DNA from: Bosea sp. BIWAKO-01
GTDB lineage: Bacteria; Pseudomonadota; Alphaproteobacteria; Rhizobiales; Beijerinckiaceae
Assembly (NCBI RefSeq): GCF_001748145.1
Contig: NZ_BCQA01000001.1
Coordinates: 2,754,501-2,818,500 of the forward strand
Direction of reading: 5' to 3'
DNA: 64,000 nucleotides
The position numbers were made by a program, and so were the translations under genes. The notes under the pieces were generated by a model, which was not told the DNA's origin, searched no databases, and saw only the letters and a program-made list of their open reading frames with translations. Shown piece after piece: positions 1 to 64,000 of this stretch (positions are counted from its first letter, which is position 1; each line of letters starts with the position of its first letter).

Positions 1-1152
1 CGACGCCGTCACGCGGCGAACCAGGGTGCGCTCGTCGGCGGCCAGACTTCCCACCGCGACGGTCCTGAAGCGCGATTCGAGGTCCGTGTATCGCAGATTC
101 TGGCGGAAGCTGAAGACATCGTTGAAGCGATGCTCGAGCGCGTAACCGGCCGCAATCTGGTTTCGGCTATAGCCCTCATAGCTGGGCTCGCCGGGGAAGA
201 ATTTGCTCGGGATGCGGCCGTAGCGGTTGGGCAATGCGCTGCCGACCGCCGGAATGAAGCCGTAGAAGCCGGTTTCCGGATCGCGCTGGAAGGAGGTCAG
301 GATGGTCAGGCTCGTTGCAGCGCTGGGCTGGAAGGTCAGCGATGGTGCGATGTAGACCCGCTCCTCCTTGGTGAAATCGACTTGCGTATCGGCGGCCCTG
401 CCGAGCCCGACGATACGGTAGAGGACCGTCTTGTCCGGGTTCACCGGCCCGCCAATGTCGAATGCGAGCTGGCGGCGCTGATGCGAGCCGATCTGAGCCT
501 GGACCTCGCCAAAGGCTTGATCCGTCGGGCGCTTGCTGACCAGATTCACCAGGCCGCCGGGCTTGACCTGTCCGAAGATCACGGAAGCCGGACCGCGCAG
601 CACCTCGATCCGCTCCAGGCCGTAGGTTTCCATGGCCGGGACGAGGAAATTGACGCCGCGCTGGACACGCAGGCCGTCCTGGAAATTGACGAAACCGGCA
701 TTCGAGCCGCTGCCGCCGAAGCCGCGGATGAAGGTGCTGTCGTAGCGACCCGAGGACAGGCGCGTCTCAGCCAGGACGCCGGCGGAATAGCGAAGCGCCT
801 GGCCGACGCTCTGTGCGGCCTGATCGTCGATCTGGGCGCGCGGGATCACAGTGATCGATTGCGGCGTCTCGATCAGGGGAGTGTCGGTCTTGGTGCCGCT
901 GGCGCTGCGCCGCGCGATATAGCCGTCGACCGGCCCATTGGCCTTCTCGGTCGCTCCCTGGACTTCGATCGTGTCCAGCGACACGGTGGGAGCAGCACCT
1001 TGAGCGAGGGCCGGGCCAGAAAACGCAAGCGGCAGCGTACCGAGAGCGACACCGGCGAGCGCCACTCCCCTGGCACGACGCCAGAAGCAAACAGGTGTTC
1101 CTGCCGCTCGGATCGGCCAGGATCCATCCTTGTTCAGGTTGCGCGTGTTCAT
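1..1152 (-). CDS. TonB-dependent siderophore receptor, N-terminal part (runs off the window)
   Basis: Outer-membrane ferric-siderophore receptor; 384 codons are visible and the beta-barrel continues beyond position 1. I read it directly on the minus strand from ATG at 1152. An N-terminal extension leads into a hydrophobic signal segment ending GPALAQ, then the plug domain with IETPQSITVIP, LERIEVLRGPASVIFGQ and PGGLVNLVSKRP, all hallmarks of the siderophore-receptor family. The barrel begins around codon 215 (QRRQLAFDIGGPV). It transports Fe(III) complexes using TonB energy; the ligand cannot be told. The AraC-type gene immediately upstream on the same strand is its probable activator. The long N-terminus before the signal core means a start further downstream is possible. 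Confidence 0.9.
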   Translation of the reverse strand, partial: MNTRNLNKDGSWPIRAAGTPVCFWRRARGVALAGVALGTLPLAFSGPALAQGAAPTVSLDTIEVQGATEKANGPVDGYIARRSASGTKTDTPLIETPQSITVIPRAQIDDQAAQSVGQALRYSAGVLAETRLSSGRYDSTFIRGFGGSGSNAGFVNFQDGLRVQRGVNFLVPAMETYGLERIEVLRGPASVIFGQVKPGGLVNLVSKRPTDQAFGEVQAQIGSHQRRQLAFDIGGPVNPDKTVLYRIVGLGRAADTQVDFTKEERVYIAPSLTFQPSAATSLTILTSFQRDPETGFYGFIPAVGSALPNRYGRIPSKFFPGEPSYEGYSRNQIAAGYALEHRFNDVFSFRQNLRYTDLESRFRTVAVGSLAADERTLVRRVTAS

Positions 1153-1298
1153 GATCGAGATGCCCCGCCGTATTGCGGCCTTCTTCTCGACCAGCACAAC
1201 AAACGGGGCAATCGGAACGACTTTGGCTGACCGCAGTATTTCTTTCGATAGAGTTTTGAAGCTTTCCAATCGGTCTACTGAACTTCGGCGAAACCTCG

Positions 1299-2165
1299 TC
1301 AACGCAATGCGCTGGGCAGAACGCCGAAGCGCTTCCGAAAAATGCCCGAGAAATGCGCAGGGTTGTAACCGACGTGATAGGCCGCCTCGGCGACGCTCTT
1401 CTCGCCGCTGCGGATCAGATCGTAGGCCTGCTGAAGGCGATACGCCTGGAGATAGTCGAAGACGCTCGCTCCGTAGAGTTGCCGAAAGCCCGCAGTCAAC
1501 TTGGTGACATTGAGGCCCGTGCTCCTGGCGAGCTCCCCCAATGTCGGGGGATTGCGCGCGGCCTGAAGCAGCAGGGCATGTGCCGCGCGAATCTGCTCGA
1601 CCGTTCGCGGCGGCAGGCGAGCAGCCCGCAGCGGCCGCTCGTTGACGATCTGGTCCACAACCGTGGCGGCGAGTTCGAGAGCCTTCCCCGCCATGTAGAG
1701 ACTGCGCATCGCGCCTTCGATCCGGCATTCCGCCATCTGCTGCGCAATCCCGCGGAGATCGGCGCCGGCAGTGCGCGCCCATAGTCCCGGGCCGATCCCG
1801 CTGCCCTGCATCTGTCCCATCAGGCCTGAGAAGCTGGCGCCGAGTTCGTCCTGCGCGAAGTCGGCATCAAGCTGCACGATCGCGCAGCGCACGCCCTCGC
1901 CCGAGAGGCAGGTCCGTTTCTGGACATGATCGCCGTCATTGGCGGCGACCAGCAGCATCGGACTGTTGATGGCCAGAGGTGGCCTGTCGTCGAGCTCGTA
2001 GGACTGATGTCCCTGCAGCATGACGACGACCTTGAGCCCCCGCTTCATCGGCCCGACGACCTGTTCGCCCCGCCCGTGCCGAAACGTTCCGGCGGACACC
2101 CTCAGTCGCTTCGAGAACAGCTGCATCGAAGCCGAGGACCGATCCTGATCGAGCCTATCGTCCAT
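1299..2165 (-). CDS. AraC family regulator, PchR-like
   Basis: A 288-residue transcription factor. The C-terminal 100 residues form the double helix-turn-helix of AraC proteins: the first runs through LGELARSTGLNVTKL, the second through SVAEAAYHVGYNPAHFSGIF and ends in FRKRFGVLP. The N-terminal part is the ligand-sensing half of the PchR class that detects ferric-siderophore and activates the cognate receptor. It lies 146 bp upstream of the TonB receptor on the same strand, the usual regulator-receptor arrangement. Start at 2165; an internal Met at 2126 is an alternative. The family assignment is firm; control of the receptor is inferred from position. Confidence 0.85.
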   Translation of the reverse strand: MDDRLDQDRSSASMQLFSKRLRVSAGTFRHGRGEQVVGPMKRGLKVVVMLQGHQSYELDDRPPLAINSPMLLVAANDGDHVQKRTCLSGEGVRCAIVQLDADFAQDELGASFSGLMGQMQGSGIGPGLWARTAGADLRGIAQQMAECRIEGAMRSLYMAGKALELAATVVDQIVNERPLRAARLPPRTVEQIRAAHALLLQAARNPPTLGELARSTGLNVTKLTAGFRQLYGASVFDYLQAYRLQQAYDLIRSGEKSVAEAAYHVGYNPAHFSGIFRKRFGVLPSALR

Positions 2166-2238
2166 TCCAGCCCCATGGCGTCCGTACCCTGGGATCCGTC
2201 ATAGACGAGAAACATAAATCTCTGCAATATCAATAGTT

Positions 2239-2257
2239 TATAAGAATTCTAATGATC
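2239..2257. promoter_or_regulatory. candidate Fur-type iron box
   Basis: An AT-rich island about 75 bp upstream of the AraC gene. It matches the classical 19-bp Fur consensus at 12 of 19 positions by my hand alignment and contains the perfect palindrome AGAATTCT. An iron-responsive site would fit a siderophore regulator. The match is moderate, and alphaproteobacteria may use Irr or RirA instead. Confidence 0.3.
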
Positions 2258-2427
2258 CTGCAACCACGCGCGGGCTGCCGTTTGGGCGGCCGTGGCAGCG
2301 TAGATGTCGAGGCGTCGAGGCGCGCCGCTGACGTCCGGCCAAGGTCCGCATGCCACGACGCGTCCGGGCGGCCGATCCGATCTGCCGGTTGGTGTCGTGC
2401 GCCCGATGACGCTCGGCGCGGGCCCGT

Positions 2428-3684
2428 TCAATCCGGCTGGGTTACCTCGAGTGAGCCGTTTGGTTGCGCTGCCAAGGTGCAGATCATGCGCGCGACCTCC
2501 CATGATTTCTCGAAGGCGGTAACAGGCAGGAACTCGAAGCGCGAGTGGAAGTTATACGCGCCCGTGAAGAAGTTCGGGGTCGGCAGCCCCTTGGCCGAGA
2601 GCGCTGCGCCGTCCGTTCCGCCGCGCATCGGGATCAGCTTCGGCTCGATCCGCAGCGCCTCCAGTGCCGCGAAGAGCAGGTCAACCGAGCGGCGGTCACC
2701 ACCCAGGCTGTCCTGGATGTTGCGATAGGTATCGGTCACCTGGTAGTCGATGCGACCTTTGGGATATTGCGCGGCGATCAGGTCGGCAACCTCACTGATG
2801 CGCCGTTTGCGCTGTTCGAACCCCTCTCTGTCGAAGTCGCGGATCAGAACACGCAGGCGCGCCTCGCTGGCATTGGCGACGATGTCGCTGAACCAGAAAT
2901 AACCTTCGCGGCCCTCGGTGTTTTCGGGAGTTTCCGCGCGGTCGAACTGGCCGATGAAGTCGAGCGCCATCAGCAGCGGGTTCACGAGGATGTCCTTCGC
3001 CGCCATCGGGTGGGCGGTGACGCCAGTGAAGACGATCTCGCCTGAAGCGGCGTTGAAGTTCTCGATCACCACCTCGCCAAGTTCGCAGCAATCGATCGTA
3101 TAGGCGAAATCGCAGTCGAAGCGGGAGAGATCGAGCGCCTTCGCACCGCGCAGGCCAATCTCCTCGTCAGGGACGAAGGCGACCAGGATGTCGCCATGCT
3201 GGCTCTCGGGGCCGAGCTCCTCGAGCAGCGTCATGATTACGGCAATCGCGGCCTTGTTGTCGGCTCCGAGCACACTCGTTCCGTCACCGACGATGATGTC
3301 CTGGCCGAGCCAGGGGCGGATCTCGGGATGCTCCGCCACGCGCAGCCAGATGTCCTTTTCAGGATTCAGGCAAAGATCCTCCCCCTCGAAGCGCAGGATG
3401 CGCGGGCGGATCGTCGGCGAGAGGCCGGTGTCGATCGTGTCGAGATGCGCGATGAAGCCGATCCTCGGCGCGCCGGGCCTCGTGCCCGGCTTCATGGCGG
3501 TGACGGTGGCGTGGTCGTCAAGGACGACTCTTTCAAGTCCAAGTGCGCGCAACTCCTCTGCAAGCAATGCGGCGAGCCGCTGCTGGCCCGGTGTGGTCGG
3601 CAGCGTCGCCGCTGTGGCGTCGCTCTGACTCTCGACCGCCAGATAGCGGAAGAACCGCTCGACCAGTTGCTCGCGAATGCTCAT
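2428..3684 (-). CDS. pepT: Peptidase T (tripeptide aminopeptidase)
   Basis: Cytoplasmic M20B metallopeptidase that removes N-terminal residues from tripeptides; 418 residues, the usual PepT length. Di-zinc ligands are recognisable: His80/Asp82 in AHLDTIDTG, Asp142 in LGADNKAA, Glu174-Glu175 in VPDEEIGLRG and Asp198. A lid-domain segment around FTGVTAHPM and the C-terminal RGGTDGAALS and NFHSRFEF blocks are also present. The open frame extends upstream to 3867, but the start at 3684 has GGAGCAGGA directly in front and gives the canonical N-terminus MSIREQLVERF. It stands alone; no operon partner is evident. Confidence 0.93.
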   Translation of the reverse strand: MSIREQLVERFFRYLAVESQSDATAATLPTTPGQQRLAALLAEELRALGLERVVLDDHATVTAMKPGTRPGAPRIGFIAHLDTIDTGLSPTIRPRILRFEGEDLCLNPEKDIWLRVAEHPEIRPWLGQDIIVGDGTSVLGADNKAAIAVIMTLLEELGPESQHGDILVAFVPDEEIGLRGAKALDLSRFDCDFAYTIDCCELGEVVIENFNAASGEIVFTGVTAHPMAAKDILVNPLLMALDFIGQFDRAETPENTEGREGYFWFSDIVANASEARLRVLIRDFDREGFEQRKRRISEVADLIAAQYPKGRIDYQVTDTYRNIQDSLGGDRRSVDLLFAALEALRIEPKLIPMRGGTDGAALSAKGLPTPNFFTGAYNFHSRFEFLPVTAFEKSWEVARMICTLAAQPNGSLEVTQPD

Positions 3685-4144
3685 TCCTGCTCCATTCGGC
3701 TCTTCGAGGCTCTTATGCCGTGTCAGGCGGCATGTCGGCGTTCCATGACCCGAAAGCAACCGGCGTGATTGCGGCTGGCCCATTGCTGCTCCCGTTGCGA
3801 CGAATCTAGCGCAATGGCAGCTGCCGGACAGTGGTGGCCCGGCTGGTCTCCCCTTCGCGTGCCGCAATCCGGGTGGTGTGGCGGGACGTCGCGATTATGC
3901 AACCGCACCAAGACGAGCGGGCTCCGCCCCGCCAGCCTCGGTCCCTGCAACTGCCGCCGGCTTCAAGGCCTACCAGGAGGCACAGGCAATGGTTGGTCTG
4001 GCATGGCCCGGTCTAGCCGCCCTCGGTTCAGGCACCGTACCCGGACCCCAAGAGGGGCTCTTCGATCTGGGCCTTCAGAATGGGGAGGCATCGCGACGGA
4101 AAGCGCCGCGAGCGGCGCCGTGGGTTTGACGGTTTGCTGCGTTG
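3685..4144. other. intergenic region without a recognisable gene
   Basis: A 460-bp stretch between divergently transcribed pepT and the Aap binding-protein gene. Short open frames exist on both strands, but none has a convincing ribosome site or a recognisable product. A small perfect hairpin (7-bp arms, 4103-4118) is the only structure seen. The region presumably holds the pepT promoter. Confidence 0.5.
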
Positions 4145-4154
4145 CTGTATACAG
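4145..4154. promoter_or_regulatory. GntR operator candidate upstream of aapJ
   Basis: The perfect palindrome CTGTATACAG lies 40 bp before the start of the binding-protein gene. It matches the core CTGTACACAG of the larger palindrome at 8944-8973 in front of the permease genes, differing only in the central dinucleotide. The TNGT-N-ACNA pattern is typical of operators of FadR-group GntR proteins, and a GntR gene lies at 5932-6618. The shared core in front of both transcription units is seen; binding is inferred. Confidence 0.5.
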
Positions 4155-4194
4155 GTAGATAGCTAAAACTTCCAGAGGGAAGAGGGGGATTGAT

Positions 4195-5238
4195 ATGGCG
4201 TTTCACGTGCTCCGCATGGCCTTGTCCGCGGCCGCTCTGCTTGCCGCTGCGCCGGGCGCACAGGCCGGCCCGGTCCTCGACAAGATCAAGCAGGACGGAA
4301 AGATCGTCTGCCTGGTCAATCCGAACTCACCCGGCTTCTCCGTCCCCGACAGCCAAGGCGCATTCCGCGGCTTCAATGTCGATTTCTGCCGCATGGCGGC
4401 GGCTGCCATCTTCGGCGATGGGACCAAGGCCGAGCTGCGCGGCATCGGGTTCTCCGACAGCCTGAAGGCGATCATCAGCGGCAGCGCGCATATTGCCTCG
4501 CGCGGCATTACCGCGACTGGCACCCGCGACGCCGATCCCGGCGTGTCCTTCGTGACGACCACCTTCTATGACGGCCAAGGCTTCATGGTGCCGAAGAGCC
4601 TTGGCATGACGAAGCTCGCTGATCTGTCCGGCGCAACCGTCTGTGCCGAAGAGGGCTCGACGACGCTGCTTTATCTCGCCGACTGGTTCGGCACGGCGAA
4701 GCTGCCCTACAAGGTTGAGAACATCGCTGACAAGACCGCACGCCTGCAGGCATTCTTCTCCGGAAAATGCGATGCGGTGGCGAGCTCGGTGTCGGCCCTG
4801 GCCGCCGATCGCCTGCTGGCACCGAAGCCGGACGATTACGTCATCGTTCCCCAACGTTCAGCCACCGAGCCGCTCGCCCTTGTGTCGCGCCCGGATACGG
4901 AGCTGGAGAAGACGCTGTTCTGGGGTGTCCAGATCATGGTCGCCGCCGAGGAATTCGGTGTCACCTCGCAGAATATCGACGCCAAGCTCGCCTCGCTCAA
5001 GGATCTGCCAGTCGACGAGCAACGGCTGATCTCCCCGACCGGGCCAACTGCCGACATGGCGAAGAAGCTTGGCCTGCGTTCCGACTGGAGCGCGCAGATC
5101 ATCAAGCAGGTCGGCAATTACGGCGAGGTTTTCGAAAAGCATATCGGCAAGGGCTCGCCTCTCGCCATGGACCGTTCAGCGTCTCCGAACCGCTTGGCCA
5201 GGGATGGCGGGCTGATCTTCGCGTTCCCCGTCCGCTAG
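4195..5238 (+). CDS. aapJ: Aap-type general L-amino-acid ABC transporter, periplasmic binding protein
   Basis: A 347-residue periplasmic solute-binding protein (family 3, AapJ branch). It has a signal peptide ending GAQA and then DKIKQDGKIVCLVNPNSPG, where Cys and downstream GFNVDFCRMAAAAIFGD are typical of AapJ. ATVCAEEGSTT and DWSAQIIKQVGNYGEVFE are further family blocks. A purine-rich GGGGGA ribosome site sits 8 bp upstream. It is transcribed away from the GntR and permease genes but shares an operator core with them, so it probably delivers substrate to the permeases at 6644-8943. The substrate is probably an L-amino acid; specificity is unknown. Confidence 0.88.
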   Translation: MAFHVLRMALSAAALLAAAPGAQAGPVLDKIKQDGKIVCLVNPNSPGFSVPDSQGAFRGFNVDFCRMAAAAIFGDGTKAELRGIGFSDSLKAIISGSAHIASRGITATGTRDADPGVSFVTTTFYDGQGFMVPKSLGMTKLADLSGATVCAEEGSTTLLYLADWFGTAKLPYKVENIADKTARLQAFFSGKCDAVASSVSALAADRLLAPKPDDYVIVPQRSATEPLALVSRPDTELEKTLFWGVQIMVAAEEFGVTSQNIDAKLASLKDLPVDEQRLISPTGPTADMAKKLGLRSDWSAQIIKQVGNYGEVFEKHIGKGSPLAMDRSASPNRLARDGGLIFAFPVR

Positions 5239-5274
5239 GCCGTCGTTCAGCCGCAGTGCAACTGCGTGTTCTTC

Positions 5275-5306
5275 TTCCGGCTCGCCGATCGCTTGGCGAG
5301 CCGGAA
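5275..5306 (+). terminator. hairpin downstream of aapJ
   Basis: Perfect 12-bp stem (TTCCGGCTCGCC with its complement) around an 8-nt loop, 37 bp after the aapJ stop codon. There is no run of T after it, so it may act as a transcript-stabilising 3' end rather than a classical intrinsic terminator. Confidence 0.55.
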
Positions 5307-5437
5307 TGCGTTCCGGCCCCGCCGTCGCCTGCTCTTCCAAGATTGCCGATGCCATTGTTCTGGACAGTTCCGCCCGATCTGCCTCTAGTCGGCACCGATC
5401 AGAACACGGGATCGGGCAAGGTTTGCGGGGGGCGGGC

Positions 5438-5956
5438 ATGGAGGAAGGGCCGGTATGGGTCACGGTCCGGGGGCATGCCGGAGCCGTGGGCATGTTGCCG
5501 CTGCCGGGGCTCCTCATCCTCCGGCGTGGCGAACGGACCATCGACGCGGATCAGCAGGAGCAGGTTCTCGACATTCTGAAGTCGAGGGGAACGACGCTCC
5601 TGGTCAGTCTCCTGGACCAGACGGAGTGCGATGCCGATGACAGCGAACATCTGCGACGCGCTGCGGAGCGGCGCGGGATTCGCCTCGTTCGCGCGCCTAT
5701 CCCGGACTTCTCCGCGCCGGACGAGACATTGGACTGGCCGCGGTTGGCCCAGGCGATCCTTGGCGAGCTAAGCTTCGGCCGCGGGGTCGCCTTCTGTTGT
5801 CTCGCCGGATATGGCCGCAGCGGCATGATGGCCGCGCGCGTGCTGATCGAGACCGGACTGCCGCCGCGGGATGCGATCGCCGCGGTGCGCGCGGTTCGGC
5901 CGGGCGCAATCGAAAGCGAGGCCCAGGTCTCCTACTTGCTATCGTCCTCGCCATAG
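5438..5956 (+). CDS. Dual-specificity phosphatase-like protein (first of two)
   Basis: A 172-residue protein of the cysteine-dependent phosphatase superfamily. The P-loop CX5R is Cys121-LAGYG-Arg127, followed by SGMMAARVLIETGL. The residue before the catalytic Cys is Cys, where most members have His. A candidate general-acid loop is IPDFSAPDE. There is no signal peptide, so it is cytoplasmic. ATG at 5438 follows a G-rich ribosome site; an upstream in-frame start at 5306 lacks one. Its 3' end overlaps that of gntR by 25 bp. A paralogue at 9025-9564 shares the IPD[F/Y]SAP loop and C-terminal GAIE..AQV.YL. The substrate is unknown; placement in an amino-acid uptake locus suggests a small phosphorylated metabolite or regulation of the transporter. 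Confidence 0.8.
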   Translation: MEEGPVWVTVRGHAGAVGMLPLPGLLILRRGERTIDADQQEQVLDILKSRGTTLLVSLLDQTECDADDSEHLRRAAERRGIRLVRAPIPDFSAPDETLDWPRLAQAILGELSFGRGVAFCCLAGYGRSGMMAARVLIETGLPPRDAIAAVRAVRPGAIESEAQVSYLLSSSP

Positions 5957-6618
5957 CGTGCGAGCAGCAATTCGAGATGCGCCGCATGCAGGCGAAACAG
6001 CTCCGATGCCGGCAGGCTTTCGGCCTTCTCGGCGGTCGCCGCGATTTCCTGCACGAGCAGGGCGCTCACGAGCCCCGGATCGGATTTCAGCCAGTTGACC
6101 CAGCTTCGCGCGATGCGGAAGAAAATCATGTCGTCCATCTGACGCAGCGCCTCGTCGCCGATCAAGGCGTTGCGCGCCTCGTGATGGGCGCGCCAGACAC
6201 CCCAGACCTCCTTGACGGGGGATATGTCACGCAGTCCCTCGGCCAGTGAGCGCAACCGCGCATAGTCGGACCTGAGCGAAGTCGGGAGTTGCAGCGGCAC
6301 GAGATCGGCGATCAGACCCGTCAGGCCGATGCGGAAACGCAGCATGTCGACAGCGTGATGATCGACATAGGACACGATCGTGCCGACGCCGTTTCGCGTC
6401 TCCGCGAGCTGTTCGTAGACAAGGCGCTGCAGGACCTGCCGGATCGGCGTGCGGCTGACGTGGAACTCCGCGGCGAGTGCCGCTTCGTGGATGACATGCC
6501 CTTCGTCATATTCACGCAGGCAGATGCGGTCGCGCACGATCTCGAAGATCACATCGTTGCGCGAGCGGACCATCTGGCGAAGCTGCTGCGCCTCGGGGCT
6601 GGTGAGTTCGATCGTCAT
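5932..6618 (-). CDS. GntR family regulator (FadR/FCD group)
   Basis: A 228-residue repressor-type protein. The N-terminal winged helix includes EGHVIHEAALAAEF followed by HVSRTPIRQVLQRL, the canonical GntR recognition helix. The C-terminal helical region matches the FCD effector-binding domain in length and in HHEARNALIGD and LHAAHLELL. It is the last gene of the aapQ-aapM-gntR unit, 25 bp after aapM. Palindromes sharing CTGT-N2-ACAG lie upstream of aapJ and aapQ and are its likely operators. The effector is probably the transported compound or a derivative. Confidence 0.88.
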   Translation of the reverse strand: MTIELTSPEAQQLRQMVRSRNDVIFEIVRDRICLREYDEGHVIHEAALAAEFHVSRTPIRQVLQRLVYEQLAETRNGVGTIVSYVDHHAVDMLRFRIGLTGLIADLVPLQLPTSLRSDYARLRSLAEGLRDISPVKEVWGVWRAHHEARNALIGDEALRQMDDMIFFRIARSWVNWLKSDPGLVSALLVQEIAATAEKAESLPASELFRLHAAHLELLLARYGEDDSK

Positions 6619-6643
6619 AGCTCTCCCTGTCGCAAGGCCGGTC

Positions 6644-7741
6644 TCAGCCGAGCTTGCCGGCGCCGTGCCCGAGTCGCCGCGCTCGTTCGGAGATCATCCA
6701 GCAGCAGAGGAAATAGAACAGCCCGATCGCAATGTTCGCCTCCAAAGCATAGGCCTGCCAGAGTGGATCGGCATATGCCATGCGGGCTGTCGAAAGCAAA
6801 TCATGCATGCCGACGATGGCGACGAGCGAGGTGTCCTTGAAGCTGCCGATAATCGTGTTCGTCATGCCGGGGATGGCCGTGCGCAAGGCCTGAGGCAGCA
6901 CGATCAGGCGGATGCGTTGCGCGGTGGTGAGGCCGAGGCTGGCACCCGCCTCGATCTGTCCCTTGGGCAGCGCCTGCAGCCCGCTGCGAATGTCCTCCGC
7001 GAAATAGGCCGCATAGAAGAGGGTCAGCACGATCAGGATGGCGGCGACGGGCTCTATGGTCGCGCCGCGCGTCAGCAGCAGCGGCAATACGAAAATGCCG
7101 GCGAACAAGACCGCGACCATCGGAATGGCGCGCACCGTCTCGATATAGGCGACGGCGGCAAGGTTCAGCGCGCGATGCTGCGACCAGCGAGCCAGCGCCA
7201 GCAGGATACCGAGCGGAAATGCTGCGGCCATCGTGAAGGCAGACAGGAACAGGATGAGGGGCAGGCCGTTCCAGCGGTGGGATTCGACGAAGGGCAGGCC
7301 AGCGAAGCCTCCGCGCAGAAGCAGGTAGGAGACCACTGCAGTGCCCACGACCATGCCTGCCCGGATCGCAAGCCTCATCGGAACCAGTGCAAAGACGAGG
7401 ATCGTCACGATGATCAGGCCGCTGGCGAGATGTGCGCGCCAGCGCTCGGCGGCCGGGTAGGTTCCGGTCAGGACGAGATTGGCCTTCTCGCTGAGAAATG
7501 CCCAGCAGGCTCCCGTGGCATTCAGACATTCGGCACGGCTTCCGGAAAACGGGACCGCGTCGAGCACCACCCAGGTCAGTGCGCTCCAGGCGAACAGGAC
7601 CAGAAGAGCGAGCGTGACGACGGTCAGCACCGTGTTCCACCAGCTCGAAAACAGATTCTGGCGGAGCCAGCCCAGGATGGGCGCGAGCCCCTTCCGGGGA
7701 GGGGCATTCGCGCGGGCGATCGTGTCGACTGTCAGCGTCAT
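6644..7741 (-). CDS. aapM: Aap-type amino-acid ABC transporter permease (AapM-like)
   Basis: A 365-residue inner-membrane permease of the HisM/AapM family. Several hydrophobic segments precede the EAA-loop region QIEAGASLGLTTAQRIRLIV, continuing into LPQALRTAIPGMTN, where the ATPase docks. The start at 7741 lies 2 bp after the aapQ stop, indicating translational coupling; an upstream in-frame start would overlap aapQ. It forms a heterodimer with AapQ. No ATPase gene (aapP) follows: the next gene is gntR. Confidence 0.88.
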   Translation of the reverse strand: MTLTVDTIARANAPPRKGLAPILGWLRQNLFSSWWNTVLTVVTLALLVLFAWSALTWVVLDAVPFSGSRAECLNATGACWAFLSEKANLVLTGTYPAAERWRAHLASGLIIVTILVFALVPMRLAIRAGMVVGTAVVSYLLLRGGFAGLPFVESHRWNGLPLILFLSAFTMAAAFPLGILLALARWSQHRALNLAAVAYIETVRAIPMVAVLFAGIFVLPLLLTRGATIEPVAAILIVLTLFYAAYFAEDIRSGLQALPKGQIEAGASLGLTTAQRIRLIVLPQALRTAIPGMTNTIIGSFKDTSLVAIVGMHDLLSTARMAYADPLWQAYALEANIAIGLFYFLCCWMISERARRLGHGAGKLG

Positions 7742-7743
7742 TC

Positions 7744-8943
7744 TCAGCGCGCCTTCAGCCGGAAGGCATGGTCGCACCAGTTCACCAAGGCCGAGATCAG
7801 CAGGTTCGCGATCAGGAAGAAGGCGGCCACGAGCGCCATCAGTTCGATCGGGCGAAATGTCTGATTCACCGACGTGCTCACGACGCTGAGCAAATCGGAG
7901 TATCCGATCGCCAGCGCGATCGAGGTGTTCTTCAGGAGGTTGGAGTACTGATTGCCGAGCGGCGGCGTGATGACGCGCAGTGCCTGGGGCAGCACGATGA
8001 GCCGCATCGTCTTCAGCCAGTCGAGGCCGAGCGCTTGTGCTGCCTCGCGCTGCCCGTGCGACGTGGCGATGATGCCGCCGCGCACGATCGCGCCGATCTG
8101 CCCACCGTGATAGACCGACAGGGCCGCCACAAGCGCGGTGAACTGCAAGGACAGGCTCACGCCCCCGGCGACATTGAACCCCGCCAGCTTCGGCACAGAC
8201 CAGATGACGTGGAGTGTCCCTGTCAGATCGAGCGCCGCGTAGAGGCCCGCCGCGGCAGCGACCACAGGCAGGAAGACCGGGCGGCGTTCACCCGTGCGGT
8301 CCTGGTGCAGCCGGGCGGCGCGCAGCCACAAGATGGCGCCTGCGAGCCAGAGGCAGGCTGCGATCGCAAGCGCCTGGCCGCCCTGCTCGATGATGGGCCA
8401 GGGCAGCACGAGACCGCGATTGCTCAGCATCGCGCCGAAGGGGCTGGTCCAGGCCGAGCGGATATGGGGCAGGCTGCGCACCATCGCGACATAAAGCGCG
8501 ATCACGATCAGCAGCTTCGGCAGATTGCGGAGCAACTCGACATAGGTGCGCGCCAACGTGCGCACGAGCCAGTTGGAGCTGGTCATGGCGATGCCGACGA
8601 ACAGCCCGATGCCGCTTGCCAGGACGAGGATGAGGGCCGCCGCGGCGAGGGTATTCAAGATGCCGACGAGCAGCACACGGGCGTAGGTGTCGCGGGGCGA
8701 ATAGCCGATCAGGCTTTCGCTGACATCGAAGCCCGCTTCCTGCCAGAGGAACGAGAAGTCGATTCCCATTCCCGCAGCCGCGAGGTTCGCAGAGACGTTG
8801 CGAGCCGCGAGGAGACCGAGAAGGGCGATCCCGAGCAATGTCGCCGCCGGCCAAAGCAGGGCCATGAGCCGCTCACGCCTCGTCCGTGGCGGAGGCGGCA
8901 TGGAACTCACTGCATTGGGCGGAGGGGCTGACATGGACTCCAT
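7744..8943 (-). CDS. aapQ: Aap-type amino-acid ABC transporter permease (AapQ-like)
   Basis: A 399-residue inner-membrane permease. It shows the long periplasmic insertion typical of AapQ, the segment LVRTLARTYVELLRNLPKLL and the EAA loop QREAAQALGLDWLKTMRLIV continuing into LPQALRVITPPLGNQYSN. Starts are possible at 8943 or 8934; a further upstream Met would lie inside the operator palindrome. Because the palindrome ends at the first base before the 8943 ATG, transcription must begin within or very close to it, so GntR binding would block initiation. It is first gene of the unit aapQ-aapM-gntR. Confidence 0.88.
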   Translation of the reverse strand: MESMSAPPPNAVSSMPPPPRTRRERLMALLWPAATLLGIALLGLLAARNVSANLAAAGMGIDFSFLWQEAGFDVSESLIGYSPRDTYARVLLVGILNTLAAAALILVLASGIGLFVGIAMTSSNWLVRTLARTYVELLRNLPKLLIVIALYVAMVRSLPHIRSAWTSPFGAMLSNRGLVLPWPIIEQGGQALAIAACLWLAGAILWLRAARLHQDRTGERRPVFLPVVAAAAGLYAALDLTGTLHVIWSVPKLAGFNVAGGVSLSLQFTALVAALSVYHGGQIGAIVRGGIIATSHGQREAAQALGLDWLKTMRLIVLPQALRVITPPLGNQYSNLLKNTSIALAIGYSDLLSVVSTSVNQTFRPIELMALVAAFFLIANLLISALVNWCDHAFRLKAR

Positions 8944-8973
8944 AGTGATATAGCTGTACACAGCTATATCACT
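8944..8973. promoter_or_regulatory. 30-bp perfect palindrome, GntR operator candidate
   Basis: Two perfect 14-bp arms (AGTGATATAGCTGT and its complement) around the central AC. It lies directly against the aapQ start and 52 bp before the divergent phosphatase gene, so one bound dimer could control both. The central CTGT-AC-ACAG matches the site before aapJ. Confidence 0.75.
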
Positions 8974-9024
8974 GAGTCAATTGATGGGCGTTGCGGGCCT
9001 TGCGCTCGGCCCGGAGGGGTCCGC

Positions 9025-9564
9025 TTGGACAAGTCAGCTTCGAAGCCAGCATCGATCATCGCGCTGCCCGGGATCGCCGGAAAGCTGGTGCTGGCCCCTT
9101 GTCCGGGATTGTGGCGAGGGCGCCCCTTGCCAGGCGCCGATCCCGTGCCGGCTCTCGCTCAGGATCTTGATCATCTCGCCAGGCTTGGAGCCGGCGGCCT
9201 CCTCAGCCTCGTCGAGGCGCATGAGCTGCCTTGCGAGACGAAGCGCTTCTCCGTGGCTGTCCGGGAGGCCGGACTGACGTGGGCCCATGCGGCCATTCCC
9301 GATTACAGCGCGCCGAGTGCAGCCTTCGTCGAGGACTGGCAGAGGCTTGCGCTGTTGCGTCGCCTCGCGGCGGGGGAGAACTGGGCCATCCATTGCAAAG
9401 CGGGGCTTGGGCGCACCGGGACGGTCGCGGCACTGCTGCTCATCGAAAGCGGCCTCGAAGCCGAGGCTGCGATCGCGAAAATCCGGCATGAACATGCAGC
9501 CGGCGCGATCGAGACGCCAGCGCAGGTCGAGTACCTGATCGCTCATGCGCGGTCTCGCATGTGA
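9025..9564 (+). CDS. Dual-specificity phosphatase-like protein (second of two)
   Basis: A 179-residue cytoplasmic cysteine phosphatase. The signature is complete: His123-Cys124-KAGLG-Arg130-TG, with candidate general acid Asp in IPDYSAPS. The chosen start is TTG at 9025 because GGAGGGG lies 6-7 bp before it. It is divergent from aapQ across the 30-bp palindrome, so it probably belongs to the GntR regulon. It resembles the phosphatase at 5438-5956 in the acid loop, the P-loop region and the C-terminus (GAIETPAQVEYLI), implying duplication. Substrate unknown. Unlike its paralogue it keeps the His before the catalytic Cys. Confidence 0.82.
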   Translation: MDKSASKPASIIALPGIAGKLVLAPCPGLWRGRPLPGADPVPALAQDLDHLARLGAGGLLSLVEAHELPCETKRFSVAVREAGLTWAHAAIPDYSAPSAAFVEDWQRLALLRRLAAGENWAIHCKAGLGRTGTVAALLLIESGLEAEAAIAKIRHEHAAGAIETPAQVEYLIAHARSRM

Positions 9565-9622
9565 AGCGGGCTGTCGCGGCGCGGGCGTGACCAAGAGGTG
9601 ACCGCCGGCGTTCGTCGATCTC

Positions 9623-10057
9623 TCAGGCTGGCTTCTCGTCTGCGAGCACGATTGCCGTCGTCAGGTCGGCGACATGCGGCATCGAGGCAATCTCGTCACG
9701 CACGGAGTTCAATGCCCGGGTCGTCTCCGCCTCGATCTCGGCGATGACGTCGATCTCGCCGCCGATCGAGTAGCACCGCCTGACCGCCGGGAGCACGGCA
9801 ATCCGATCGACCGTGTCGCGCGCCGGTGTCTTGGTGAGGCGGATGATCAGGAAGGCGCGGAATGCGTCGGCACCCGAACGGCCCTCCATGACGGTTGCCG
9901 TGTAGCCGCGGATGGTGCCGTCGGTCTCCATCTTGGCGATGCGCTCGCGCACGGAGCTGCGGGCGAGCCCGACGCTTCCGGCAATCGTCTTGATCGGCAG
10001 CCGCGCATTGTCCTGGAGCAGCCGCAGAATCTTCGCGTTCGTCTCGTCCATCGCCAT
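9623..10057 (-). CDS. Lrp/AsnC family regulator
   Basis: A 144-residue feast/famine regulator. The N-terminal helix-turn-helix is DETNAKILRLLQDNARLPIK followed by TIAGSVGLARSSVRERIAKM; the C-terminal RAM domain carries the effector-binding region through CYSIGGEIDVIAEIE. Start at 10057 or 10051; a more upstream Met at 10108 would add a tail unlike the family. It is divergent from the kinase/M23/lyase gene, 140 bp apart, and most likely controls that gene in response to an amino acid. Confidence 0.87.
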   Translation of the reverse strand: MAMDETNAKILRLLQDNARLPIKTIAGSVGLARSSVRERIAKMETDGTIRGYTATVMEGRSGADAFRAFLIIRLTKTPARDTVDRIAVLPAVRRCYSIGGEIDVIAEIEAETTRALNSVRDEIASMPHVADLTTAIVLADEKPA

Positions 10058-10151
10058 CAAGGGCTCGCAGATATCCGTGTGGCGGCCATAGCAGGTCGCT
10101 ACCGCCACAATGGCGGCAAAACCGCCGATTGGAGCAGCGCGGCCGCCACCG

Positions 10152-10170
10152 CATCAATGTCAGATTGATG
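10152..10170. promoter_or_regulatory. inverted repeat in the lrp / fusion-gene divergent region
   Basis: CATCAAT and ATTGATG, perfect 7-bp arms separated by 5 bp, 27 bp before the chosen start of the fusion gene. An AT-containing palindrome in a divergent Lrp promoter is a reasonable Lrp-type site. A second GC-rich repeat (CCGCCA/TGGCGG) lies at 10102-10116. Confidence 0.4.
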
Positions 10171-10197
10171 GCAGAGCGACAATTCGGAAAGCCTGCG

Positions 10198-13100
10198 ATG
10201 ACCTTCGTCAACCACCCACGCCCGACTTTCTCCCTCGACGAAGCGGCCGAGGTCCTGCGGGAGCGCTTCGGCCTTGTCGGCCGCCTTGATGGGTTGCCCA
10301 GCGAACGCGACCAGAATTTCGACGTATGCGCGGCCGATGGCCAGCGGTTCATCCTCAAGATCGTCAATGCGGCCGAGCCGCCCACCGCGATCGAGTTCCA
10401 GACCGCACTGCTCCGGCACGTCGAAATCAACGATCCAACCTTGCCGACACCGCGTGTCGTGCCGACGCGCGATGGGCTGGAGTTCGGCTTTTTGACGGGT
10501 CGCGGCGGCGAGCGTCACTGCGTCCGTCTCGTTACCTATCTCCCTGGCACGCCGCTCGCCGAAGTTGCCAAGACTCCGGAAACGCTGCGCGACATCGGGC
10601 GCGTCCTCGGGCAGCTCGACCGAGTGCTCGGCAGCTTCGGTCATCCCGGTGCGCATGTCGCCTTCGATTGGGAGATCCGCGAGACGCCGCGGGCGCGCCA
10701 GCGGTTGTCATATGTGGCCGATGCGGCGCAGAGGCGCTGCCTGGAGCAGGTGCTCGACACCTATGATTCCCGGGTCGCGCCGACGCTCCGGCGCCTGCGC
10801 CATGGGGTCATTCACAACGACGCCAATGACTGGAACCTGTTGGTCGCCGATCCCGAGAACGGCGCGATCGCGGGCCTCATCGATTTTGGTGACGCGGCCC
10901 ATTCGCCGCTCATCGCCGAGCTTGCCGTTGCCTGCACCTACGCAATGCTCGACGAGAAGAGCCCGATCGAAACAGCCGCCATGATTGCCGCAGGCTATCA
11001 CGCGGAGCTGCCGCTGCAGGATGCCGAGTTCGACATCCTGCTCGATCTAATCGCTGCGCGGTTGGCGGTCAGCGTGTCGATCTCGGCGACGCGCCATGCC
11101 GAAGCGCTCGAGAATCCCTATCTCCTCGTCAGCGAAAGGCCGGCCTGGAACCTCCTGGAGCGGCTCGGCAAAGTCGATCGCCGTATTGCCACGGCGATCC
11201 TGCGTAACGCCTGTGGCCTCGAGTCGACGCCCGGGGCCGGGCGCCTGCGGAGCTGGTTGGCGGCAAACCGCAAGACGCTGGCGCCGCTCATGCACCCGCA
11301 TCCGGCGCGCCAGCAGAAGCACGTGGTCGATCTCGGTAACCCCGAGGCGCCACTGGCACGGGCGAGCGCGGCGCAGGATCATGCTGCGGCCGACCGGGCC
11401 TATGCCGATCTGCAGAGGGAACACGGCTTTACGCTCGGCCTCGGACCGCATGGCGAACTGCGCACCGTCTATACGGCGCCCTTCTTCGACTCGACCCTGA
11501 TCGACGGCGCGCGCCGCAATATCCATCTCGGCCTCGATATCTTCGCGCCTGCGGGTACGCCGCTCTTCACCCCGCTGCCGGCAAAGGTGGTGGCGGCCAC
11601 GATCAATCCTGCGCCGCAAGATTATGGCGGGCTCCTGCTGCTCGAGCATGAGCCGGAGCCTGGCCTGCGCTTCCGGAGCCTCTGGGGTCACCTGGACCAT
11701 GCGTCGGTTCGCGAGCGCCGCGTCGGCGAAGAACTGCCGGCCGGCGCTTGGGTGGCGCGGCTTGGTGACTACGCAGAGAATGGCGGCTGGGCACCGCATC
11801 TTCATCTGCAGCTCGTCGCCTCGGATTATGATGACGTCAGCGTCATTCCGGGCGTCGGCGAGTCGGCCTTTCCTGGCGTCTGGAACGACCTCTTTCCTGC
11901 GCCCTATGATTTCGCGGGCCTGCCGCCGGAGACGTTCGACAGGACCGGGCAGGAGAAGGATGCCCTGCAGGCGGCGCGCAAGAAGCGGCTGGGCCCAAAT
12001 CTGTCGCTGTCCTATCGCAGGCCGCTCAAGATGGTTCGCGGCGAAGATGTCTGGCTGATCGACGAGAGCGGCCGAGCCCATCTCGATTGCTACAACAACG
12101 TCGCCCATATCGGGCATTGCCACCCGCGCGTGGTGGATGCGATCACGCGGCAGGCCCAGCGCCTCAACACCAACACGCGCTATCTCCACGACAACATCAT
12201 CGACTACACGGAGCGCCTGGCGAAGACGCTGCCGGGCGAGCTTGATACGTTCTTCGTGGTGTGCACAGGGAGCGAGGCAAACGAACTCGCGCTGCGCGCG
12301 GCCCGGGCCCATACGCGGCGACGCGACATGATCGTGCTGGACTGGGCCTATCACGGCCACACACAGGGTCTGATCGACATCAGCCCCTACAAGTTCAAGC
12401 GCAAGGGAGGCAGCGGGCGGCCGGAGCAGACGCATGTGCTGCCTGTCGCGGATCCCTATCGCGCACCGGCGGAGTGGCCGGAGGGCGAGATCGGCAAGCG
12501 CTACGGCGAGCATGCCTGCGAGATCATCGACCGGCTGGTGAAGGACGGGCATGCGCCCGCCGCCTTCATCGCCGAAACGATCCCAAGCGTCGCGGGGCAG
12601 GTCTTCCTGCCGCCGGGATATCTTGGTGCGATCTACGACGCCGTTCGTCGCGCCGGTGGCCTGTGCATCGCGGATGAGGTGCAGGTGGGCTTCGGCCGCG
12701 TGGGCCAATCGATGTGGGCCTTCGAGGAGCACGGCGTCGTGCCGGACATCGTCACCATGGGCAAGCCGATCGGCAACGGCCATCCCCTTGCCGTTGTCGC
12801 GATGCGCCGCGAGATCGCGGAGCGCTTCGCCAATGGCATGGAGTATTTCAACACGTTCGGCGGCAATCCCGTGTCTTGCGCGGCGGGGCTTGCCGTCCTC
12901 GAGGTGCTCGAAGACGAGCGTCTTCTGCCGAACGCCGTGGAGCAGGGAGACTATCTCCTCGCCGGCATGCGCAAGCTGATGGACCGCTATTCGGTCATTG
13001 GCGACGTGCGCGGGCGTGGCATGTTCCTCGGCCTTGAACTCGTGCGGGACCGCGCAACCAAGGAGCATGCCGGGGAACCCGCTTCGGCCATTGTCAATCG

Positions 13101-13245
13101 GGCCAGGGAGCTCGGCGTGCTGATGGGGACCGACGGCCCCTTCGACAACGTCATCAAGCTGCGCCCTCCCATGACTTTCCGGCGCGAGCATGCCGACATC
13201 CTGCTCGAGACCCTCGACGAGGCGATGCGCGACACGCTGGGCTGA
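10198..13245 (+). CDS. Three-domain protein: APH-fold kinase / M23 peptidase-like / class III aminotransferase-fold phospho-lyase
   Basis: A 1015-residue cytoplasmic fusion. Residues about 1-330 are an aminoglycoside-phosphotransferase-fold small-molecule kinase with catalytic HNDANDWN (His206, Asp208, Asn213) and IDFGD. Residues about 400-570 are M23-like, with His443-LGL-Asp447 and His534-L-His536 metal-ligand motifs intact. Residues about 590-1015 are a class III PLP enzyme with GSEANELALRAAR, Asp826 in IADEVQVGFGR and the PLP lysine Lys856 in MGKPIGNGHP. The GKPIGNGHP block resembles ethanolamine-phosphate and phosphohydroxylysine phospho-lyases, whose partner kinases in animals are APH-fold. 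A kinase plus beta-eliminating lyase acting on a hydroxylated amine is therefore likely. Start 10198 has GGAAAG 6 bp upstream; earlier starts do not. The role of the M23 part is unclear. Confidence 0.88.
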   Translation: MTFVNHPRPTFSLDEAAEVLRERFGLVGRLDGLPSERDQNFDVCAADGQRFILKIVNAAEPPTAIEFQTALLRHVEINDPTLPTPRVVPTRDGLEFGFLTGRGGERHCVRLVTYLPGTPLAEVAKTPETLRDIGRVLGQLDRVLGSFGHPGAHVAFDWEIRETPRARQRLSYVADAAQRRCLEQVLDTYDSRVAPTLRRLRHGVIHNDANDWNLLVADPENGAIAGLIDFGDAAHSPLIAELAVACTYAMLDEKSPIETAAMIAAGYHAELPLQDAEFDILLDLIAARLAVSVSISATRHAEALENPYLLVSERPAWNLLERLGKVDRRIATAILRNACGLESTPGAGRLRSWLAANRKTLAPLMHPHPARQQKHVVDLGNPEAPLARASAAQDHAAADRAYADLQREHGFTLGLGPHGELRTVYTAPFFDSTLIDGARRNIHLGLDIFAPAGTPLFTPLPAKVVAATINPAPQDYGGLLLLEHEPEPGLRFRSLWGHLDHASVRERRVGEELPAGAWVARLGDYAENGGWAPHLHLQLVASDYDDVSVIPGVGESAFPGVWNDLFPAPYDFAGLPPETFDRTGQEKDALQAARKKRLGPNLSLSYRRPLKMVRGEDVWLIDESGRAHLDCYNNVAHIGHCHPRVVDAITRQAQRLNTNTRYLHDNIIDYTERLAKTLPGELDTFFVVCTGSEANELALRAARAHTRRRDMIVLDWAYHGHTQGLIDISPYKFKRKGGSGRPEQTHVLPVADPYRAPAEWPEGEIGKRYGEHACEIIDRLVKDGHAPAAFIAETIPSVAGQVFLPPGYLGAIYDAVRRAGGLCIADEVQVGFGRVGQSMWAFEEHGVVPDIVTMGKPIGNGHPLAVVAMRREIAERFANGMEYFNTFGGNPVSCAAGLAVLEVLEDERLLPNAVEQGDYLLAGMRKLMDRYSVIGDVRGRGMFLGLELVRDRATKEHAGEPASAIVNRARELGVLMGTDGPFDNVIKLRPPMTFRREHADILLETLDEAMRDTLG

Positions 13246-13264
13246 AGCCACTGGTCGACGCACT

Positions 13265-13290
13265 CAGCAAGCGACGCGCGTCGCTTGCTG
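13265..13290 (+). terminator. 26-bp perfect palindrome after the fusion gene
   Basis: CAGCAAGCGACG, CG, then the exact complement, 19 bp after the stop codon. It would form a strong hairpin but no T run follows. Confidence 0.6.
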
Positions 13291-13445
13291 AAACAAGCCC
13301 GGCGGTGGGCAACCTCCGCCGGGGCAATCTTGGGGACGCCTGCGCAACCCGGCTGCGATGGCGAACGCGAATTCCCGCGCGAGACGCAGAAGACGGTGTA
13401 TCGGCGCCGTGGCAAAGAGGTGCTCGAGCGGTCCAGGATCTATCG

Positions 13446-13466
13446 AATTAGACAATGCTTCTAATT
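13446..13466. promoter_or_regulatory. operator candidate AATTAGA-N7-TCTAATT
   Basis: A perfect 7-bp inverted repeat in an AT-rich island 61 bp before the aminotransferase start. It contains ATTAG-N9-CTAAT, also found at 30259-30277, and the nine-base ATTAGACAA, also found on the minus strand at 22998-23006. The YheO-like regulator two genes on could be the binding protein; that is inference. Confidence 0.45.
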
Positions 13467-13527
13467 TGGACTTTTTTGTCTTCGCTCTCTGTGCTAGACA
13501 GCTCGAACCCGCGTTTGGACGAGCGTC

Positions 13528-14643
13528 ATGAAGATCGAAGAATTCACCCTGGAGCGGATCCAGTCGCTTTACGAGAACACCGTCGAGTTCAATCTCTCGG
13601 ATAGCGGCGTTCATCCCTACAGCCTGAACGGGCTGCTCGACGAGGGCCAGCGCAATGCTTTGCTCGATGTCGAACTGGGCTATGGCTGGACTAACGGGGC
13701 TGTCGAGTTGCGCGAAGCGGTGGCGCGGCTCTATCGCGGCCGGACATCAGACGAGGTCATCGTCACCAATGGCTCGGCCGAGGCCAATTTCCTGATGGTG
13801 ATGTCGCTGCTCGAGCCGGGCGACGAGATCGTCGTCTTCGTCCCGAATTACCTGCAGATCTGGGGCTGGGCCCGGGCGATCGGGGTCACGGTGAAGGAGG
13901 TTCCGCTGCGCGAGGAGCTCGGCTGGACCCCGGATCTCGACGATGTCCGCAAGGCCGTTTCGCCACGCACAAAGCTGATGACGATCTGCCACCCGAACAA
14001 CCCGACGGGCAGCCTGCTTTCGCGCGAGACGATGGACGGGCTCGTCGCGATCGCCCGCCAGAACGGCACCTATCTGCATGCCGACGAGGTCTACAAGGGT
14101 GCCGAGCTCGAGGGTAACGAGCCGCCCAGCTTCGCCGATCTCTACGAGAAGGCGATCATCACCAGCGGCCTGTCGAAGGCGATGGCCTTGCCGGGCCTGC
14201 GCATCGGCTGGCTGGTCGGCCCCACCGCCGATATCTACGCCGCCTGGCAGCGCAAGGACTATACCTCGATCACCACGAGCGCGATCAGCGAGTATGTCGC
14301 CCGCATCGTCGTCGAACCGGCCAAGCGCGCCGAGATCCTCCAGCGCAGCAAGACCATCCTGAGACAGAACCTGGCGCTCCTGACGAGCTGGGTCGAGCGC
14401 AACAGCGAGTTCTTCTCCTTCGTTCCGCCCAAGGCCGGCGGCATGGCCTTCGTGAAATATGCGCATTCGATGAACTCGACGGAACTCGTGCATCGGCTGC
14501 GCGAAGAACGGGGCATCATGCTCCTGCCCGGAGACGTCTACGGTCTCGACGGCTATATCCGTATCGGAATCGGGGCACCGGGCGACCACCTGGAGGCCGG
14601 TCTCGAACGCCTGAGCGACTATCTGAAGTCGCAGCCGCGCTAG
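13528..14643 (+). CDS. Class I/II PLP aminotransferase (first of two related copies)
   Basis: A 371-residue fold-type I PLP enzyme, cytoplasmic. NGSAEANF marks cofactor phosphate binding, PNNPTGS the conserved Asn loop, DEVYKGAE the Asp-Tyr pair, and SGLSKAMALPGLRIGW the internal aldimine lysine (Lys217). The N-terminus with VEFNLSDSGVHPYSL and GYGWTNG is distinctive and shared with the enzyme at 17673-18782 (VEINLTESGVHPWAI, GYGWTDG). It is followed by the regulator and cyclodeaminase homologue in one direction, probably an operon. The amino-acid substrate is not evident; lyase rather than transaminase activity cannot be excluded. Confidence 0.88.
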   Translation: MKIEEFTLERIQSLYENTVEFNLSDSGVHPYSLNGLLDEGQRNALLDVELGYGWTNGAVELREAVARLYRGRTSDEVIVTNGSAEANFLMVMSLLEPGDEIVVFVPNYLQIWGWARAIGVTVKEVPLREELGWTPDLDDVRKAVSPRTKLMTICHPNNPTGSLLSRETMDGLVAIARQNGTYLHADEVYKGAELEGNEPPSFADLYEKAIITSGLSKAMALPGLRIGWLVGPTADIYAAWQRKDYTSITTSAISEYVARIVVEPAKRAEILQRSKTILRQNLALLTSWVERNSEFFSFVPPKAGGMAFVKYAHSMNSTELVHRLREERGIMLLPGDVYGLDGYIRIGIGAPGDHLEAGLERLSDYLKSQPR

Positions 14644-14668
14644 ACCGGGGCTGCCAAGGACCTGGATC

Positions 14669-15286
14669 ATGCCGACCGAACTCATGGCCTATGCGCCGAT
14701 TTGCGACGCCGTCGCCCTGCTGTTCCGTCCCTATGCCGAGGTCGTGCTGCACGATCTCGGCTCGCAGACCGTGGTCCATATTGCCGGCAACTTCTCGCAG
14801 CGGGTCCTGGGCGAGCCATCGCTCCTGAACGAGATCGGTTTCGACGAGGCCGAGACGACGATCGGTCCCTATGAGAAGATCAACTGGGACGGCCGCCGGA
14901 TCAAATCGATCAGCGTCGTCCTCACCGCCAATGGCGCGGCGATCGGCGTGCTCTGCATCAATGTCGACGTCTCGCATTTCCACGCCGTGATGCAGACGCT
15001 CGGCGCGCTCGTCGCCGTGCCCGCCGGAGCCGACAAGCCGCCTGTCCTGTTCAAGGAGGATTGGCATGAGCGCATTAACGAATATGTCCAGCAATGGACG
15101 CAGGAGCGCGGCCTGATCGTGACCGCGCTGAGCCGCGAGCAGAAGCGGCAACTGGTGGCCGATCTTGCCGCGAGCGGCGCCTTTGGCGGGCGCAATGCCG
15201 CGGCCTATATCTCGCGGGTCCTCGGGCTCGCGCGCGCCACCGTCTACAACTACCTGAACCAGGCGAATGGACCGTCCGATGCTTGA
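14669..15286 (+). CDS. YheO/DauR-like regulator (PAS-like domain plus HTH)
   Basis: A 205-residue transcription factor. Residues about 1-115 match the YheO PAS-like sensor (YAPICDAVALLFRPYAEVVL, GPYEKINWDGRRIKSIS, GVLCINVDVS). The C-terminus is a helix-turn-helix ending in SRVLGLARATVYNYLNQ. The family includes DauR, which controls D-arginine catabolism. It sits 25 bp after the aminotransferase and overlaps the next gene, so it is probably an operon-internal regulator sensing the substrate of this pathway. Confidence 0.85.
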   Translation: MPTELMAYAPICDAVALLFRPYAEVVLHDLGSQTVVHIAGNFSQRVLGEPSLLNEIGFDEAETTIGPYEKINWDGRRIKSISVVLTANGAAIGVLCINVDVSHFHAVMQTLGALVAVPAGADKPPVLFKEDWHERINEYVQQWTQERGLIVTALSREQKRQLVADLAASGAFGGRNAAAYISRVLGLARATVYNYLNQANGPSDA

Positions 15287-16250
15287 TCTGGCACGGGCCC
15301 AGATCGAAGCCGCCATTGATCTCGACCGCGCCATCATGGCGCTGGAGGAGGGGTTCAAGGCTGCCTCGGCCGGACGGGTGCAGATGCCGCCCGTCGGCTA
15401 TCTCGGCTTTCCCGCGCATCACGGCGACTGCCACATCAAATTCGGACATATCACCGGGGATCCGATCTTCGTGGTCAAGATCGCGACCGGTTTCTACGAC
15501 AATCCGAGGCGCGGCCTGCCGACCAGCAGTGGCATGATGATCGCTCTCTCGGCCGAGACCGGCGCAGTCGTGGCGATCCTGCGTGACGAGGGTTGGCTGA
15601 CCGATCTGCGCACCGCGCTCGCCGGTGCCATCGCGACCAGGGCCGGAGCCCGCAATGACGCGCGCCGGATCGGCATTGTCGGTGCCGGCACGCAGGCCCG
15701 CTTCCAGATCCGCGCTGCGGCCCATCTCATGCGCGAACGGACGCCGGAATTCGCGATCTGGGCCCGCTCTGCGGAGCGCGCCGAGCTGGTGCAGGCGGAA
15801 CTGCTGGGCGAAGGCATAGCTGTTACCGTCGCGACCTCGCCCGAGGCTCTCTGTGCCGAGGCGGATGCCATCATCACCACGACGCCGGCCACGAGCCCCC
15901 TGCTCAAGGCAGCGTGGATCAGCCCCGGCACGCATATCACGGCCATGGGGGCGGATGCGCCAGGCAAGCAGGAACTCGAGAGCAGTCTGGTCGCGGCCGC
16001 CGATATCAGGATTGCCGATTCCCTCGATCAATGCCTCGACCACGGCGAATTCGCTGCCGCGTCCCGCGACGGATTGATCGAGCGCGGAGCTTGCGTCGAA
16101 CTTGGCGCGGTCCTTGCCGGACACGCAATCGGGCGCAACGACGCCCGCGACATCACGATTGCCGATCTGACCGGGCTTGCCGTTCAGGACATCGCGATCG
16201 CGCGAGTCGTTCTCGAAGGTCTCGACGCCTCACCGAGGCCGGGGGGCTGA
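15279..16250 (+). CDS. Ornithine cyclodeaminase / mu-crystallin family protein
   Basis: A 323-residue NAD(P)-dependent enzyme family that includes ornithine cyclodeaminase, alanine dehydrogenase and ketimine reductases. The N-terminal dimerisation half carries KIATGFYDN, PTSSGMMIALSAETG and LTDLRTALAG; the Rossmann half has GIVGAGTQARFQ and GTHITAMGADAPGKQEL. ATG at 15279 overlaps the preceding stop by 8 bp; an in-frame ATG at 15267 is equally possible. Context with aminotransferases and ArgH suggests an ornithine- or arginine-derived substrate, or reduction of a cyclic imine. Confidence 0.87.
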   Translation: MLDLARAQIEAAIDLDRAIMALEEGFKAASAGRVQMPPVGYLGFPAHHGDCHIKFGHITGDPIFVVKIATGFYDNPRRGLPTSSGMMIALSAETGAVVAILRDEGWLTDLRTALAGAIATRAGARNDARRIGIVGAGTQARFQIRAAAHLMRERTPEFAIWARSAERAELVQAELLGEGIAVTVATSPEALCAEADAIITTTPATSPLLKAAWISPGTHITAMGADAPGKQELESSLVAAADIRIADSLDQCLDHGEFAAASRDGLIERGACVELGAVLAGHAIGRNDARDITIADLTGLAVQDIAIARVVLEGLDASPRPGG

Positions 16251-16326
16251 GCGCCGCTGCGGGCGACCAAGATCAGGTGCTTCGCCATATAAAGCCGGCT
16301 AGTTACCAGCTGCGCTAGATAGCGCC

Positions 16327-17676
16327 CTAGTCCGATTTTGCACGGCGCGCCAGCATCTTGAAGATGGCGGAGGAGGCTGCAACCATCCGTTCGAAATGAT
16401 CGATCTCGATGTTTTCGTTCGGCGCGTGCAGTTGTGCACCGTGATGGGTGAGACCGATCCCGAACACGTCGGTGCCGAGATGGTCGATGAAGGGATGGGC
16501 GGTGCCGGATGCCGGGGAACTCGGCTGCACGATCGCGGGGCGGCCGAATTCAGCTTCGAGAATCTCCGCGCAGGCGGCGACGAACCAGTGACCGGCGTCG
16601 CTGCGCACCGGCCGGACGATGGCGTCGTGAACGATGACCTCGATATCCGCCATGCCGATGCGCGCGAGATGGTCTCGCACGAGCTCGACAACGCGCGTCG
16701 GGGTCTGATCGGGCACGAGCCGGAAATCGAGCTTGGCGAAGGCCTCCGCGGGCAGCACCGTCTTGGCTCCTTCGCCCTGATATCCGCCGCCAATGCCGTT
16801 GACATTGAGACAAGGCGAGAAATTCATCGCAGAGAAGAAATTCTGGCCGTCGATGCCGTTCAGCGTACACTCCCCGCCCGTCGCAGCGCTGACGCTGGCA
16901 AGCGAGAAGGGTGGCGACAGTGCTGCAGTACGCTCGGCAACGGACGGCGCCCGCACATCGTCATAGAAGCCATCGATCGTGATCCGCCCCGCGGCGTCGC
17001 GCATCGAAGCGACGGCGGCGCAGATGCGCCAGAGCGCGTTGTCATAGACCGCTCCGTAGCTCGAATGCAGGTCGCCCTTCGCGGTGCGGCAGCGCAGCTC
17101 GATCGCGGTGATGCCCTTGAAGCCGCACAGGATGACAGGCCGGCCGGAGGCATCGATCTCGCCGAACTCCCACCAGCACAGATCGGCACGCTCGCCGGCG
17201 AAGCGCTTCGCCAGGAAGCCATCGAGCGAGGGGCTGCCGATCTCCTCCTCGCCATCAACGATCCAGATCAACCGGAACGGAAGCGGCCCGTCATGCAGCG
17301 CCCGGAAGCGGCGCCAGCCGGCGAGACGGCTGGCGAATTCGCCCTTGTCGTCGGCAGCGCCGCGGCCATAGAGGCGGCCATCGCGCTCCGTCAGGGTGTA
17401 GGGCGGGCTCAGCCAGAGCGCCGCGTCACCCTCCGGCTGCACGTCGGAGTGATTGTAGATCACGACGGTCAGTGGTCCCTCGCCAGCCGTGCCGACGACG
17501 AAGGGGCCGACCGAGCCGGGGTGGATCTCGGTGACGAAGCCAGCGTCGTCGAGAAGATCCCGGACGAGGGTCGCCACCTCGTTCAGGCAACGGCCCTCGG
17601 CGCTGACCGAGGGAATGGCGACGAGACGGGCCAGATCGTCCCGTCCACGGCTGAGCGCGTCATCCACCGCATTCAC
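16327..17676 (-). CDS. M20 family metallopeptidase (ArgE/DapE/carnosinase type)
   Basis: A 449-residue cytoplasmic di-zinc hydrolase. Metal-ligand motifs are visible: YNHSDVQPEG (His, Asp), GAADDKG (Asp), VDGEEEIGS (catalytic Glu and metal Glu), and a late His in GLTHHGAQLHAPNE. A dimerisation lid domain lies in the middle (about 180-320, beginning near LHSSYGA). It shares a 4-bp ATGA overlap with the upstream aminotransferase, so the two are co-translated. A deacylase or dipeptidase releasing an amino acid for the neighbouring aminotransferase is plausible. Confidence 0.88.
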   Translation of the reverse strand: MNAVDDALSRGRDDLARLVAIPSVSAEGRCLNEVATLVRDLLDDAGFVTEIHPGSVGPFVVGTAGEGPLTVVIYNHSDVQPEGDAALWLSPPYTLTERDGRLYGRGAADDKGEFASRLAGWRRFRALHDGPLPFRLIWIVDGEEEIGSPSLDGFLAKRFAGERADLCWWEFGEIDASGRPVILCGFKGITAIELRCRTAKGDLHSSYGAVYDNALWRICAAVASMRDAAGRITIDGFYDDVRAPSVAERTAALSPPFSLASVSAATGGECTLNGIDGQNFFSAMNFSPCLNVNGIGGGYQGEGAKTVLPAEAFAKLDFRLVPDQTPTRVVELVRDHLARIGMADIEVIVHDAIVRPVRSDAGHWFVAACAEILEAEFGRPAIVQPSSPASGTAHPFIDHLGTDVFGIGLTHHGAQLHAPNENIEIDHFERMVAASSAIFKMLARRAKSD

Positions 17677-18782
17677 CCCGCGTGATGAACCAGAAACCGG
17701 TCGAGGCGCTTCAGCCCCTCGGCGAGCGTTTCGGTCGGCACACCGATGCCGATCCGGATGTGCTGTTCGATCCCGAACCAGCTGCCGGCGACGACGAAGA
17801 CGCTCTCCTCCTCACGAAGCAGGCGGGAGAATTCCTCGGACGGCAGGTTGAGCGGATAGCGCAGGAAGGCCATGCCGCCCGCCTCCGGCCGCTTCCACGA
17901 CCAGCCGGGATGACGCGACATCCAGTCGCCGACGAGATTGGCATTGGTCCGCAGCAGGTCGCGCCCGCGCGACAGGAGACGGCTGCGCGTATCGGGCTTC
18001 ATGACCGCTGCCGCAAGGATCTGGCTCAGGATGCCGCTGCCGATCGTCGTATAGTCCTGACGTTCCGCGGCGCCGGCAACGACGTCGACTGGTGCGACGA
18101 TCCAGCCGAGGCGCAGACCCGGGCAGGCGAAGGACTTCGACAGGCTGCTCGTCACCACCAGTCGCGGATAGGTGCCCCAGAGCGTCCGGGTTTCCGGCCC
18201 GTCGATCTCGCCTCCACGATAGATCTCGTCCACCAGCAGCCAGGCACCGCTCTGCCTTGCCGCGGCGACAAGCGCGTCGCGGCTTTCCTGCGTCAGCACG
18301 CTGCCGGTCGGGTTGGCCGGGTTGGTGACGGCGATGACCTTGGCTCCCGCCGCGGCCGCATCGAGGCTGGCGGGGTCGATCTGCCAGCCATTGTCGCCAC
18401 TGAGTTCAAGGCGCCGGACGTCGAAGCCGAGTGCGCGGCCAAGACCATCCACCTGCATGAAATTGGGGACGGCAAAGACGATGCGTTCGCCGGGTTCGAC
18501 GAGCGTCATCAGCGCGATCATCGTCGCCTCGGAGGAGCCATTGGTGACGAGGACGTTGGACGGCCCGGCTCCCGGATACCATGAGGCAATATTCGCCCTC
18601 AGATCAGGCCGGCCATCGGTCCAGCCATAGCCCAACGGCATTTTGAGCAGGTCCTGCATCTCGCTTGGCGGGAGGATGTCCTCGATCGCCCAGGGATGAA
18701 CGCCGCTCTCGGTGAGATTGATCTCAACCTCGTTCTCGAAGAGCGTCTGATTGCGCTCCATCTGGAAGATATCGAATTTCAA
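17673..18782 (-). CDS. Class I/II PLP aminotransferase (second of two related copies)
   Basis: A 369-residue PLP enzyme clearly related to the one at 13528-14643 through the N-terminal ESGVHPW and GYGWTDG blocks and the lysine segment SSLSKSFACPGLRLGW. NPANPTGS and VDEIYRGGE are the other active-site motifs. It overlaps the M20 gene by 4 bp and follows argH by 86 bp. The two copies are in opposite orientations either side of the cyclodeaminase and M20 genes. Different substrates or sequential steps of one pathway are both possible. Confidence 0.87.
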   Translation of the reverse strand: MKFDIFQMERNQTLFENEVEINLTESGVHPWAIEDILPPSEMQDLLKMPLGYGWTDGRPDLRANIASWYPGAGPSNVLVTNGSSEATMIALMTLVEPGERIVFAVPNFMQVDGLGRALGFDVRRLELSGDNGWQIDPASLDAAAAGAKVIAVTNPANPTGSVLTQESRDALVAAARQSGAWLLVDEIYRGGEIDGPETRTLWGTYPRLVVTSSLSKSFACPGLRLGWIVAPVDVVAGAAERQDYTTIGSGILSQILAAAVMKPDTRSRLLSRGRDLLRTNANLVGDWMSRHPGWSWKRPEAGGMAFLRYPLNLPSEEFSRLLREEESVFVVAGSWFGIEQHIRIGIGVPTETLAEGLKRLDRFLVHHAG

Positions 18783-18868
18783 GCCTCATTCCTTCCATCG
18801 AACGGAAAGGCTGCAGGCTCCCTGCGGAACGGCAGCGCTTCCCTTCAGTTTCGCGCAGATGCCGGGCG

Positions 18869-20266
18869 TCACAGCCAGCGCGCGTTTGCCCGTGCGATCG
18901 CCTCGCGCACGACCTCCGGCGAGGTTCCGCCATAGCTGCGGCGGCTGTTCACCGAATGCTCCGGCGCAAGCACCGAGTAGACCTTCTCGGTGATGCGCGG
19001 ATCGACGTCCCGCATGCTCTCGATATCAAGCGCGCTCAAGGTGCAGCCCTTGGCCTCGGCCCTGGCGACGACCTTGGCGGTGATGTGATGGGCGTCGCGG
19101 AAGGGGATTCCGCCCTCGCGCACGAGCCAGTCGGCGAGGTCCGTCGCGGTCGGAAAGCCGCGTTCCAGGAAGCTGCGCATCTGGTCCGGGCGGACGGTCA
19201 GGTCGCGTATCATGCCGGTCGTCGCCTCGACGCAGAGCTGGACTGTCTCCAATGCGTCGAACATCGGCTCCTTGTCTTCCTGCATGTCCTTCATGAATGT
19301 CATGGGTAGACCCTTGACGGTCATGAGCAGCGCATTCAGCGAGCCGACGACACGCCCGGTTTTGCCACGCACGAGTTCGGCCGCATCGGGATTGCGCTTC
19401 TGCGGCATGATCGAGGAGCCGGTCGTGAAGGCGTCCGACAGGGCGATGAACCGGAAGCCGTCGCTGCACCACAAGGTGATCTCCTCGGCGATGCGCGAGA
19501 GATGCACGGCCAGCATCGAGCAGCAGAACAGCAGCTCGACGATGTGATCGCGCGAAGCGACCGAATCCATCGAGTTCTCGGTCGGGGCGGAGAAGCCGAG
19601 CTGCTCGGCCGTGAAATGCCGGTCGATGGGGAAAGCGGTCCCGGCCAGGGCGGCGGCTCCCAGCGGGCAGATATTGGTGCGCTCGCGAGCACCTGCCAGC
19701 CGCTGCCGGTCGCGGCCGAACATCTCGACATAAGCCATGAGATGGTGGCCGAAGGTAACGGGCTGCGCGACCTGCATATGAGTGAAGCCCGGCATCAGTG
19801 TCTCGACATGCTCGCCGGCACGTTCGATCAGGGCGCGCTGCAGTTCCTGCACGACCGCATCGAGCCCGTCGATCGCATCGCGCATCCACAGGCGGACGTC
19901 GGTGACGGCCTGGTCGTTGCGGCTGCGGGCGGTATGAAGTCGACCCGCCGGCTCGCCGACGATCTCCTTCAGCCGCGCCTCGACATTCATGTGAATGTCC
20001 TCGAGATCGACGCTGAAGGTAAAGCGGCTCTCCTCGATCTCCTTGAGGATCTGGTCGAGCCCTGCCTGGATTGCCTCGTTGTCCGCCTCGCCGATGATGC
20101 CCTGCCGCGCCAGCATCCGGGCATGGACCTTTGAGGCGGCGATGTCCTGCCGGTAGAGGCGATAGTCGAAGCCGATCGACGGATTGATCTTCTTCATGAT
20201 CTCCGCCGGCGCCGTCGTGAAGCGGCCGCCCCACATCTTGTTGGCGCCACTCTTCTGCTCCGACAT
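18869..20266 (-). CDS. argH: Argininosuccinate lyase
   Basis: A 465-residue fumarase/aspartase-superfamily enzyme splitting argininosuccinate to arginine and fumarate. Signature loop GSSIMPQKRNPD, TARSRNDQ and the C-terminal VNSRRSYGGT are intact. The open frame continues upstream to 20380, but ATG at 20266 gives the family N-terminus MWGGRF near residue 11. It lies between the aminotransferase and the ABC transporter, an unusual setting for a biosynthetic argH. It may be the housekeeping copy or a specialised copy for an arginine-like compound; the sequence does not decide. Confidence 0.92.
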   Translation of the reverse strand: MSEQKSGANKMWGGRFTTAPAEIMKKINPSIGFDYRLYRQDIAASKVHARMLARQGIIGEADNEAIQAGLDQILKEIEESRFTFSVDLEDIHMNVEARLKEIVGEPAGRLHTARSRNDQAVTDVRLWMRDAIDGLDAVVQELQRALIERAGEHVETLMPGFTHMQVAQPVTFGHHLMAYVEMFGRDRQRLAGARERTNICPLGAAALAGTAFPIDRHFTAEQLGFSAPTENSMDSVASRDHIVELLFCCSMLAVHLSRIAEEITLWCSDGFRFIALSDAFTTGSSIMPQKRNPDAAELVRGKTGRVVGSLNALLMTVKGLPMTFMKDMQEDKEPMFDALETVQLCVEATTGMIRDLTVRPDQMRSFLERGFPTATDLADWLVREGGIPFRDAHHITAKVVARAEAKGCTLSALDIESMRDVDPRITEKVYSVLAPEHSVNSRRSYGGTSPEVVREAIARANARWL

Positions 20267-20345
20267 CTCTTCAGCTTCCTGTTGTTCCGAACGTGGCGGC
20301 CTGAGCCCCACACAGACAGGGCAAGGCTCAGGCGGGGGATAGGCG

Positions 20346-20371
20346 AAAGGGGCGGCAGGCGCCGCCCCTTT
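20346..20371 (-). terminator. bidirectional intrinsic terminator candidate
   Basis: AAAGGGGCGGC, a 4-nt loop, and the exact complement ending in TTT. It lies 20 bp after the stop codon of the binding protein at 20391 and 80 bp before argH, separating the transporter transcript from argH. The A and T tails make it the same on both strands. Confidence 0.75.
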
Positions 20372-20390
20372 GCGTGTCACCTATTGGGTG

Positions 20391-21221
20391 TCACTTGGCG
20401 CTGTTGATCTTGATCTCGCTCATACCGTTCCGGGCGAGACCGTATTTGTCCAGGATCTTGGCATAGGTGCCGTTCTTCACCAGCCTGTCGAGCGCATCCT
20501 TGATGGCATCGCGCAGTGCCGGCTTCGTCTTCAGCACCGGCAGACCGGTGATCTCCTCGGTCAAGGGTTCGCCGAGCAGGACATAGGTGTTCGGCTCCAT
20601 TGCCTGGAAATAGGGCAGGGTCTCGTTGCCCTGCACGGAGGCGTCGATGCGCTGGGTCTTGAGCTGGTTGCGCGCGTCGACCGAGCCTTCGGTACCGACC
20701 ACAGTGATCGCAGGCGCCCCCTTGGACTCGCAGTTTGCGGTGCTCCATTCGGCGATGCGCTGCGGGTTGTTGGTGCTGCGGCTGGCGCCGACCTTCTTGC
20801 CGCAGAGATCGGCCGGGGTCTTGATCTTGGCTGCCTGCTGGGCGCCCGTGTAAAACTGGGTGCCGGAGCGCATATAGTCGACGAAGTCGACGATCTCGCG
20901 CCGCGGAACGGTGTCGCTCATTCCGGCGAGAGCGGTGTCGACCCGCTCGGTCTGGAGCGAGGGCAGCATCTGGGCGAAGGCGATTTCCTGCCACTCGACC
21001 TTGACGCCGAGCTCTGCGGCAATGGCCTCGCCGAGGTCGATGTCGAAGCCAGTCAGCTTGCTCGTAGCGGGATCCTTGTAGGTGATCGGCGGATAGTTAG
21101 GCATCGTCGCGATGACGAGCTTGCCGGCCTGCTTGACCTTCGTGAGCGAGTCGTCGGCATGGGCGACCGAGCAGGCGAGCAGCGCTGCCAACCCGGCGCC
21201 AAGGGCGATCGATCTCTTCAT
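20391..21221 (-). CDS. Polar amino-acid ABC transporter, periplasmic binding protein
   Basis: A 276-residue family 3 solute-binding protein with a signal peptide (MKRSIALGAG to SVAHA). Ligand-domain features are GFDIDLGEAIAAELGVKVEW and the ADLCGKKVGASRSTNNP segment. Start ATG at 21221, 20 bp after the ATPase gene; an upstream in-frame codon at 21245 would overlap that gene. It completes a permease-ATPase-binding protein operon read from 22919 down to 20391. Substrate likely a basic or other polar amino acid, by context only. Confidence 0.88.
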   Translation of the reverse strand: MKRSIALGAGLAALLACSVAHADDSLTKVKQAGKLVIATMPNYPPITYKDPATSKLTGFDIDLGEAIAAELGVKVEWQEIAFAQMLPSLQTERVDTALAGMSDTVPRREIVDFVDYMRSGTQFYTGAQQAAKIKTPADLCGKKVGASRSTNNPQRIAEWSTANCESKGAPAITVVGTEGSVDARNQLKTQRIDASVQGNETLPYFQAMEPNTYVLLGEPLTEEITGLPVLKTKPALRDAIKDALDRLVKNGTYAKILDKYGLARNGMSEIKINSAK

Positions 21222-21241
21222 GGGGCTTTGCTCCTGCTCGG

Positions 21242-22006
21242 TCACTTCAGGACCGCTTTGATAAAGTTCTGTGTCCGGGGGTGCTGCGGATCGACGAGGA
21301 TGGCGCCGGGGGCACCTCGTTCGACGATGGCGCCCTGATCCATGAAGACGACATGGTCGGCGACCTCGCGGGCGAAGGCGAGTTCATGCGTCACCACGAT
21401 CATGGTCATTCCGGAGCGCGCCAGATCGCGCATGACGTTCAGGACTTCGCCAACCAGTTCGGGGTCGAGCGCCGATGTCGGTTCGTCGAAGAGCAGCAGC
21501 TTCGGCCGGATCGCCAGCGCGCGGGCGATCGCGACGCGCTGCTGTTGGCCGCCGGAGAGTTCGCTGGGATAGTTGAAGCGCTTATCGGCGAGACCGACCC
21601 TTTCAAGCAGCATCACTGCTTCCTTCTCGACCTCGCGCCGCGGCCTGCCCTGCACCTTGATCGGCCCGAGCATCACGTTTTGCAGTGCCGTCAGATGCGC
21701 GAACAGGTTGAAGCGCTGGAAGACCATGCCGGTCATCAGCCTTTGCCGGGCGATCTCCTTGTCGGCGAGCTCCAGCAGGTGCTGTTTGGCGCGGTGATAG
21801 CCGATGAGCTCGCCGTCGATGACGATCGCGCCGGAATCGGGGCGCTCGAGCTGGTTGATGCAGCGCAGGAACGTGCTCTTGCCTGAGCCCGAGGGGCCGA
21901 TGATGCAGGTCACCTCGCCGCGCGAGACCGCAAGCGAGACGTCCTTCAGCGCTGCGAATGTTCCGAAGACCTTGTTGACGCCGGCGGCGCGGACCATCTC
22001 GTTCAT
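21242..22006 (-). CDS. Polar amino-acid ABC transporter ATPase (GlnQ/HisP type)
   Basis: A 254-residue nucleotide-binding subunit. Walker [11 protein letters not shown]-loop in [10 protein letters not shown], signature [15 protein letters not shown], Walker [13 protein letters not shown] and the switch His in VVTHE are all present. Starts at 22015 (GTG) or 22006 (ATG) are possible just after the permease stop; ATG is chosen. It energises the permease at 22017. In principle it could also serve the ATPase-less Aap permeases earlier in the window, but nothing shows this. Confidence 0.92.
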
Positions 22007-22016
22007 GATGGCCACT

Positions 22017-22919
22017 TCATGCCGACGCGGCCGGAGCGGGCACGCCGTTGCGCCGGCTATAGCCCTTGGAGAAATAGCGCTCGATGAAGTGCTGACCGAC
22101 CTGGAGCACGGTCACGACCGCGAGATACCAGCACGCAGTGACGATCAGGAGTTCGATGACGCGGCCGTTCGCGTAATAGACGTCCTGTGAGTTGCGCAGG
22201 ACTTCGCTATAGCCGATCACGCTGGCGATCGAGGTCAGCTTGACCATGCTGATGACCTCGTTGCCGACCGGCGGCACGATGACCCGCATCGCCTGCGGCA
22301 GCACGATGTAGAACAGCGTCGCCAGCGGCGTCATGCCGATGCTCTTGCTCGCCTCGACCTGGCCTGTATCGACGGAGAGAATGCCGCCGCGCACGACCTC
22401 CGCCGTGTAGGCGCCCTGGTTCAGACCGAGCCCAAGCAGCGTCGCGACGAAGGGCGTCATCACGTCGACCATGCGGGCTTCGAAGAGTCCGGGGATCGAG
22501 ATGGTGGGGAAGACCAGAGCGAGGTTGAACCAGAGCAGAAGCTGGAGCAGCAGCGGCGTGCCGCGAAAGAACCAGATATAGGCGACCGCGCAGCGGCTGA
22601 TCACGGGATTGGGCGACATGTACATGATCGCGAAGATCACGCCGAGCACGATGCCAAGCGCCATCGCGCACAAGGTCATCCAGATCGTGTTGAGAAGGCC
22701 GAAAAGGATGGCGGGGGCCGTGAAGAACTGGCCAACGACCTTCCATTCGATCTGGCCCTCGGAGAAGGCTTTGGCGATGAAAGCCAGGGCGACGACGATC
22801 AGGGCGACGCCGACGACACGGCCGTAATGGCGTCTGCGGATCGTCGGAAGTGTTGCAACCTCCAGGATCTCGTCGCCGTAAATCGCGCCCTTCCGGCAAA
22901 CAACCCTGTCGGCAGCCAT
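22017..22919 (-). CDS. Polar amino-acid ABC transporter permease
   Basis: A 300-residue inner-membrane protein with an N-terminal cytoplasmic extension of about 30 residues. It carries the HisM/GlnP hallmarks [14 protein letters not shown] and the EAA loop [20 protein letters not shown] continuing into [18 protein letters not shown] at 22919 follows GGGGGGATG. It is first gene of the transporter operon. Only one permease is encoded, so a homodimer is expected. Confidence 0.9.
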
Positions 22920-22984
22920 TCATCCCCCCGATCTTCCCGATCGTTGCGGGAGCCATAACAGGAGGTAGATGGACTGTAAATTCC

Positions 22985-23006
22985 AAATCGAATATTTTTG
23001 TCTAAT
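22985..23006 (-). promoter_or_regulatory. AT-rich operator/promoter candidate of the amino-acid transporter
   Basis: On the minus strand, 66 bp before the permease start, this AT-rich patch contains ATTAGACAA followed 8 bp later by GATTTGG. The same nine bases followed by AATTTGG occur before the aminotransferase at 13528. The second half-site is imperfect here. Confidence 0.3.
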
Positions 23007-23073
23007 ATGAGGCGCGACTGGCAAGCGCGCTGCCTCGCGCTTGACGCGCTAGGATATTTCGAGGGGAGCGACC

Positions 23074-23979
23074 TCAATGCGGGAGCACGCTGTCGCATTC
23101 ACCCTGTGATCCCGAGTGCTTGTGTGTACCCAAATGGGCAAGGGCGCCCGGTCGGTCGAGGCCGCCGTCGGCAATCCAGGCGTCGGTGCTTTTTGCCGCC
23201 CGCTCGATCAGTTCGCTGGTCATCGAGAAATCATAGGGCGATCCGGCGAGCGGGCAGAGCGGTGGCAGGACGAAGAAATCGACGCTGTCGTCGAGCCCCT
23301 GCAACTCGCTGAAGAGCTGCCGCACGATCAGCAGGGTCAAGGCGTGCAGCGCGCTTGCGACGGCCCCGACGGGCGGCTTCTCAAGCGCACAGGCGTAACC
23401 GGTCGGCAATACGATCAGGCGCCTTGCGCCGCATGATATTGCGACCTTGACTGGCGTGTTGCTCGATATGGCGCCATCGGCAAGATAGAGACCGTTGAAC
23501 TGTACCGGGGCGAAGGCCGCCGGTATCGCCACGCTTGCAATGATGGCCTGCGCAGCTGAGCCTCGCGAAAGCACGACGGTCTCGCCCGACAGAATATCGG
23601 TCGTGACGACATGCACCGGGATCTTGGCGTCCTCGAGATTGGCGTAGGAAAGATTGCGATCGACGAGCTGGTGCAGCGCATCCGAGGCGATGAGGAAGTC
23701 CCGCCGGTACAAGAAGCCGAGCATCGTGCGCCAGCTCAACGGGAACACGTCGCGTCGGCGCAGGCCACGCCAGATCGTCTCCAGTCGTTGGACCCCATCG
23801 AGCGTGGGGTTGCCCGCGTAATAGGCGCCATTCAGCGCTCCGACGCTTGAACCGACGACCATATCCGCTGCAATGCCACGGCTCACGAGCGATCGCAGCA
23901 TGCCGACCTGGATGGCGCCGAAACTGCCACCTCCTGCGAGGACGAAGGCGGTTGCTGGTCGGGCAGCGGTGCTGGTCAT
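23074..23979 (-). CDS. Patatin-like phospholipase (RssA type)
   Basis: A 301-residue serine hydrolase. The oxyanion loop GGGSFG, nucleophile elbow GSSVG and the catalytic Asp in LADGAIS form the patatin Ser-Asp dyad. No clear signal peptide. Start ATG at 23979 is preceded by GAGAGGG; an alternative GTG lies at 24027. It is the last gene of the unit that begins with the ECF sigma factor at 25696, with a 73-bp gap to the cupredoxin. Lipid-acyl hydrolysis is expected; the substrate is unknown. Confidence 0.85.
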   Translation of the reverse strand: MTSTAARPATAFVLAGGGSFGAIQVGMLRSLVSRGIAADMVVGSSVGALNGAYYAGNPTLDGVQRLETIWRGLRRRDVFPLSWRTMLGFLYRRDFLIASDALHQLVDRNLSYANLEDAKIPVHVVTTDILSGETVVLSRGSAAQAIIASVAIPAAFAPVQFNGLYLADGAISSNTPVKVAISCGARRLIVLPTGYACALEKPPVGAVASALHALTLLIVRQLFSELQGLDDSVDFFVLPPLCPLAGSPYDFSMTSELIERAAKSTDAWIADGGLDRPGALAHLGTHKHSGSQGECDSVLPH

Positions 23980-24052
23980 GGGCTGGGCCCTCTCGGATCC
24001 TGCGGTCGTGGCGCGGGATGCTGTCACGACCGCGCGGCCATGAGTTCGGCGG

Positions 24053-24373
24053 CTATGGCGCCGATACCGTGATGCGGCCCTTCATGTTGGGGTGGAAGCG
24101 GCAGTAATATTCGACCGTTTCCGCCTTCTGCAGGACCAGACTCGTCGATTTCTTCGGCTGGATCATCACGTCCATTCCACCCTTCACGGTCGCGGTATGG
24201 GCGAGAATGTCCTTGTTGAGCCACTCGACCGTGTCCCCGACCTTCACGGTGATCTCCGCGGGCGAAAACACCAGCCTGTCGATCGAAACCTGCATGGTCT
24301 CCGCCCGCGCCGTGACCGTGCCCAGAATCAGCGGCAGTCCGGCAACGGTCCAGAGGCGCTGCTTCAACGACAT
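24053..24373 (-). CDS. Cupredoxin (amicyanin/pseudoazurin-like blue copper protein)
   Basis: A 106-residue secreted copper protein with a signal peptide ending TARA. The type 1 copper site is complete: His59 in LAHTA, then Cys91, His94 and Met97 in YYCRFHPNM. FSPAEITVKVGDTVEW is the usual cupredoxin strand pair. Start at 24373 has GAGGGCAAG upstream and lies 10 bp after the DUF4142 gene. It probably carries electrons in the periplasm. Confidence 0.88.
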   Translation of the reverse strand: MSLKQRLWTVAGLPLILGTVTARAETMQVSIDRLVFSPAEITVKVGDTVEWLNKDILAHTATVKGGMDVMIQPKKSTSLVLQKAETVEYYCRFHPNMKGRITVSAP

Positions 24374-24383
24374 GATCTTGCCC

Positions 24384-24908
24384 TCACCGGAGTTCGGCAG
24401 CGACATGTGCGGCGTGCTGCTCGTGGCCCTGGAAAAGCTTCAGGCCGGTTTCGAGCAGGCCCTTCAATTCGCTGTTGCTTGCCGAGGGGATCAGCAGCGT
24501 CTGGAGGGCGCCGTTCACCTGCTTGTGGTAGGCCACCTCGTTATCGACATAGGCCTTGTCGAAGGCTGCGCCCTGGAGTTTCGAGAGCTTGCTCCGCTCG
24601 GCCGTCGCGGCCTGAGACAAGCTGCGGCTGGTATCGTTGTCTTCAGGGCTGACCTTCAGCTTCTTCACTAGGTCGAGTGCCTGCTTGTTCACCGCTTCAT
24701 GGTCGCGGACCATGTCATGGGCAAAGGCTATGACGGTCTTGTTCCTGGATTTCGCAATCGCCTGCTTCGCCGCCTCGACGTCGATCGTGCCGGCGGTGTA
24801 GGCAATGTGCGCGATCTGCGGATCGGTCGGCGTGTCGGCGGCCTGCGCCAAGGACACCGTGCCGAGGAGTGAAAGTGCGGCCAATGCCGTGTTCTGTCGC
24901 GTGAACAT
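24384..24908 (-). CDS. DUF4142 (ferritin-like) periplasmic protein
   Basis: A 174-residue protein with a signal peptide (LAALSLLGTVSLAQA). The mature part is almost wholly helical, with the DUF4142 pattern FAHDMVRDHEAVNKQALDL, AFDKAYVDNEVAYHKQVNGA and LKLFQGHEQHAAHV. The family has a ferritin-like four-helix bundle, and the His/Glu residues listed could bind metal. Its function is not established. It is co-directional with the sigma factor and cupredoxin, suggesting a periplasmic stress response. Confidence 0.85.
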   Translation of the reverse strand: MFTRQNTALAALSLLGTVSLAQAADTPTDPQIAHIAYTAGTIDVEAAKQAIAKSRNKTVIAFAHDMVRDHEAVNKQALDLVKKLKVSPEDNDTSRSLSQAATAERSKLSKLQGAAFDKAYVDNEVAYHKQVNGALQTLLIPSASNSELKGLLETGLKLFQGHEQHAAHVAAELR

Positions 24909-25003
24909 GGAACCTCCTTCGCCTGACCGCTGAATTGCTTCAGGCCTTGTCTTTCGATTGACGAACATTGGATGCCGCGGGATCGAAAACGTTCCCGGAT
25001 CGA

Positions 25004-25696
25004 TCAGGAAAAGCCGAGCCGCTTCATCACCGCGTCGGTCAGGCGCTCGCAGCGCCGGCCGGCAAATGGAAAGGCGTCGAGCAGGACGGGACCGATCTGT
25101 TCGTCCAGCTGCTTGCGCAGGAGATGTCTGGCCCGATGCAGGCGGGTCTTGACGGTCTCGGGCCGCAGATCGAGCAGCTCCGCCGTTTCTTCGACACTCA
25201 GGCCTTCGATCACCCTGGCGATGAAGACCGAGCGATAGGTGTCGGGAAGATTGTCGGTTGCCCGCTCGACGAGTTGAAGGATCTGTCGTTGCGCCATGGC
25301 CCGCTCTGGATCGTCACAGCTGGTGTTGCAGGGAAACGGAATGATCTGCGCCGCAGCGCTCCGATCGGTCGATCTCGCGAGTTCGATCTCTTGCCGGCTC
25401 CTGCGCAGGCGCCCGAGTGCTTCGTTGATGACGATGCGGGACAGCCATGTGGCAAGAGAGGAATCTCCGCGAAAGCTCTCGAGATGAGTGAAGGCCCGGA
25501 CATAAGCCTCCTGCACAACATCCTCGGCTTCGCTACCATTGCGGACGATTCCCCGGGCGATACGGTAGAGCCGCTGATTATACGTCCGCATGATCGTGCG
25601 GAATGCATCACCGTCGCGCGCGACCGCCCGGCGCACCAGGTCGAGGTCGTTGAGAATCGAGGCCTCGTCGTGTGTGTCTCTTCGAACCTGTGGCAT
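25004..25696 (-). CDS. ECF-type RNA polymerase sigma factor
   Basis: A 230-residue sigma factor. Region 2 is RTIMRTYNQRLYRIARGIVR through EAEDVVQEAYVRAFTHLESF; region 4 is LPDTYRSVFIARVIEGLSVE followed by ETAELLDLRPETVKTRLHRA. Start ATG at 25696 follows AGGGAGGAAGCC; upstream extensions to 25870 lack this. There is no adjacent anti-sigma gene. The DUF4142, cupredoxin and patatin genes that follow on the same strand are probably its operon or targets. Confidence 0.9.
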   Translation of the reverse strand: MPQVRRDTHDEASILNDLDLVRRAVARDGDAFRTIMRTYNQRLYRIARGIVRNGSEAEDVVQEAYVRAFTHLESFRGDSSLATWLSRIVINEALGRLRRSRQEIELARSTDRSAAAQIIPFPCNTSCDDPERAMAQRQILQLVERATDNLPDTYRSVFIARVIEGLSVEETAELLDLRPETVKTRLHRARHLLRKQLDEQIGPVLLDAFPFAGRRCERLTDAVMKRLGFS

Positions 25697-26121
25697 GGGC
25701 GGCTTCCTCCCTTTGCATGAGATGGAAAGCGACGAAAAAGGTTCCGCGAAGACTTCAGAAAGACACACGTGGAAAGCCACGCTCGGGGAACCATAGTTCC
25801 CGAAGAGAGCATCGCCCAGCATAAGCTTGGTCCAACTGCCGGGGGCCACCTGTGGGGACGCGCACAGCACGCGTATTCGGGGTGAGGGCAGCGCCGAAAC
25901 GGATCGCTTGAGCCTTCGGCATCGCCGTCCGGGGGGCAGGTCCGATCGACGTTCATAACCCCAGAAAATCAGCTACCCACTCTCTGCGCATTCCAATAGG
26001 TTCAGCCTCAATCGGGACCAACTTCCGGTCGGGCCGACGATCCTGCCGCGGGCAGGGCGGGTTCAGCGGAACTGGGCGCGGACCAATCCGGCCCGAGGGT
26101 CATTAAGTGGGAGAGCTGACC
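25697..26121. other. divergent intergenic region between ECF sigma and dpp operon
   Basis: A 425-bp stretch with no gene I can support. It contains the inverted repeat GGGAAC-CATA-GTTCCC at 25786-25801, 90 bp before the sigma gene. Because ECF -35 elements often read GGAAC, this could be part of an autoregulated promoter, but I find no fitting -10 at the expected distance. Confidence 0.4.
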
Positions 26122-27711
26122 ATGAAAAAAATCCTGTTCGCCACGCTGTCGGCGGCTGCCCTGATGGCGGCGGGGCCGCTGTCAGCCAAGACTTTGATCT
26201 ATTGTTCGGAAGGCAGCCCCGAGAATTTCGCTCCGAGCATCAACACGACCGGTACGTCGTTCGATGCCAATACCCAGATCTACGACACCATCGTCCAGTT
26301 CGAACGCGGCGGGACCAAGGTCCTTCCCGCTCTGGCCGAGAAATGGACGGTTTCGGACGATGGGTTGGTCTATACATTCAACCTGCGCAAGGGTGTGAAG
26401 TGGCACAATACACGCGCCTTCAAGCCGACACGCGACTTCAACGCCGACGACTTCATCTTCATGATCGACCGGCAGTGGAAGGAAGACAATCCCTATTACA
26501 AGGTCACCAGCTCGAACCATTCCTATTTCAACGACATGGGCATGCCCAAGTTGCTGAAGTCGGTCGAGAAGGTCGATGATTACACCGTCAAGATCACGCT
26601 GAATAATCCCGAGGCGCCATTCCTGTCAGATCTTGCGATGCAGTATGCCAGCATCCAGTCCAAGGAATATGCCGATGCGATGCTGAAGGCCGGTACTCCC
26701 GAGAAGATCGATCAGGACCCGATCGGAACCGGGCCGTTCTCCCTGGTGCAGTATCAAAAGGACGCGATCATCCGGTACAAGGCGTTCCCGGAATACTGGG
26801 CCGGCAAGGCCAAGATCGACGACCTGATCTTCGCCATCACGCCGGATGCCTCGGTCCGCTGGGCCAAGCTCCAGAAGGGCGAATGCCATGTCATGCCCTA
26901 TCCGAACCCGGCCGATCTGGACGCGATGAAGAAGGACGCCAATGTCCAGATCCTGGAGCAGCCGGGCCTGAACATCGGCTATCTCGCCTATAACACCACC
27001 AAGAAGCCGTTCGACGACGTCAAGGTGCGCCATGCCGTCAACATGGCAATCAACAAGAAGGCGATCATCGACGCCGTCTATCTGAGCAGTGGCATCGCAG
27101 CGATCAATCCGATTCCGCCGTCGATGTGGTCCTACAACGAGACGATCAAGGACGACCCCTTCGATCCCGAGGCAGCCAAGAAGGCGCTTGCCGAGGCGGG
27201 CTATCCGAACGGCTTCGAGATGGACCTCTGGGCCATGCCGGTGCAGCGGCCGTACAACCCCAACGCCAAGCGCATCGCGGAGCTGATGCAGGCAGATCTC
27301 GCCAAGGTCGGCATCAAGGCCGAGATCAAGACCTTCGAGTGGGGCGAGTACCGCAAGCGTCTGCAGGCGGGCGAGCACCAGGCCGGCATGTTCGGCTGGA
27401 CCGGCGACAATGGCGATCCGGACAACTTCCTGCACACGCTGCTGGGTTGCGATGCTTCGAAGAACAATGGCGGCAATGTCGCGAAGTTCTGCTACCAGCC
27501 CTTCGAGGACCTCGTGCAGAAGGCCAAGAAGATCACCGATACGGCGCAGCGCACCGAGCTCTATCGTCAGGCCCAGGTGATCTTCAAGGAGCAGTCACCC
27601 TGGTTCACCATCGCGCATGCGGTGCAACTGAAGCCTGTCCGCAAGGAAGTGAAGGACTTCAGGCTGTCCCCGTTCAGCAGGCATACCTTCTATGGCGTTG
27701 ACATCAATTGA
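26122..27711 (+). CDS. Dipeptide ABC transporter, periplasmic binding protein (first of two)
   Basis: A 529-residue family 5 solute-binding protein of the DppA type, with a signal peptide ending PLSA. Recognisable blocks are CSEGSPENFAPS, LAEKWTVSDDGLVYTFNLR, DPIGTGPFSLVQYQKDA and MFGWTGDNGDPDNFL. Cys residues near the N-terminus and in LLGCDAS/KFCYQP could form a disulfide, as in DppA. ATG at 26122 follows GGGAGAG. It opens the operon that continues with a second binding protein, a D-aminopeptidase and dppBCDF. Confidence 0.9.
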   Translation: MKKILFATLSAAALMAAGPLSAKTLIYCSEGSPENFAPSINTTGTSFDANTQIYDTIVQFERGGTKVLPALAEKWTVSDDGLVYTFNLRKGVKWHNTRAFKPTRDFNADDFIFMIDRQWKEDNPYYKVTSSNHSYFNDMGMPKLLKSVEKVDDYTVKITLNNPEAPFLSDLAMQYASIQSKEYADAMLKAGTPEKIDQDPIGTGPFSLVQYQKDAIIRYKAFPEYWAGKAKIDDLIFAITPDASVRWAKLQKGECHVMPYPNPADLDAMKKDANVQILEQPGLNIGYLAYNTTKKPFDDVKVRHAVNMAINKKAIIDAVYLSSGIAAINPIPPSMWSYNETIKDDPFDPEAAKKALAEAGYPNGFEMDLWAMPVQRPYNPNAKRIAELMQADLAKVGIKAEIKTFEWGEYRKRLQAGEHQAGMFGWTGDNGDPDNFLHTLLGCDASKNNGGNVAKFCYQPFEDLVQKAKKITDTAQRTELYRQAQVIFKEQSPWFTIAHAVQLKPVRKEVKDFRLSPFSRHTFYGVDIN

Positions 27712-27739
27712 GGCCCCGCCCCGACTGATGCATTGATTA

Positions 27740-27768
27740 GGGCGCGGCCGAGAGGTCGCGCCCTTTTT
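27740..27768 (+). terminator. intrinsic terminator between the two binding-protein genes
   Basis: A 10-bp GC-rich stem (one G-T pair) with loop GAGA, followed by TTTTT. It lies 28 bp after the first binding-protein stop and 17 bp before the second start. It probably acts as a partial terminator, so that the first binding protein is made in excess over the downstream genes. Confidence 0.8.
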
Positions 27769-27784
27769 ACTTCGGGAGAGCGTC

Positions 27785-29395
27785 ATGAAGATTAGACATA
27801 TTGCAGCGGCGGCTGCCGTTGCGTTAGCTTTACAGGCTGGCGCGGTCGCGGCTCAAACGCTCGTCGTCTGCTCCGAGGCGAGCCCCGACTTCCTCAATCC
27901 GCAGTTCTCCTCGCAGAACACGGCTTATGACGTGGCGGCCCAGATCTATGATCGCCTGGTCGCCACCGAACGCGGCGGTTCCCAGATCATTCCGAGCCTG
28001 GCCGAATCCTGGGCCATTTCCGAGGATGGACTGACCTATACGTTCAAGCTGCGCAGCGGGGTGAAATGGCACGCGAACAAGGCGTTCACACCGACACGCG
28101 GCCTTACTGCCGATGACGTGGTCTTTTCGTTCCAGCGCATGTTCGATGAGAACCATCCCTACCATAAGGTCGGCAGCACCAATTATCAGTTCTTCAACGA
28201 AATCGTCCGGCCCAGCCTGAAGGCGATCGAGAAGGTCGATAACCAGACCGTCCGGCTTGTCCTGACACGGCCCTATGCACCCTTGCTCAGCGCGCTTTCG
28301 GTCGAGCCCATGTCGATCCTGTCGGCGGAGTATGGCGATGCGATGCTGAAGGCGGGCACGCCCGAGCAGGTCAACCAGGTGCCGATCGGTACCGGCCCAT
28401 TCTCCTTGCTGGCCTACCAGAAGGACGCCACGATCCGCTTTCGCGCGGTGCCCGACCACTGGACCAAGACAGCGGGCAACCCGGATCGCGTGGCCCTGGT
28501 CAACGACCTGATCTTCGTGATCACGCCGGACGCTGCGGTGCGGTTCGCCAAGGTGAAATCGGGCGAATGCCAGATTGCGCGCTATCCGAATCCTGGCGAC
28601 CTGCCGGCGATGCGGGCTGACCCCAATCTGACGATGCTTTCCGGCAGCATTGCCGATCAAAGTTTCCTCGCCTTCAACCAGCAGAAGAAGCCCTTCGACG
28701 ACAAGCGGGTGCGCGAGGCGCTGGTCTATGCGACCAACATCCCCGCGATCATCGATGCGGTCTATCAGGGCACCGGCAAGCAGACGGCCGCGATCGTCCC
28801 GCCATCACTCTGGTCGCATCATGAAGGCCTGCAGCCGCGCCCCTATGATCCCGAGAAGGCCAAGGCCCTGCTCGCGGAGGCCGGCCTGCCGAATGGCTTC
28901 AAGACCACGCTCTGGGCCATTCCTGTCGTCCGCGCCTATATGCCGAACGGACGCCGTGCGGCCGAGCTGATCCAGGCCGACTGGGCGAAGATCGGCGTCC
29001 AGGCTGAGATCCAGAGCTTCGAGTGGGGCGAGTATCTCAAGCGCGGCCGCGCCGGCGACCATGAGGTCGGCATGTTCGGCTACACCTGGGACTATCCGGA
29101 TCCGAGCCAGATCCTGCTGTCGGGCTGGCATTGCGATGGCGTGAAATCCGGCGCCAACCGGGCACGTTGGTGCAACCAGGAATTCTCCGACCTCCTGACC
29201 AAGGCCAACACGATCACGGATCAGGGTGAGCGCACCAAGATGTTCCGGCGCATGCAGGAGATTTTCCAGGAAGATGTCGGAGGCCTGCTCTTTGCCAACG
29301 CGCAGGCTTTCACGCCGGTGCGCAAGGAAGTGAAAGACTACAAGATCCATTTCTTCGGCGGCCAGCCCTTTACCGGTGTATCGCTGGCAAAATGA
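27785..29395 (+). CDS. Dipeptide ABC transporter, periplasmic binding protein (second of two)
   Basis: A 536-residue DppA-type protein paralogous to its upstream neighbour: CSEASPDFLNPQF, LAESWAISEDGLTYTFKLR, VPIGTGPFSLLAYQKDA, SFEWGEYLKRGRAGDHEVG. Signal peptide to AVAAQ. ATG at 27785 with GGGAGAG upstream. Two similar but diverged binding proteins feeding one permease pair would widen the range of peptides, for example L- versus D-containing dipeptides. The D-aminopeptidase next door supports the latter, as inference. Confidence 0.9.
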   Translation: MKIRHIAAAAAVALALQAGAVAAQTLVVCSEASPDFLNPQFSSQNTAYDVAAQIYDRLVATERGGSQIIPSLAESWAISEDGLTYTFKLRSGVKWHANKAFTPTRGLTADDVVFSFQRMFDENHPYHKVGSTNYQFFNEIVRPSLKAIEKVDNQTVRLVLTRPYAPLLSALSVEPMSILSAEYGDAMLKAGTPEQVNQVPIGTGPFSLLAYQKDATIRFRAVPDHWTKTAGNPDRVALVNDLIFVITPDAAVRFAKVKSGECQIARYPNPGDLPAMRADPNLTMLSGSIADQSFLAFNQQKKPFDDKRVREALVYATNIPAIIDAVYQGTGKQTAAIVPPSLWSHHEGLQPRPYDPEKAKALLAEAGLPNGFKTTLWAIPVVRAYMPNGRRAAELIQADWAKIGVQAEIQSFEWGEYLKRGRAGDHEVGMFGYTWDYPDPSQILLSGWHCDGVKSGANRARWCNQEFSDLLTKANTITDQGERTKMFRRMQEIFQEDVGGLLFANAQAFTPVRKEVKDYKIHFFGGQPFTGVSLAK

Positions 29396-29461
29396 CGTTG
29401 ACATTCGGCCGCGGAGAGGCGAACCGCGCCCGAATACGATTGGTGACGGGGGCGCAGTGTC

Positions 29462-30286
29462 ATGCGGATCTATATTTCGGCGGATATCGAGGGCATCGCC
29501 GGTGTCGTGACGCGCGAGCACACGCGCCCCGAGGGGTTTGAGTATCAGTCGGCCCGTATCTGGATGACCGACAGCGTCACCGCCGCCGCCAACGCCGCCT
29601 TCGCGGCCGGGGCGAGCGAGGTCGTGATCAGCGACAGCCATGGCAACGCGCAGAACCTGCTGCTGGACCGCCTGCCCAAGGCGGTCCAGGTCGTTCGATC
29701 CTGGCCGCGCCCGCTCTCGATGATGCAGGGCATGGAGGCAGGCGAATATGCCGGCGCGCTTTTCATCGGCTATCACGCCGGGGCCACCAATCCGGACGGC
29801 ATCCTGGCGCACACGTTTCGCAGCGCTTGCCTGCGCGAGGTCCGCGTCAATGGCATCTCGGCCCCGGAAGCGATGATCAATGCCGCGATCGCCGGGCATT
29901 TCGGCACACCCGTGCTGCTGGTCAGCGGCGATGATGTCTGCATCGGGGAGACCAGGGCGCTCCTGCCCGATATTGAGGCCGTCACGGTCAAATGGGCGCA
30001 TAGCCGCCTCTCGGCGCGCACATTGATGCCGGAGGCCTCCTACGAGCTGATTGCCGAGGGCGTGCAGCGCGCCATCGCACGCCGGGCGGGGATCGTCCCC
30101 TATCGCCTGCCGGGCCCGATCACGCTGGAACTCAGCTTCCTCTATCGGCAGCCGGTCGAGTACCTCATCATGCTCAAGGGCATCGAGCGCCTCGACGCGT
30201 TCACGGTGCGCTACGTCGCCGACGATATCCTCGATTTGCAGCGTTTCCTGGTCTTCGCATTAGGATATAGTTCTAATTTGCAATAG
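29462..30286 (+). CDS. M55 family D-aminopeptidase (DppA peptidase type)
   Basis: A 274-residue cytoplasmic zinc peptidase. N-terminal SADIEGIAGV supplies metal-binding Asp8 and Glu10; DSHGNAQN and GYHAGATN give the conserved His residues. The Bacillus relative releases D-Ala from D-amino-acid peptides. Located between the binding proteins and dppB, it probably processes imported dipeptides, perhaps from peptidoglycan. Its last codons overlap a candidate operator at 30259-30277. Confidence 0.9.
   Translation: MRIYISADIEGIAGVVTREHTRPEGFEYQSARIWMTDSVTAAANAAFAAGASEVVISDSHGNAQNLLLDRLPKAVQVVRSWPRPLSMMQGMEAGEYAGALFIGYHAGATNPDGILAHTFRSACLREVRVNGISAPEAMINAAIAGHFGTPVLLVSGDDVCIGETRALLPDIEAVTVKWAHSRLSARTLMPEASYELIAEGVQRAIARRAGIVPYRLPGPITLELSFLYRQPVEYLIMLKGIERLDAFTVRYVADDILDLQRFLVFALGYSSNLQ
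30259..30277. promoter_or_regulatory. ATTAG-N9-CTAAT inverted repeat before dppB
   Basis: Lies in the last codons of the D-aminopeptidase gene, 77 bp before dppB. It has the same arms, the same 9-bp spacing and the same following TTTG as the site at 13447-13465. It could be an internal operator or promoter of dppBCDF. Confidence 0.35.
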
Positions 30287-30354
30287 CAGGACGAAACATC
30301 CCGTTCGCGGTCCATGCTTCAGGCCGCCGGTACCCCGACAAGACTGGCTCATCC

Positions 30355-31365
30355 ATGCTGCGTTTCATCCTGACCCGCGTCAGCCTGGTGATTCCGACCT
30401 TCATCGGCATCACGCTGCTCGCCTTTTTCCTGATCCGGCTGGTCCCGGGCGATCCAATCGAGACCATGGCCGGCGAGCGTGGCATCGATCCGGCCCGCCA
30501 CGAGCTTCTGCGCAAGGAGTTCGGCTTCGACAAGCCGGTTCTGACGCAATACGGGATCTATATCAGTCGCGTCCTGCAGGGTGATCTCGGCAAGTCGATC
30601 GTGACACGCGAAAGCGTCATCTCGGAATTCTCGGCGCTGTTCCCGGCGACGATCGAGCTTGCGCTATGCGCGATCTTCCTGGCGCTGGCGATCGGCCTGC
30701 CGGCTGGCATCCTGGCTGCGGTCAAACGCAACTCGATCTTCGATCACGGCGTCATGGGGCTGTCCCTGACCGGCTATTCCATGCCGATTTTCTGGTGGGG
30801 CCTGCTGCTGATCCTGCTGTTCTCCGTGCAGCTCGGTATCACGCCGGTCTCCGGCCGTATCGCGGTGCAGTACTATATCGAGCCGGTAACCGGCTTCCTG
30901 ACGATCGACAGCCTGCTGGCGGGCGATTTCGGCGCCTTCAAGTCGGCGCTGTCGCATCTCGTCCTGCCGGCGATCGTCCTGGGTACGGTCCCGCTTGCGG
31001 TCATTGCCCGGATGACGCGCTCGGCCATGCTTGAAGTGCTCGGCGAGGACTATATCCGCACGGCGCGCGCCAAGGGCATGGCGCCTCTCAGGGTCATTGC
31101 GCTGCACGCGCTGCGCAATGCGCTCATTCCGGTGGTGACGGTCATCGGCCTGCAGGTCGGCGTGCTGTTTACCGGCGCGATCCTGACCGAGACGATCTTC
31201 TCCTGGCCGGGGGTCGGCAAATGGCTGATCGAGGCGATCAGCCGGCGCGACTATCCGGTCCTGCAGGGGGGCACCCTGTTGATCGGCGTCGTCGTGATGA
31301 GCGTCAACCTCCTGGTCGATCTGCTCTACGGCCTGATCAATCCACGCATCAGACATGCGCGCTGA
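30355..31365 (+). CDS. dppB: Dipeptide ABC transporter permease
   Basis: A 336-residue inner-membrane protein with an N-terminal anchor (LRFILTRVSLVIPTFIGIT) and the family block VPGDPIETMAGERG. The EAA loop is EDYIRTARAKGMAPLRVIAL followed by HALRNALIPVVTVIG, and the C-terminus has LVDLLYGLINPRIR. Six transmembrane segments fit the hydropathy. The ribosome site is weak, so translation may be coupled to the upstream genes. Confidence 0.92.
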   Translation: MLRFILTRVSLVIPTFIGITLLAFFLIRLVPGDPIETMAGERGIDPARHELLRKEFGFDKPVLTQYGIYISRVLQGDLGKSIVTRESVISEFSALFPATIELALCAIFLALAIGLPAGILAAVKRNSIFDHGVMGLSLTGYSMPIFWWGLLLILLFSVQLGITPVSGRIAVQYYIEPVTGFLTIDSLLAGDFGAFKSALSHLVLPAIVLGTVPLAVIARMTRSAMLEVLGEDYIRTARAKGMAPLRVIALHALRNALIPVVTVIGLQVGVLFTGAILTETIFSWPGVGKWLIEAISRRDYPVLQGGTLLIGVVVMSVNLLVDLLYGLINPRIRHAR

Positions 31366-31413
31366 AGGACCTGTGATCGTGACATGGCTGATTTCTTCGC
31401 GGGACGCTGACAG

Positions 31414-32325
31414 ATGACCGCCGAAACGCTTGAAGCACCCTCCGCTGCCGTGCCGCCTGGCACGCCGCCGCATCCGTTGCGCGAATTCTGGAGCTATTTC
31501 AGCGCCAATCGCGGCGCGGTTGCCGGACTCGTCGTCATCGTCGCCGTGTTGCTGATGGCGGTGTTCGCCGATGTCCTCTCGCCGCATTCGCCCTATCTCA
31601 CCAACAATGCCGTCTTCCTCAAGCCACCCTTCTGGCAGGAGGGTGGCTCGCTGGCCTATCCGCTCGGCACCGACGCGATCGGCCGCGATATCCTGTCCCG
31701 ACTGCTTCACGGCGCCCGTCTCTCGCTGGTGATCGGCATCGTGGTCGTTGCCATCGCCATGGCGGCAGGCATCGTGCTCGGCCTGGTTGCCGGCTTCTTC
31801 AAGGGCATCACCGAAATCGTCATCATGCGGCTGATGGACATCGTCCTGACGATGCCGAGCCTGCTGCTCGCTATCGTCATCGTCGCGATCCTGGGGCCGG
31901 GCCTGATGAACGCGATGCTGGCGGTCGCCATCGTGGTGCTGCCGCATTATGTCCGCATCACGCGCGCGGCGGTGATCGCCGAAACCTCCAAGGACTATGT
32001 CATCGCAGCCCGCGTCAGCGGTGCCGGCACGCTGCGCCTGATGTTCAAGGAAGTGCTGCCGAATTGCGCCGCCCCCCTGATCGTCCAGGCGACGCTCGGC
32101 GTCTCCACCGCGATCCTCGATGCGGCGGCGCTCGGCTTCCTTGGCCTTGGTGCCCAGCCGCCGACGCCCGAATGGGGCACGATGCTGGCCGATGCGCGTG
32201 AATTCGTGCTGCGCGCCTGGTGGGTCGTCACCCTGCCGGGCCTGATGATCCTGATCACCGTGCTGGCGTTCAACCTGCTTGGTGACGGCCTTCGCGATGC
32301 CCTCGATCCCAAACTGAAGCGCTGA
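31414..32325 (+). CDS. dppC: Dipeptide ABC transporter permease
   Basis: A 303-residue permease. The N-terminal cytoplasmic arm precedes a first membrane helix ([20 protein letters not shown]). The hallmark [19 protein letters not shown] is present, as is the EAA loop [20 protein letters not shown] followed by [12 protein letters not shown]. It pairs with DppB; dppD starts 2 bp after its stop codon. Confidence 0.92.
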
Positions 32326-32327
32326 CC

Positions 32328-33353
32328 ATGCCGCTGCTCGAAGTTGAGAATCTGAGTGTCGAATTCCCGACCTCTACGGGGGTGATGCGGGCGGTCGACG
32401 GTGTCAGCCTGTCGCTCGAGGAAGGAGAGATCCTCGGAGTCGTCGGCGAATCCGGTTCAGGCAAGAGCGTCACCATGCTCGCGCTGATGGGACTTGTCGC
32501 ATATCCCGGCCGGATCAAGGCCGACCGCCTCGCCTTTGCCGGGCGCGACCTGCTCAAGATCTCCGATCGGGAGCGCCGGAAGCTCACCGGCAAGGATGTG
32601 GCGATGATCTTCCAGGAGCCGAGCACCAGCCTCAATCCCTGCTTCACCATCGGCTTCCAACTGGCCGAGACACTGAAGGCGCATGAGGGGATGGATAGCA
32701 AGGCGGCGCGCAGGCGCAGCATCGAGCTGCTCGAACAGGTTGGAATCCCCGCGCCGGAAAGCCGGCTCAAGGCCTTCCCGCATCAATTGTCCGGCGGCAT
32801 GAACCAGCGCGTCATGATTGCCATGGCGATCGCGTGCAATCCCCGGCTGCTGATCGCCGACGAGCCGACGACGGCGCTCGACGTCACCATCCAGGCGCAG
32901 ATACTCGATCTGCTGATGTCGCTGCAGAAGGAGCGCGGCATGGCGCTCGTCCTGATCACCCATAATATGGGTGTGGTCGCGGAGACTGCGCAGCGCATCA
33001 TGGTGATGTATGCCGGGCAGGTGATGGAGGAGCGCAATGTGGCGTCCCTCTTCGCTGCTCCCCAGCATCCCTATTCCGCAGCACTTCTTGCCGCCCTGCC
33101 GGAGCGCAGTGAAGGCGAGCACCGGCTCGCCACTATCCCCGGCATGGTTCCCGGCCCGCATGACCGCCCGCAGGGGTGCCTGTTCAGCCCGCGCTGCGCC
33201 TATGCCACCGATCATTCGCGCCTTGTGCGTCCCGATCTCCGGCCCTGGCAGGGAGGGCAGATCCGCTGCCACTACCCGCTCGGCGATCCGGAGCGGGAGA
33301 AGGCCAGAGCGGCGGGCGGCGTTCACCCCGTGACGGTGGAGAGCACATCGTGA
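32328..33353 (+). CDS. dppD: Dipeptide ABC transporter ATPase (DppD)
   Basis: A 341-residue nucleotide-binding subunit. Walker [10 protein letters not shown], signature [16 protein letters not shown], Walker [13 protein letters not shown] and LITHNMGVV are visible. The C-terminal oligopeptide-transporter extension holds the cysteine cluster [13 protein letters not shown] with later IRCHYP, which in this family can bind an iron-sulfur cluster. The stop codon overlaps the GTG start of dppF. Confidence 0.93.
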
Positions 33354-34330
33354 GCACTCCCATCGTCACAGCGCGCGAGCTGACACAGGTCTATTCGGTC
33401 AATCGCGGCTTCCTCCGCGCGCCGGCCCAGCTGCAGGCGGTCACCGGCGTGTCCTTCTCCGTGGAAGCCGGCAAGACGCTCGCCGTGGTCGGCGAGTCCG
33501 GTTGCGGGAAGTCGACGCTCGCCCGCATGGCAACGCTGATCGAGAAGCCGACTTCGGGCGCGTTGATGCTCGACGGGCTTGACGCCGTTACGCCTCCCTC
33601 GGGCGAAGCCAAGCGCCTGCGGCGAACCGTGCAACTCGTCTTCCAGAACCCCTATGGCTCGTTGAACCCGCGCAAGAAGATCGGCGCGATCCTGGAAGAA
33701 CCGCTCCTGATCAATACCTCGCTGACGAAGGCGGAGCGGACGGAGCGGGCGCGCGCGATGATGGCCAAGGTCGGCCTGCGCCCGGAGCATTACAACCGGT
33801 ATCCGCACCAGTTCTCGGGAGGGCAGCGCCAGCGCATCGCGATCGCGCGCGCGCTCATCCTGTCGCCGAAGCTGCTGGTGGCCGACGAGCCGGTCTCGGC
33901 GCTCGACGTCTCGATCCAGGCCCAGGTGCTCAATCTGCTGGCCGACCTTCAGGATGAGCTCAAGCTCGCCTATCTGTTCATTTCGCATGATCTCGGCGTC
34001 GTGCGTCACATCGCGCATGACGTGATGGTCATGTATCTCGGCCACGCCATCGAGCATGGTCCGAAGCACGCGATCTTCGCCCGGCCGTTGCATCCCTATA
34101 CACAGGCGCTGCTGGCCTCGACGCCAAGCGTGGCGGCAGGAAAGCGCGAACGCATCGTGCTGCGCGGCGAGCTGCCGTCGCCGCTCGATCCGCCGAAGGG
34201 CTGCGTGTTCTCGACCCGCTGCCCCTATGTGACCGATCGCTGCCGCGCCGAGCGCCCGGTGGCGCGTAAGCTGGACGAGCGGCTTGTCGCTTGCCATTAC
34301 GCGGAACGCTTTCTGGCCGAGGCGGCCTGA
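33350..34330 (+). CDS. dppF: Dipeptide ABC transporter ATPase (DppF)
   Basis: A 326-residue nucleotide-binding subunit partnering DppD. Walker [10 protein letters not shown], signature [15 protein letters not shown], Walker [13 protein letters not shown], and C-terminal [16 protein letters not shown] with VACHY. Start is GTG at 33350, overlapping the dppD stop and preceded by GGAGAG; an ATG further upstream in this frame lies inside dppD. It is the last gene of the operon. Confidence 0.92.
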
Positions 34331-34344
34331 GCTGCAAGCGCGAG

Positions 34345-34376
34345 CTGTCGCGGTCGATTTCGATCGACCGCGACAG
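34345..34376 (+). terminator. hairpin ending the dpp operon
   Basis: A perfect 14-bp stem (CTGTCGCGGTCGAT and its complement) around a TTCG tetraloop, 14 bp after dppF. No T run follows, but the stem is very strong and placed exactly at the operon end. Confidence 0.7.
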
Positions 34377-34582
34377 TGTTGGGACGTGGTTGTTGTTGAA
34401 GATCGGGGCCGGCCGCGTCAGGGCTGACCGCCTGCATTCGCCGTGATGCCCCGCCCCATGCCACCATTGATCTGGTTCAGAAGCCGGTCGCTGATGCCAA
34501 ATATTCGCCGGGTCAACGTGCCATAGTGTCGTCCGCCGCGTGCGATACCGGCACGCAAGGGCGCTGCAACAGGAGGTTTGTG

Positions 34583-35245
34583 ATGTCGCTTCAGATCGGC
34601 AGTACGGCACCGGATTTCGAGGCTGAAACGACGGAAGGGCGTATGCGCTTCCACGACTGGATTGGAGATTCGTGGTGCGTGCTCTTCTCCCATCCAAAGG
34701 ATTTCACGCCGGTCTGCACGACCGAACTCGGCTACATGGCCAAGATCAAGCCCGAGTTCGACCGGCGCAACGTCAAGATCATCGGCTTCAGCGTCGACCC
34801 GGTCGGGAACCATGCACGCTGGGCGGATGACATCGGGGAAACACAGGGCCACAGGCCGAATTACCCAATGATCGGCGATCCAGAACTGGAGATCTCGAAG
34901 CTCTACGGCATGCTTCCCGCCAGCACGCCTGGTACCTCGGACGGCAGGACGCCGGCGGATAACCAGACGGTGCGCAATGTCTTCGTCATCGGGCCGGACA
35001 AGAAGATCAAGCTGATCCTGGTCTATCCGATGACGACCGGGCGCAATTTCGACGAGGTTCTGCGTGTCATCGATTCACTCCAGCTGACGGCGAAGCACCG
35101 GGTCGCGACCCCCGTCAACTGGAAGCCGGGCGAGGACGTCATCATTGCCGGCTCGGTGTCGAACGATGAAGCAAAGCAGCTCTATCCGGGAGGCTGGAAG
35201 GAGCCCAAGCCCTATATCCGGATCGTGCCCCAGCCTGGCGGGTGA
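34583..35245 (+). CDS. 1-Cys peroxiredoxin (Prx6 family)
   Basis: A 220-residue cytoplasmic peroxidase reducing H2O2 and organic hydroperoxides. The peroxidatic cysteine is Cys45 in PKDFTPVCTTE, preceded by the Thr of PxxxTxxC. The C-terminal half, including NWKPGEDVIIAGSVSNDEAK and KPYIRIV, identifies the Prx6 branch, which lacks a resolving cysteine at the usual position. ATG at 34583 follows a perfect AGGAGG. It is monocistronic, flanked by the dpp terminator and the convergent autotransporter pseudogene. Confidence 0.93.
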   Translation: MSLQIGSTAPDFEAETTEGRMRFHDWIGDSWCVLFSHPKDFTPVCTTELGYMAKIKPEFDRRNVKIIGFSVDPVGNHARWADDIGETQGHRPNYPMIGDPELEISKLYGMLPASTPGTSDGRTPADNQTVRNVFVIGPDKKIKLILVYPMTTGRNFDEVLRVIDSLQLTAKHRVATPVNWKPGEDVIIAGSVSNDEAKQLYPGGWKEPKPYIRIVPQPGG

Positions 35246-35394
35246 GAGAGGCTTTGCCTCGGCCGCTACGCGCTACAGTCGCGATAGAGCACAGGCTGTC
35301 GGAGCAGAATAGCAGCCCGCTCGTGGCCGGTTCAGCGGTCACGGGCCGGCTGGTCGCATCGGGCCCGGTCAACTCCTGGCTTCGATCCAGCTGT

Positions 35395-38300
35395 TCACCA
35401 GCTGACCTTGATTCCGAGTCTGCCGTCATAGGCGTGCGAGCGGCCGTTGAGGCCAATCGAGTAGCCGGCCGAGGCGTAGAGCGCCGTGTTCCTGGTGATC
35501 TGGGCGTCGAGGCCGGTCCTGAGCTCGGCCCAGGAGGCGCCGAGATCGGCGCGGAAGGGGATCAGCCCGGTGGCCGATGAGAACTCGGTCTTCGGATTGC
35601 CCAGGAACTCGTTCCAAAGGCTGGCCTTCAACCAGGCCGTGAGCAGGCGAGGCCTGGCGCGCGTATCCTCTTCCAGCGCCCAGCTCCTGGCCAGGCGGGC
35701 GCCGACGCGGGCGGCGAGGGAATCGACATCACTGAAGCGCACCAGGGCTGCCCCATCACCGCCGGAGCCGTTGACCAGGGTCTGGTAGATCACCTGCGCC
35801 TGCGGCTCGAGGATGAAGCCGTTGCCGAGCTGGAGGGGATAGCCGCCCTCGAGCGAAGCCGCGAAGCCGAAACCGTCGCGCTTCAGCTTGATCAGGCGCT
35901 TTGAATCGGCCTCGGCATCGAACCAGGTGCCCTGCAGGACACCGTCGAGATACCAGCCGGACGGCCCGAAATGCGTCCAGTAGGCGCCGAGCGAATAGCC
36001 GTCGATGGTGTTGGTGCCGGCGCGGGCGCCGTTGAAATGGGTGACATCACCCTGGATCCGGCCGATCGCGGCATAGAGGCCGGCATGGTCGCGCGAGCCG
36101 TCGGCGCTGATGCTGCGATAGAGGTCGAGCCCGGCCTGGAAAGCGTAGATGTAGTAATCGTAGTTCGGGCCATTGCGATAGATGCCCCAGGGGCCGCCAT
36201 CCTGGTTGCCGTGCTGGCCGATGATCCGGGCCCACCCGGCCGAGGCATAGGAGCGGCCAGGCGCTGTCGCGCTCGCCGGCAGTTGCACGGTCGTGGTGCA
36301 GCGAAAATTCTTCTCCGGATTCTTGCACCAGATCGTGCGCTCCTCGCTGACCGGCGGCAGCGTCAGGGGAGCGAGTTCGCCGACGCGCTCATGCAGGCTG
36401 TCGATCAGGGTGCGGCCATAGATCAGCCCCATGGCCGGAAGCGCGGCATAGAGCGAGGTTTCGCGCCGAAAATCCGGGATGCCCGTGCCTGGCGGCGAGG
36501 GAGTTGGTCCGGGACCGGGCGGCACAGGGGATAACTCGGAGCGCAGGTACCAGTTCTCCGGGCCGGAGGCGTCGACACTGCTGCGGTAGAGCGAATACTC
36601 ATAGGGGCCGGCGACTGCCGGCCGGCCCAGTGCGAAAGTTCCAGGCACCGTCGTGCCCCCATTGATCGCATCGACGACCAGGATGCCGTTGCCGGTGGTG
36701 AGAGCGCCTGGGCCAGTGGTGTTCGTCACGCGCAGGAATGAATTGCCGGTTGCGACTCCGCCATTGATGACCAGCCGGTCGGAAGGGGAGCCATCGCTGC
36801 CGAGGAAGGTGTTGAGCCCGAGCGTTCCGCCCGCGCCGAGATAGGTCTGCGTCGTCAGCGTCTTGTAGCTGCCCAGTATGGTTGGATCGCCACCCGGCGG
36901 CGTGAATTGGATCAGCCCGGCATTCGCGACCTGCTGGGTGACGGTCGAGCTCGCCGTGACCGTCCAGGTGCTGGTCGGGTCGACCGTGACATTGGTGACG
37001 TCGAAGGCTGCACCGGTCTATTGCGTGCTGGTTGCGAGGCTGATGTTGGCCGTGGTCTACGCGGCGACGAGGGCATCGCCCGTCAGAACGCTGCCGTTCG
37101 AGGCGTCAAATTGCACTGCGGTTGGCTGCGCCGGGCCGAAGGTGCTGGCGAAGGTCTGGAGCAGGAGCCCGCCACCGCCGGTCACGACCGTTCCGGCCGT
37201 TGTGAGATTAAGCGGGCCTTGTGCCTCGACCGCGGTCGAGGTCGCACTGGCCAGACTGCCGCCCGATAGCCTGACGAGGTTCACGCTGGTCGCCGTGAGG
37301 TTCAGGGAGGAAAGACCAACGGTGCCCGCACCCGTTGCCTGGACAGTCGTGCTGGTCAGATCGATCGAGCCCGGTCCGCCATTGATGAAGAGGGCGGCGC
37401 CGCCTGCTCCGGCGGTTGTCACGCGTGAATCGCGCCCGATGACGGTGCCGTTGGAGTCGACGCGGATACCAAACGCGCTTGCCCCGGTCGTGGTGATCGT
37501 GTTGTCCGTCATGTCGACCGTGCCGCCGAGGCCCGCATCGGCACCGGCTGCAAAGTTACCGGAAGAGACGTTGATCGTAGTCCCGATGCTCGTGATCAGG
37601 GCCCCGGCTCCCTGGGCCAGCAGCCCGCTGACTGGAATCGCGCCGACCAGGCCGAAGACCGAGCTGACCGGCCCGGCAGCCGTCGCGAGATTGGCCGTCT
37701 GGAGCACATAGGCGTTCGGGGCCTGCGCGGAGTTGATGTTGATGACGCTGCGCCCCGATAGCGTGATGCTGCTGTTCGCGCGCGCCCAGGCTCCGGCGGC
37801 GGCGTTCGGGCCCTGAACTGTCACGTCCGCGATGTTGAGCGAGCCACCGTTCACGGCGAAGAGGCCAGTGCTGCCGGGCCCGCCGGAGGCATTGTTGAGG
37901 TTGACAGTCAATCCGCTGCCGATGGTTCCGAGAACTACCGCCGTGTTGTCGACGCCGATGCCGACATTGCCCGTGCCGTTCATCTGAAATGTGGAGCCGG
38001 GAAGGATGCTGACCTGGCCGCCGTCATGGAGATAGATCCCCATCGAGCCGCCGCCATTCATGGTGATGGGAATGAGGGCGTCTGCAATCACGCGGCTGCC
38101 GGCGCCCGAAGCCCCGAGACCAACCGAGTTGAACGCAGCCGTCGTGATGCTGGTGCCGCTGTGCAGGTTGACGGTGCCGCCGCCCTCCGCGATCGCACCA
38201 TGGCCAGCCGAAATGGTCGGCGTTGCGGTTGCGGTATTGTTGACGATGACGTTCGTGGCGTCGATGCTGCCGCCGATCGCAACCAGTGCCGCACCAACTC

Positions 38301-38733
38301 CAGTCGTCGTGATCGAAACCCCGTTGAGGGTTGCGCTGCTCGCGGCGCCATTGGCGAGAACGGCGTGGCCGCCTTGGGTCAGGATACTGAGATTGCCGTT
38401 CGGCACCGTGATCGCGCCGCCATTGGCCTGCAGCGCATTGCCGTTCAAGACCTGGAAGGTAATCGGGCCGGGAGCAGCTCCCGCCAGACTGTCAATGACG
38501 AGCGTGCCGCCGGTGACGTTGCTTGCGTTCGTGGCACCTGCTGTCGCGACATTCGTGCTGCCGACGACGGTTGTGGTGCCCGCTGTGACATTGATCGTGG
38601 CGGTAATCGTTGGCGGACTTGGCCCGACCGTCTGTGCGCCGAGCGGGAGGATGGACAAGAGCAGTCCGACGCTTGCTGCTCCGCAGGCTGGCAGGCCACT
38701 CGTAGGCACGACCCAACGGTACATCATTCTCAT
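35395..38733 (-). pseudogene. Autotransporter with two in-frame TAG codons
   Basis: A single 1113-codon frame interrupted by TAG at 37057-37059 and 37018-37020, exactly 13 codons apart; no frameshift is present. The N-terminal part (558 codons) has a signal peptide ending LPLGAQ and a Gly/Thr/Asn-rich beta-helix passenger. After the stops the passenger resumes (TGAAFDVTNVTV, LGAGGTLGLNTFLGSDGSPS, the typical autotransporter junction). A complete C-terminal beta-barrel of about 280 residues follows, ending in Trp. Both stops read TAGACC and a C-to-T change from CAG restores Gln in a natural sequence context. As written, only a secreted passenger fragment would be made. Base-calling error, recent decay or readthrough are the alternatives. 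ATG at 38733 follows GGAGGG. Confidence 0.85.
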
Positions 38734-38912
38734 GATGCCCTCCGATTGCGGCGGCGCTTGCGTCCTTCGCTTCTGTTCTAGCCTTGCGCCGAATCACCCG
38801 TGTTTCTGCCGAATTCGCGGATGCTGGCTGCTGCGCTGAAAACTGTCGATAGAGAAAACCCCGAGATACGGCGTTCGCGGCTTCGTTGGTTTCCATGAGA
38901 TTAACGATGGCT

Positions 38913-38967
38913 CGCACGCAACATGACGGCCGTGGCCCCGTCGGCCATGACCGTCATGTTGCGTGCG
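38913..38967. repeat. 17-bp perfect inverted repeat with 21-bp centre
   Basis: Arms at 38913-38929 and 38951-38967 are exact complements, and the centre contributes a further TGGCC/GGCCA pairing. It lies between the orphan binding-protein gene, whose stop is 62 bp to the right, and the autotransporter start. It may be a transcription end for the binding-protein gene or a mobile repeat; no T run is present. Confidence 0.7.
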
Positions 38968-39028
38968 GAAGCTGAAAGACTGTGGCTGAGGGTGGCGGCG
39001 GCCGGGGATTTCGCCGCGTTCAGCGGAT

Positions 39029-40072
39029 CTAGCGCAGGGGAGGGGCGTAGAGGATTCCGCCCATGCTCCAGAGCTGGTTCAAACCGCGCGGGATGCCGAG
39101 GCGGGATTTCACACCCAGGTTGCGCTCGTAGAGTTCCGAGTAATTGCCGACAGCCTTCACTGCCCGAATGGCCCAGGCGTTGTCGATCCCCAGCATCTTG
39201 CCGAAACCGCCCTCGGCACCGACGAAGCGACGGACGTCAGGCTTGGTGGAGGCCAGGGCCTCGGCGGTGTTGGTTGAGGTGATGCCGAGCTCCTCGGCGT
39301 TCACAAGAGCAAAGTTCACCCATTTGACGAAGGTGAACCAAGCAAAATCGTCGCTACGGGTCACCGGGCCGAGCGGCTCCTTCGAGATCACGTCGGGCAG
39401 GATGACGGCGTCGGCCGGGCGAGGGAGTTTCAGGCGTTCGGCATAGAGCGCCGACTGGTCGCGCGTCAGCACGTTGCAGTCGCCGGACTGGAAGGCAGCC
39501 AGAGCCGCGGCAGCCGTCGGGAAGGCACGCTCTTCATAGGTTATCGAGTTCGAGCGCAGGAAGTCGGAGAGGTTGAGCTGCGTGGTCGTGCCGGCTTCGA
39601 CGCAGATCTTGGTGCGGTCGAGTTCGAGTGCCGAGGTCGCCGTCAGCGACTTCATGATCATGAAGCCCTGGCCGTCATGATAGGTCACGCCGGCGAAGGA
39701 CAGGCCGAGCTCGGCCTCGCGCCCCAGGGTCCAGCTGGAGTTGCGCGAGAGCAGGTCGACCTGCCCGGCACGCAGCGCCTCGAAGCGCTGGCTCGCCGAG
39801 AGCGGCACGAAGCTGACCTTGGTCGGATCATCGAAGATCGCTGCCGCTGCGGCTCGGCAGAAATCGACATCGAACCCCGACCACGCGCCTTGCGCATCCT
39901 TCTCGGAGAAGCCGATCAGGCCTTCGCTGACACCGCATTGCAGACTGCCGCGCTGCTTGACCGTGTCGAGCGTTCCCGCTGCGGCCGGCTGTGCGGCTGC
40001 CCAGAGAGTGACGGCCGCGAAACAGGCAAGCGTGCTGCGAATATAGGTTTTGGCCGCGTTCAGCATGACCAT
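39029..40072 (-). CDS. AapJ-like amino-acid binding protein, orphan
   Basis: A 347-residue periplasmic family 3 binding protein, a distant paralogue of the one at 4195. It shares GSLQCGVSEGLIGFSEKD, GFDVDFCRAAAAAIFDD and IRAVKAVGNYSELYERNL. The signal peptide ends PAAAG. Start ATG at 40072 (GGAG 4 bp before) or 40066. No permease or ATPase adjoins it, so it must use a transporter encoded elsewhere. The next gene upstream is an L,D-transpeptidase. Confidence 0.85.
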   Translation of the reverse strand: MVMLNAAKTYIRSTLACFAAVTLWAAAQPAAAGTLDTVKQRGSLQCGVSEGLIGFSEKDAQGAWSGFDVDFCRAAAAAIFDDPTKVSFVPLSASQRFEALRAGQVDLLSRNSSWTLGREAELGLSFAGVTYHDGQGFMIMKSLTATSALELDRTKICVEAGTTTQLNLSDFLRSNSITYEERAFPTAAAALAAFQSGDCNVLTRDQSALYAERLKLPRPADAVILPDVISKEPLGPVTRSDDFAWFTFVKWVNFALVNAEELGITSTNTAEALASTKPDVRRFVGAEGGFGKMLGIDNAWAIRAVKAVGNYSELYERNLGVKSRLGIPRGLNQLWSMGGILYAPPLR

Positions 40073-40120
40073 CGGTCTCCGGTGGGGACAGATTGCGGAA
40101 TTGGCAGGAGCCGGCACAAA

Positions 40121-40762
40121 TCAGAGACTTGCGCCGTGCCGGACGACGACCTTGGTGTTGAGCGGGACGCGCTCATACAGGTCGATGATGTCACCATTGG
40201 CGAGGCGGAAGCAGCCGGACGAGATGGATTGGCCGATGGTCTCAGGCTGGTTGGTGCCATGGACCCGGAAAACCGTCGAACCGAGATAGAGCGCTCGCGC
40301 TCCCATCGGGTTCCCCGGACCGCCGGCCATGAAACGCGGCAGATAAGGCTGGCGCGCGATCATCTCCGGCGGCGGGCGCCAGTCCGGCCATTCCGCCTTG
40401 CGGCTGATCTTGACCAGGCCCGACCATTGGAAGCCTTCGCGGCCGACACCGATGCCGTAGCGCAGAGCGCGGTTATTGCCCTGGACGACATAGAGGAAGC
40501 GTTCCGAGGTATGGATCACCACGGTTCCCGGCGGCTCGCTGGAGCGGAACAGCACGGCCTGCCGCGCGTAGGGGCCGTCGGCGACAACGGTTTCCTCACC
40601 CGAGATGCGCCCCGGTTCGTCACCGATGTCGAGGGTTTCCGTCTCGCCGGCCTTGGGGGCCGCGAATGCGCTGCCGGGCAGTGTCGCGACAGCACCCAAA
40701 GCCAGAGCCGCAAGGCCGAGGCAGGTTCCAGCGATTGTCTGCTTCCGTCCGCTTACCCGCAT
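40121..40762 (-). CDS. L,D-transpeptidase (YkuD domain)
   Basis: A 213-residue periplasmic enzyme with a signal peptide ending AFAAP. The catalytic block is HGTNQPETIGQSISSGCFRL, containing the invariant His, Gly, Ser and Cys nucleophile, followed by ANGDIIDLYERVP. It makes 3-3 peptidoglycan cross-links or anchors proteins. ATG at 40762 follows GGGAG by 8 bp; the GTG at 40771 has no ribosome site. Length and motif are typical of alphaproteobacterial members, of which several per genome are usual. Confidence 0.92.
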   Translation of the reverse strand: MRVSGRKQTIAGTCLGLAALALGAVATLPGSAFAAPKAGETETLDIGDEPGRISGEETVVADGPYARQAVLFRSSEPPGTVVIHTSERFLYVVQGNNRALRYGIGVGREGFQWSGLVKISRKAEWPDWRPPPEMIARQPYLPRFMAGGPGNPMGARALYLGSTVFRVHGTNQPETIGQSISSGCFRLANGDIIDLYERVPLNTKVVVRHGASL

Positions 40763-40791
40763 ACTGCTCACTCCCGGATTGAAAGATGCGC

Positions 40792-41253
40792 TCAGGCTCC
40801 GCAGCGCACGAAGATGAAGGTTCCGTAGCGGCGATGCGCGTCGGGATCGACGAAACGCATGACCAGCTCCCTGTCGGTCGCGGACAGGATCTCGCGGTCC
40901 TGTGGGTCACCGGCGGGGGCCTCGAAGCCGAGGAAGTTCCGGCCGCCCGGTCCGCCCTTGAGCTTGAGTTCATAGAGCTTGGGATCGTCGGCGACATGCA
41001 TCATGACGCCGTCGGTCGGTCCCTTGGTGATCGAGTAGGGCATGTTGCACTGGGCCCTGGCCTGGGCCTCGGTACGCTTGCGGTCCTTATCGGCGTGGAA
41101 GGAGGCAATGCCCCATTTCCCGATCAGGCGCTCACGCGGGATGCTGCTCGGTCCAGCTGCGTGACCGGCGGACGGGCTGCCTGCATCCTCACTGGTTCCG
41201 GCGCAGCCTGCTACGGCCAGCGTGAATGCCGCCGCGGCAAGGCGGGTCAGCAT
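40792..41253 (-). CDS. Hypothetical lipoprotein
   Basis: A 153-residue protein with a lipobox LAVAGC after a short hydrophobic leader, giving a mature N-terminal Cys at about residue 18. The mature part includes LIGKWGIASFHADKDRKRTE, QCNMPYSITKGPTDGVMMHV, ILSATDRELVMRF and RRYGTFIFVRC. It looks like a small beta-rich domain found in alphaproteobacterial envelope proteins; I do not recognise a function. ATG at 41253 is chosen because upstream extensions destroy the leader. It lies 29 bp before the L,D-transpeptidase gene, so the two may be co-transcribed. Confidence 0.7.
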   Translation of the reverse strand: MLTRLAAAAFTLAVAGCAGTSEDAGSPSAGHAAGPSSIPRERLIGKWGIASFHADKDRKRTEAQARAQCNMPYSITKGPTDGVMMHVADDPKLYELKLKGGPGGRNFLGFEAPAGDPQDREILSATDRELVMRFVDPDAHRRYGTFIFVRCGA

Positions 41254-41514
41254 GCCAGATCGAAGAGAAATTGGTCTGGCGGGGGTTGCTCTGCCTGAAA
41301 GGTGCAGAATTGCCGGGGAAGTGGCTTGGCCTCTGTCGTGTTGCGGTACCACATTACACTCCAGCATCTTCGGACACAGGTCATCATGGACGAAGCCGCT
41401 GACAGAATTCAAGCCATCACTTGCACAAGCATCGATGTATCTTCGGCTGCGAGATCTATGACCTTCCCAGCGCGGTGTTGAGCGCCCCTGAACAGCGCAG
41501 GCGCGCGTCAGTGG

Positions 41515-43143
41515 TTATTGGCCCGAAACGGAGTTGGCGCGCGCTTGCAAGCCCAGGAAATGCCTGATGACCGGTTTGTCCTGGCCTGTATGGAATTTCG
41601 TGACCTCCGCCTGGATATCGGCATCGGCCTGCGAGACACGCCTGTGCTGACGCAGATGCTCGGCCCAGGACTCGACCATGAACCATTCAAGGATGCAGTC
41701 GGGGTCGGCGGCATCCTCGCTGACGCCCCAGGCGAACGCGCCGTCCCGGCGCCGCTCCGGAGCGAGCCGCGCCACCGCCTCGAGGAAGGCTGCCCGGCTT
41801 TCGCGAGCGACGCGGTACTCGACCGTGATGGTGACCGGGCCGCGGTCATGTTCGACCGGATCGGAGATCGCCGGCTCAGGCCAGTGGGAGGAGGGGGTGA
41901 GATCGGCCTCGCCCGCCGGTAGCCGCAGACGCAGGACCGCAACGGCGACCAGCGCGAGCGCGAGTGCTGCGACGAGCAAGGTGGCATGCAGTCCGATCGC
42001 TTCGGCAACAAGCCCCCAGAGCAGGCTTCCGGCCGCTGAGGCGCCGTTGAATATCGTGAGGTAGATCGCCAGGCCGCGCCCGCGCACCCAGTTTGGCAGG
42101 ATGGCCTGCACCGTGCCGTTCAGCGTCGTCAGCGCAGCGATCCAGGCCCCACCCAGGACGAGCAGCATGAGAATGGCGAGCCATTGCGGTGGCACCGCCG
42201 CCAGTGCCGCCGTCACAGCGGCCGTGACGAGCGCGGCGCCGAGCATGATGCCGTCGGCATCGAGATGGGCCCGGATCCGCGGCAGCACAATGGCCCCCGC
42301 GATCGCGCCAGCTCCTACAGCGCCGAGAAGGAGCCCATAGAAGCCGGCGCCCCCGCCGAGGAGCTGCCGGGCAACGAGGGGCAACAGCGCCCAAATGGCG
42401 CTGGCGCCGGCGAAGAACAGGACGGCCCGCAGAAGAACCCGGTGAAGCTCTCGGCTGGCGCGGGCGTAACGCAGCCCCGCCCTGAAAGCGCCGCCGAAAT
42501 GCTCGCGGAGCTCGTCGTCGGCGCCGGCAGGGCGGTGCCACCAGAGCAATGCCGCGATGACGAAGACATAGCTCAGGACGTCTGCGCCATAGGTCGCAGC
42601 GGCACCAAAGGCCGCCAGGAGCGCGCCGCCAGCGGCAGGGCCGATCGCGCGGGCAATGTTGATGCCGAGCGAGTTCAGCGCGACGGCATTGCGCAGCTCG
42701 GTCTTCGGCACGAGTTCGGGGACGATCGATTGCCAGGTCGGCCCCATCAAGGCCGCACCGACACCGCCGATGAAGGTCAGTCCGACCAGAAGTTCGATCG
42801 TCAGCCGGTTGGTCAGGGCCAGCGTCATCAGGACAGCGCTGGTGAGACCCAGCAGCAGCTGGACGCCGATCAGCAATTTCCTGCGGTCGACGATGTCGGA
42901 GAGCACGCCGGCCGGGATCGCGAGGAGGAAGATCGGCAAGGTACCGGCGACCTGGATCATGGCGACAGCCGCAGGCGAGCCGGAGAGATCGGTAACCAGC
43001 CAGCCGCTTGCGACGTCGCGCATGAAGGAGCCGACATTGCCAAGAACCGTCGCTGCCCAGAGTACGGCGAAGACGGAGTGCCGCAGCGGCGCGAAGGCCG
43101 ATGACGCTGGTCTGGGCGCGGTATCGTGTGGCGTCTGCGCCAT
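41515..43143 (-). CDS. MFS transporter with C-terminal ABM-like domain
   Basis: A 542-residue inner-membrane protein. Residues about 20-420 form a twelve-helix MFS_3 (EntS-like) transporter: FAVLWAATVLGNVGSFMRDV, LSDIVDRRKLLIG and PNWVRGRGLAIYLTIFNGAS. Residues about 435-542 form a soluble domain (TITVEYRVARESRAAFLEAV, DCILEWFMVESWAEHLRQH) resembling antibiotic-biosynthesis-monooxygenase dimers. ATG at 43143 overlaps the doxX stop (ATGA), so translation is coupled. It is last gene of the HxlR-controlled operon; efflux of a product handled by the hydrolases is plausible. Confidence 0.88.
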   Translation of the reverse strand: MAQTPHDTAPRPASSAFAPLRHSVFAVLWAATVLGNVGSFMRDVASGWLVTDLSGSPAAVAMIQVAGTLPIFLLAIPAGVLSDIVDRRKLLIGVQLLLGLTSAVLMTLALTNRLTIELLVGLTFIGGVGAALMGPTWQSIVPELVPKTELRNAVALNSLGINIARAIGPAAGGALLAAFGAAATYGADVLSYVFVIAALLWWHRPAGADDELREHFGGAFRAGLRYARASRELHRVLLRAVLFFAGASAIWALLPLVARQLLGGGAGFYGLLLGAVGAGAIAGAIVLPRIRAHLDADGIMLGAALVTAAVTAALAAVPPQWLAILMLLVLGGAWIAALTTLNGTVQAILPNWVRGRGLAIYLTIFNGASAAGSLLWGLVAEAIGLHATLLVAALALALVAVAVLRLRLPAGEADLTPSSHWPEPAISDPVEHDRGPVTITVEYRVARESRAAFLEAVARLAPERRRDGAFAWGVSEDAADPDCILEWFMVESWAEHLRQHRRVSQADADIQAEVTKFHTGQDKPVIRHFLGLQARANSVSGQ

Positions 43144-43589
43144 CAGGCTCGCGCTCCCCGGCTCGAACGGGCGGAAAGCACCGCCAGCAGTGCCAGCCCG
43201 CCGACAATCGAGACATGCTCGAAGAAGATGTTCTGATGCAGGAAGCGTTCGCCCGCGGGCTTCAGCCAGAAGGCATGGGCATAGAGCGTCGCAAGGATCG
43301 TAAAGCCGGCCAGCGCCGCCGCGCCGATCCAGGCGTAGCGGCCGCCGGCAATCAGCAATGCGGAGCCGCCGAGCTGCGTCAGGATGACGAGCGTGGCGAA
43401 GAATGCGGCAGGCTCGAGCCCGGTCAGACCGCGGATTTCGGCGGTCGCTCCTGCGAAATCGAACAGCTTGGCGATGCCGCTGAGCATGAAGGGCAGCGCC
43501 ACAGCGATGCGGGCGAGAAGAACCAGCCATGACTGGCCAAGGAGCCGTTCGACGGCGTGCTGAGCGGAGGAGAATGGCGAACCGGACAT
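43143..43589 (-). CDS. DoxX family membrane protein
   Basis: A 148-residue protein with four predicted membrane helices: LLARIAVALPFMLSGIAKLF, FFATLVILTQLGGSALLIAG, IGAAALAGFTILATLYAHAF and EHVSIVGGLALLAVL. SGIAKLFDF is the DoxX motif. ATG at 43589 follows AAGGGATC. It lies between the amidohydrolase and the MFS gene. DoxX proteins are linked to redox homeostasis in some systems; the role here is unknown. Confidence 0.87.
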   Translation of the reverse strand: MSGSPFSSAQHAVERLLGQSWLVLLARIAVALPFMLSGIAKLFDFAGATAEIRGLTGLEPAAFFATLVILTQLGGSALLIAGGRYAWIGAAALAGFTILATLYAHAFWLKPAGERFLHQNIFFEHVSIVGGLALLAVLSARSSRGARA

Positions 43590-43608
43590 GATCGATCCCT
43601 TCGTGCGC

Positions 43609-45576
43609 TCAGAAGGCCCAGCAGGAGCAGCCCAGTGCTCCCCAGAACGAACCTTCGTCGCGCACCGGTACGGTTGCGGCCAAGGCCGAAGCGTGTGCGT
43701 GGCCGTGGACGCCGCACGCGCTGGCACAGCCACAGGCGGCCGCGAAGGCGTATTTGCGGTCATCTGCGCCCGCACGCTTCTGGTAGCCGCCAAACGTCCT
43801 GACCGGTGACCAGTCCGGCATGGCCGGCGGCAGTGGCGGGGCCAGCCCGGCATAGTCGCCGGTGCCGTGAACCGGTTTGCCGCCGAGCAGCGTCAGGACA
43901 CTCTCGATGTCCTGGATCTCGTCCTCCGGCACGGTCATGTAGTCGCGATCGAGCACGACGAGATCGGCAAGCTGGCCGGTCTTGATCTGGCCCTTCTTGC
44001 CTTCCTCGGTCGAGAACCAGGTATTGGCCTGCGTCCAGAGCCGAAGCGCGCTTTCGCGATCGAGCAGGTTGCGCTGGGGATAGAGCCTGAGGCCGCCCAG
44101 CGTCTTGCCGGTCACGAGCCAGGCGAGCGATACCCAGGGGTTATAGCTCGCGACGCGGGTCGCGTCGGTGCCGGCGCCGACGGGGACGCCGGCCTCGAGC
44201 ATGCGCGCGATCGGCGGTGTGCGTTCGGCCGCCCTGGCGCCATAACGTTCGACGAAATCCTCGCCCTGGAACATCATCCGGTGCTGCACGGCGATGCCGC
44301 CGCCGAGCGCTGCAATGCGGTCGATGTTGCGATCGCTGATCGTCTCGCAATGGTCGAAGAACCAGTGCAGCCCCTGCAAGGGCGTGTCGCGGTTGACCTT
44401 CTCGAAGACGTCCAGCGCGCGGGTGATGGTTTCGTCATAGGTGGCATGCAGGCGCCAGGGCCAGCGGTTCTCGGCGAGCAGCCGCACCACGGGTTCGAGA
44501 TCGCTCTCCATCGTGGATGGCATGTCCGGCCGCTCGACCCTGAAATCCTCGAAATCCGCCGCCGAATAGACCAGCATCTCGCCAGCGCCATTATGGCGAT
44601 AGAGATCATCGCCCTGGCCGGGTTTCACCTGGTTGGCCCAGCCCGCGAAATCGGCGAGCTCCTCCTTCGGCTTCTGCGTGAAGAGATTATAGGCGAGCCG
44701 CAAGGTCAGCTCGCCCGCGGCATGCAGTTTCTCGATGATTGCGTAGTCATCCGGATAGTTCTGGAAGCCGCCGCCTGCATCGATGATGCTGGTCACGCCG
44801 AGCCGGTTCATCTCGCGCATGAAATGGCGCGTCGAGTTGAGCTGATATTCGGGCGGGAGCTTGGGGCCCTTCGCCAAGGTGGCATAGAGGATGTTGGCAT
44901 TGGGCTTGGCAATCAGCAGTCCGGTCGGGTTGCCGTTTGCATCGCGCTGGATCTCGCCGCCCGGCGGGTTGGGCGTCTCCTTGCCGTAACCGACGGCGCG
45001 GAGGGCCGCGGCGTTGAGCAGGGCGCGGTCATAGAGATGCAGGATGAAGACCGGCGTCTCGGGGGCGATCGCGTTGATCTCGTCGAGCGTCGGCAAGCGC
45101 TTCTCGGCGAATTGATGTTCGGTGAAGCCGCCGATCACCCGCACCCATTGTGGTGGCGGGGTCACCGCGACCTGGCGCTTCAGCATCTCCATCGCTTGGG
45201 CAAGCGAACGTACGCCGTCCCAGCGCAGCTCCATATTGTAGTTCAGCCCGCCGCGGATGATGTGCATATGGCTGTCGATCAGCCCCGGAATGACACGCCG
45301 GCCGCCCAGGTCGACAATCGCAGTCGTCGGGCCGGCCAGAGCGCGCATGTCCTGTTCCGCTCCGACGCCGATGAAACGCCCATCGGAGATGGCAACCGCC
45401 TGCGGATCGGGGTTGCTGCGGTCCAGGGTGCTGAAGCGCCCGTTCACGAGAAGGAGGTCGGCGGTCATGGGGGCTTGTCCTGTCGTGGATGTCTGGGCGG
45501 CGGCCCGGCCACCGAGCAGTGCTGAAAGCGCGCCGGCTGCGCCGCCGAGCGTGGTCTGTCTGCGCGTCGGGTTCAT
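43609..45576 (-). CDS. Amidohydrolase of the YtcJ type, Tat-exported, with Cys/His-rich tail
   Basis: A 655-residue metal-dependent hydrolase. The N-terminal RRQTTLGGAAGALSALLGG resembles a twin-arginine signal. IPGLIDSHMHI is the first metal-binding HxH; FFDHCETIS and VGAGTDATR carry later ligands. The last 50 residues add an unusual tail with CGCASACGVHGHAHA and GCSCWAF: six Cys and three His. The start at 45576 overlaps the XapX stop (ATGA); the frame further upstream belongs to that gene's region. Substrate unknown. Confidence 0.88.
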   Translation of the reverse strand: MNPTRRQTTLGGAAGALSALLGGRAAAQTSTTGQAPMTADLLLVNGRFSTLDRSNPDPQAVAISDGRFIGVGAEQDMRALAGPTTAIVDLGGRRVIPGLIDSHMHIIRGGLNYNMELRWDGVRSLAQAMEMLKRQVAVTPPPQWVRVIGGFTEHQFAEKRLPTLDEINAIAPETPVFILHLYDRALLNAAALRAVGYGKETPNPPGGEIQRDANGNPTGLLIAKPNANILYATLAKGPKLPPEYQLNSTRHFMREMNRLGVTSIIDAGGGFQNYPDDYAIIEKLHAAGELTLRLAYNLFTQKPKEELADFAGWANQVKPGQGDDLYRHNGAGEMLVYSAADFEDFRVERPDMPSTMESDLEPVVRLLAENRWPWRLHATYDETITRALDVFEKVNRDTPLQGLHWFFDHCETISDRNIDRIAALGGGIAVQHRMMFQGEDFVERYGARAAERTPPIARMLEAGVPVGAGTDATRVASYNPWVSLAWLVTGKTLGGLRLYPQRNLLDRESALRLWTQANTWFSTEEGKKGQIKTGQLADLVVLDRDYMTVPEDEIQDIESVLTLLGGKPVHGTGDYAGLAPPLPPAMPDWSPVRTFGGYQKRAGADDRKYAFAAACGCASACGVHGHAHASALAATVPVRDEGSFWGALGCSCWAF

Positions 45577-45857
45577 GAAGGCTTGCTGCCGGAATCGTTG
45601 CGTTCGGCCTGCCTTTCGGCGGAGCGCGCGGGCAGGGCACCGAAAAGGTGCTCGCCGCATTCGCTCCTGAGCCAGCCGATGCTGAGCCGCTCGCCCGCCA
45701 GGACGCGCTTGGCGATCGGTACGATCTGCTCCCCGGCCAGGATGCCGAGGAGACCGATCAGCGCCACCACCGGTGGCGCGGGCGAGCGGACATTGAGCAG
45801 GCTGTAGATGATGCCGACCAGCAGGCCGGCCCCCAGGGCCAGCAGATAGGGCTTCAT
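45573..45857 (-). CDS. XapX domain protein
   Basis: A 94-residue membrane protein with two hydrophobic helices (YLLALGAGLLVGIIYSLLNV and PPVVALIGLLGILAGEQIVP), the complete XapX pattern including the central RSPAPP. The C-terminal 40 residues are polar and Arg-rich. ATG at 45857 follows GGGAGG; the stop overlaps the amidohydrolase start. Function unknown; the family is often found with these hydrolases. Confidence 0.88.
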   Translation of the reverse strand: MKPYLLALGAGLLVGIIYSLLNVRSPAPPVVALIGLLGILAGEQIVPIAKRVLAGERLSIGWLRSECGEHLFGALPARSAERQAERNDSGSKPS

Positions 45858-45890
45858 ATCGACCTCCCTTGGGCACTGGCGGCCCGACAA

Positions 45891-46721
45891 TCAGCCTTTC
45901 ACGAAAGCGAGCAGATCGGCGTTGACCAGCTCAGGATGGGTCGTGCAGAGCCCGTGCGGGAGCTTCTCGTAGACCTTGAGCGTGCCGTGCTTCAGCAGCT
46001 TGATCGAGAGCAGGGCCGCGTCGGCGATCGGCACGATCTGGTCGTCATCGCCATGCATCACCAGTGTCGGCACCTCGACCGCCTTCAGGTCCTCGGTGAA
46101 ATCGGTCTCCGAGAAGGCCTTGATGCCGTCGTAATGCGCCTTGGCGCCCCCCATCATGCCCTGGCGCCACCAATTCTCGATGATGCCCTGCGACGGTTTC
46201 GCGCCTGGGCGATTGTAACCGTAGAAAGGCCCGCTCGGCACATCGAGGAAGAATTGCGCGCGATTGGCGGCGAGCGCCTGCCGGAAGCCGTCGAAGACCT
46301 CGATCGGCAGGCCGCCCGGATTGGCCGCGGTCTTCAGCATCAACGGCGGCACCGCGCCGATCAGCACCAGCTTGGCGACGCGGCCCTTGCCATGGCGGAC
46401 CGTGTAGTGCAGCGCCTCGCCGCCGCCGGTCGAATGGCCGACATGAACGGTGTTTCGCAGGTCGAGATGTTCGACCACCGCTGCGGCATCGGCTGCGTAA
46501 TGGTCCATGTCATGGCCGTCTCCGGTCTGGGTCGAACGGCCATGGCCGCGCCGGTCATGGGCCACGACGCGGTAGCCCTTCGCGAGGAAGAACAGCATCT
46601 GTGCGTCCCAGTCGTCCGAACTGAGCGGCCAACCATGGTGGAAGACGATGGGTTGGGCGTCCTTCGGACCCCAGTCCTTGAAGAAGATCTCGAGGCCGTC
46701 CTTCGTGCTGACCTTGGGCAT
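45891..46721 (-). CDS. Alpha/beta hydrolase (chloroperoxidase-like)
   Basis: A 276-residue cytoplasmic serine hydrolase of the cofactor-free haloperoxidase/esterase group. Oxyanion motif [11 protein letters not shown], nucleophile elbow [10 protein letters not shown], acid Asp in [10 protein letters not shown] and catalytic His in KLPHGLC. ATG at 46721 follows GAGGGTC and lies 2 bp after the isochorismatase stop. Second gene of the HxlR-controlled operon. Substrate unknown. Confidence 0.9.
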
Positions 46722-46723
46722 GA

Positions 46724-47377
46724 TCAATGACCCTCTTGTGCGCCGAACATCGTCTTGGCGTAGATGATGCCGAGACCGTAGGCCCCGCCGAACTTCTTGG
46801 CGATGCCGGTGGTGAGATCGTAGGTGTCCGTCCGCGCCCAGTCGCGCTGCAGCTCGAGCAGATATTGCAGCGCGGTCATCGGGCGGGCGCCGGCCTGCAC
46901 CATCCGCTCGACGGCCCGCTCATGCGCTTCGTCGGAGACGTCTCCGCAGGCGTCGGTGATGATGTAGACTTCAAAACCCTGATCGATGGCCGAGAGCGCG
47001 GGGCCGACGATGCAAACGGAGGTCCAGAGGCCGGCAAGCACGATGCGGCTTTTGCCGATTTCGTTGACGCGCGCGATCACCGCGGCATCCTCCCAGGTGT
47101 TCATGGAGGTGCGATCGAACAGCTTCTGGCCGTTGAAAGCGGTCGTGATCTCCTCGAACATCGGCCCGGAGAAGCTCTTCTCGGCGACGGTGGTCAGGAT
47201 GGTCGAGACGCCGAAACCGGCGGCGGCATGGGAAATCAGGGCGGCGTTGTTGCGCAGCGCCACGGCATCGATCGACTTCGTCGCGAAGGACATTTGCGAT
47301 TGAAAGTCGATCAGGATCAGGGTGTGATCCTGGGGAGAGAGCAGCAGTTTACCTGGAACCGGAGTTGCACGAGCCAT
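46724..47377 (-). CDS. Isochorismatase-like cysteine hydrolase (YcaC type)
   Basis: A 217-residue cysteine hydrolase. The Asp-Lys-Cys triad appears as [21 protein letters not shown] and [11 protein letters not shown]. The YcaC-type C-terminus has [23 protein letters not shown] at 47377. First gene of the operon running down to 41515, divergent from the HxlR regulator. Most family members hydrolyse amides of unknown identity. Confidence 0.9.
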
Positions 47378-47444
47378 GAACCAACCTCCATCGCGGCAGT
47401 GAACGCGGCGGCACGCTAGCGCTGCAGTGCAATCTCGACCAGTA

Positions 47445-47460
47445 GTAACCTTTTGGATAC
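47445..47460. promoter_or_regulatory. HxlR operator candidate
   Basis: GTAACC-TTTT-GGATAC, a near-perfect inverted repeat (5 of 6 pairs) centred in the divergent region, 12 bp before the hxlR-type gene and 67 bp before the isochorismatase gene. The position suits control of both directions. Confidence 0.5.
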
Positions 47461-47472
47461 CGCAAGCTTGCC

Positions 47473-47835
47473 ATGAACAAGATTGAGAGAATTGAAGTTG
47501 GCGATAGCAAATGCCGTGTGGAACCTTTGCTCAAGTTCCTTGCCCAGGAATGGATGAGCCATATCATCTGGGCTCTCGGCCAGAATAACGCGCTGCGGTT
47601 TGCAGAGATTCGCCGCGCGCTGCCCGGATCGATCTCCGCGCGTGTCCTTTCCGCCCGGCTCAAGTCACTTGAGGGCAAGGGCTTCGTCATCCGCTGCGAC
47701 TTGAGCGAGAATGTCCGCCATGTCGAATATAGCCTGACTGCCGAGGGGCAGGCTCTCGACGCCGAGCTGAGGCGGAGCGAGGCCTTTTCCCATGCACGGT
47801 ACGGCCAGGTCCTGGCCCGTTCGGCGGGCGAGTAA
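47473..47835 (+). CDS. HxlR family transcriptional regulator
   Basis: A 120-residue winged-helix protein. Cys14 in SKCRVEPLLKFL sits where many HxlR sensors carry a redox or electrophile-sensing cysteine. The helix-turn-helix is RFAEIRRALPGSISARVLSA followed by RLKSLEGKGFV; the wing is VEYSLTAEGQAL. It is divergent from the six-gene hydrolase/transport operon, which it very probably controls. Confidence 0.9.
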   Translation: MNKIERIEVGDSKCRVEPLLKFLAQEWMSHIIWALGQNNALRFAEIRRALPGSISARVLSARLKSLEGKGFVIRCDLSENVRHVEYSLTAEGQALDAELRRSEAFSHARYGQVLARSAGE

Positions 47836-47918
47836 GCATCCTTAGGGAGAACCACGCCAACGTTGCTGTCTTGAGCCGCCTCGCGTTCAGATCGGCGACA
47901 TCGAGGGGGATGCAGCGC

Positions 47919-49037
47919 TTACGCCTGGGTGTGGAGAACGCGGCCGCCGAGGCTGGCGCCCTGTAACAGCCCGACCAGATCGGCCTGGCGTTCGAGGCCT
48001 GTTTTCGCGAAGACCCGCTTCAGAGTGGTCCGAACGGTTTCCTCGCCGATGCCGAGGGCAAGCGCGGCATCGCGGGGGCGGCTTCCGGCGGCGATCAAGG
48101 CAGCGAGCTTCGCCTCCGCCGGCGTCAGGTCGAACAGGCCCTGAATGACCGAAGCGGTCGGGACCTCTCCGGGGACAACCGGCGTTACGACCAGAATCGC
48201 ATGGGCTTGCGACAGCACATCGTGACCCGCCCCGGTCACCGGCACGAGATGCGCGATGAAGGGCGGATTATCGCCTTCGGCGGCAATGGGGATCGAGCGG
48301 ACGGCGGCATCGTGCGGCGCTTTACCCAGGGCGGCGAACGCCTGGAGAAGCAGGCGGTCCGCAGAAGGATTGGCGAGCCCGAGCCGGGAGGGGCGGTCCT
48401 GCGCGACGTCCGGCATCAGCCTCACGAGAAGCGAATTCGCAGCGAGGGCCTTTCCGCGCCACCCAAGCACGGCCGCAGGAAGGCCAATCATCTCGAGCGC
48501 ATGCGCAACGGAGCGCGCACGCTCCATGTCGAGCCGCGCTGCCAGGATGCCGGCGCGAGCAAAATGGGACCGTGTGCGATCGACCTGAGCGACGAGATCG
48601 CGCCCGACCGGCCCCGACGCATAGTCACGCTCGGCATGAACAATGATGGTGTCGCCGCTCGGAACCTCGATCGCGGTCGCGACGCCGAAGCCATAGCCAC
48701 GCGGGATGAAGAAGTCGCGATAGATCGGGTCCTGAGCCATTTCCTGCATGGTGAAGACGTCGGCATCGGTTGCAAAACCGGGATGCTGCAACGCCATCAG
48801 ACGTTTGGTCCGTTCGTTGGACGCTCCGGGATAGAGGCCGAGAAAATCGAGCCAGAGCTGTTCAAATGCGGGTGAGGAGTTGATGAAGCGCATCTCCTCG
48901 CCCCGGACGGTACAAAGCACCGCGTCCTTCGCGCTGCAGATATCGGCGAATTTGGCGAGCACGGATGGCCAGAGGCTTGGCACAAGGGCAGCCTCGTAGA
49001 CGGCATCGATGAGCTGATGCTCGCGTGGATCGCTCAT
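47919..49037 (-). CDS. LuxR-type regulator
   Basis: A 372-residue transcription factor. The C-terminal LuxR helix-turn-helix is LTPAEAKLAALIAAGSRPRD followed by AALALGIGEETVRTTLKRVF and AKTGLERQADLVGLL. The first 300 residues contain a sensor region resembling PAS/autoinducer-type folds (FFIPRGYGFGVATAIEVPSG), without a recognisable ligand pocket. ATG at 49037 follows GGAGGGTGGA. It is divergent from the TetR gene at 49322, with no obvious target operon adjoining. Confidence 0.87.
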   Translation of the reverse strand: MSDPREHQLIDAVYEAALVPSLWPSVLAKFADICSAKDAVLCTVRGEEMRFINSSPAFEQLWLDFLGLYPGASNERTKRLMALQHPGFATDADVFTMQEMAQDPIYRDFFIPRGYGFGVATAIEVPSGDTIIVHAERDYASGPVGRDLVAQVDRTRSHFARAGILAARLDMERARSVAHALEMIGLPAAVLGWRGKALAANSLLVRLMPDVAQDRPSRLGLANPSADRLLLQAFAALGKAPHDAAVRSIPIAAEGDNPPFIAHLVPVTGAGHDVLSQAHAILVVTPVVPGEVPTASVIQGLFDLTPAEAKLAALIAAGSRPRDAALALGIGEETVRTTLKRVFAKTGLERQADLVGLLQGASLGGRVLHTQA

Positions 49038-49281
49038 TCCACCCTCCGGTCCTGACCGATCATCGGCCAATACCGTGCTGATTCAGCAATACAACAATAG
49101 TAGGACGCTTCGGCCCTCAGCCGGCTCACTATCCGGCAAAGTCCGTTGCCAGTCCACAATCGCCTTTGGGGGCGCCAGCCGGCTTCATGTCCGCTTGAGC
49201 CGTCTGGCCCGGCGTTCGACGGGCCTTGGTAGCCGCTTCGCAGAGAGACATCCGGTCAATCCTTCCGGCACAGGTTTTACA

Positions 49282-49301
49282 ATATACATACGACTGTATA
49301 T
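49282..49301. promoter_or_regulatory. TetR operator candidate
   Basis: ATATACA-TACGAC-TGTATAT: perfect 7-bp arms 21 bp before the tetR-type start, in an AT-rich patch likely to contain the promoter. Autoregulation is the usual arrangement. Confidence 0.6.
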
Positions 49302-49321
49302 ATTTTTAGCCGTGAGGTGAC

Positions 49322-49936
49322 ATGATGACGAGCGATAAGAGGAAGGAGCGCGGCGACCGCGCCCGGGCGAACATTCTTCACCATGCAACCCGGATCGCCT
49401 CAGTCGAGGGGCTGGACGGTCTGACATTCGGGCGCGTGGCCGCCGATGCGGGGGTTGCACGAGGCAACATCCAAATCCTCTTTGGCGACAGGGAGGCGCT
49501 GCAGCTCGCGACAATCGAGAACGGCGTGGCGCTATACGCCGAAGCCGTCATTGGTCCCGCCAGGGCAAGGCCAATCGCGGTCGAACGTCTCATCGCTCTT
49601 ATCGAGGGCTGGTACAGATTCGTGGAGCAAAGAACGCTCCCGGGCGGTTGCCTGGTTCACGCGCTGAGCAGTGAATACCGCACGCGTCCGGGACGGATCC
49701 GCGATCGAGTGGAGCATCATCGGCTCGAGGCGCGGAAGTGCATCGTCAATCTGTTGACCGAAGCGATGCGGGCGGGAGAGCTTCAGGCCGACACCGATAT
49801 CGAGCAACTTGCCTTTGAGCTCACGTCCTATCAGGCATCGGCCAATGTGGCAGCTCTGATGGAGGAAGCCGACCAGTTCGAACTGGCACGGCTCGCATCC
49901 AGGCAGCGGCTCCGGGCGGCGCGGGGACTAAGATGA
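49322..49936 (+). CDS. TetR family regulator
   Basis: A 204-residue repressor. The DNA-binding domain spans RARANILHHATRIASVEGLD, LTFGRVAADAGVARGNIQIL and FGDREALQLATIE. The C-terminal ligand domain has RFVEQRTLPGGCLVHALSSE, typical of the YcdC/TetR_C_16-like groups. Start at 49322 or 49325, after GAGGTGAC. The nearest downstream gene is the broken MFS transporter, which may have been its target. Confidence 0.88.
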   Translation: MMTSDKRKERGDRARANILHHATRIASVEGLDGLTFGRVAADAGVARGNIQILFGDREALQLATIENGVALYAEAVIGPARARPIAVERLIALIEGWYRFVEQRTLPGGCLVHALSSEYRTRPGRIRDRVEHHRLEARKCIVNLLTEAMRAGELQADTDIEQLAFELTSYQASANVAALMEEADQFELARLASRQRLRAARGLR

Positions 49937-50236
49937 GCGGCGACCCATTCCGCTTCGGAGAGCCGGAACGTCAGCAGCGACCTGCCGCGCGTGGCCGATT
50001 TTCAGATTTGCTGGCGAGGCGAGACGGGTTGCCGCCAGCATTTCCGACCCCTCCTTGAAGACCTGAACTCCATTCTGCCGGGCCCCTGGAGGGCCTCTCA
50101 TCGAACCGCTTCGTAGGCCTCAGGCCGAACGTTGTGATGAGCCGCGCCGCTGCGTCGGCCGGCCGCTCATATCCCAATTGTTCAACCAAACGACTTGGCA
50201 TCGGTGCTGACATCACCGCGCCGGAAAGGTTCACTC
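49937..50236. other. intergenic region, nothing recognised
   Basis: Exactly 300 bp between the TetR gene and the MFS pseudogene. Short open frames on both strands show no recognisable protein. I see no strong hairpin or operator. Confidence 0.4.
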
Positions 50237-51444
50237 ATGGTCGCCGCGCCGCTGCAAACTCCAAGTGATGTCGATCGGCCGCAGGCCAAGAGCCCGTGGC
50301 TCTCGGTTTCGATGCTCGCATTCGGTGTCTTTGTCGTCGGGACCGGCGAGTTCGTCCTGGCGGGTTTGCTGCCGCTTCTCAGCAGTTCCCTCAAGATCGC
50401 GCCGTCCGTGGCGGGGCAGGCCATCACGATCTTCGCGTTGACCTGCGCGGTCGCAGGTCCGGTCCTGACGACGTCCATCGGGGGTGGGACCGAAGAACCG
50501 TACTGGTCGCCGCCGTGGTGACTTATCTCGCCGGGAGCGTCTGGACTGCGCTCGCGCCGTCCTATGCTCACGTTCTGGCTGGTCAGGTGTTGGCTGCTCT
50601 CGGCGTTGGATTGTTCGTGCCGACCGCCACGGTAACCGCTGCCGCGATGGTTTCGCCAGCACACCGGGGCCGAGCCATTGCTTTGGTCGTGAGCGGCTTC
50701 ACTGCTGCGACTGCGCTTGGGGCGCCCTTGGGTACAGCGTTCGGAGGGATGTTCGGCTGGCGGTCGACCCTGTGGCTTGCAACCGGACTGGCGGTGGTTG
50801 GCGTCATCGGGATCGTCATCTCCGTCCCGAAGACAACGACGATCACGACAACACCGGGGTTGCGCCAGCAATTGCGGTTCCTGCTCGAGCCTCAAATCGC
50901 CGCGGTGCTCGGGGTGACGCTGCTGGCCTTCACCGCTGTGTAGATGCCCTACACCTATATGGGGATCATCTTTGAAACGGCCACGCAGGGAAACAGTCTC
51001 TACCTTGCTGGGCTCATGACAACGCTTGGCGTGGTTGGCACTGTCGGGAACCTGGGCGCCGGCATGCTCGCCGACCGCTTTGGCGGCCGCTGGGTGGTGG
51101 CGATCGCCTTGGTCTGGCTCATCCTCAGCCTGGTCGTCCTGCGACTGACCACCGATAATCTGACATGGGCATATGCATTGATCGCGGTCTACGGCATCGC
51201 CGCCTTCGCCATTACAACGCCGCAACAGCACCGACTGATCACCCTGAAGCCTGAAGCAGCCGGCGTTCTCGTTTCGCTCAACCAGGCAATCCTGTACCTC
51301 GCCATCGCACTATCGGGTTCCATCGGCGGTCTTGGAATTGAGTGGCTGGGTTCGAACAATCTCGGCTTCATCGCCTCGGTGCTGGCAGCCATGGCATTGG
51401 TGCTGTCATTGTCGATGAAAACGGAGAGCCATGCTCACCGATGA
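50237..51444 (+). pseudogene. MFS transporter, DHA1/AraJ type, disrupted by a frameshift and a stop
   Basis: The first 95 codons (MVAAPLQTPSDVDRPQAKSP, GTGEFVLAGLLPLLSSSLKI) read well to about 50480, where the frame shifts at GGGGGTGGG. The true continuation WDRRTVLVAAVVTYLAGS lies in another frame. That second frame runs to an in-frame TAG at 50941-50943, then continues without shift as PYTYMGIIFETATQGNSLYL to 51444. All parts together make one twelve-helix transporter of about 400 residues. Two independent lesions suggest real decay, unless the sequence has errors. Related to the intact MFS gene at 52837. Confidence 0.85.
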
Positions 51445-51610
51445 GGACCCAATCCGCTTGGCGCAAGGGGCATCTGCCATGGACGGCAGGAACACTTGCG
51501 TCCGGCCCTAAGCCGGTCGCTGTTGCCAAGGCCTGTTCGACGTCGCCCGTCGCTCGCCGTCTTGCTTGCTATTGATCGCTTTGCATCGAGAACGTCGAGC
51601 GCTCAACGCG

Positions 51611-52117
51611 TTACATCTGGCCACGAGGCAATAGGGGGGCAAATGCGGTCGCCTTGATCTCCACCAGCCCATCTGCCGAGTTCAGTTCAGCGACGGCCAG
51701 TTCGACACAGGCGGGATAGGGGGCGGGAAAGAACTCGTCCCGGACGGCTGCAATCACGGCCAGTTGCCCTGCTTTGTCCAACGCCAGCCGGTCGCTGCCG
51801 AGCACATGAAACATCTGAAGTTCCACGACATCATCCACACGCGCTTCGCATGCGTTCAGCAGCTGCTCCATCAATGTGAAGACACGACGCAATTCGCAAC
51901 GAAAGCGCTCGGCGTCCATCGCTGTCGATTGACTGTTACTGGCGACGATCCCGGACAGAAATACAAAGTCTCCAGCGCGCCGCGCCGGGGCATAATGGAA
52001 CTGTTCGACATCGTCCTTGAGTACGGCAGGTACCACCACCTTGCCAGTGGACGTCGCATGATCGCGGATCGAGTTATTGACCTGTTCTTCCATTATGTTT
52101 CGAGCTCTCGGGGTCAT
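51611..52117 (-). CDS. RidA family protein
   Basis: A 168-residue member of the YjgF/YER057c/UK114 family, which deaminates reactive enamine/imine intermediates of PLP enzymes. Family features are APARRAGDFVFLSGIVASNS and APYPACVELAVAELN. The usual Arg of the active site cannot be placed with confidence in this divergent copy. Start 52117; an in-frame ATG at 52093 has a better ribosome site (GAGAG). It follows the TetR gene by 24 bp on the same strand. Confidence 0.82.
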   Translation of the reverse strand: MTPRARNIMEEQVNNSIRDHATSTGKVVVPAVLKDDVEQFHYAPARRAGDFVFLSGIVASNSQSTAMDAERFRCELRRVFTLMEQLLNACEARVDDVVELQMFHVLGSDRLALDKAGQLAVIAAVRDEFFPAPYPACVELAVAELNSADGLVEIKATAFAPLLPRGQM

Positions 52118-52141
52118 GGTTTGGGCGCGTCGGCGAGCGAT

Positions 52142-52735
52142 CTACACGTGCAGCGGGGCCATTGACGGAGCGATGAGCGCCTCCAGCTCGTCTCTCGTGG
52201 CGCCGTCGCGAGCTTGCATCGAAAGGCCTTGCATCACTGCGCTGTAGTAGTTGGCCAGGACCGGGATATTGCTCGAAGCCGGCAGGTCACCCTCCGTCAC
52301 GGCCCGATCCAGTCGGGCGCGAATACGCAGCTCGGTTTCCTTGCGAATGCTCCTGAGCAGTTCGCGGAGTGGTTCGGTTTCAGCCTGGCACTTGACCACG
52401 CCGAGGATCAGCAGGCAGCCGCCCGAGTGTGGTGCGCTGAGCGCCGTGTCGATGCTGCCCTGAAGCATGGCGCGGATCGACCCCTGTACGGTCGTGCCTT
52501 CGTCGAGCGCGCGCAGTGCAGCAGATCCCGCGGTCGCTACATAGAGCTCTACCGCCTCCCGAAACGCTGCTTCCTTCGAGACAAAGGCTGCATAGAAACT
52601 CGGCGGCGTAATCCCGATCGCTGCCGTGAGGTCGTTGAGCTGAGTGCCCTCGTACCCCTTGGCCCAGAACACTTCCATGATGAGCTGAAGCGCGTGGTCA
52701 CGGTCAAAGCTGCGCGGGCGGCCTCGGACTGCCAT
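52142..52735 (-). CDS. TetR/AcrR family regulator
   Basis: A 197-residue repressor beginning MAVRGRPRSFDRDHALQLIM, with helix-turn-helix GTQLNDLTAAIGITPPSFYA followed by AFVSKEAAFREAVELY. The C-terminal segment HSGGCLLILGVVKCQAE is typical of the group that controls adjacent efflux pumps. ATG at 52735 follows AAGGAACG; the frame upstream is not coding. Divergent from the MFS gene at 52837, its likely target, and probably co-transcribed with ridA. Confidence 0.88.
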   Translation of the reverse strand: MAVRGRPRSFDRDHALQLIMEVFWAKGYEGTQLNDLTAAIGITPPSFYAAFVSKEAAFREAVELYVATAGSAALRALDEGTTVQGSIRAMLQGSIDTALSAPHSGGCLLILGVVKCQAETEPLRELLRSIRKETELRIRARLDRAVTEGDLPASSNIPVLANYYSAVMQGLSMQARDGATRDELEALIAPSMAPLHV

Positions 52736-52749
52736 GGCGTTCCTTTCTG

Positions 52750-52819
52750 TAGTTCGAATTATATAAATCCTTGACCGTGGCACGCAAGCCGGATAGCGAA
52801 TTTTATAGTAAGAATTATA
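52750..52819. promoter_or_regulatory. paired direct repeats in the tetR/MFS divergent region
   Basis: TAGT-N2-GAATTATA occurs at 52750-52763 and again at 52806-52819, 56 bp apart, both in AT-rich patches, one near each start. They are candidate TetR half-site clusters that would control both directions. Confidence 0.45.
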
Positions 52820-52836
52820 GAATGGACTGAGTGGCA

Positions 52837-54060
52837 ATGGACACCGTCGATCGCAGCAACTCAGTGAGCGCGGCTTCCGGAACGCCGGCAGCGCGGGCCG
52901 TGCGGGAAAGGCCCCCGCTCGTGGTCTATGTCCTGGGATTGACGATCTTTTCGCTGACCACGTCGGAATTCATGGTCGCCGGCATGATGCCCTCGCTGTC
53001 GGTCGCGCTTGGCGTGACGATTGCCGAGGTCGGGTATCTGATCTCGATCTATGCGGCGGGGATGGTCGTCGGTGGGCCGCTACTGACCCTCGCGCTTCTC
53101 AAGCTCGGAGTTCCAAACAAGGGCGCACTGCTTGGTTTGCTTGCGCTCTACAGTGTTGGAGGGATCATCGCCGCGACAGCAGATGGGTATGGCACCATGG
53201 TTGCCGCGCGTATCATCACCGGCGTTGCTGGATCAGCATGTTTCGGGGTTTCGTTGGCCATCTGCGCCGAAGTCGTTCGGCCGGACTCGCGAGGGCGGGC
53301 CTCATCGATCGTGCTCGCCGGGTTGATGCTCGCGACGGTCCTGGGCGTGCCGGCTGCAACCTTGATTGACCAGCGCTTTGGCTGGCGAGCGAGCTTTTGG
53401 CTGGTCGTCGCGCTCGCGGTGCTGTGTGCCGCTGTCATCGCAGCATTGGTCCCGGTATCCAGGAAATCGGCCCAAATCAGCTTGAGCACTGAACTGGCAT
53501 CGTTCCGAAACGGCCGGCTTTGGGCTGCATATGCCACGAGCGGCCTGATCATCGGCGCGACCTTTTCAGCATTCAGTTATGTCTCGCCGATCTTTACGGA
53601 TGTGACGGGCTTTTCTCCTGCAACGGTACCCCTGCTGCTCGGCGCTTATGGTGCAGCCAATGTCATCGGCAACGCGATCGTTGGGCGCTTCGCTGACAAG
53701 TATACGATTCCGATCCTCGTCGGGGGCTTGGTCGCATTGGCGGGGACGCTCGCGACATTCGCAGTTTTTGCCGATCACCGCATTATCAGCGTCGTTGCGT
53801 TCATAGCGATTGGGTTGGTCGGGGTCCCCATGAACCCGGCGTTGATTTCACGCGTCATGAAGACGGCGCACCCCGGACCATTGGTGAACACGGTCCATAC
53901 ATCGGTCATCAATATCGGCCTTGCGGCAGGCGCCTGGTTCGGTGGCATCGGTATCGTAGCCGGTTATGGTTTGCGCTCGCCGCTTTGGATCGGCGTCGCG
54001 CTGGCGCTGCTCGGTCTCGTCAGCCTCATGCCGCGCAGCGCCAGGAGATCGGCGCAATGA
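52837..54060 (+). CDS. MFS transporter, DHA1/AraJ type
   Basis: A 407-residue inner-membrane transporter with twelve predicted helices. Motifs include TTSEFMVAGMMPSLSVALGV, ARIITGVAGSACFGVSLAIC and VGVPMNPALISRVMKTA. Members are proton-driven sugar or drug exporters. ATG at 52837 or GTG at 52831; the ribosome site is weak either way. Divergent from the TetR regulator. Its N-terminal pattern matches the disrupted MFS gene at 50237, so an intact homologue remains nearby. Confidence 0.88.
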   Translation: MDTVDRSNSVSAASGTPAARAVRERPPLVVYVLGLTIFSLTTSEFMVAGMMPSLSVALGVTIAEVGYLISIYAAGMVVGGPLLTLALLKLGVPNKGALLGLLALYSVGGIIAATADGYGTMVAARIITGVAGSACFGVSLAICAEVVRPDSRGRASSIVLAGLMLATVLGVPAATLIDQRFGWRASFWLVVALAVLCAAVIAALVPVSRKSAQISLSTELASFRNGRLWAAYATSGLIIGATFSAFSYVSPIFTDVTGFSPATVPLLLGAYGAANVIGNAIVGRFADKYTIPILVGGLVALAGTLATFAVFADHRIISVVAFIAIGLVGVPMNPALISRVMKTAHPGPLVNTVHTSVINIGLAAGAWFGGIGIVAGYGLRSPLWIGVALALLGLVSLMPRSARRSAQ

Positions 54061-54213
54061 ACGCACGACGGACGCCAAGTGGTATCCGGGGATGCAGGCA
54101 CATGCTCAGACGGTTCACTGGCCAGGACAGCCTGGACGGCCAACCGCAGATGCCGTCCGCCATCAACGTTTGACGTCAAGAGCAGTTGGCGCGCCACTGG
54201 CCCAAACTCGGGG

Positions 54214-54762
54214 CTAAAACGATGGCGGCGTGCAGGCGCTCACAACTTCGCAGGCAACGGGCCCCACGCATCGAAACCGATGCGGCCGTCGGCTATCGAA
54301 ATAATACGCATCGCCGGGTCCCAGTATTCGGCGTTGATCCTCGACTGTGACCTCCAGCCGGCCAATGAGGACAATTCCGCCCTCTTCGCCATCATGGGCG
54401 AGCAGCACACGACCCGTGTCGGTCCCTGGTTCGTAGCGTTCCTTCAGGATTTGAAGTGCGCGACCGAACAGGCTCTCGCCCACCTGCCTATACGAAATCC
54501 CGCCCTTGCCGATCTCAACCAATTCACTGGCTTGATAGAAGGTCTGTTGTGGCCTGTCGGGCTCCATTGAGAAGAATTCGCTGAGTCCAATGGGGATTCC
54601 ATCGAGAATTCGCTTCAGGACCCCAACAGATGGGCTAATGGAATTCGATTCGATCAGCGATATTGACGAATTGGCTATGCCAACACGCCTTGCGAGCGTG
54701 CGTTGCGATAAATTGTATTTCTGTCGGATGAATCTCAGGCGCGCACCTACGTCCACAGACAC
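54214..54762 (-). CDS. XRE-cupin transcriptional regulator (PuuR-like)
   Basis: A 182-residue regulator. The N-terminal XRE helix-turn-helix is GARLRFIRQKYNLSQRTLAR followed by RVGIANSSISLIESNSISPS. The C-terminal cupin is GEEGGIVLIGRLEVTVEDQR with GDAYYFDSRRPHRFRCVG. This architecture is typical of PuuR and related regulators of polyamine and amino-acid degradation. It is divergent from the class III aminotransferase at 55106, consistent with control of that gene. Confidence 0.9.
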   Translation of the reverse strand: MSVDVGARLRFIRQKYNLSQRTLARRVGIANSSISLIESNSISPSVGVLKRILDGIPIGLSEFFSMEPDRPQQTFYQASELVEIGKGGISYRQVGESLFGRALQILKERYEPGTDTGRVLLAHDGEEGGIVLIGRLEVTVEDQRRILGPGDAYYFDSRRPHRFRCVGPVACEVVSACTPPSF

Positions 54763-55105
54763 TGAACTCTCCTCCCTGCCGACCCGTGCTTCTCGCGAGA
54801 CGATCCTCGACGCATCTTCGTCCCGTGCGCTTGCCGTGGGACATTCGCCCCCTGACGCGAAGGGGACAGCTCATCCGTCAAAGCGGCGCCCACTGGCCCG
54901 ATTGAGCTGATTTCCATGGCAGAGCGTACCGACATGGCGCGGCCACGCTCCGACATCGATGCCGATCACCAGCTGTTCCTCCTGTTCGATATCTGCATCA
55001 ATCTGTCATTGCTGTCTTATAAATCAGTCTCTTATGTTTTATCTGAAACAGACTTGTTGGCAATGACGGAACGTGGCTTGTGGCAGGCAGACAAGGGAGC
55101 ACGCC
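54763..55105. other. divergent regulatory region, XRE-cupin regulator / aminotransferase
   Basis: A 343-bp stretch with no supported gene. Its right half becomes AT-rich. It holds a promoter-like pair (see 55009-55037) and repeated TCTTAT elements that could bind the XRE-cupin regulator. Confidence 0.5.
55009..55037 (+). promoter_or_regulatory. sigma-70-like promoter candidate of the aminotransferase operon
   Basis: TTGCTG and TTATGT separated by exactly 17 bp, about 70 bp before the aminotransferase ATG. TCTTAT occurs twice within it and AGTCT/AGACT arms surround the -10, so a regulator could bind here. Confidence 0.4.
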
Positions 55106-56455
55106 ATGACCGCAAATCCTCCGCCAGCCTCATTGCAGAACGCCCGCTCGCTCGACAGCTACTGGATGCCCTTTACCGCCAACCGGCAGTTCAAGGCCGC
55201 GCCGCGGCTCCTCGCCTCAGCCCAGGGCATGCACTACACGACCGATGATGGTCGCAAGGTGGTCGACGGCACGGCCGGGCTCTGGTGCGTCAACGCCGGA
55301 CATGGCCGTCGCCAGATCACGGAAGCGGTCGAGCGCCAGCTTTCGACCCTCGATTATGCGCCGTCCTTCCAGATGGGGCACACGATCGCCTTCGACTTCG
55401 CCGAGCGCCTCGCCGCCCTGGCGCCAGGAGCCGGAGACGCGAAACTCGATCGCGTCTTCTTCACAGGTTCGGGCTCGGAATCAGTCGATACGGCTCTCAA
55501 GATCGCCATCGCCTATCAGCGCGCGATCGGGCAGGGGACGCGAACCCGCCTGATCGGCCGCGAGCGCGGCTATCACGGCGTCGGCTTCGGCGGCATTTCG
55601 GTCGGTGGACTGGTCAATAACCGGCGCGTCTTCCCGCAGCTTCCGGGCAGCGATCACCTGCGCCATACGCATGACCTTACCCGCAATGCCTATACGAAGG
55701 GGCACCCGGAGCACGGCGCCGAGCTTGCCGACGATCTCGAGCGCCTGGTCGCGCTGCATGGGGCGGAGACGATTGCGGCGGTGATCGTCGAGCCCGTCGC
55801 AGGCTCGACCGGCGTTCTGTTGCCGCCGAAGGGCTATCTGCAGCGTCTGCGCGAGATTGCGACGCGTCACGGCATCCTGCTGATCTTCGACGAGGTCATC
55901 ACGGGGTTCGGCCGTCTCGGCACGCCCTTTGCGGCCGACTATTTCGGAGTGGTGCCCGACATCATGACGACGGCCAAGGGCCTGACCAATGGTGCAGTGC
56001 CGATGGGCGCCGTTTTCGCCAGCCGCAAGGTGCATGATGGCCTGATGACCGGTCCGGAGGCTGCTATCGAGCTGTTCCATGGCTACACCTACTCCGGCCA
56101 CCCGATCGCCTGCGCCGCTGGTCTCGCGACGCTCGACATCTATGCCGAAGAGGGGCTCCTGACGCGCGCCGCGGAGCTTGCGGCGAAATGGCAGGAGGCG
56201 ATGCACAGCCTCAGGGGCGCTCCCCATGTCGTTGATATCCGCACCATCGGCCTCGTCGTCGGCATCGAGCTCGAATCGCGCGCTGGAGCGATCGGGGCGC
56301 GGGCCTATGACATCTTCGTCGACTGCTTCGAGAAGGGGCTGCTGATCCGCGTCACCGGCGACATCATCGCCCTGTCGCCACCGCTGATCGTCGAGCCGGG
56401 GCAGATCGACGACATGGTGTCGCTGCTCGACGAAGCCCTGAAGCGCGCGGCCTAG
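55106..56455 (+). CDS. Class III aminotransferase (omega-amino acid:pyruvate type)
   Basis: A 449-residue PLP enzyme transferring terminal amino groups, for example from beta-alanine, to pyruvate. N-terminal SYWMPFTANRQFKAAPRLLA and GLWCVNAGHGR are hallmarks of beta-alanine:pyruvate transaminases. FTGSGSESVDTALK, LIFDEVITGFGRLG and the lysine block TTAKGLTNGAVPMGAV complete the active site. ATG at 55106 follows AGGGAG. It opens the run aminotransferase, amidase, binding protein. With a PuuR-like regulator next door, polyamine- or beta-amino-acid-derived substrates are likely. Confidence 0.9.
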   Translation: MTANPPPASLQNARSLDSYWMPFTANRQFKAAPRLLASAQGMHYTTDDGRKVVDGTAGLWCVNAGHGRRQITEAVERQLSTLDYAPSFQMGHTIAFDFAERLAALAPGAGDAKLDRVFFTGSGSESVDTALKIAIAYQRAIGQGTRTRLIGRERGYHGVGFGGISVGGLVNNRRVFPQLPGSDHLRHTHDLTRNAYTKGHPEHGAELADDLERLVALHGAETIAAVIVEPVAGSTGVLLPPKGYLQRLREIATRHGILLIFDEVITGFGRLGTPFAADYFGVVPDIMTTAKGLTNGAVPMGAVFASRKVHDGLMTGPEAAIELFHGYTYSGHPIACAAGLATLDIYAEEGLLTRAAELAAKWQEAMHSLRGAPHVVDIRTIGLVVGIELESRAGAIGARAYDIFVDCFEKGLLIRVTGDIIALSPPLIVEPGQIDDMVSLLDEALKRAA

Positions 56456-56609
56456 CCGGTCACCGGCCTGCTCCGCCGGTCGGTGCATCGGGCCGATGCA
56501 ATCCTGTGCATTGCGAGGTCCGTCCCCGCGATGCCAGCTTGCCCCTGTCTATCTGGCTGACGAGACGCGGCGCTTGCCTGCCGCGTCATGCCAAGGGAGG
56601 GGCCCTGTC

Positions 56610-58103
56610 TTGAGCGAACCTTGCGATCTCAGCGCCGTCGAGGCGCGCGCCCTGATCGGGGCGAAGTCCCTGTCCGCCAGCGAATTGCTGGACAGCTGCA
56701 TCCGTCGCATCGATGCCGTCGACCCCGCCGTCAATGCCATGGTTGCGCGCGATGACGTGCGCGCGCGAGCGGCAGCGCGGAAAGCCGATGAGGCGACGAT
56801 GCGCGGCGATGCGCTCGGCGCCCTGCATGGCCTGCCGGTCGGCATCAAGGATCTCGAGAATGTCGCCGGCTTGCGGACGACCTATGGCAGCCCGCTGTTT
56901 CGTGACTTCGTGCCGCCCGAGGACCAGTTGATCGTCGCCTCGGTTCGCAAGGCTGGCGCCATCATCGCCGGAAAGACCAACACGCCGGAATGGGGCGCCG
57001 GCGCGAACACGCGCAATGCGGTCTATGGCGTCACCGGCAATCCGTTCGATCCCTCGAAATCGGCAGCCGGCTCCTCCGGTGGGTCCGGCGTCGTGCTGGC
57101 AACCAACATGGTGCCGATCGCAACCGGCTCGGATACGGGCGGCTCGCTACGCAATCCGGCCGCCTTCAACGGCGTCGTCGGCTTCCGGCCGACACCGGGG
57201 CTGGTCCCGAGCGACAAGCGGCCCTTCGGCTGGAACCCGCTGAGCGTGCTGGGCCCGATGGCCAGGACCGTGCCCGACCTCTGCCTGCTGCTCTCGGCCA
57301 TGGTCTCGGACGACGCCTGCGATCCGCTGGCGACGACGATCGTCGGCCAGACCGTGCGCAAACCGGGGGATTTCGCGCGACCGGCCGAGATCGACCTCGC
57401 TTCGCTGAAAGTCGCGCTGACGCCCGATTTCGGCTTCGCGCCGACCGAGCGGCATATCCGCGAGGTCTTTGCCGAGAAGACCGGGCTGTTCAATCAGCTC
57501 TTTGCCGTCGCTGATGAGGCAACGCCCGATTGCAGCGGCACGGACGAAACCTTCGAGGTCTTGCGCTCGCTCTCCTTCCTGGCCTCGATGCATGAGCGGG
57601 TGCGCGATACGCCCGAACTGGTCGGCCCCAATGTCCGCGCCAATGTCGAGGAGGGTCTGCGCTACAGCGCGCTCGACGTCACCCAGGCGCTGAAGCAGCA
57701 GACCGTGCTCTACAAGAACTGGCAGAGCTTCTTCTCGCGCTTCGACGTCATCCTGTCGCCGGCGGTCACGCTGAGTCCGCGCCCCTGGAGCGAGCTCTAT
57801 CCCGCCGAGATCGATGGCAAGGCAACGCGAACCTATTTCCACTGGCTGGCACTGGCCTATGCCGTCACCGTGGTCGGTCACCCCGCGATCTCGCTGCCGG
57901 TCGGGCTCGATCGCAACGGCATGCCGTTTGGGTTGCAGATCGTCGGGCCGCGCGGCGGCGACGCCAAGGTGCTTGCCGTTGCTGCTGCCTTGGAGCGCGT
58001 ACTGGCCGGCGATCCCCGTACGGCGCGTCCGGTGCCGGACATCGCCGCGCTGGCGAAGGCTCAACGCCTGAGCGACAGTCCAGGGTTCCTGGGGTTCGAC
58101 TGA
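56610..58103 (+). CDS. Amidase (amidase signature family)
   Basis: A 497-residue hydrolase. The Ser-cisSer-Lys triad is Lys80 in PVGIKDLENV, Ser155 in SAAGSSGGSG and Ser179 in GSDTGGSLRNP, with the standard 24-residue spacing between the serines. TTG at 56610 is chosen because GGGAGGGG lies 9 bp upstream and the N-terminus then matches the family. Cytoplasmic; it would cleave a simple amide, perhaps freeing the amine acceptor or donor used by the aminotransferase in front of it. Confidence 0.9.
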   Translation: MSEPCDLSAVEARALIGAKSLSASELLDSCIRRIDAVDPAVNAMVARDDVRARAAARKADEATMRGDALGALHGLPVGIKDLENVAGLRTTYGSPLFRDFVPPEDQLIVASVRKAGAIIAGKTNTPEWGAGANTRNAVYGVTGNPFDPSKSAAGSSGGSGVVLATNMVPIATGSDTGGSLRNPAAFNGVVGFRPTPGLVPSDKRPFGWNPLSVLGPMARTVPDLCLLLSAMVSDDACDPLATTIVGQTVRKPGDFARPAEIDLASLKVALTPDFGFAPTERHIREVFAEKTGLFNQLFAVADEATPDCSGTDETFEVLRSLSFLASMHERVRDTPELVGPNVRANVEEGLRYSALDVTQALKQQTVLYKNWQSFFSRFDVILSPAVTLSPRPWSELYPAEIDGKATRTYFHWLALAYAVTVVGHPAISLPVGLDRNGMPFGLQIVGPRGGDAKVLAVAAALERVLAGDPRTARPVPDIAALAKAQRLSDSPGFLGFD

Positions 58104-58144
58104 CGCGCCGTCGCCGCCAATACAATGACAAGAGGGGATTTCCG

Positions 58145-59731
58145 TTGAAGCGCCGTACATTCTTGAAGGGGGCCGTTGCAGCCGGCCTCGGCAGTACCTC
58201 GTTGACGTCTCTCGCCCGGGCCCAGGCCGGGCGCTCCACCCTGATGAAATTCGTGCCGCAGGCCAATCTGAGCGCGCTCGACCCGATCTGGACCACTGCG
58301 ACCGTGACCAATAATCACGGTTACTATGTCTTCGACACGCTCTTCGGCGCCGATATGGACTTCAAGCCCCAGCCGCAAATGGCTGAGCGGCACGAGGTGC
58401 TGAACGATGGCAAGACCTGGCGCATCACGCTTCGTGAGGGGCTGGTGTTCCATGACGGCGCGCCGGTCAAGGCTGCCGATTGCGTCGCCAGCCTGAAGCG
58501 CTGGTGCCAGCGCGACCCCTACGGCCAGTTGCTGGCCAAGGTGGTCGAAGCCTGGCAGGTCGTCGATGACCGGGTCTTCGAGATCAAGCTGACGCGCGCC
58601 TTCCCGACCATGCTCGAGGCGCTCGCCAAGGTCGATACGCCGCCCTTCATCATGCCCGAACGGCTGGCCGTGACCGATGCCAGCAAGCAGGTGACGGAGA
58701 TGGTGGGTTCCGGCCCCTACCGGTTCATCCCGGGGGAGTATGTCTCCGGCAGCCGGGTGGTCTACGAGAAATTCGCCGGCTACAAGCCGCGCACCGAACC
58801 GGCTAGCCGCAATGCCGGTGGCAAGATCGGCCATTTCGAGCGGGTGGAATGGCAGGTCCTGCCCGATCCCGCGACCGCGGCTTCGGCCCTGATGAAGGGC
58901 GAGGTCGACTGGTGGGAGCGTCCGCTGACCGACCTCCAGCCGCTGCTTGCGAGCAATCCCGAGATCAGGCGGGAGGCGACGGACACCTCCGGTCGGATGG
59001 CGATCATGCGGCTGAACCACCTGCATCCGCCCTTCAACAATCCCAAGGTGCGCCAGGCCGTTCGCATGGCGGTCAACCAGGAGGATTACATGCAGGCGAC
59101 GCAGGGCGACGACACCACGCTCTGGCAGACCTGCCGCAGCCTCTGGCCGCGCGGCACGCCCTATTATACCGGCGAGCAGGAAGACCTGATGCCGCAAAGC
59201 CTGGACAAGGCGAAGGCAGCCTTGGCGGCGTCCGGTTATGCCGGCGAGAAGGTCGTCATCATCAGCCCCACCGATTTCCCCGATATCGGCCCACTCGGGC
59301 AGGTCACCGGTGAATTGCTGCAGCGCCTCGGCATGAATGTGCAGATGGCCGACAGCGACTGGGGGACGGTCGTGCAGCGTCGCGGCAATCGCGAAAGCGT
59401 CGAAAAGGGCGGCTGGAGCATCTTTCACACCACCGGCCCGGCGGTGGGCTGGAGCAACCCCGCCCTGTCGCTGCTCGTCCGTGGTCAGGGAGCCAAGGGC
59501 TGGTTCGGCTGGTGGGAGAGCGAGAGCGCCGAGAAACTGGCCGAGGAGTGGCTCTACGCCGCCGATGCGGCTGGCCAGAAGAAGGCTGCCGTTGCCCTGG
59601 CGCGGCTGGCGCTCGAGGAGGTCGCGACCATCCCGCTCGGCCAGTTCGTCATTCGCACGGCCTATCGCAAGAGCCTGACCGGCATGCTGCCGGGCTCTGC
59701 GCCTTATCCCTGGGGCCTGCGCCGGGCCTGA
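58145..59731 (+). CDS. Peptide/nickel-type ABC binding protein, Tat-exported
   Basis: A 528-residue family 5 periplasmic binding protein. The leader MKRRTFLKGAVAAGLG is a textbook twin-arginine signal, unusual for this family but common in this subgroup. Blocks LREGLVFHDGAPVKAADCVA, EMVGSGPYRFIPGEY and NNPKVRQAVRMAVNQEDYM identify the fold. TTG start at 58145 follows AGAGGGGA. No permease genes adjoin it: the next gene is a convergent gamma-glutamyltransferase. It must work with a transporter elsewhere. Confidence 0.9.
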   Translation: MKRRTFLKGAVAAGLGSTSLTSLARAQAGRSTLMKFVPQANLSALDPIWTTATVTNNHGYYVFDTLFGADMDFKPQPQMAERHEVLNDGKTWRITLREGLVFHDGAPVKAADCVASLKRWCQRDPYGQLLAKVVEAWQVVDDRVFEIKLTRAFPTMLEALAKVDTPPFIMPERLAVTDASKQVTEMVGSGPYRFIPGEYVSGSRVVYEKFAGYKPRTEPASRNAGGKIGHFERVEWQVLPDPATAASALMKGEVDWWERPLTDLQPLLASNPEIRREATDTSGRMAIMRLNHLHPPFNNPKVRQAVRMAVNQEDYMQATQGDDTTLWQTCRSLWPRGTPYYTGEQEDLMPQSLDKAKAALAASGYAGEKVVIISPTDFPDIGPLGQVTGELLQRLGMNVQMADSDWGTVVQRRGNRESVEKGGWSIFHTTGPAVGWSNPALSLLVRGQGAKGWFGWWESESAEKLAEEWLYAADAAGQKKAAVALARLALEEVATIPLGQFVIRTAYRKSLTGMLPGSAPYPWGLRRA

Positions 59732-59751
59732 CCGGCGCAGGCGGAGTCGCG

Positions 59752-61365
59752 TCAGGCCGCAGGGCCTGCCGCGACCGCGGCCGACCAGGGCGATACGAGA
59801 TCGCTGCAGCCTTCTGCGCCGTCGGTGTCGGCGCGGATCAGATTCGGGCAGGCGAAGTTGATCGGCAGTACCCCGTGCTCGACGATCGAGACCGGCCCGG
59901 CCACTTCCAGCGCATCGAGAACATCGTCGGGCAGGCGGCAATCGGCGCTGGTCGAATCCGGCCCGGAGACGTCGATGCGCGGCGCATGGGCGGCCTCGTC
60001 GACGTCCATGCCGAAATCGAGCGTCCAGGCCAGGCTCTGGTAGACGCTGGCGAGGATGCGCCGGCCGCCCGAGGCGCCCATGGCAAACCGCGGCCAGTTG
60101 CCGTCCTTCGGCGTCACCACGACCGGGCACATGTTGCAGAGCGGTCGCGCGCCGGGGGTGATCGCATTGGCGCTGCCGGGGCGCGGATCGAACCACATCA
60201 TGCCGTTGTTCATCAGCACGCCGGTCTCGGGCAGCACGACGCGGCTGCCCATCGACGAGAGCAGCGTGGTGGTAATGGCGACAAGATTGCCCTCGCCATC
60301 GACCACGGTCAGATGCGTGGTGCAGGTGTCGGCCGGTTCCGGTGCAGCTTGTGCGGCGCCGAGACCGGCGAGGCGCTCGGCATAGGCCTCGCGCATCACC
60401 GTCGAGAGCTTTGCGAACCAGGCGGCGTCCGGGCCTCCCGCCGGCGGAGCGACTGTGGCCATGCCTTCGACCACGGTGGCGAGCGTCGGGGCGGCGGTCA
60501 GCCCGCCGGCCGTGTGGAGCACATGCGTTCCGCGCCAGTCGATCACGGGAGCCTGCCGGACGGTCGCTTCGCAGCCTGCGAGGTCGGTCGCATCGACGAC
60601 CCCGCCCACTGCCGCGATGTCGGCTGCGAGGCGCCTTGCGGTTTCGCCTTCGTAGAAGTCGCGCAAGCCCGCCTCGGCCAGGCGCTCCAGGGTGGCTGCA
60701 AGATTGCCGAGCCTCATGAAGCCCGGAACGCCCTGATAGGGCGGTACCGGGGGCAGGCCGCCAGGCAGATAGATGCGGGCGCTTTCTTCATAGAGCCGCA
60801 AGACCGAGGCCGAGGAGGCGATCTTCAGCGTCGTGTACCAGTCCTGAGCCAGCCCGCGCCGGGCGAGCGCGATCGCAGGGGCGAGGAGGTCGGAGACCGG
60901 CAGCCCGCTGCCGAAATGCTGTTTCAGCGCCGCATAGCCGGCAACCGACGAAGGGATGCAGAAGGAGAGCGGTCCGTGGATATTGCGGTCGTCCACCACC
61001 TCCGGCCAGGTGAAGAGGTCCTTCTTGATCGCACCGGTCAGCGGGTAGTCCGCCGGGTCGGCGCGGCGGGGTGCGACGGGGCCGAAATCGATGACCTGCG
61101 CGCGCCGCTCACCGGCCTTCAGCACGACCGCGAAGCCGATGCCGCCGAGACCGCTGTTCCAGGGTTCGACCGCGGCGAGCGCGAAGCAGGCAGCGACGGC
61201 GGCGTCTGCGGCATTGCCGCCAGCATCCAGGATCGCTGCGCCGGCTGCGGCTGCCTCGCGGTTCTGCGAGACGACAATGCCGTTCTTTCCGCGCGCCGAG
61301 GGCTTGGTCAGGTTCCAGTTCTGCGTCCGGTAGACAGTCTCACGCGCGCTCTTGGCAACGGCCAT
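59752..61365 (-). CDS. Gamma-glutamyltransferase family protein
   Basis: A 537-residue Ntn-hydrolase. The autoprocessing site and nucleophile is Thr349 in TCTTHLTVVDGEGN, dividing a large subunit (about 348 residues) from a small subunit (about 189). Other family blocks are VVSQNREAAAAGAAILDAGG, NNGMMWFDPRPG and FAMGASGGRRI. I see no export signal, so it may be cytoplasmic, unlike classical GGT. ATG at 61365 follows GGGGAG. Convergent with the binding-protein gene with only 20 bp between them. Confidence 0.9.
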   Translation of the reverse strand: MAVAKSARETVYRTQNWNLTKPSARGKNGIVVSQNREAAAAGAAILDAGGNAADAAVAACFALAAVEPWNSGLGGIGFAVVLKAGERRAQVIDFGPVAPRRADPADYPLTGAIKKDLFTWPEVVDDRNIHGPLSFCIPSSVAGYAALKQHFGSGLPVSDLLAPAIALARRGLAQDWYTTLKIASSASVLRLYEESARIYLPGGLPPVPPYQGVPGFMRLGNLAATLERLAEAGLRDFYEGETARRLAADIAAVGGVVDATDLAGCEATVRQAPVIDWRGTHVLHTAGGLTAAPTLATVVEGMATVAPPAGGPDAAWFAKLSTVMREAYAERLAGLGAAQAAPEPADTCTTHLTVVDGEGNLVAITTTLLSSMGSRVVLPETGVLMNNGMMWFDPRPGSANAITPGARPLCNMCPVVVTPKDGNWPRFAMGASGGRRILASVYQSLAWTLDFGMDVDEAAHAPRIDVSGPDSTSADCRLPDDVLDALEVAGPVSIVEHGVLPINFACPNLIRADTDGAEGCSDLVSPWSAAVAAGPAA

Positions 61366-61549
61366 ATATCCAACTCCCCTTGTTCGTGGGCGCATGCTTC
61401 CACGATTCCACGGCGCGGCGGAAGGCTGGCAAAGCAGGCCCGCCCTGCGATCGGCTCGGGGGGCTCTGCTGCGGCAGGCGGGTTCGCGACCTCAGGTTGA
61501 GGATGTCGCAGCAAATGGCTGGCGCAATGCGCGCGAGCCATTAATCTTG

Positions 61550-61554
61550 GAACG
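61550..61554 (+). promoter_or_regulatory. possible ECF -35 element before the sigma gene
   Basis: GGAAC, in an AT-richer patch 62 bp before the sigma factor start, resembles the -35 core recognised by many ECF sigma factors and would allow autoregulation. The -10 is not evident. Confidence 0.25.
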
Positions 61555-61616
61555 GATTGAACCTCCGCCGCATTCGCAGCGACAAACCTGCGAGCCGGCA
61601 TGCAGGGTCCCGCGCG

Positions 61617-62177
61617 ATGCATACCGAGTCCGACGAAGACCTCGTCAAGCGGATCGCCTCTGGCGACCGGCTCGCGATGAAGGTGCTGTTCTCGCGGCAC
61701 CAGGTGCATGTCTATCGTTTCGCGCTGCGGCTCGTGCGCGACGAGACGGTGGCGGAGGATGTGATCAGTGACGTCTTCATGGACCTCTGGCGGCAGGCGG
61801 ACCGGTTCGAGGCGCGCGCCAGCGTCACGACCTGGCTCCTCGCCATCACCCGCAACAAGGCCTACTCGCTGCTGCGCAAGCGGCGCGAGGCTGGCCTCGA
61901 CGACGAATTCGCCGAAACCATCGAGGACGAGGCGGACGATCCTGAAATCGTGCTGCAGAAGCAGGACAAGGGTCTCGCGATCAGGGCCTGCCTCGGGAAA
62001 CTCAGCCTCGAACACCGCGAGGTCATCGATCTCGTCTATTATCACGAGACCTCCGTGGAGGAGGTGGCGCGGATCGTCGGCATCCCCGAGAACACCGTCA
62101 AGACGCGGCTCTTCCATGCCCGCAAGAAGCTGGGCGAGCTGCTCAACGCCGCCGGGATCGATCGGGGCTGGCCATGA
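61617..62177 (+). CDS. ECF-type RNA polymerase sigma factor
   Basis: A 186-residue sigma factor. Region 2 runs through SRHQVHVYRFALRLVRDETV and AEDVISDVFMDLWRQADRF; region 4 through LSLEHREVIDLVYYHETSVE, then EVARIVGIPENTVKTRLFHA. ATG at 61617 gives the usual short N-terminus. It is followed 45 bp later by the membrane anti-sigma gene and then a secreted protease, a complete signalling set. Confidence 0.92.
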   Translation: MHTESDEDLVKRIASGDRLAMKVLFSRHQVHVYRFALRLVRDETVAEDVISDVFMDLWRQADRFEARASVTTWLLAITRNKAYSLLRKRREAGLDDEFAETIEDEADDPEIVLQKQDKGLAIRACLGKLSLEHREVIDLVYYHETSVEEVARIVGIPENTVKTRLFHARKKLGELLNAAGIDRGWP

Positions 62178-62222
62178 GTGTTTTCGGATGCCGGTTCGAT
62201 CCGCCCAATCGGGAGCTGCGCC

Positions 62223-62906
62223 ATGACTGACAGCATCGCGACCGATCCGAGGCGCCGTGAGCTCGAAGAGCTGCTGCCTTTCTACGCCAATGACCGCATC
62301 TCGGTTGCCGACAAGGCGCGCGTCGAGACGGCGCTGACGACTGATCCTGAACTCGCGGCACGGCTCGAGATCGTCCGTGAGGATATGGCGGAGACGATCC
62401 TGCTCAACGAGAGCCTGGGCGCCCCTTCGCCGCGCGCACTCGACCGTCTGATGGCCGGCATCGAAACCGAACCGCAGCAGGCGCCGCTTCTGGCGCGGGC
62501 CCGCGGAGGCTTCCTGAGCTGGCTCGGCCAATGGCTGGCGGCGCTGCCGCCGCGAAAGCTTGCCTATGCCAGCGCCGCGGCCCTGGCGTTGATCGCGATT
62601 CAGGGCGTCGCGCTGACGGGCCTTGCTCTGCGCGGTGGCGGGGGTGGGTTCCGAACTGCGTCTGCGCCGGGAACATCATCCTCGGAGCGTTATGTCCTGC
62701 TCAGCTTCGCACCGGATGCAAGGGCCGCTGATATCGCCGCTTTCTTCAAGCGCTACGAGGCGTCGGTGGTCGACGGTCCGCGCGCCAACGGCTTCTTCAA
62801 GGTGCGCGTCGGCGACGCGAAGCTGACGCCGGCACAGGTCGACGCCATCGCGGCGCGGATGAAGGCCGAGGCTGCGATCATCAGCTTCGTCGCGCCGGCC
62901 CCGTAG
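62223..62906 (+). CDS. Membrane anti-sigma factor
   Basis: A 227-residue single-pass protein. The N-terminal cytoplasmic part (LEELLPFYANDRISVADKAR, VETALTTDPELAARLEIVRE) is the anti-sigma domain but lacks the zinc-binding His/Cys residues. One membrane helix spans about residues 114-136. The periplasmic part from about 157 (YVLLSFAPDARAADIAAFFK to FVAPAP) is a small alpha/beta domain resembling the pro-domain of the protease encoded next. ATG at 62223 follows GGGAG. It should hold the sigma factor inactive at the membrane. Confidence 0.85.
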   Translation: MTDSIATDPRRRELEELLPFYANDRISVADKARVETALTTDPELAARLEIVREDMAETILLNESLGAPSPRALDRLMAGIETEPQQAPLLARARGGFLSWLGQWLAALPPRKLAYASAAALALIAIQGVALTGLALRGGGGGFRTASAPGTSSSERYVLLSFAPDARAADIAAFFKRYEASVVDGPRANGFFKVRVGDAKLTPAQVDAIAARMKAEAAIISFVAPAP

Positions 62907-62928
62907 CGGGCGCAACGGGGGCTTTGGG

Positions 62929-64000
62929 ATGCACACCTTGGGGCCGAAATGGGGAGTGGGTGCCGTGCTCCGTCAAACCAGCAACGAGCAGCGGCGACAT
63001 CTCGCGCCATTCGTTGGTTGTGTCGGGCTTGCCATGCTGATTGGCCTGCCGGTTTCAGCCCAGGAATTCGGTGGTCGTGGACAGGGATTGACTCCCGGCA
63101 TTCAAAGGCCGGCACCGAGTATCCAGAGGATCCCGGCGACGCGCCCGCCCGTGGGGCGTCCTGATGGGGTTCCGACCCGTCCGCCGCGCTATCCCGGACG
63201 CTATCCGGGCGGCGCTAGCTGGGGGCCTGCGGCCGTCGGTGTCGGAGCAGGCATCATCGGCGGGCTGATCCTGGATCAAGCGAGCCGCCGGCCGGTCATT
63301 ATCGAGGATTATGAGGATGAGCCGGTGTTGCGCAGGCCGCGGCGGCCGCCACCGGATCGGGAGGCGGCGCCGCCCCGGACGCATCGCGCCGCGCCTCCCG
63401 TCGCTCCGCCGCCGACCCGAACAGCCCGGCCGGCCCCGCGCCAGCCCAATGTGATCGTGCCGTCGGCCTCCGAGCGGAGATTGGTCAATGAGGAGATCCT
63501 GTTCGAGCTTGCGCCGAATGCGCAGGCCGAGGCGGTGCTGCGCCGTTATCGCGCGACGCAGATTGCCAGCCGGCGCTTCGGGCTGGCCGGCATGACCATC
63601 ATCCGTGCGCGCCTCGAGGGCGGCCGCAGCGCCAGGAGCGTGCTCGCCCAGATGGCGGGCGATCCGCGCGTCGCCAGTGCCCAGCCAAATTATCTCTATG
63701 CCTTGCAGCAGGACGAGCCGAAGGGCGGCGTCCAGCCGGCGGGCACGGATGTTGCGCCGGTACTGCCAGCAAGCAAGCCTGACGATGCCGAAAAACTGAT
63801 CGTCATCCCGGATCTTCCACCGATCCCGCCACTTGTCTCGATGGCGCCGAAGCGCGAGCTGCAACCGCAATATGTGGTCGAGAAGCTGCATCTCGACGAT
63901 CTGCACAAGATCGCGCGCGGTACGGCGATCCGCGTGGCCGTAATCGATTCCGGCGCCGATACGAGCCATCCGGAGCTGCAGGGTGTTCTTGCCGGCTCAT
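62929..64000 (+). CDS. Subtilisin-family (S8) serine protease, N-terminal part
   Basis: 357 codons are visible; the gene continues past the window. I read it from ATG at 62929, 22 bp after the anti-sigma stop. A long signal segment ends GLPVSAQ. Then comes a Pro/Arg-rich stretch with a glycine-rich hydrophobic patch (AAVGVGAGIIGGLIL), which may be a membrane insertion. An I9-like pro-domain occupies about 188-257 (ILFELAPNAQAEAVLRRYRA to ASAQPNYLYA). The catalytic Asp is Asp340 in VAVIDSGAD, the S8 signature. The His and Ser lie beyond the window. Co-transcription with the sigma and anti-sigma genes suggests a role in the signalling itself or as its output. Confidence 0.88.
   Translation, partial: MHTLGPKWGVGAVLRQTSNEQRRHLAPFVGCVGLAMLIGLPVSAQEFGGRGQGLTPGIQRPAPSIQRIPATRPPVGRPDGVPTRPPRYPGRYPGGASWGPAAVGVGAGIIGGLILDQASRRPVIIEDYEDEPVLRRPRRPPPDREAAPPRTHRAAPPVAPPPTRTARPAPRQPNVIVPSASERRLVNEEILFELAPNAQAEAVLRRYRATQIASRRFGLAGMTIIRARLEGGRSARSVLAQMAGDPRVASAQPNYLYALQQDEPKGGVQPAGTDVAPVLPASKPDDAEKLIVIPDLPPIPPLVSMAPKRELQPQYVVEKLHLDDLHKIARGTAIRVAVIDSGADTSHPELQGVLAGS

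Follow-up and report, generated by a model that had tools for sequence, protein, structure and literature searches.

Gene content of the locus in Bosea sp. BIWAKO-01

The window, a stretch of 64,000 nucleotides from Bosea sp. BIWAKO-01, contains two CX5R dual-specificity-type phosphatases, P1 and P2, which flank aapJ, gntR, and aapMQ. As an earlier note on this DNA had proposed, one phosphatase lies on each side of the permease/gntR unit, and both open reading frames were found on the forward strand. At the aapJ end, a putative promoter and GntR operator (4126-4154, forward strand) was read by eye as TTGACG (4126-4131) and, after a spacing of 16 bp, TATACA (4148-4153), the latter lying inside the core GCTGTATACAG (4144-4154). 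It precedes aapJ (4195-5238, forward strand), coding for a solute-binding protein of 347 amino acids (Pfam SBP_bac_3), and P1 (5438-5956, forward strand; ATG start; 172 amino acids; P-loop FCCLAGYGRSG). The regulator gene gntR (5932-6618, reverse strand; 228 amino acids) overlaps P1 tail-to-tail by 25 bp (5932-5956). Beyond it, also on the reverse strand, are the permease genes aapM (6644-7741; the start ATG at 7741 is the gene caller's choice) and aapQ (7744-8943), both assigned to Pfam BPD_transp_1. The start of aapQ is uncertain, with ATG at 8943, 8934, or 8865 and GTG at 8961 as candidates. P2 (9025-9564, forward strand; 179 amino acids; P-loop IHCKAGLGRTG; probable TTG start after GGAGG) is divergent from aapQ. 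The palindrome previously recorded between these genes is an exact 30-bp palindrome (8944-8973, strandless), which abuts the likely aapQ start, precedes P2, and represents a putative GntR operator. It overlaps the -10 element TACACA (8957-8962) of a putative P2 promoter, read by eye together with the -35 element TGGACT (8934-8939); between 3900 and 10200, no promoter was reported by a consensus scanner.

The SBP_bac_3 binding protein and the BPD_transp_1 permeases are parts of a HAAT-type importer, and AapJ of the window matches the amino-acid-binding protein 4z9n in the PDB (E 1.8e-60). A cognate ATPase gene is missing from the uptake unit of the window, where the nearest GlnQ-like gene lies at 21242-22015, and from the other nine Bosea loci; it is present in the Roseibium module loci L154 and L160. 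Most modules have no ATPase gene of their own, and their pump presumably borrows one. The general L-amino-acid permease AapJQMP, a HAAT-type ABC importer, possesses the same type of binding protein and two permeases, whereas the module has its own AapJ clade, mostly lacks the ATPase gene, and has gntR and phosphatases built in. An ordinary aapJQMP locus in Azospirillum, the one locus opened, has no annotated phosphatase.

Module AapJ proteins are 57-99% identical to the window protein within their clade, compared with 37-41% for other rows, and 35 diagnostic positions separate 17 module rows from 12 other AapJ rows. Position 89 is Ser in 17/17 module rows and Arg in 12/12 others. In related binding proteins, a residue at this place is expected to bind an anion, and it would thus be lost from module AapJ. 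Arg82 and Arg183 are new invariant residues, which may point away from the pocket. Likewise absent from Bosea module AapJ, and from one ordinary row (L174), is the Asp that would be expected to bind an alpha-amino group.

The phosphatases P1 and P2

Both proteins exceed the Pfam cut-off of 27 bits for PF22785 (P1, 32.0 bits; P2, 52.7 bits) and possess the CX5R loop (CLAGYGR in P1 and CKAGLGR in P2; with the following residue, CLAGYGRS and CKAGLGRT) and the acid-loop Asp. They are paralogs, with 38% identity over query residues 12-176 (E 4.8e-19), and a P2 search of the 7.33-Mb genome of this strain at E <= 0.01 returned these two phosphatases only. The Cys-X5-Arg-[ST] P-loop was found in 22 P1-family rows, 21 P2-family rows, and the 3 rows from the second phosphatase slot of the plasmid loci, and the Asp acting as general acid is invariant across 29 and across 27 aligned rows. 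The residue preceding the catalytic Cys is His in P2 and Cys in P1; in the P1 family, this His is replaced by Cys, Ser, or Thr in 16/22 rows. No signal peptides are visible in the CX5R phosphatases.

P1 proteins form one clade, in which all 22 rows come from module loci (support 99/97). Bosea P2 is placed apart from the single P2 rows, beside a long branch, in one tree and joins them (100/99) in another, so that the placement of Bosea-type relative to UR115-type P2 differs between trees.

The sequences IPD[FY]SAP and GAIE..AQV.YL had been noted as shared by the two phosphatases. They are present in both, but do not distinguish them as a special pair: the archaeal Tk-PTP (5z5b) carries IPDFTAP and GAVET.EQ, and these motifs thus mark the fold. 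The CX5R loop, the acid-loop Asp, and GA[IV]E are common to small CX5R dual-specificity and tyrosine phosphatases (PF22785 Tc-R-P, PF22784 PTP-SAK, and Tk-PTP). P1 and P2 differ from these in having an importer as genomic partner, and the P1 family additionally in the replacement of the His before Cys. Cysteine phosphatases of this fold are commonly taken to be protein-signaling enzymes, and among solved structures the best matches bear protein-phosphatase names (Tk-PTP, DUSP23, PRL, and KAP). The gene context does not support the label "phosphatase domain-containing putative toxin", which occurs as a database name.

Recurrence of the module and its operator

The search for further loci started from AapJ rather than from the phosphatases. 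It yielded 24 distinct loci: 10 in Bosea and one in G149 from a set of 150 genomes, a further 8 from 397 genomes of the order, those of G189 and G482 from 385 genomes of the class, and 3 others on plasmids, with UR115 counted once, as G189. All 24 module-type AapJ loci carry at least one CX5R phosphatase, 16 of them two and 8 a single one (5 P1-type and 3 P2-type). The phosphatases are therefore tied to the importer in every locus reached from the importer side; for comparison, scoring 14 out of 34 candidates in the genome of Bosea sp. BIWAKO-01 gave 12 or more AapJ-like genes, but this genome has only these 2 phosphatases. The conserved neighborhood that the earlier note had proposed to look for in other Hyphomicrobiales recurs there and outside the order, and the linkage of phosphatases to importer is stronger than had been claimed. 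Gene order is reshuffled: Bosea loci show J-P1, GntR-M-Q on the opposite strand, and P2, with gntR and aapQ present in 10/10; UR115 has Q-M-J-P1 with a divergent P2 and GntR tail-to-tail; Roseibium has Q-M-J-ATPase-P2 with GntR opposite and P1 farther out; and the plasmid trio carries J-P1-GntR-phosphatase-Q-M on a single strand, with gntR and the second phosphatase overlapping by 4 bp and aapQ following within about 20 bp. We discarded the idea that the phosphatase family as a whole is linked to transporters: around 56 non-module relatives, ABC ATPase genes show no enrichment, with 8 in 313 kb close by versus 15 in 583 kb farther away.

GntR contains the expected helix-turn-helix domain (PF00392, 52.7 bits; cut-off 27). 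Beyond it, no FCD effector domain or other Pfam match was detected at E 0.001 in the GntR proteins of the window, L203, and L075, and the window GntR is thus not classed in the FCD subfamily. A second copy of the palindrome core lies upstream of aapJ at 4144-4154. Allowing at most one mismatch, GCTGTAYACAG matches the window 4 times, at two places on each strand, versus 0.40 expected; 0/100 shuffles gave 4 matches. The operator core is almost restricted to this locus: across 11 Bosea genomes, GCTGTAYACAGC occurs at 19 exact places, 18 of which are operators of this locus. A core lies before aapJ, and another between aapQ and P2, in 10/10 Bosea module loci each. Across families, TGTAYACA sites were found in 21/21 gntR-bearing loci versus 0/5 gntR-less loci, with 40 sites in 123 kb inside the loci and 3 in 331 kb outside. 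These sites predict GntR control of both phosphatases and pump; together with the recurring neighborhood and the operator overlapping the putative P2 promoter, they suggest that the phosphatases are indeed part of a GntR-controlled uptake locus.

According to PMC7797058, the FCD-type GntR regulator Atu1419 binds ATGTATACAT, which overlaps -10 boxes; the module operator core TGTATACA likewise lies over -10 boxes. Unlike in Atu1419 and HypR, Pfam detects the helix-turn-helix alone in module GntR. The Streptomyces coelicolor HypR motif, CTNTGC(A/C)ATGTCAC according to PMC6608401, differs from the module operator.

Possible functions of the phosphatases

We tentatively favor, at somewhat less than an even chance, a dedicated GntR regulon that would serve to take up a presumably unusual compound and to dephosphorylate it in the cytosol. 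AapJ, the permeases AapQ and AapM, a private GntR, one or two CX5R phosphatases, and a presumably borrowed ATPase would make up a stand-alone uptake module that has been carried from one genomic setting to another. GntR would bind TGTAYACA sites over -10 regions and be released upon ligand or product, and pump and phosphatases would consequently be made together. Most likely, the phosphatases would act as the module's metabolic enzymes on the imported compound or on its phosphorylated form arising in the cytosol, a single one being enough in some lineages. P2 may have a wider use, which would explain its retention without the pump. A more specific version is possible but doubtful: the importer would bring in an amino or hydroxy acid that is phosphorylated, or accepts phosphate, and is not known to serve bacteria as a nutrient, tyrosine-phosphatase-fold enzymes would catabolize it, and the dedicated regulator would control nothing else. 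Counting against the favored reading are the loss of Arg89 from module AapJ and of the Asp from that of Bosea, the naming of solved relatives as protein phosphatases, flanks that differ between loci, and the ABC ATPase density near non-module relatives.

These names suit a regulatory circuit, in which the phosphatases would tune uptake by dephosphorylating a protein such as a pump subunit, the borrowed ATPase, or a PTS-type regulator. An ATPase mostly outside the module could be shared, the putative operator-controlled promoters are common to phosphatases and pump, and the gene overlap and tight spacing in the plasmid trio fit as well. However, five Bosea genomes lacking aapJ, aapM, aapQ, gntR (no match at E <= 1e-10), and P1 retain an intact P2, catalytic loop included. 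Pairwise dN/dS of P2 is 0.17-0.32 in 10 pairs of these genomes, a measure by which the constraint is not exactly datable, and P2-only rows are nested among module P2 rows (84/86, 93/84) in one tree and lack a resolved position in another. P2 is thus not merely a switch for the AapJQM pump, which weakens, for P2, the earlier suggestion that the phosphatases switch the transporter. Moreover, no kinase recurs in the module, and in the flank comparison the recurring families were generic only. We consider such a circuit rather unlikely. House-cleaning, in which the phosphatases would clear a phosphorylated by-product of unrelated kinases handling the imported compound, in a protective rather than catabolic role, accounts for co-regulation, for interchangeable P1- and P2-type single phosphatases, and for P2 kept without the pump. 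Yet a comparison of 20 loci revealed no recurrent kinase family in the flanks, and we know of no such by-product; its likelihood appears low. Membership in the pathway of the neighboring kinase-M23-phospholyase fusion (PRK06148), together with Lrp, was rejected as highly improbable. The fusion (10198-13245), with its kinase and class-III aminotransferase domains, adjoins P2, and an action of the phosphatases on its intermediates had been envisaged, but an orthologue lies beside only 3/10 Bosea loci; three further Bosea loci (L063, L067, and L068) have just about 30% matches to class-III aminotransferases, farther off. Among the module loci inspected outside Bosea, none has an orthologue.

If the more specific version, with a phosphorylated or phosphate-accepting acid as ligand, is true, the module would represent a metabolic use of the tyrosine-phosphatase fold that spreads as a cassette, partly on plasmids. 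With its own regulator and operator, this small system is directly testable, and the answer would bring to light either a phosphorylated nutrient or a mode of controlling ABC uptake, new in both cases. We found no published description of an importer-phosphatase module in open-licence PMC papers. Agrocinopine uptake (PMC4526662 and PMC7356202) reportedly combines, in a similar way, an importer (AccA) with a phosphohydrolase for the imported phospho-compound, the cytosolic phosphodiesterase AccF; its proteins are different and its ligand is known, and it may be viewed as a functional analogy, not a relative.

The flanking genes of the 20 loci did not indicate a ligand, as all recurring families are generic (ABC ATPases in 5 loci, SDR in 4, ALDH in 3, and others in 2-3). 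A link of the phosphatases to 2-aminoethylphosphonate is weak: relatives adjoin PhnU2/PhnT2 in L113, L134, and L145, of which L113 and L145 have common flanking genes, and in L077 the Phn genes are farther off, but L132 has the immediate flanks of L077 without its Phn cluster. Hydroxyproline was dismissed, given that two loci alone are suggestive, L195 with a cis-3-hydroxyproline dehydratase behind P1 and L201 with a 4-hydroxyproline epimerase 5 kb away, and that the HypR papers contain no matching operator. A galactarate dehydratase is encoded near L196 and L119.

Module anatomy and recurrence

In the window (G000:C1:2754501-2818500, in a genome of 7.33 Mb), the solute-binding protein gene aapJ (4195-5238, plus strand) is followed 3' by the phosphatase gene P1 (5438-5956, plus strand). 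The genes of the putative repressor GntR (5932-6618) and of the permeases AapM (6644-7741) and AapQ (7744 to about 8943) lie on the minus strand, and the second phosphatase gene, P2 (9025-9564, plus strand), diverges from aapQ, the two being separated by a perfect palindrome of 30 bp (8944-8973). The earlier note had described two CX5R phosphatases flanking a permease/gntR unit, the second separated from aapQ by such a palindrome; both P-loops, the acid Asp and the positions were confirmed, and the palindrome is exact. P1 and P2 are 38% identical and both carry CX5R and the acid Asp; in P1, the residue preceding the catalytic Cys is Cys, not His. They are the only two matches to P2 in their genome (E <= 0.01, 7.33 Mb searched), and as a control, this genome contains at least 12 AapJ-like genes, with such phosphatases at the module locus only. 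A separate block at 10198-16250, common to loci L061 and L062, includes a kinase-M23-aminotransferase fusion (PRK06148, above cut-off), a PLP enzyme (nearest models PRK07324 and GntC/VioD, below cut-offs), and an ornithine-cyclodeaminase-like gene.

The window AapJ had matches in 140 of 150 related genomes (E <= 1e-40). Its own type was present in only 11, namely ten Bosea (83-100% identity) and G149 (62%), identity beyond these being at most 44% among the matches listed. The module is patchy within Bosea (10 of 67 genomes, including that of the window), and all ten loci share one set of six genes in one order. A second query, the module AapJ of L139 from another family, used at E <= 1e-95, had matches in 10 of the 397 genomes from the order and in 3 of the 385 from the class, as well as in four plasmid records with 60% or more identity. 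Together, after removal of repeats, the AapJ-based searches yielded 24 module loci, all with at least one CX5R phosphatase gene in or adjoining the unit, as judged by phosphatase profile or annotation. The phosphatase pair beside aapJQM, which the earlier note proposed to seek elsewhere, was found in 16 of them: ten Bosea, G541, G189 (UR115), G482, and plasmids of Ensifer sp. PDNC004, Shinella zoogloeoides, and Roseateles sp. XES5, the last record being labelled "unverified organism". Within this plasmid trio, the P1-type phosphatase goes under the annotation "hypothetical protein" (profile E about 1e-44). The other eight loci have a single phosphatase, P1-type in five (G149, G704, G738, G794, G830) and P2-type in three (G604, G731, G761). 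Since single-phosphatase modules retain either type, this suggests that the roles of P1 and P2 overlap.

Phosphatase lineages and pump loss

P1 forms a single clade whose 22 rows all come from module loci (support 99/97; 100/96 for 20 P1 rows in another tree). In the latter tree, Bosea P2 and the single P2-type rows constitute one clade (100/99), and a second P2 clade (100/99) comprises UR115, Roseibium, L142, L158, and L193. Also in this second clade are L141 and L161, both at contig ends, and L170, where no module was seen. In the plasmid trio, the second phosphatase represents a further type, sharing 56-63% identity with the standalone Bosea phosphatases L084-L087. Two lineages at the least, and perhaps three, have supplied the second phosphatase slot, the deep branching among the groups not being settled by the trees.

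Scanning genome contigs with the phosphatase gave 329 relatives, with 80 loci retained, and added the module carriers L154 and L160 (both Roseibium), L158 (Rhodovibrionaceae MAG), L104, and L119. Apart from these and the loci counted above, the retained relatives have no Aap genes nearby, except L167 (AapJ match at 39%), and ABC ATPase gene density near 56 non-module relatives was not above that further away. Thus, the transporter link is particular to the module and does not extend to the phosphatase family as a whole.

At one Bosea site with shared flanks, the module is complete in four genomes (G012, G030, G045, G052), and only P2 is present in five (G018, G021, G022, G056, G060). In G018, some 270 bp from the 5' end of aapQ remain, together with a palindrome of 38 bp that has the module core, and therefore the pump was lost there by deletion. 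In the remaining four P2-only genomes, the missing stretch spans from about 125 bp upstream of aapJ to past the operator, and we infer the same direction. GntR had no match in the five P2-only genomes (E <= 1e-10). P2 seems to function without the pump, considering that these genomes keep its catalytic loop and that its dN/dS is 0.17-0.32 over their 10 pairs.

Putative operator, ligand, and function

All 10 Bosea module loci have the palindrome core both at the aapQ/P2 junction and upstream of aapJ. Inspected by eye, the core shares bases with -10-like hexamers of aapJ and P2, none of which was listed for these genes by a consensus promoter scanner. Nineteen places in 11 Bosea genomes match the pattern GCTGTAYACAGC, and 18 of these belong to the module locus; its reversed control gave 5 strand matches in total. 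Among 26 module loci, TGTAYACA was found in 21 of 21 with gntR versus 0 of 5 without, at a density of 40 sites in 123 kb inside modules versus 3 in 331 kb outside. Each plasmid of the trio has one such site upstream of aapJ, and a Roseibium site precedes P2 by 35 bp. Atu1419, a known GntR protein, recognises ATGTATACAT in positions that overlap -10 boxes (PMC7797058). The module GntR is predicted to bind the palindromic/TGTAYACA sites. The anatomy of the module and co-regulation of its genes are well supported.

Thirty-five positions distinguish module AapJ from 12 other AapJ rows. Module AapJ retains the TRD-motif Arg, which, from related proteins, we take to bind the carboxylate; position 89 is Ser instead of Arg in all 17 module rows, and two arginines, Arg82 and Arg183, have been gained. 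In the Bosea module proteins, Ser replaces the Asp that presumably contacts the alpha-amino group. Judging from the sequence, the AapJ ligand is probably other than an ordinary amino acid, and it may or may not carry phosphate.

Most likely, the module would take up an unusual compound, and dephosphorylation would take place in the cytosol. The main rival explanation is that the phosphatases control a protein. A functional link of the module to the kinase/phospho-lyase neighbouring P2 in the window is unlikely.

Neighbourhoods of phosphatase relatives

The standalone Bosea phosphatase in L084 (2376-10051), as in L085 and L086, lies directly 3' of PHB-depolymerase-like, PTA_PTB phosphotransacylase, and acetate kinase genes; this places a relative of the second phosphatase in a small-molecule acyl-phosphate context. 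P2 relatives adjoin PhnU2/PhnT2, components of a putative 2-aminoethylphosphonate importer, in L113, L134, and L145 (near 10000-13400). In L195 (5679-8054), a cis-3-hydroxy-L-proline dehydratase gene (NF051439, above cut-off) lies 108 bp 3' of a P1-type phosphatase on the same strand. Relatives of three window genes at 24053-25696 (cupredoxin-like, DUF4142-like, and ECF-sigma-like, all by eye) adjoin P2 in L067, L070, and L072. P1-like plasmid matches in Cereibacter (H17) and Fuscovulum (H22) fall under features annotated as "ADP-ribosylglycohydrolase family protein", a possible domain fusion.
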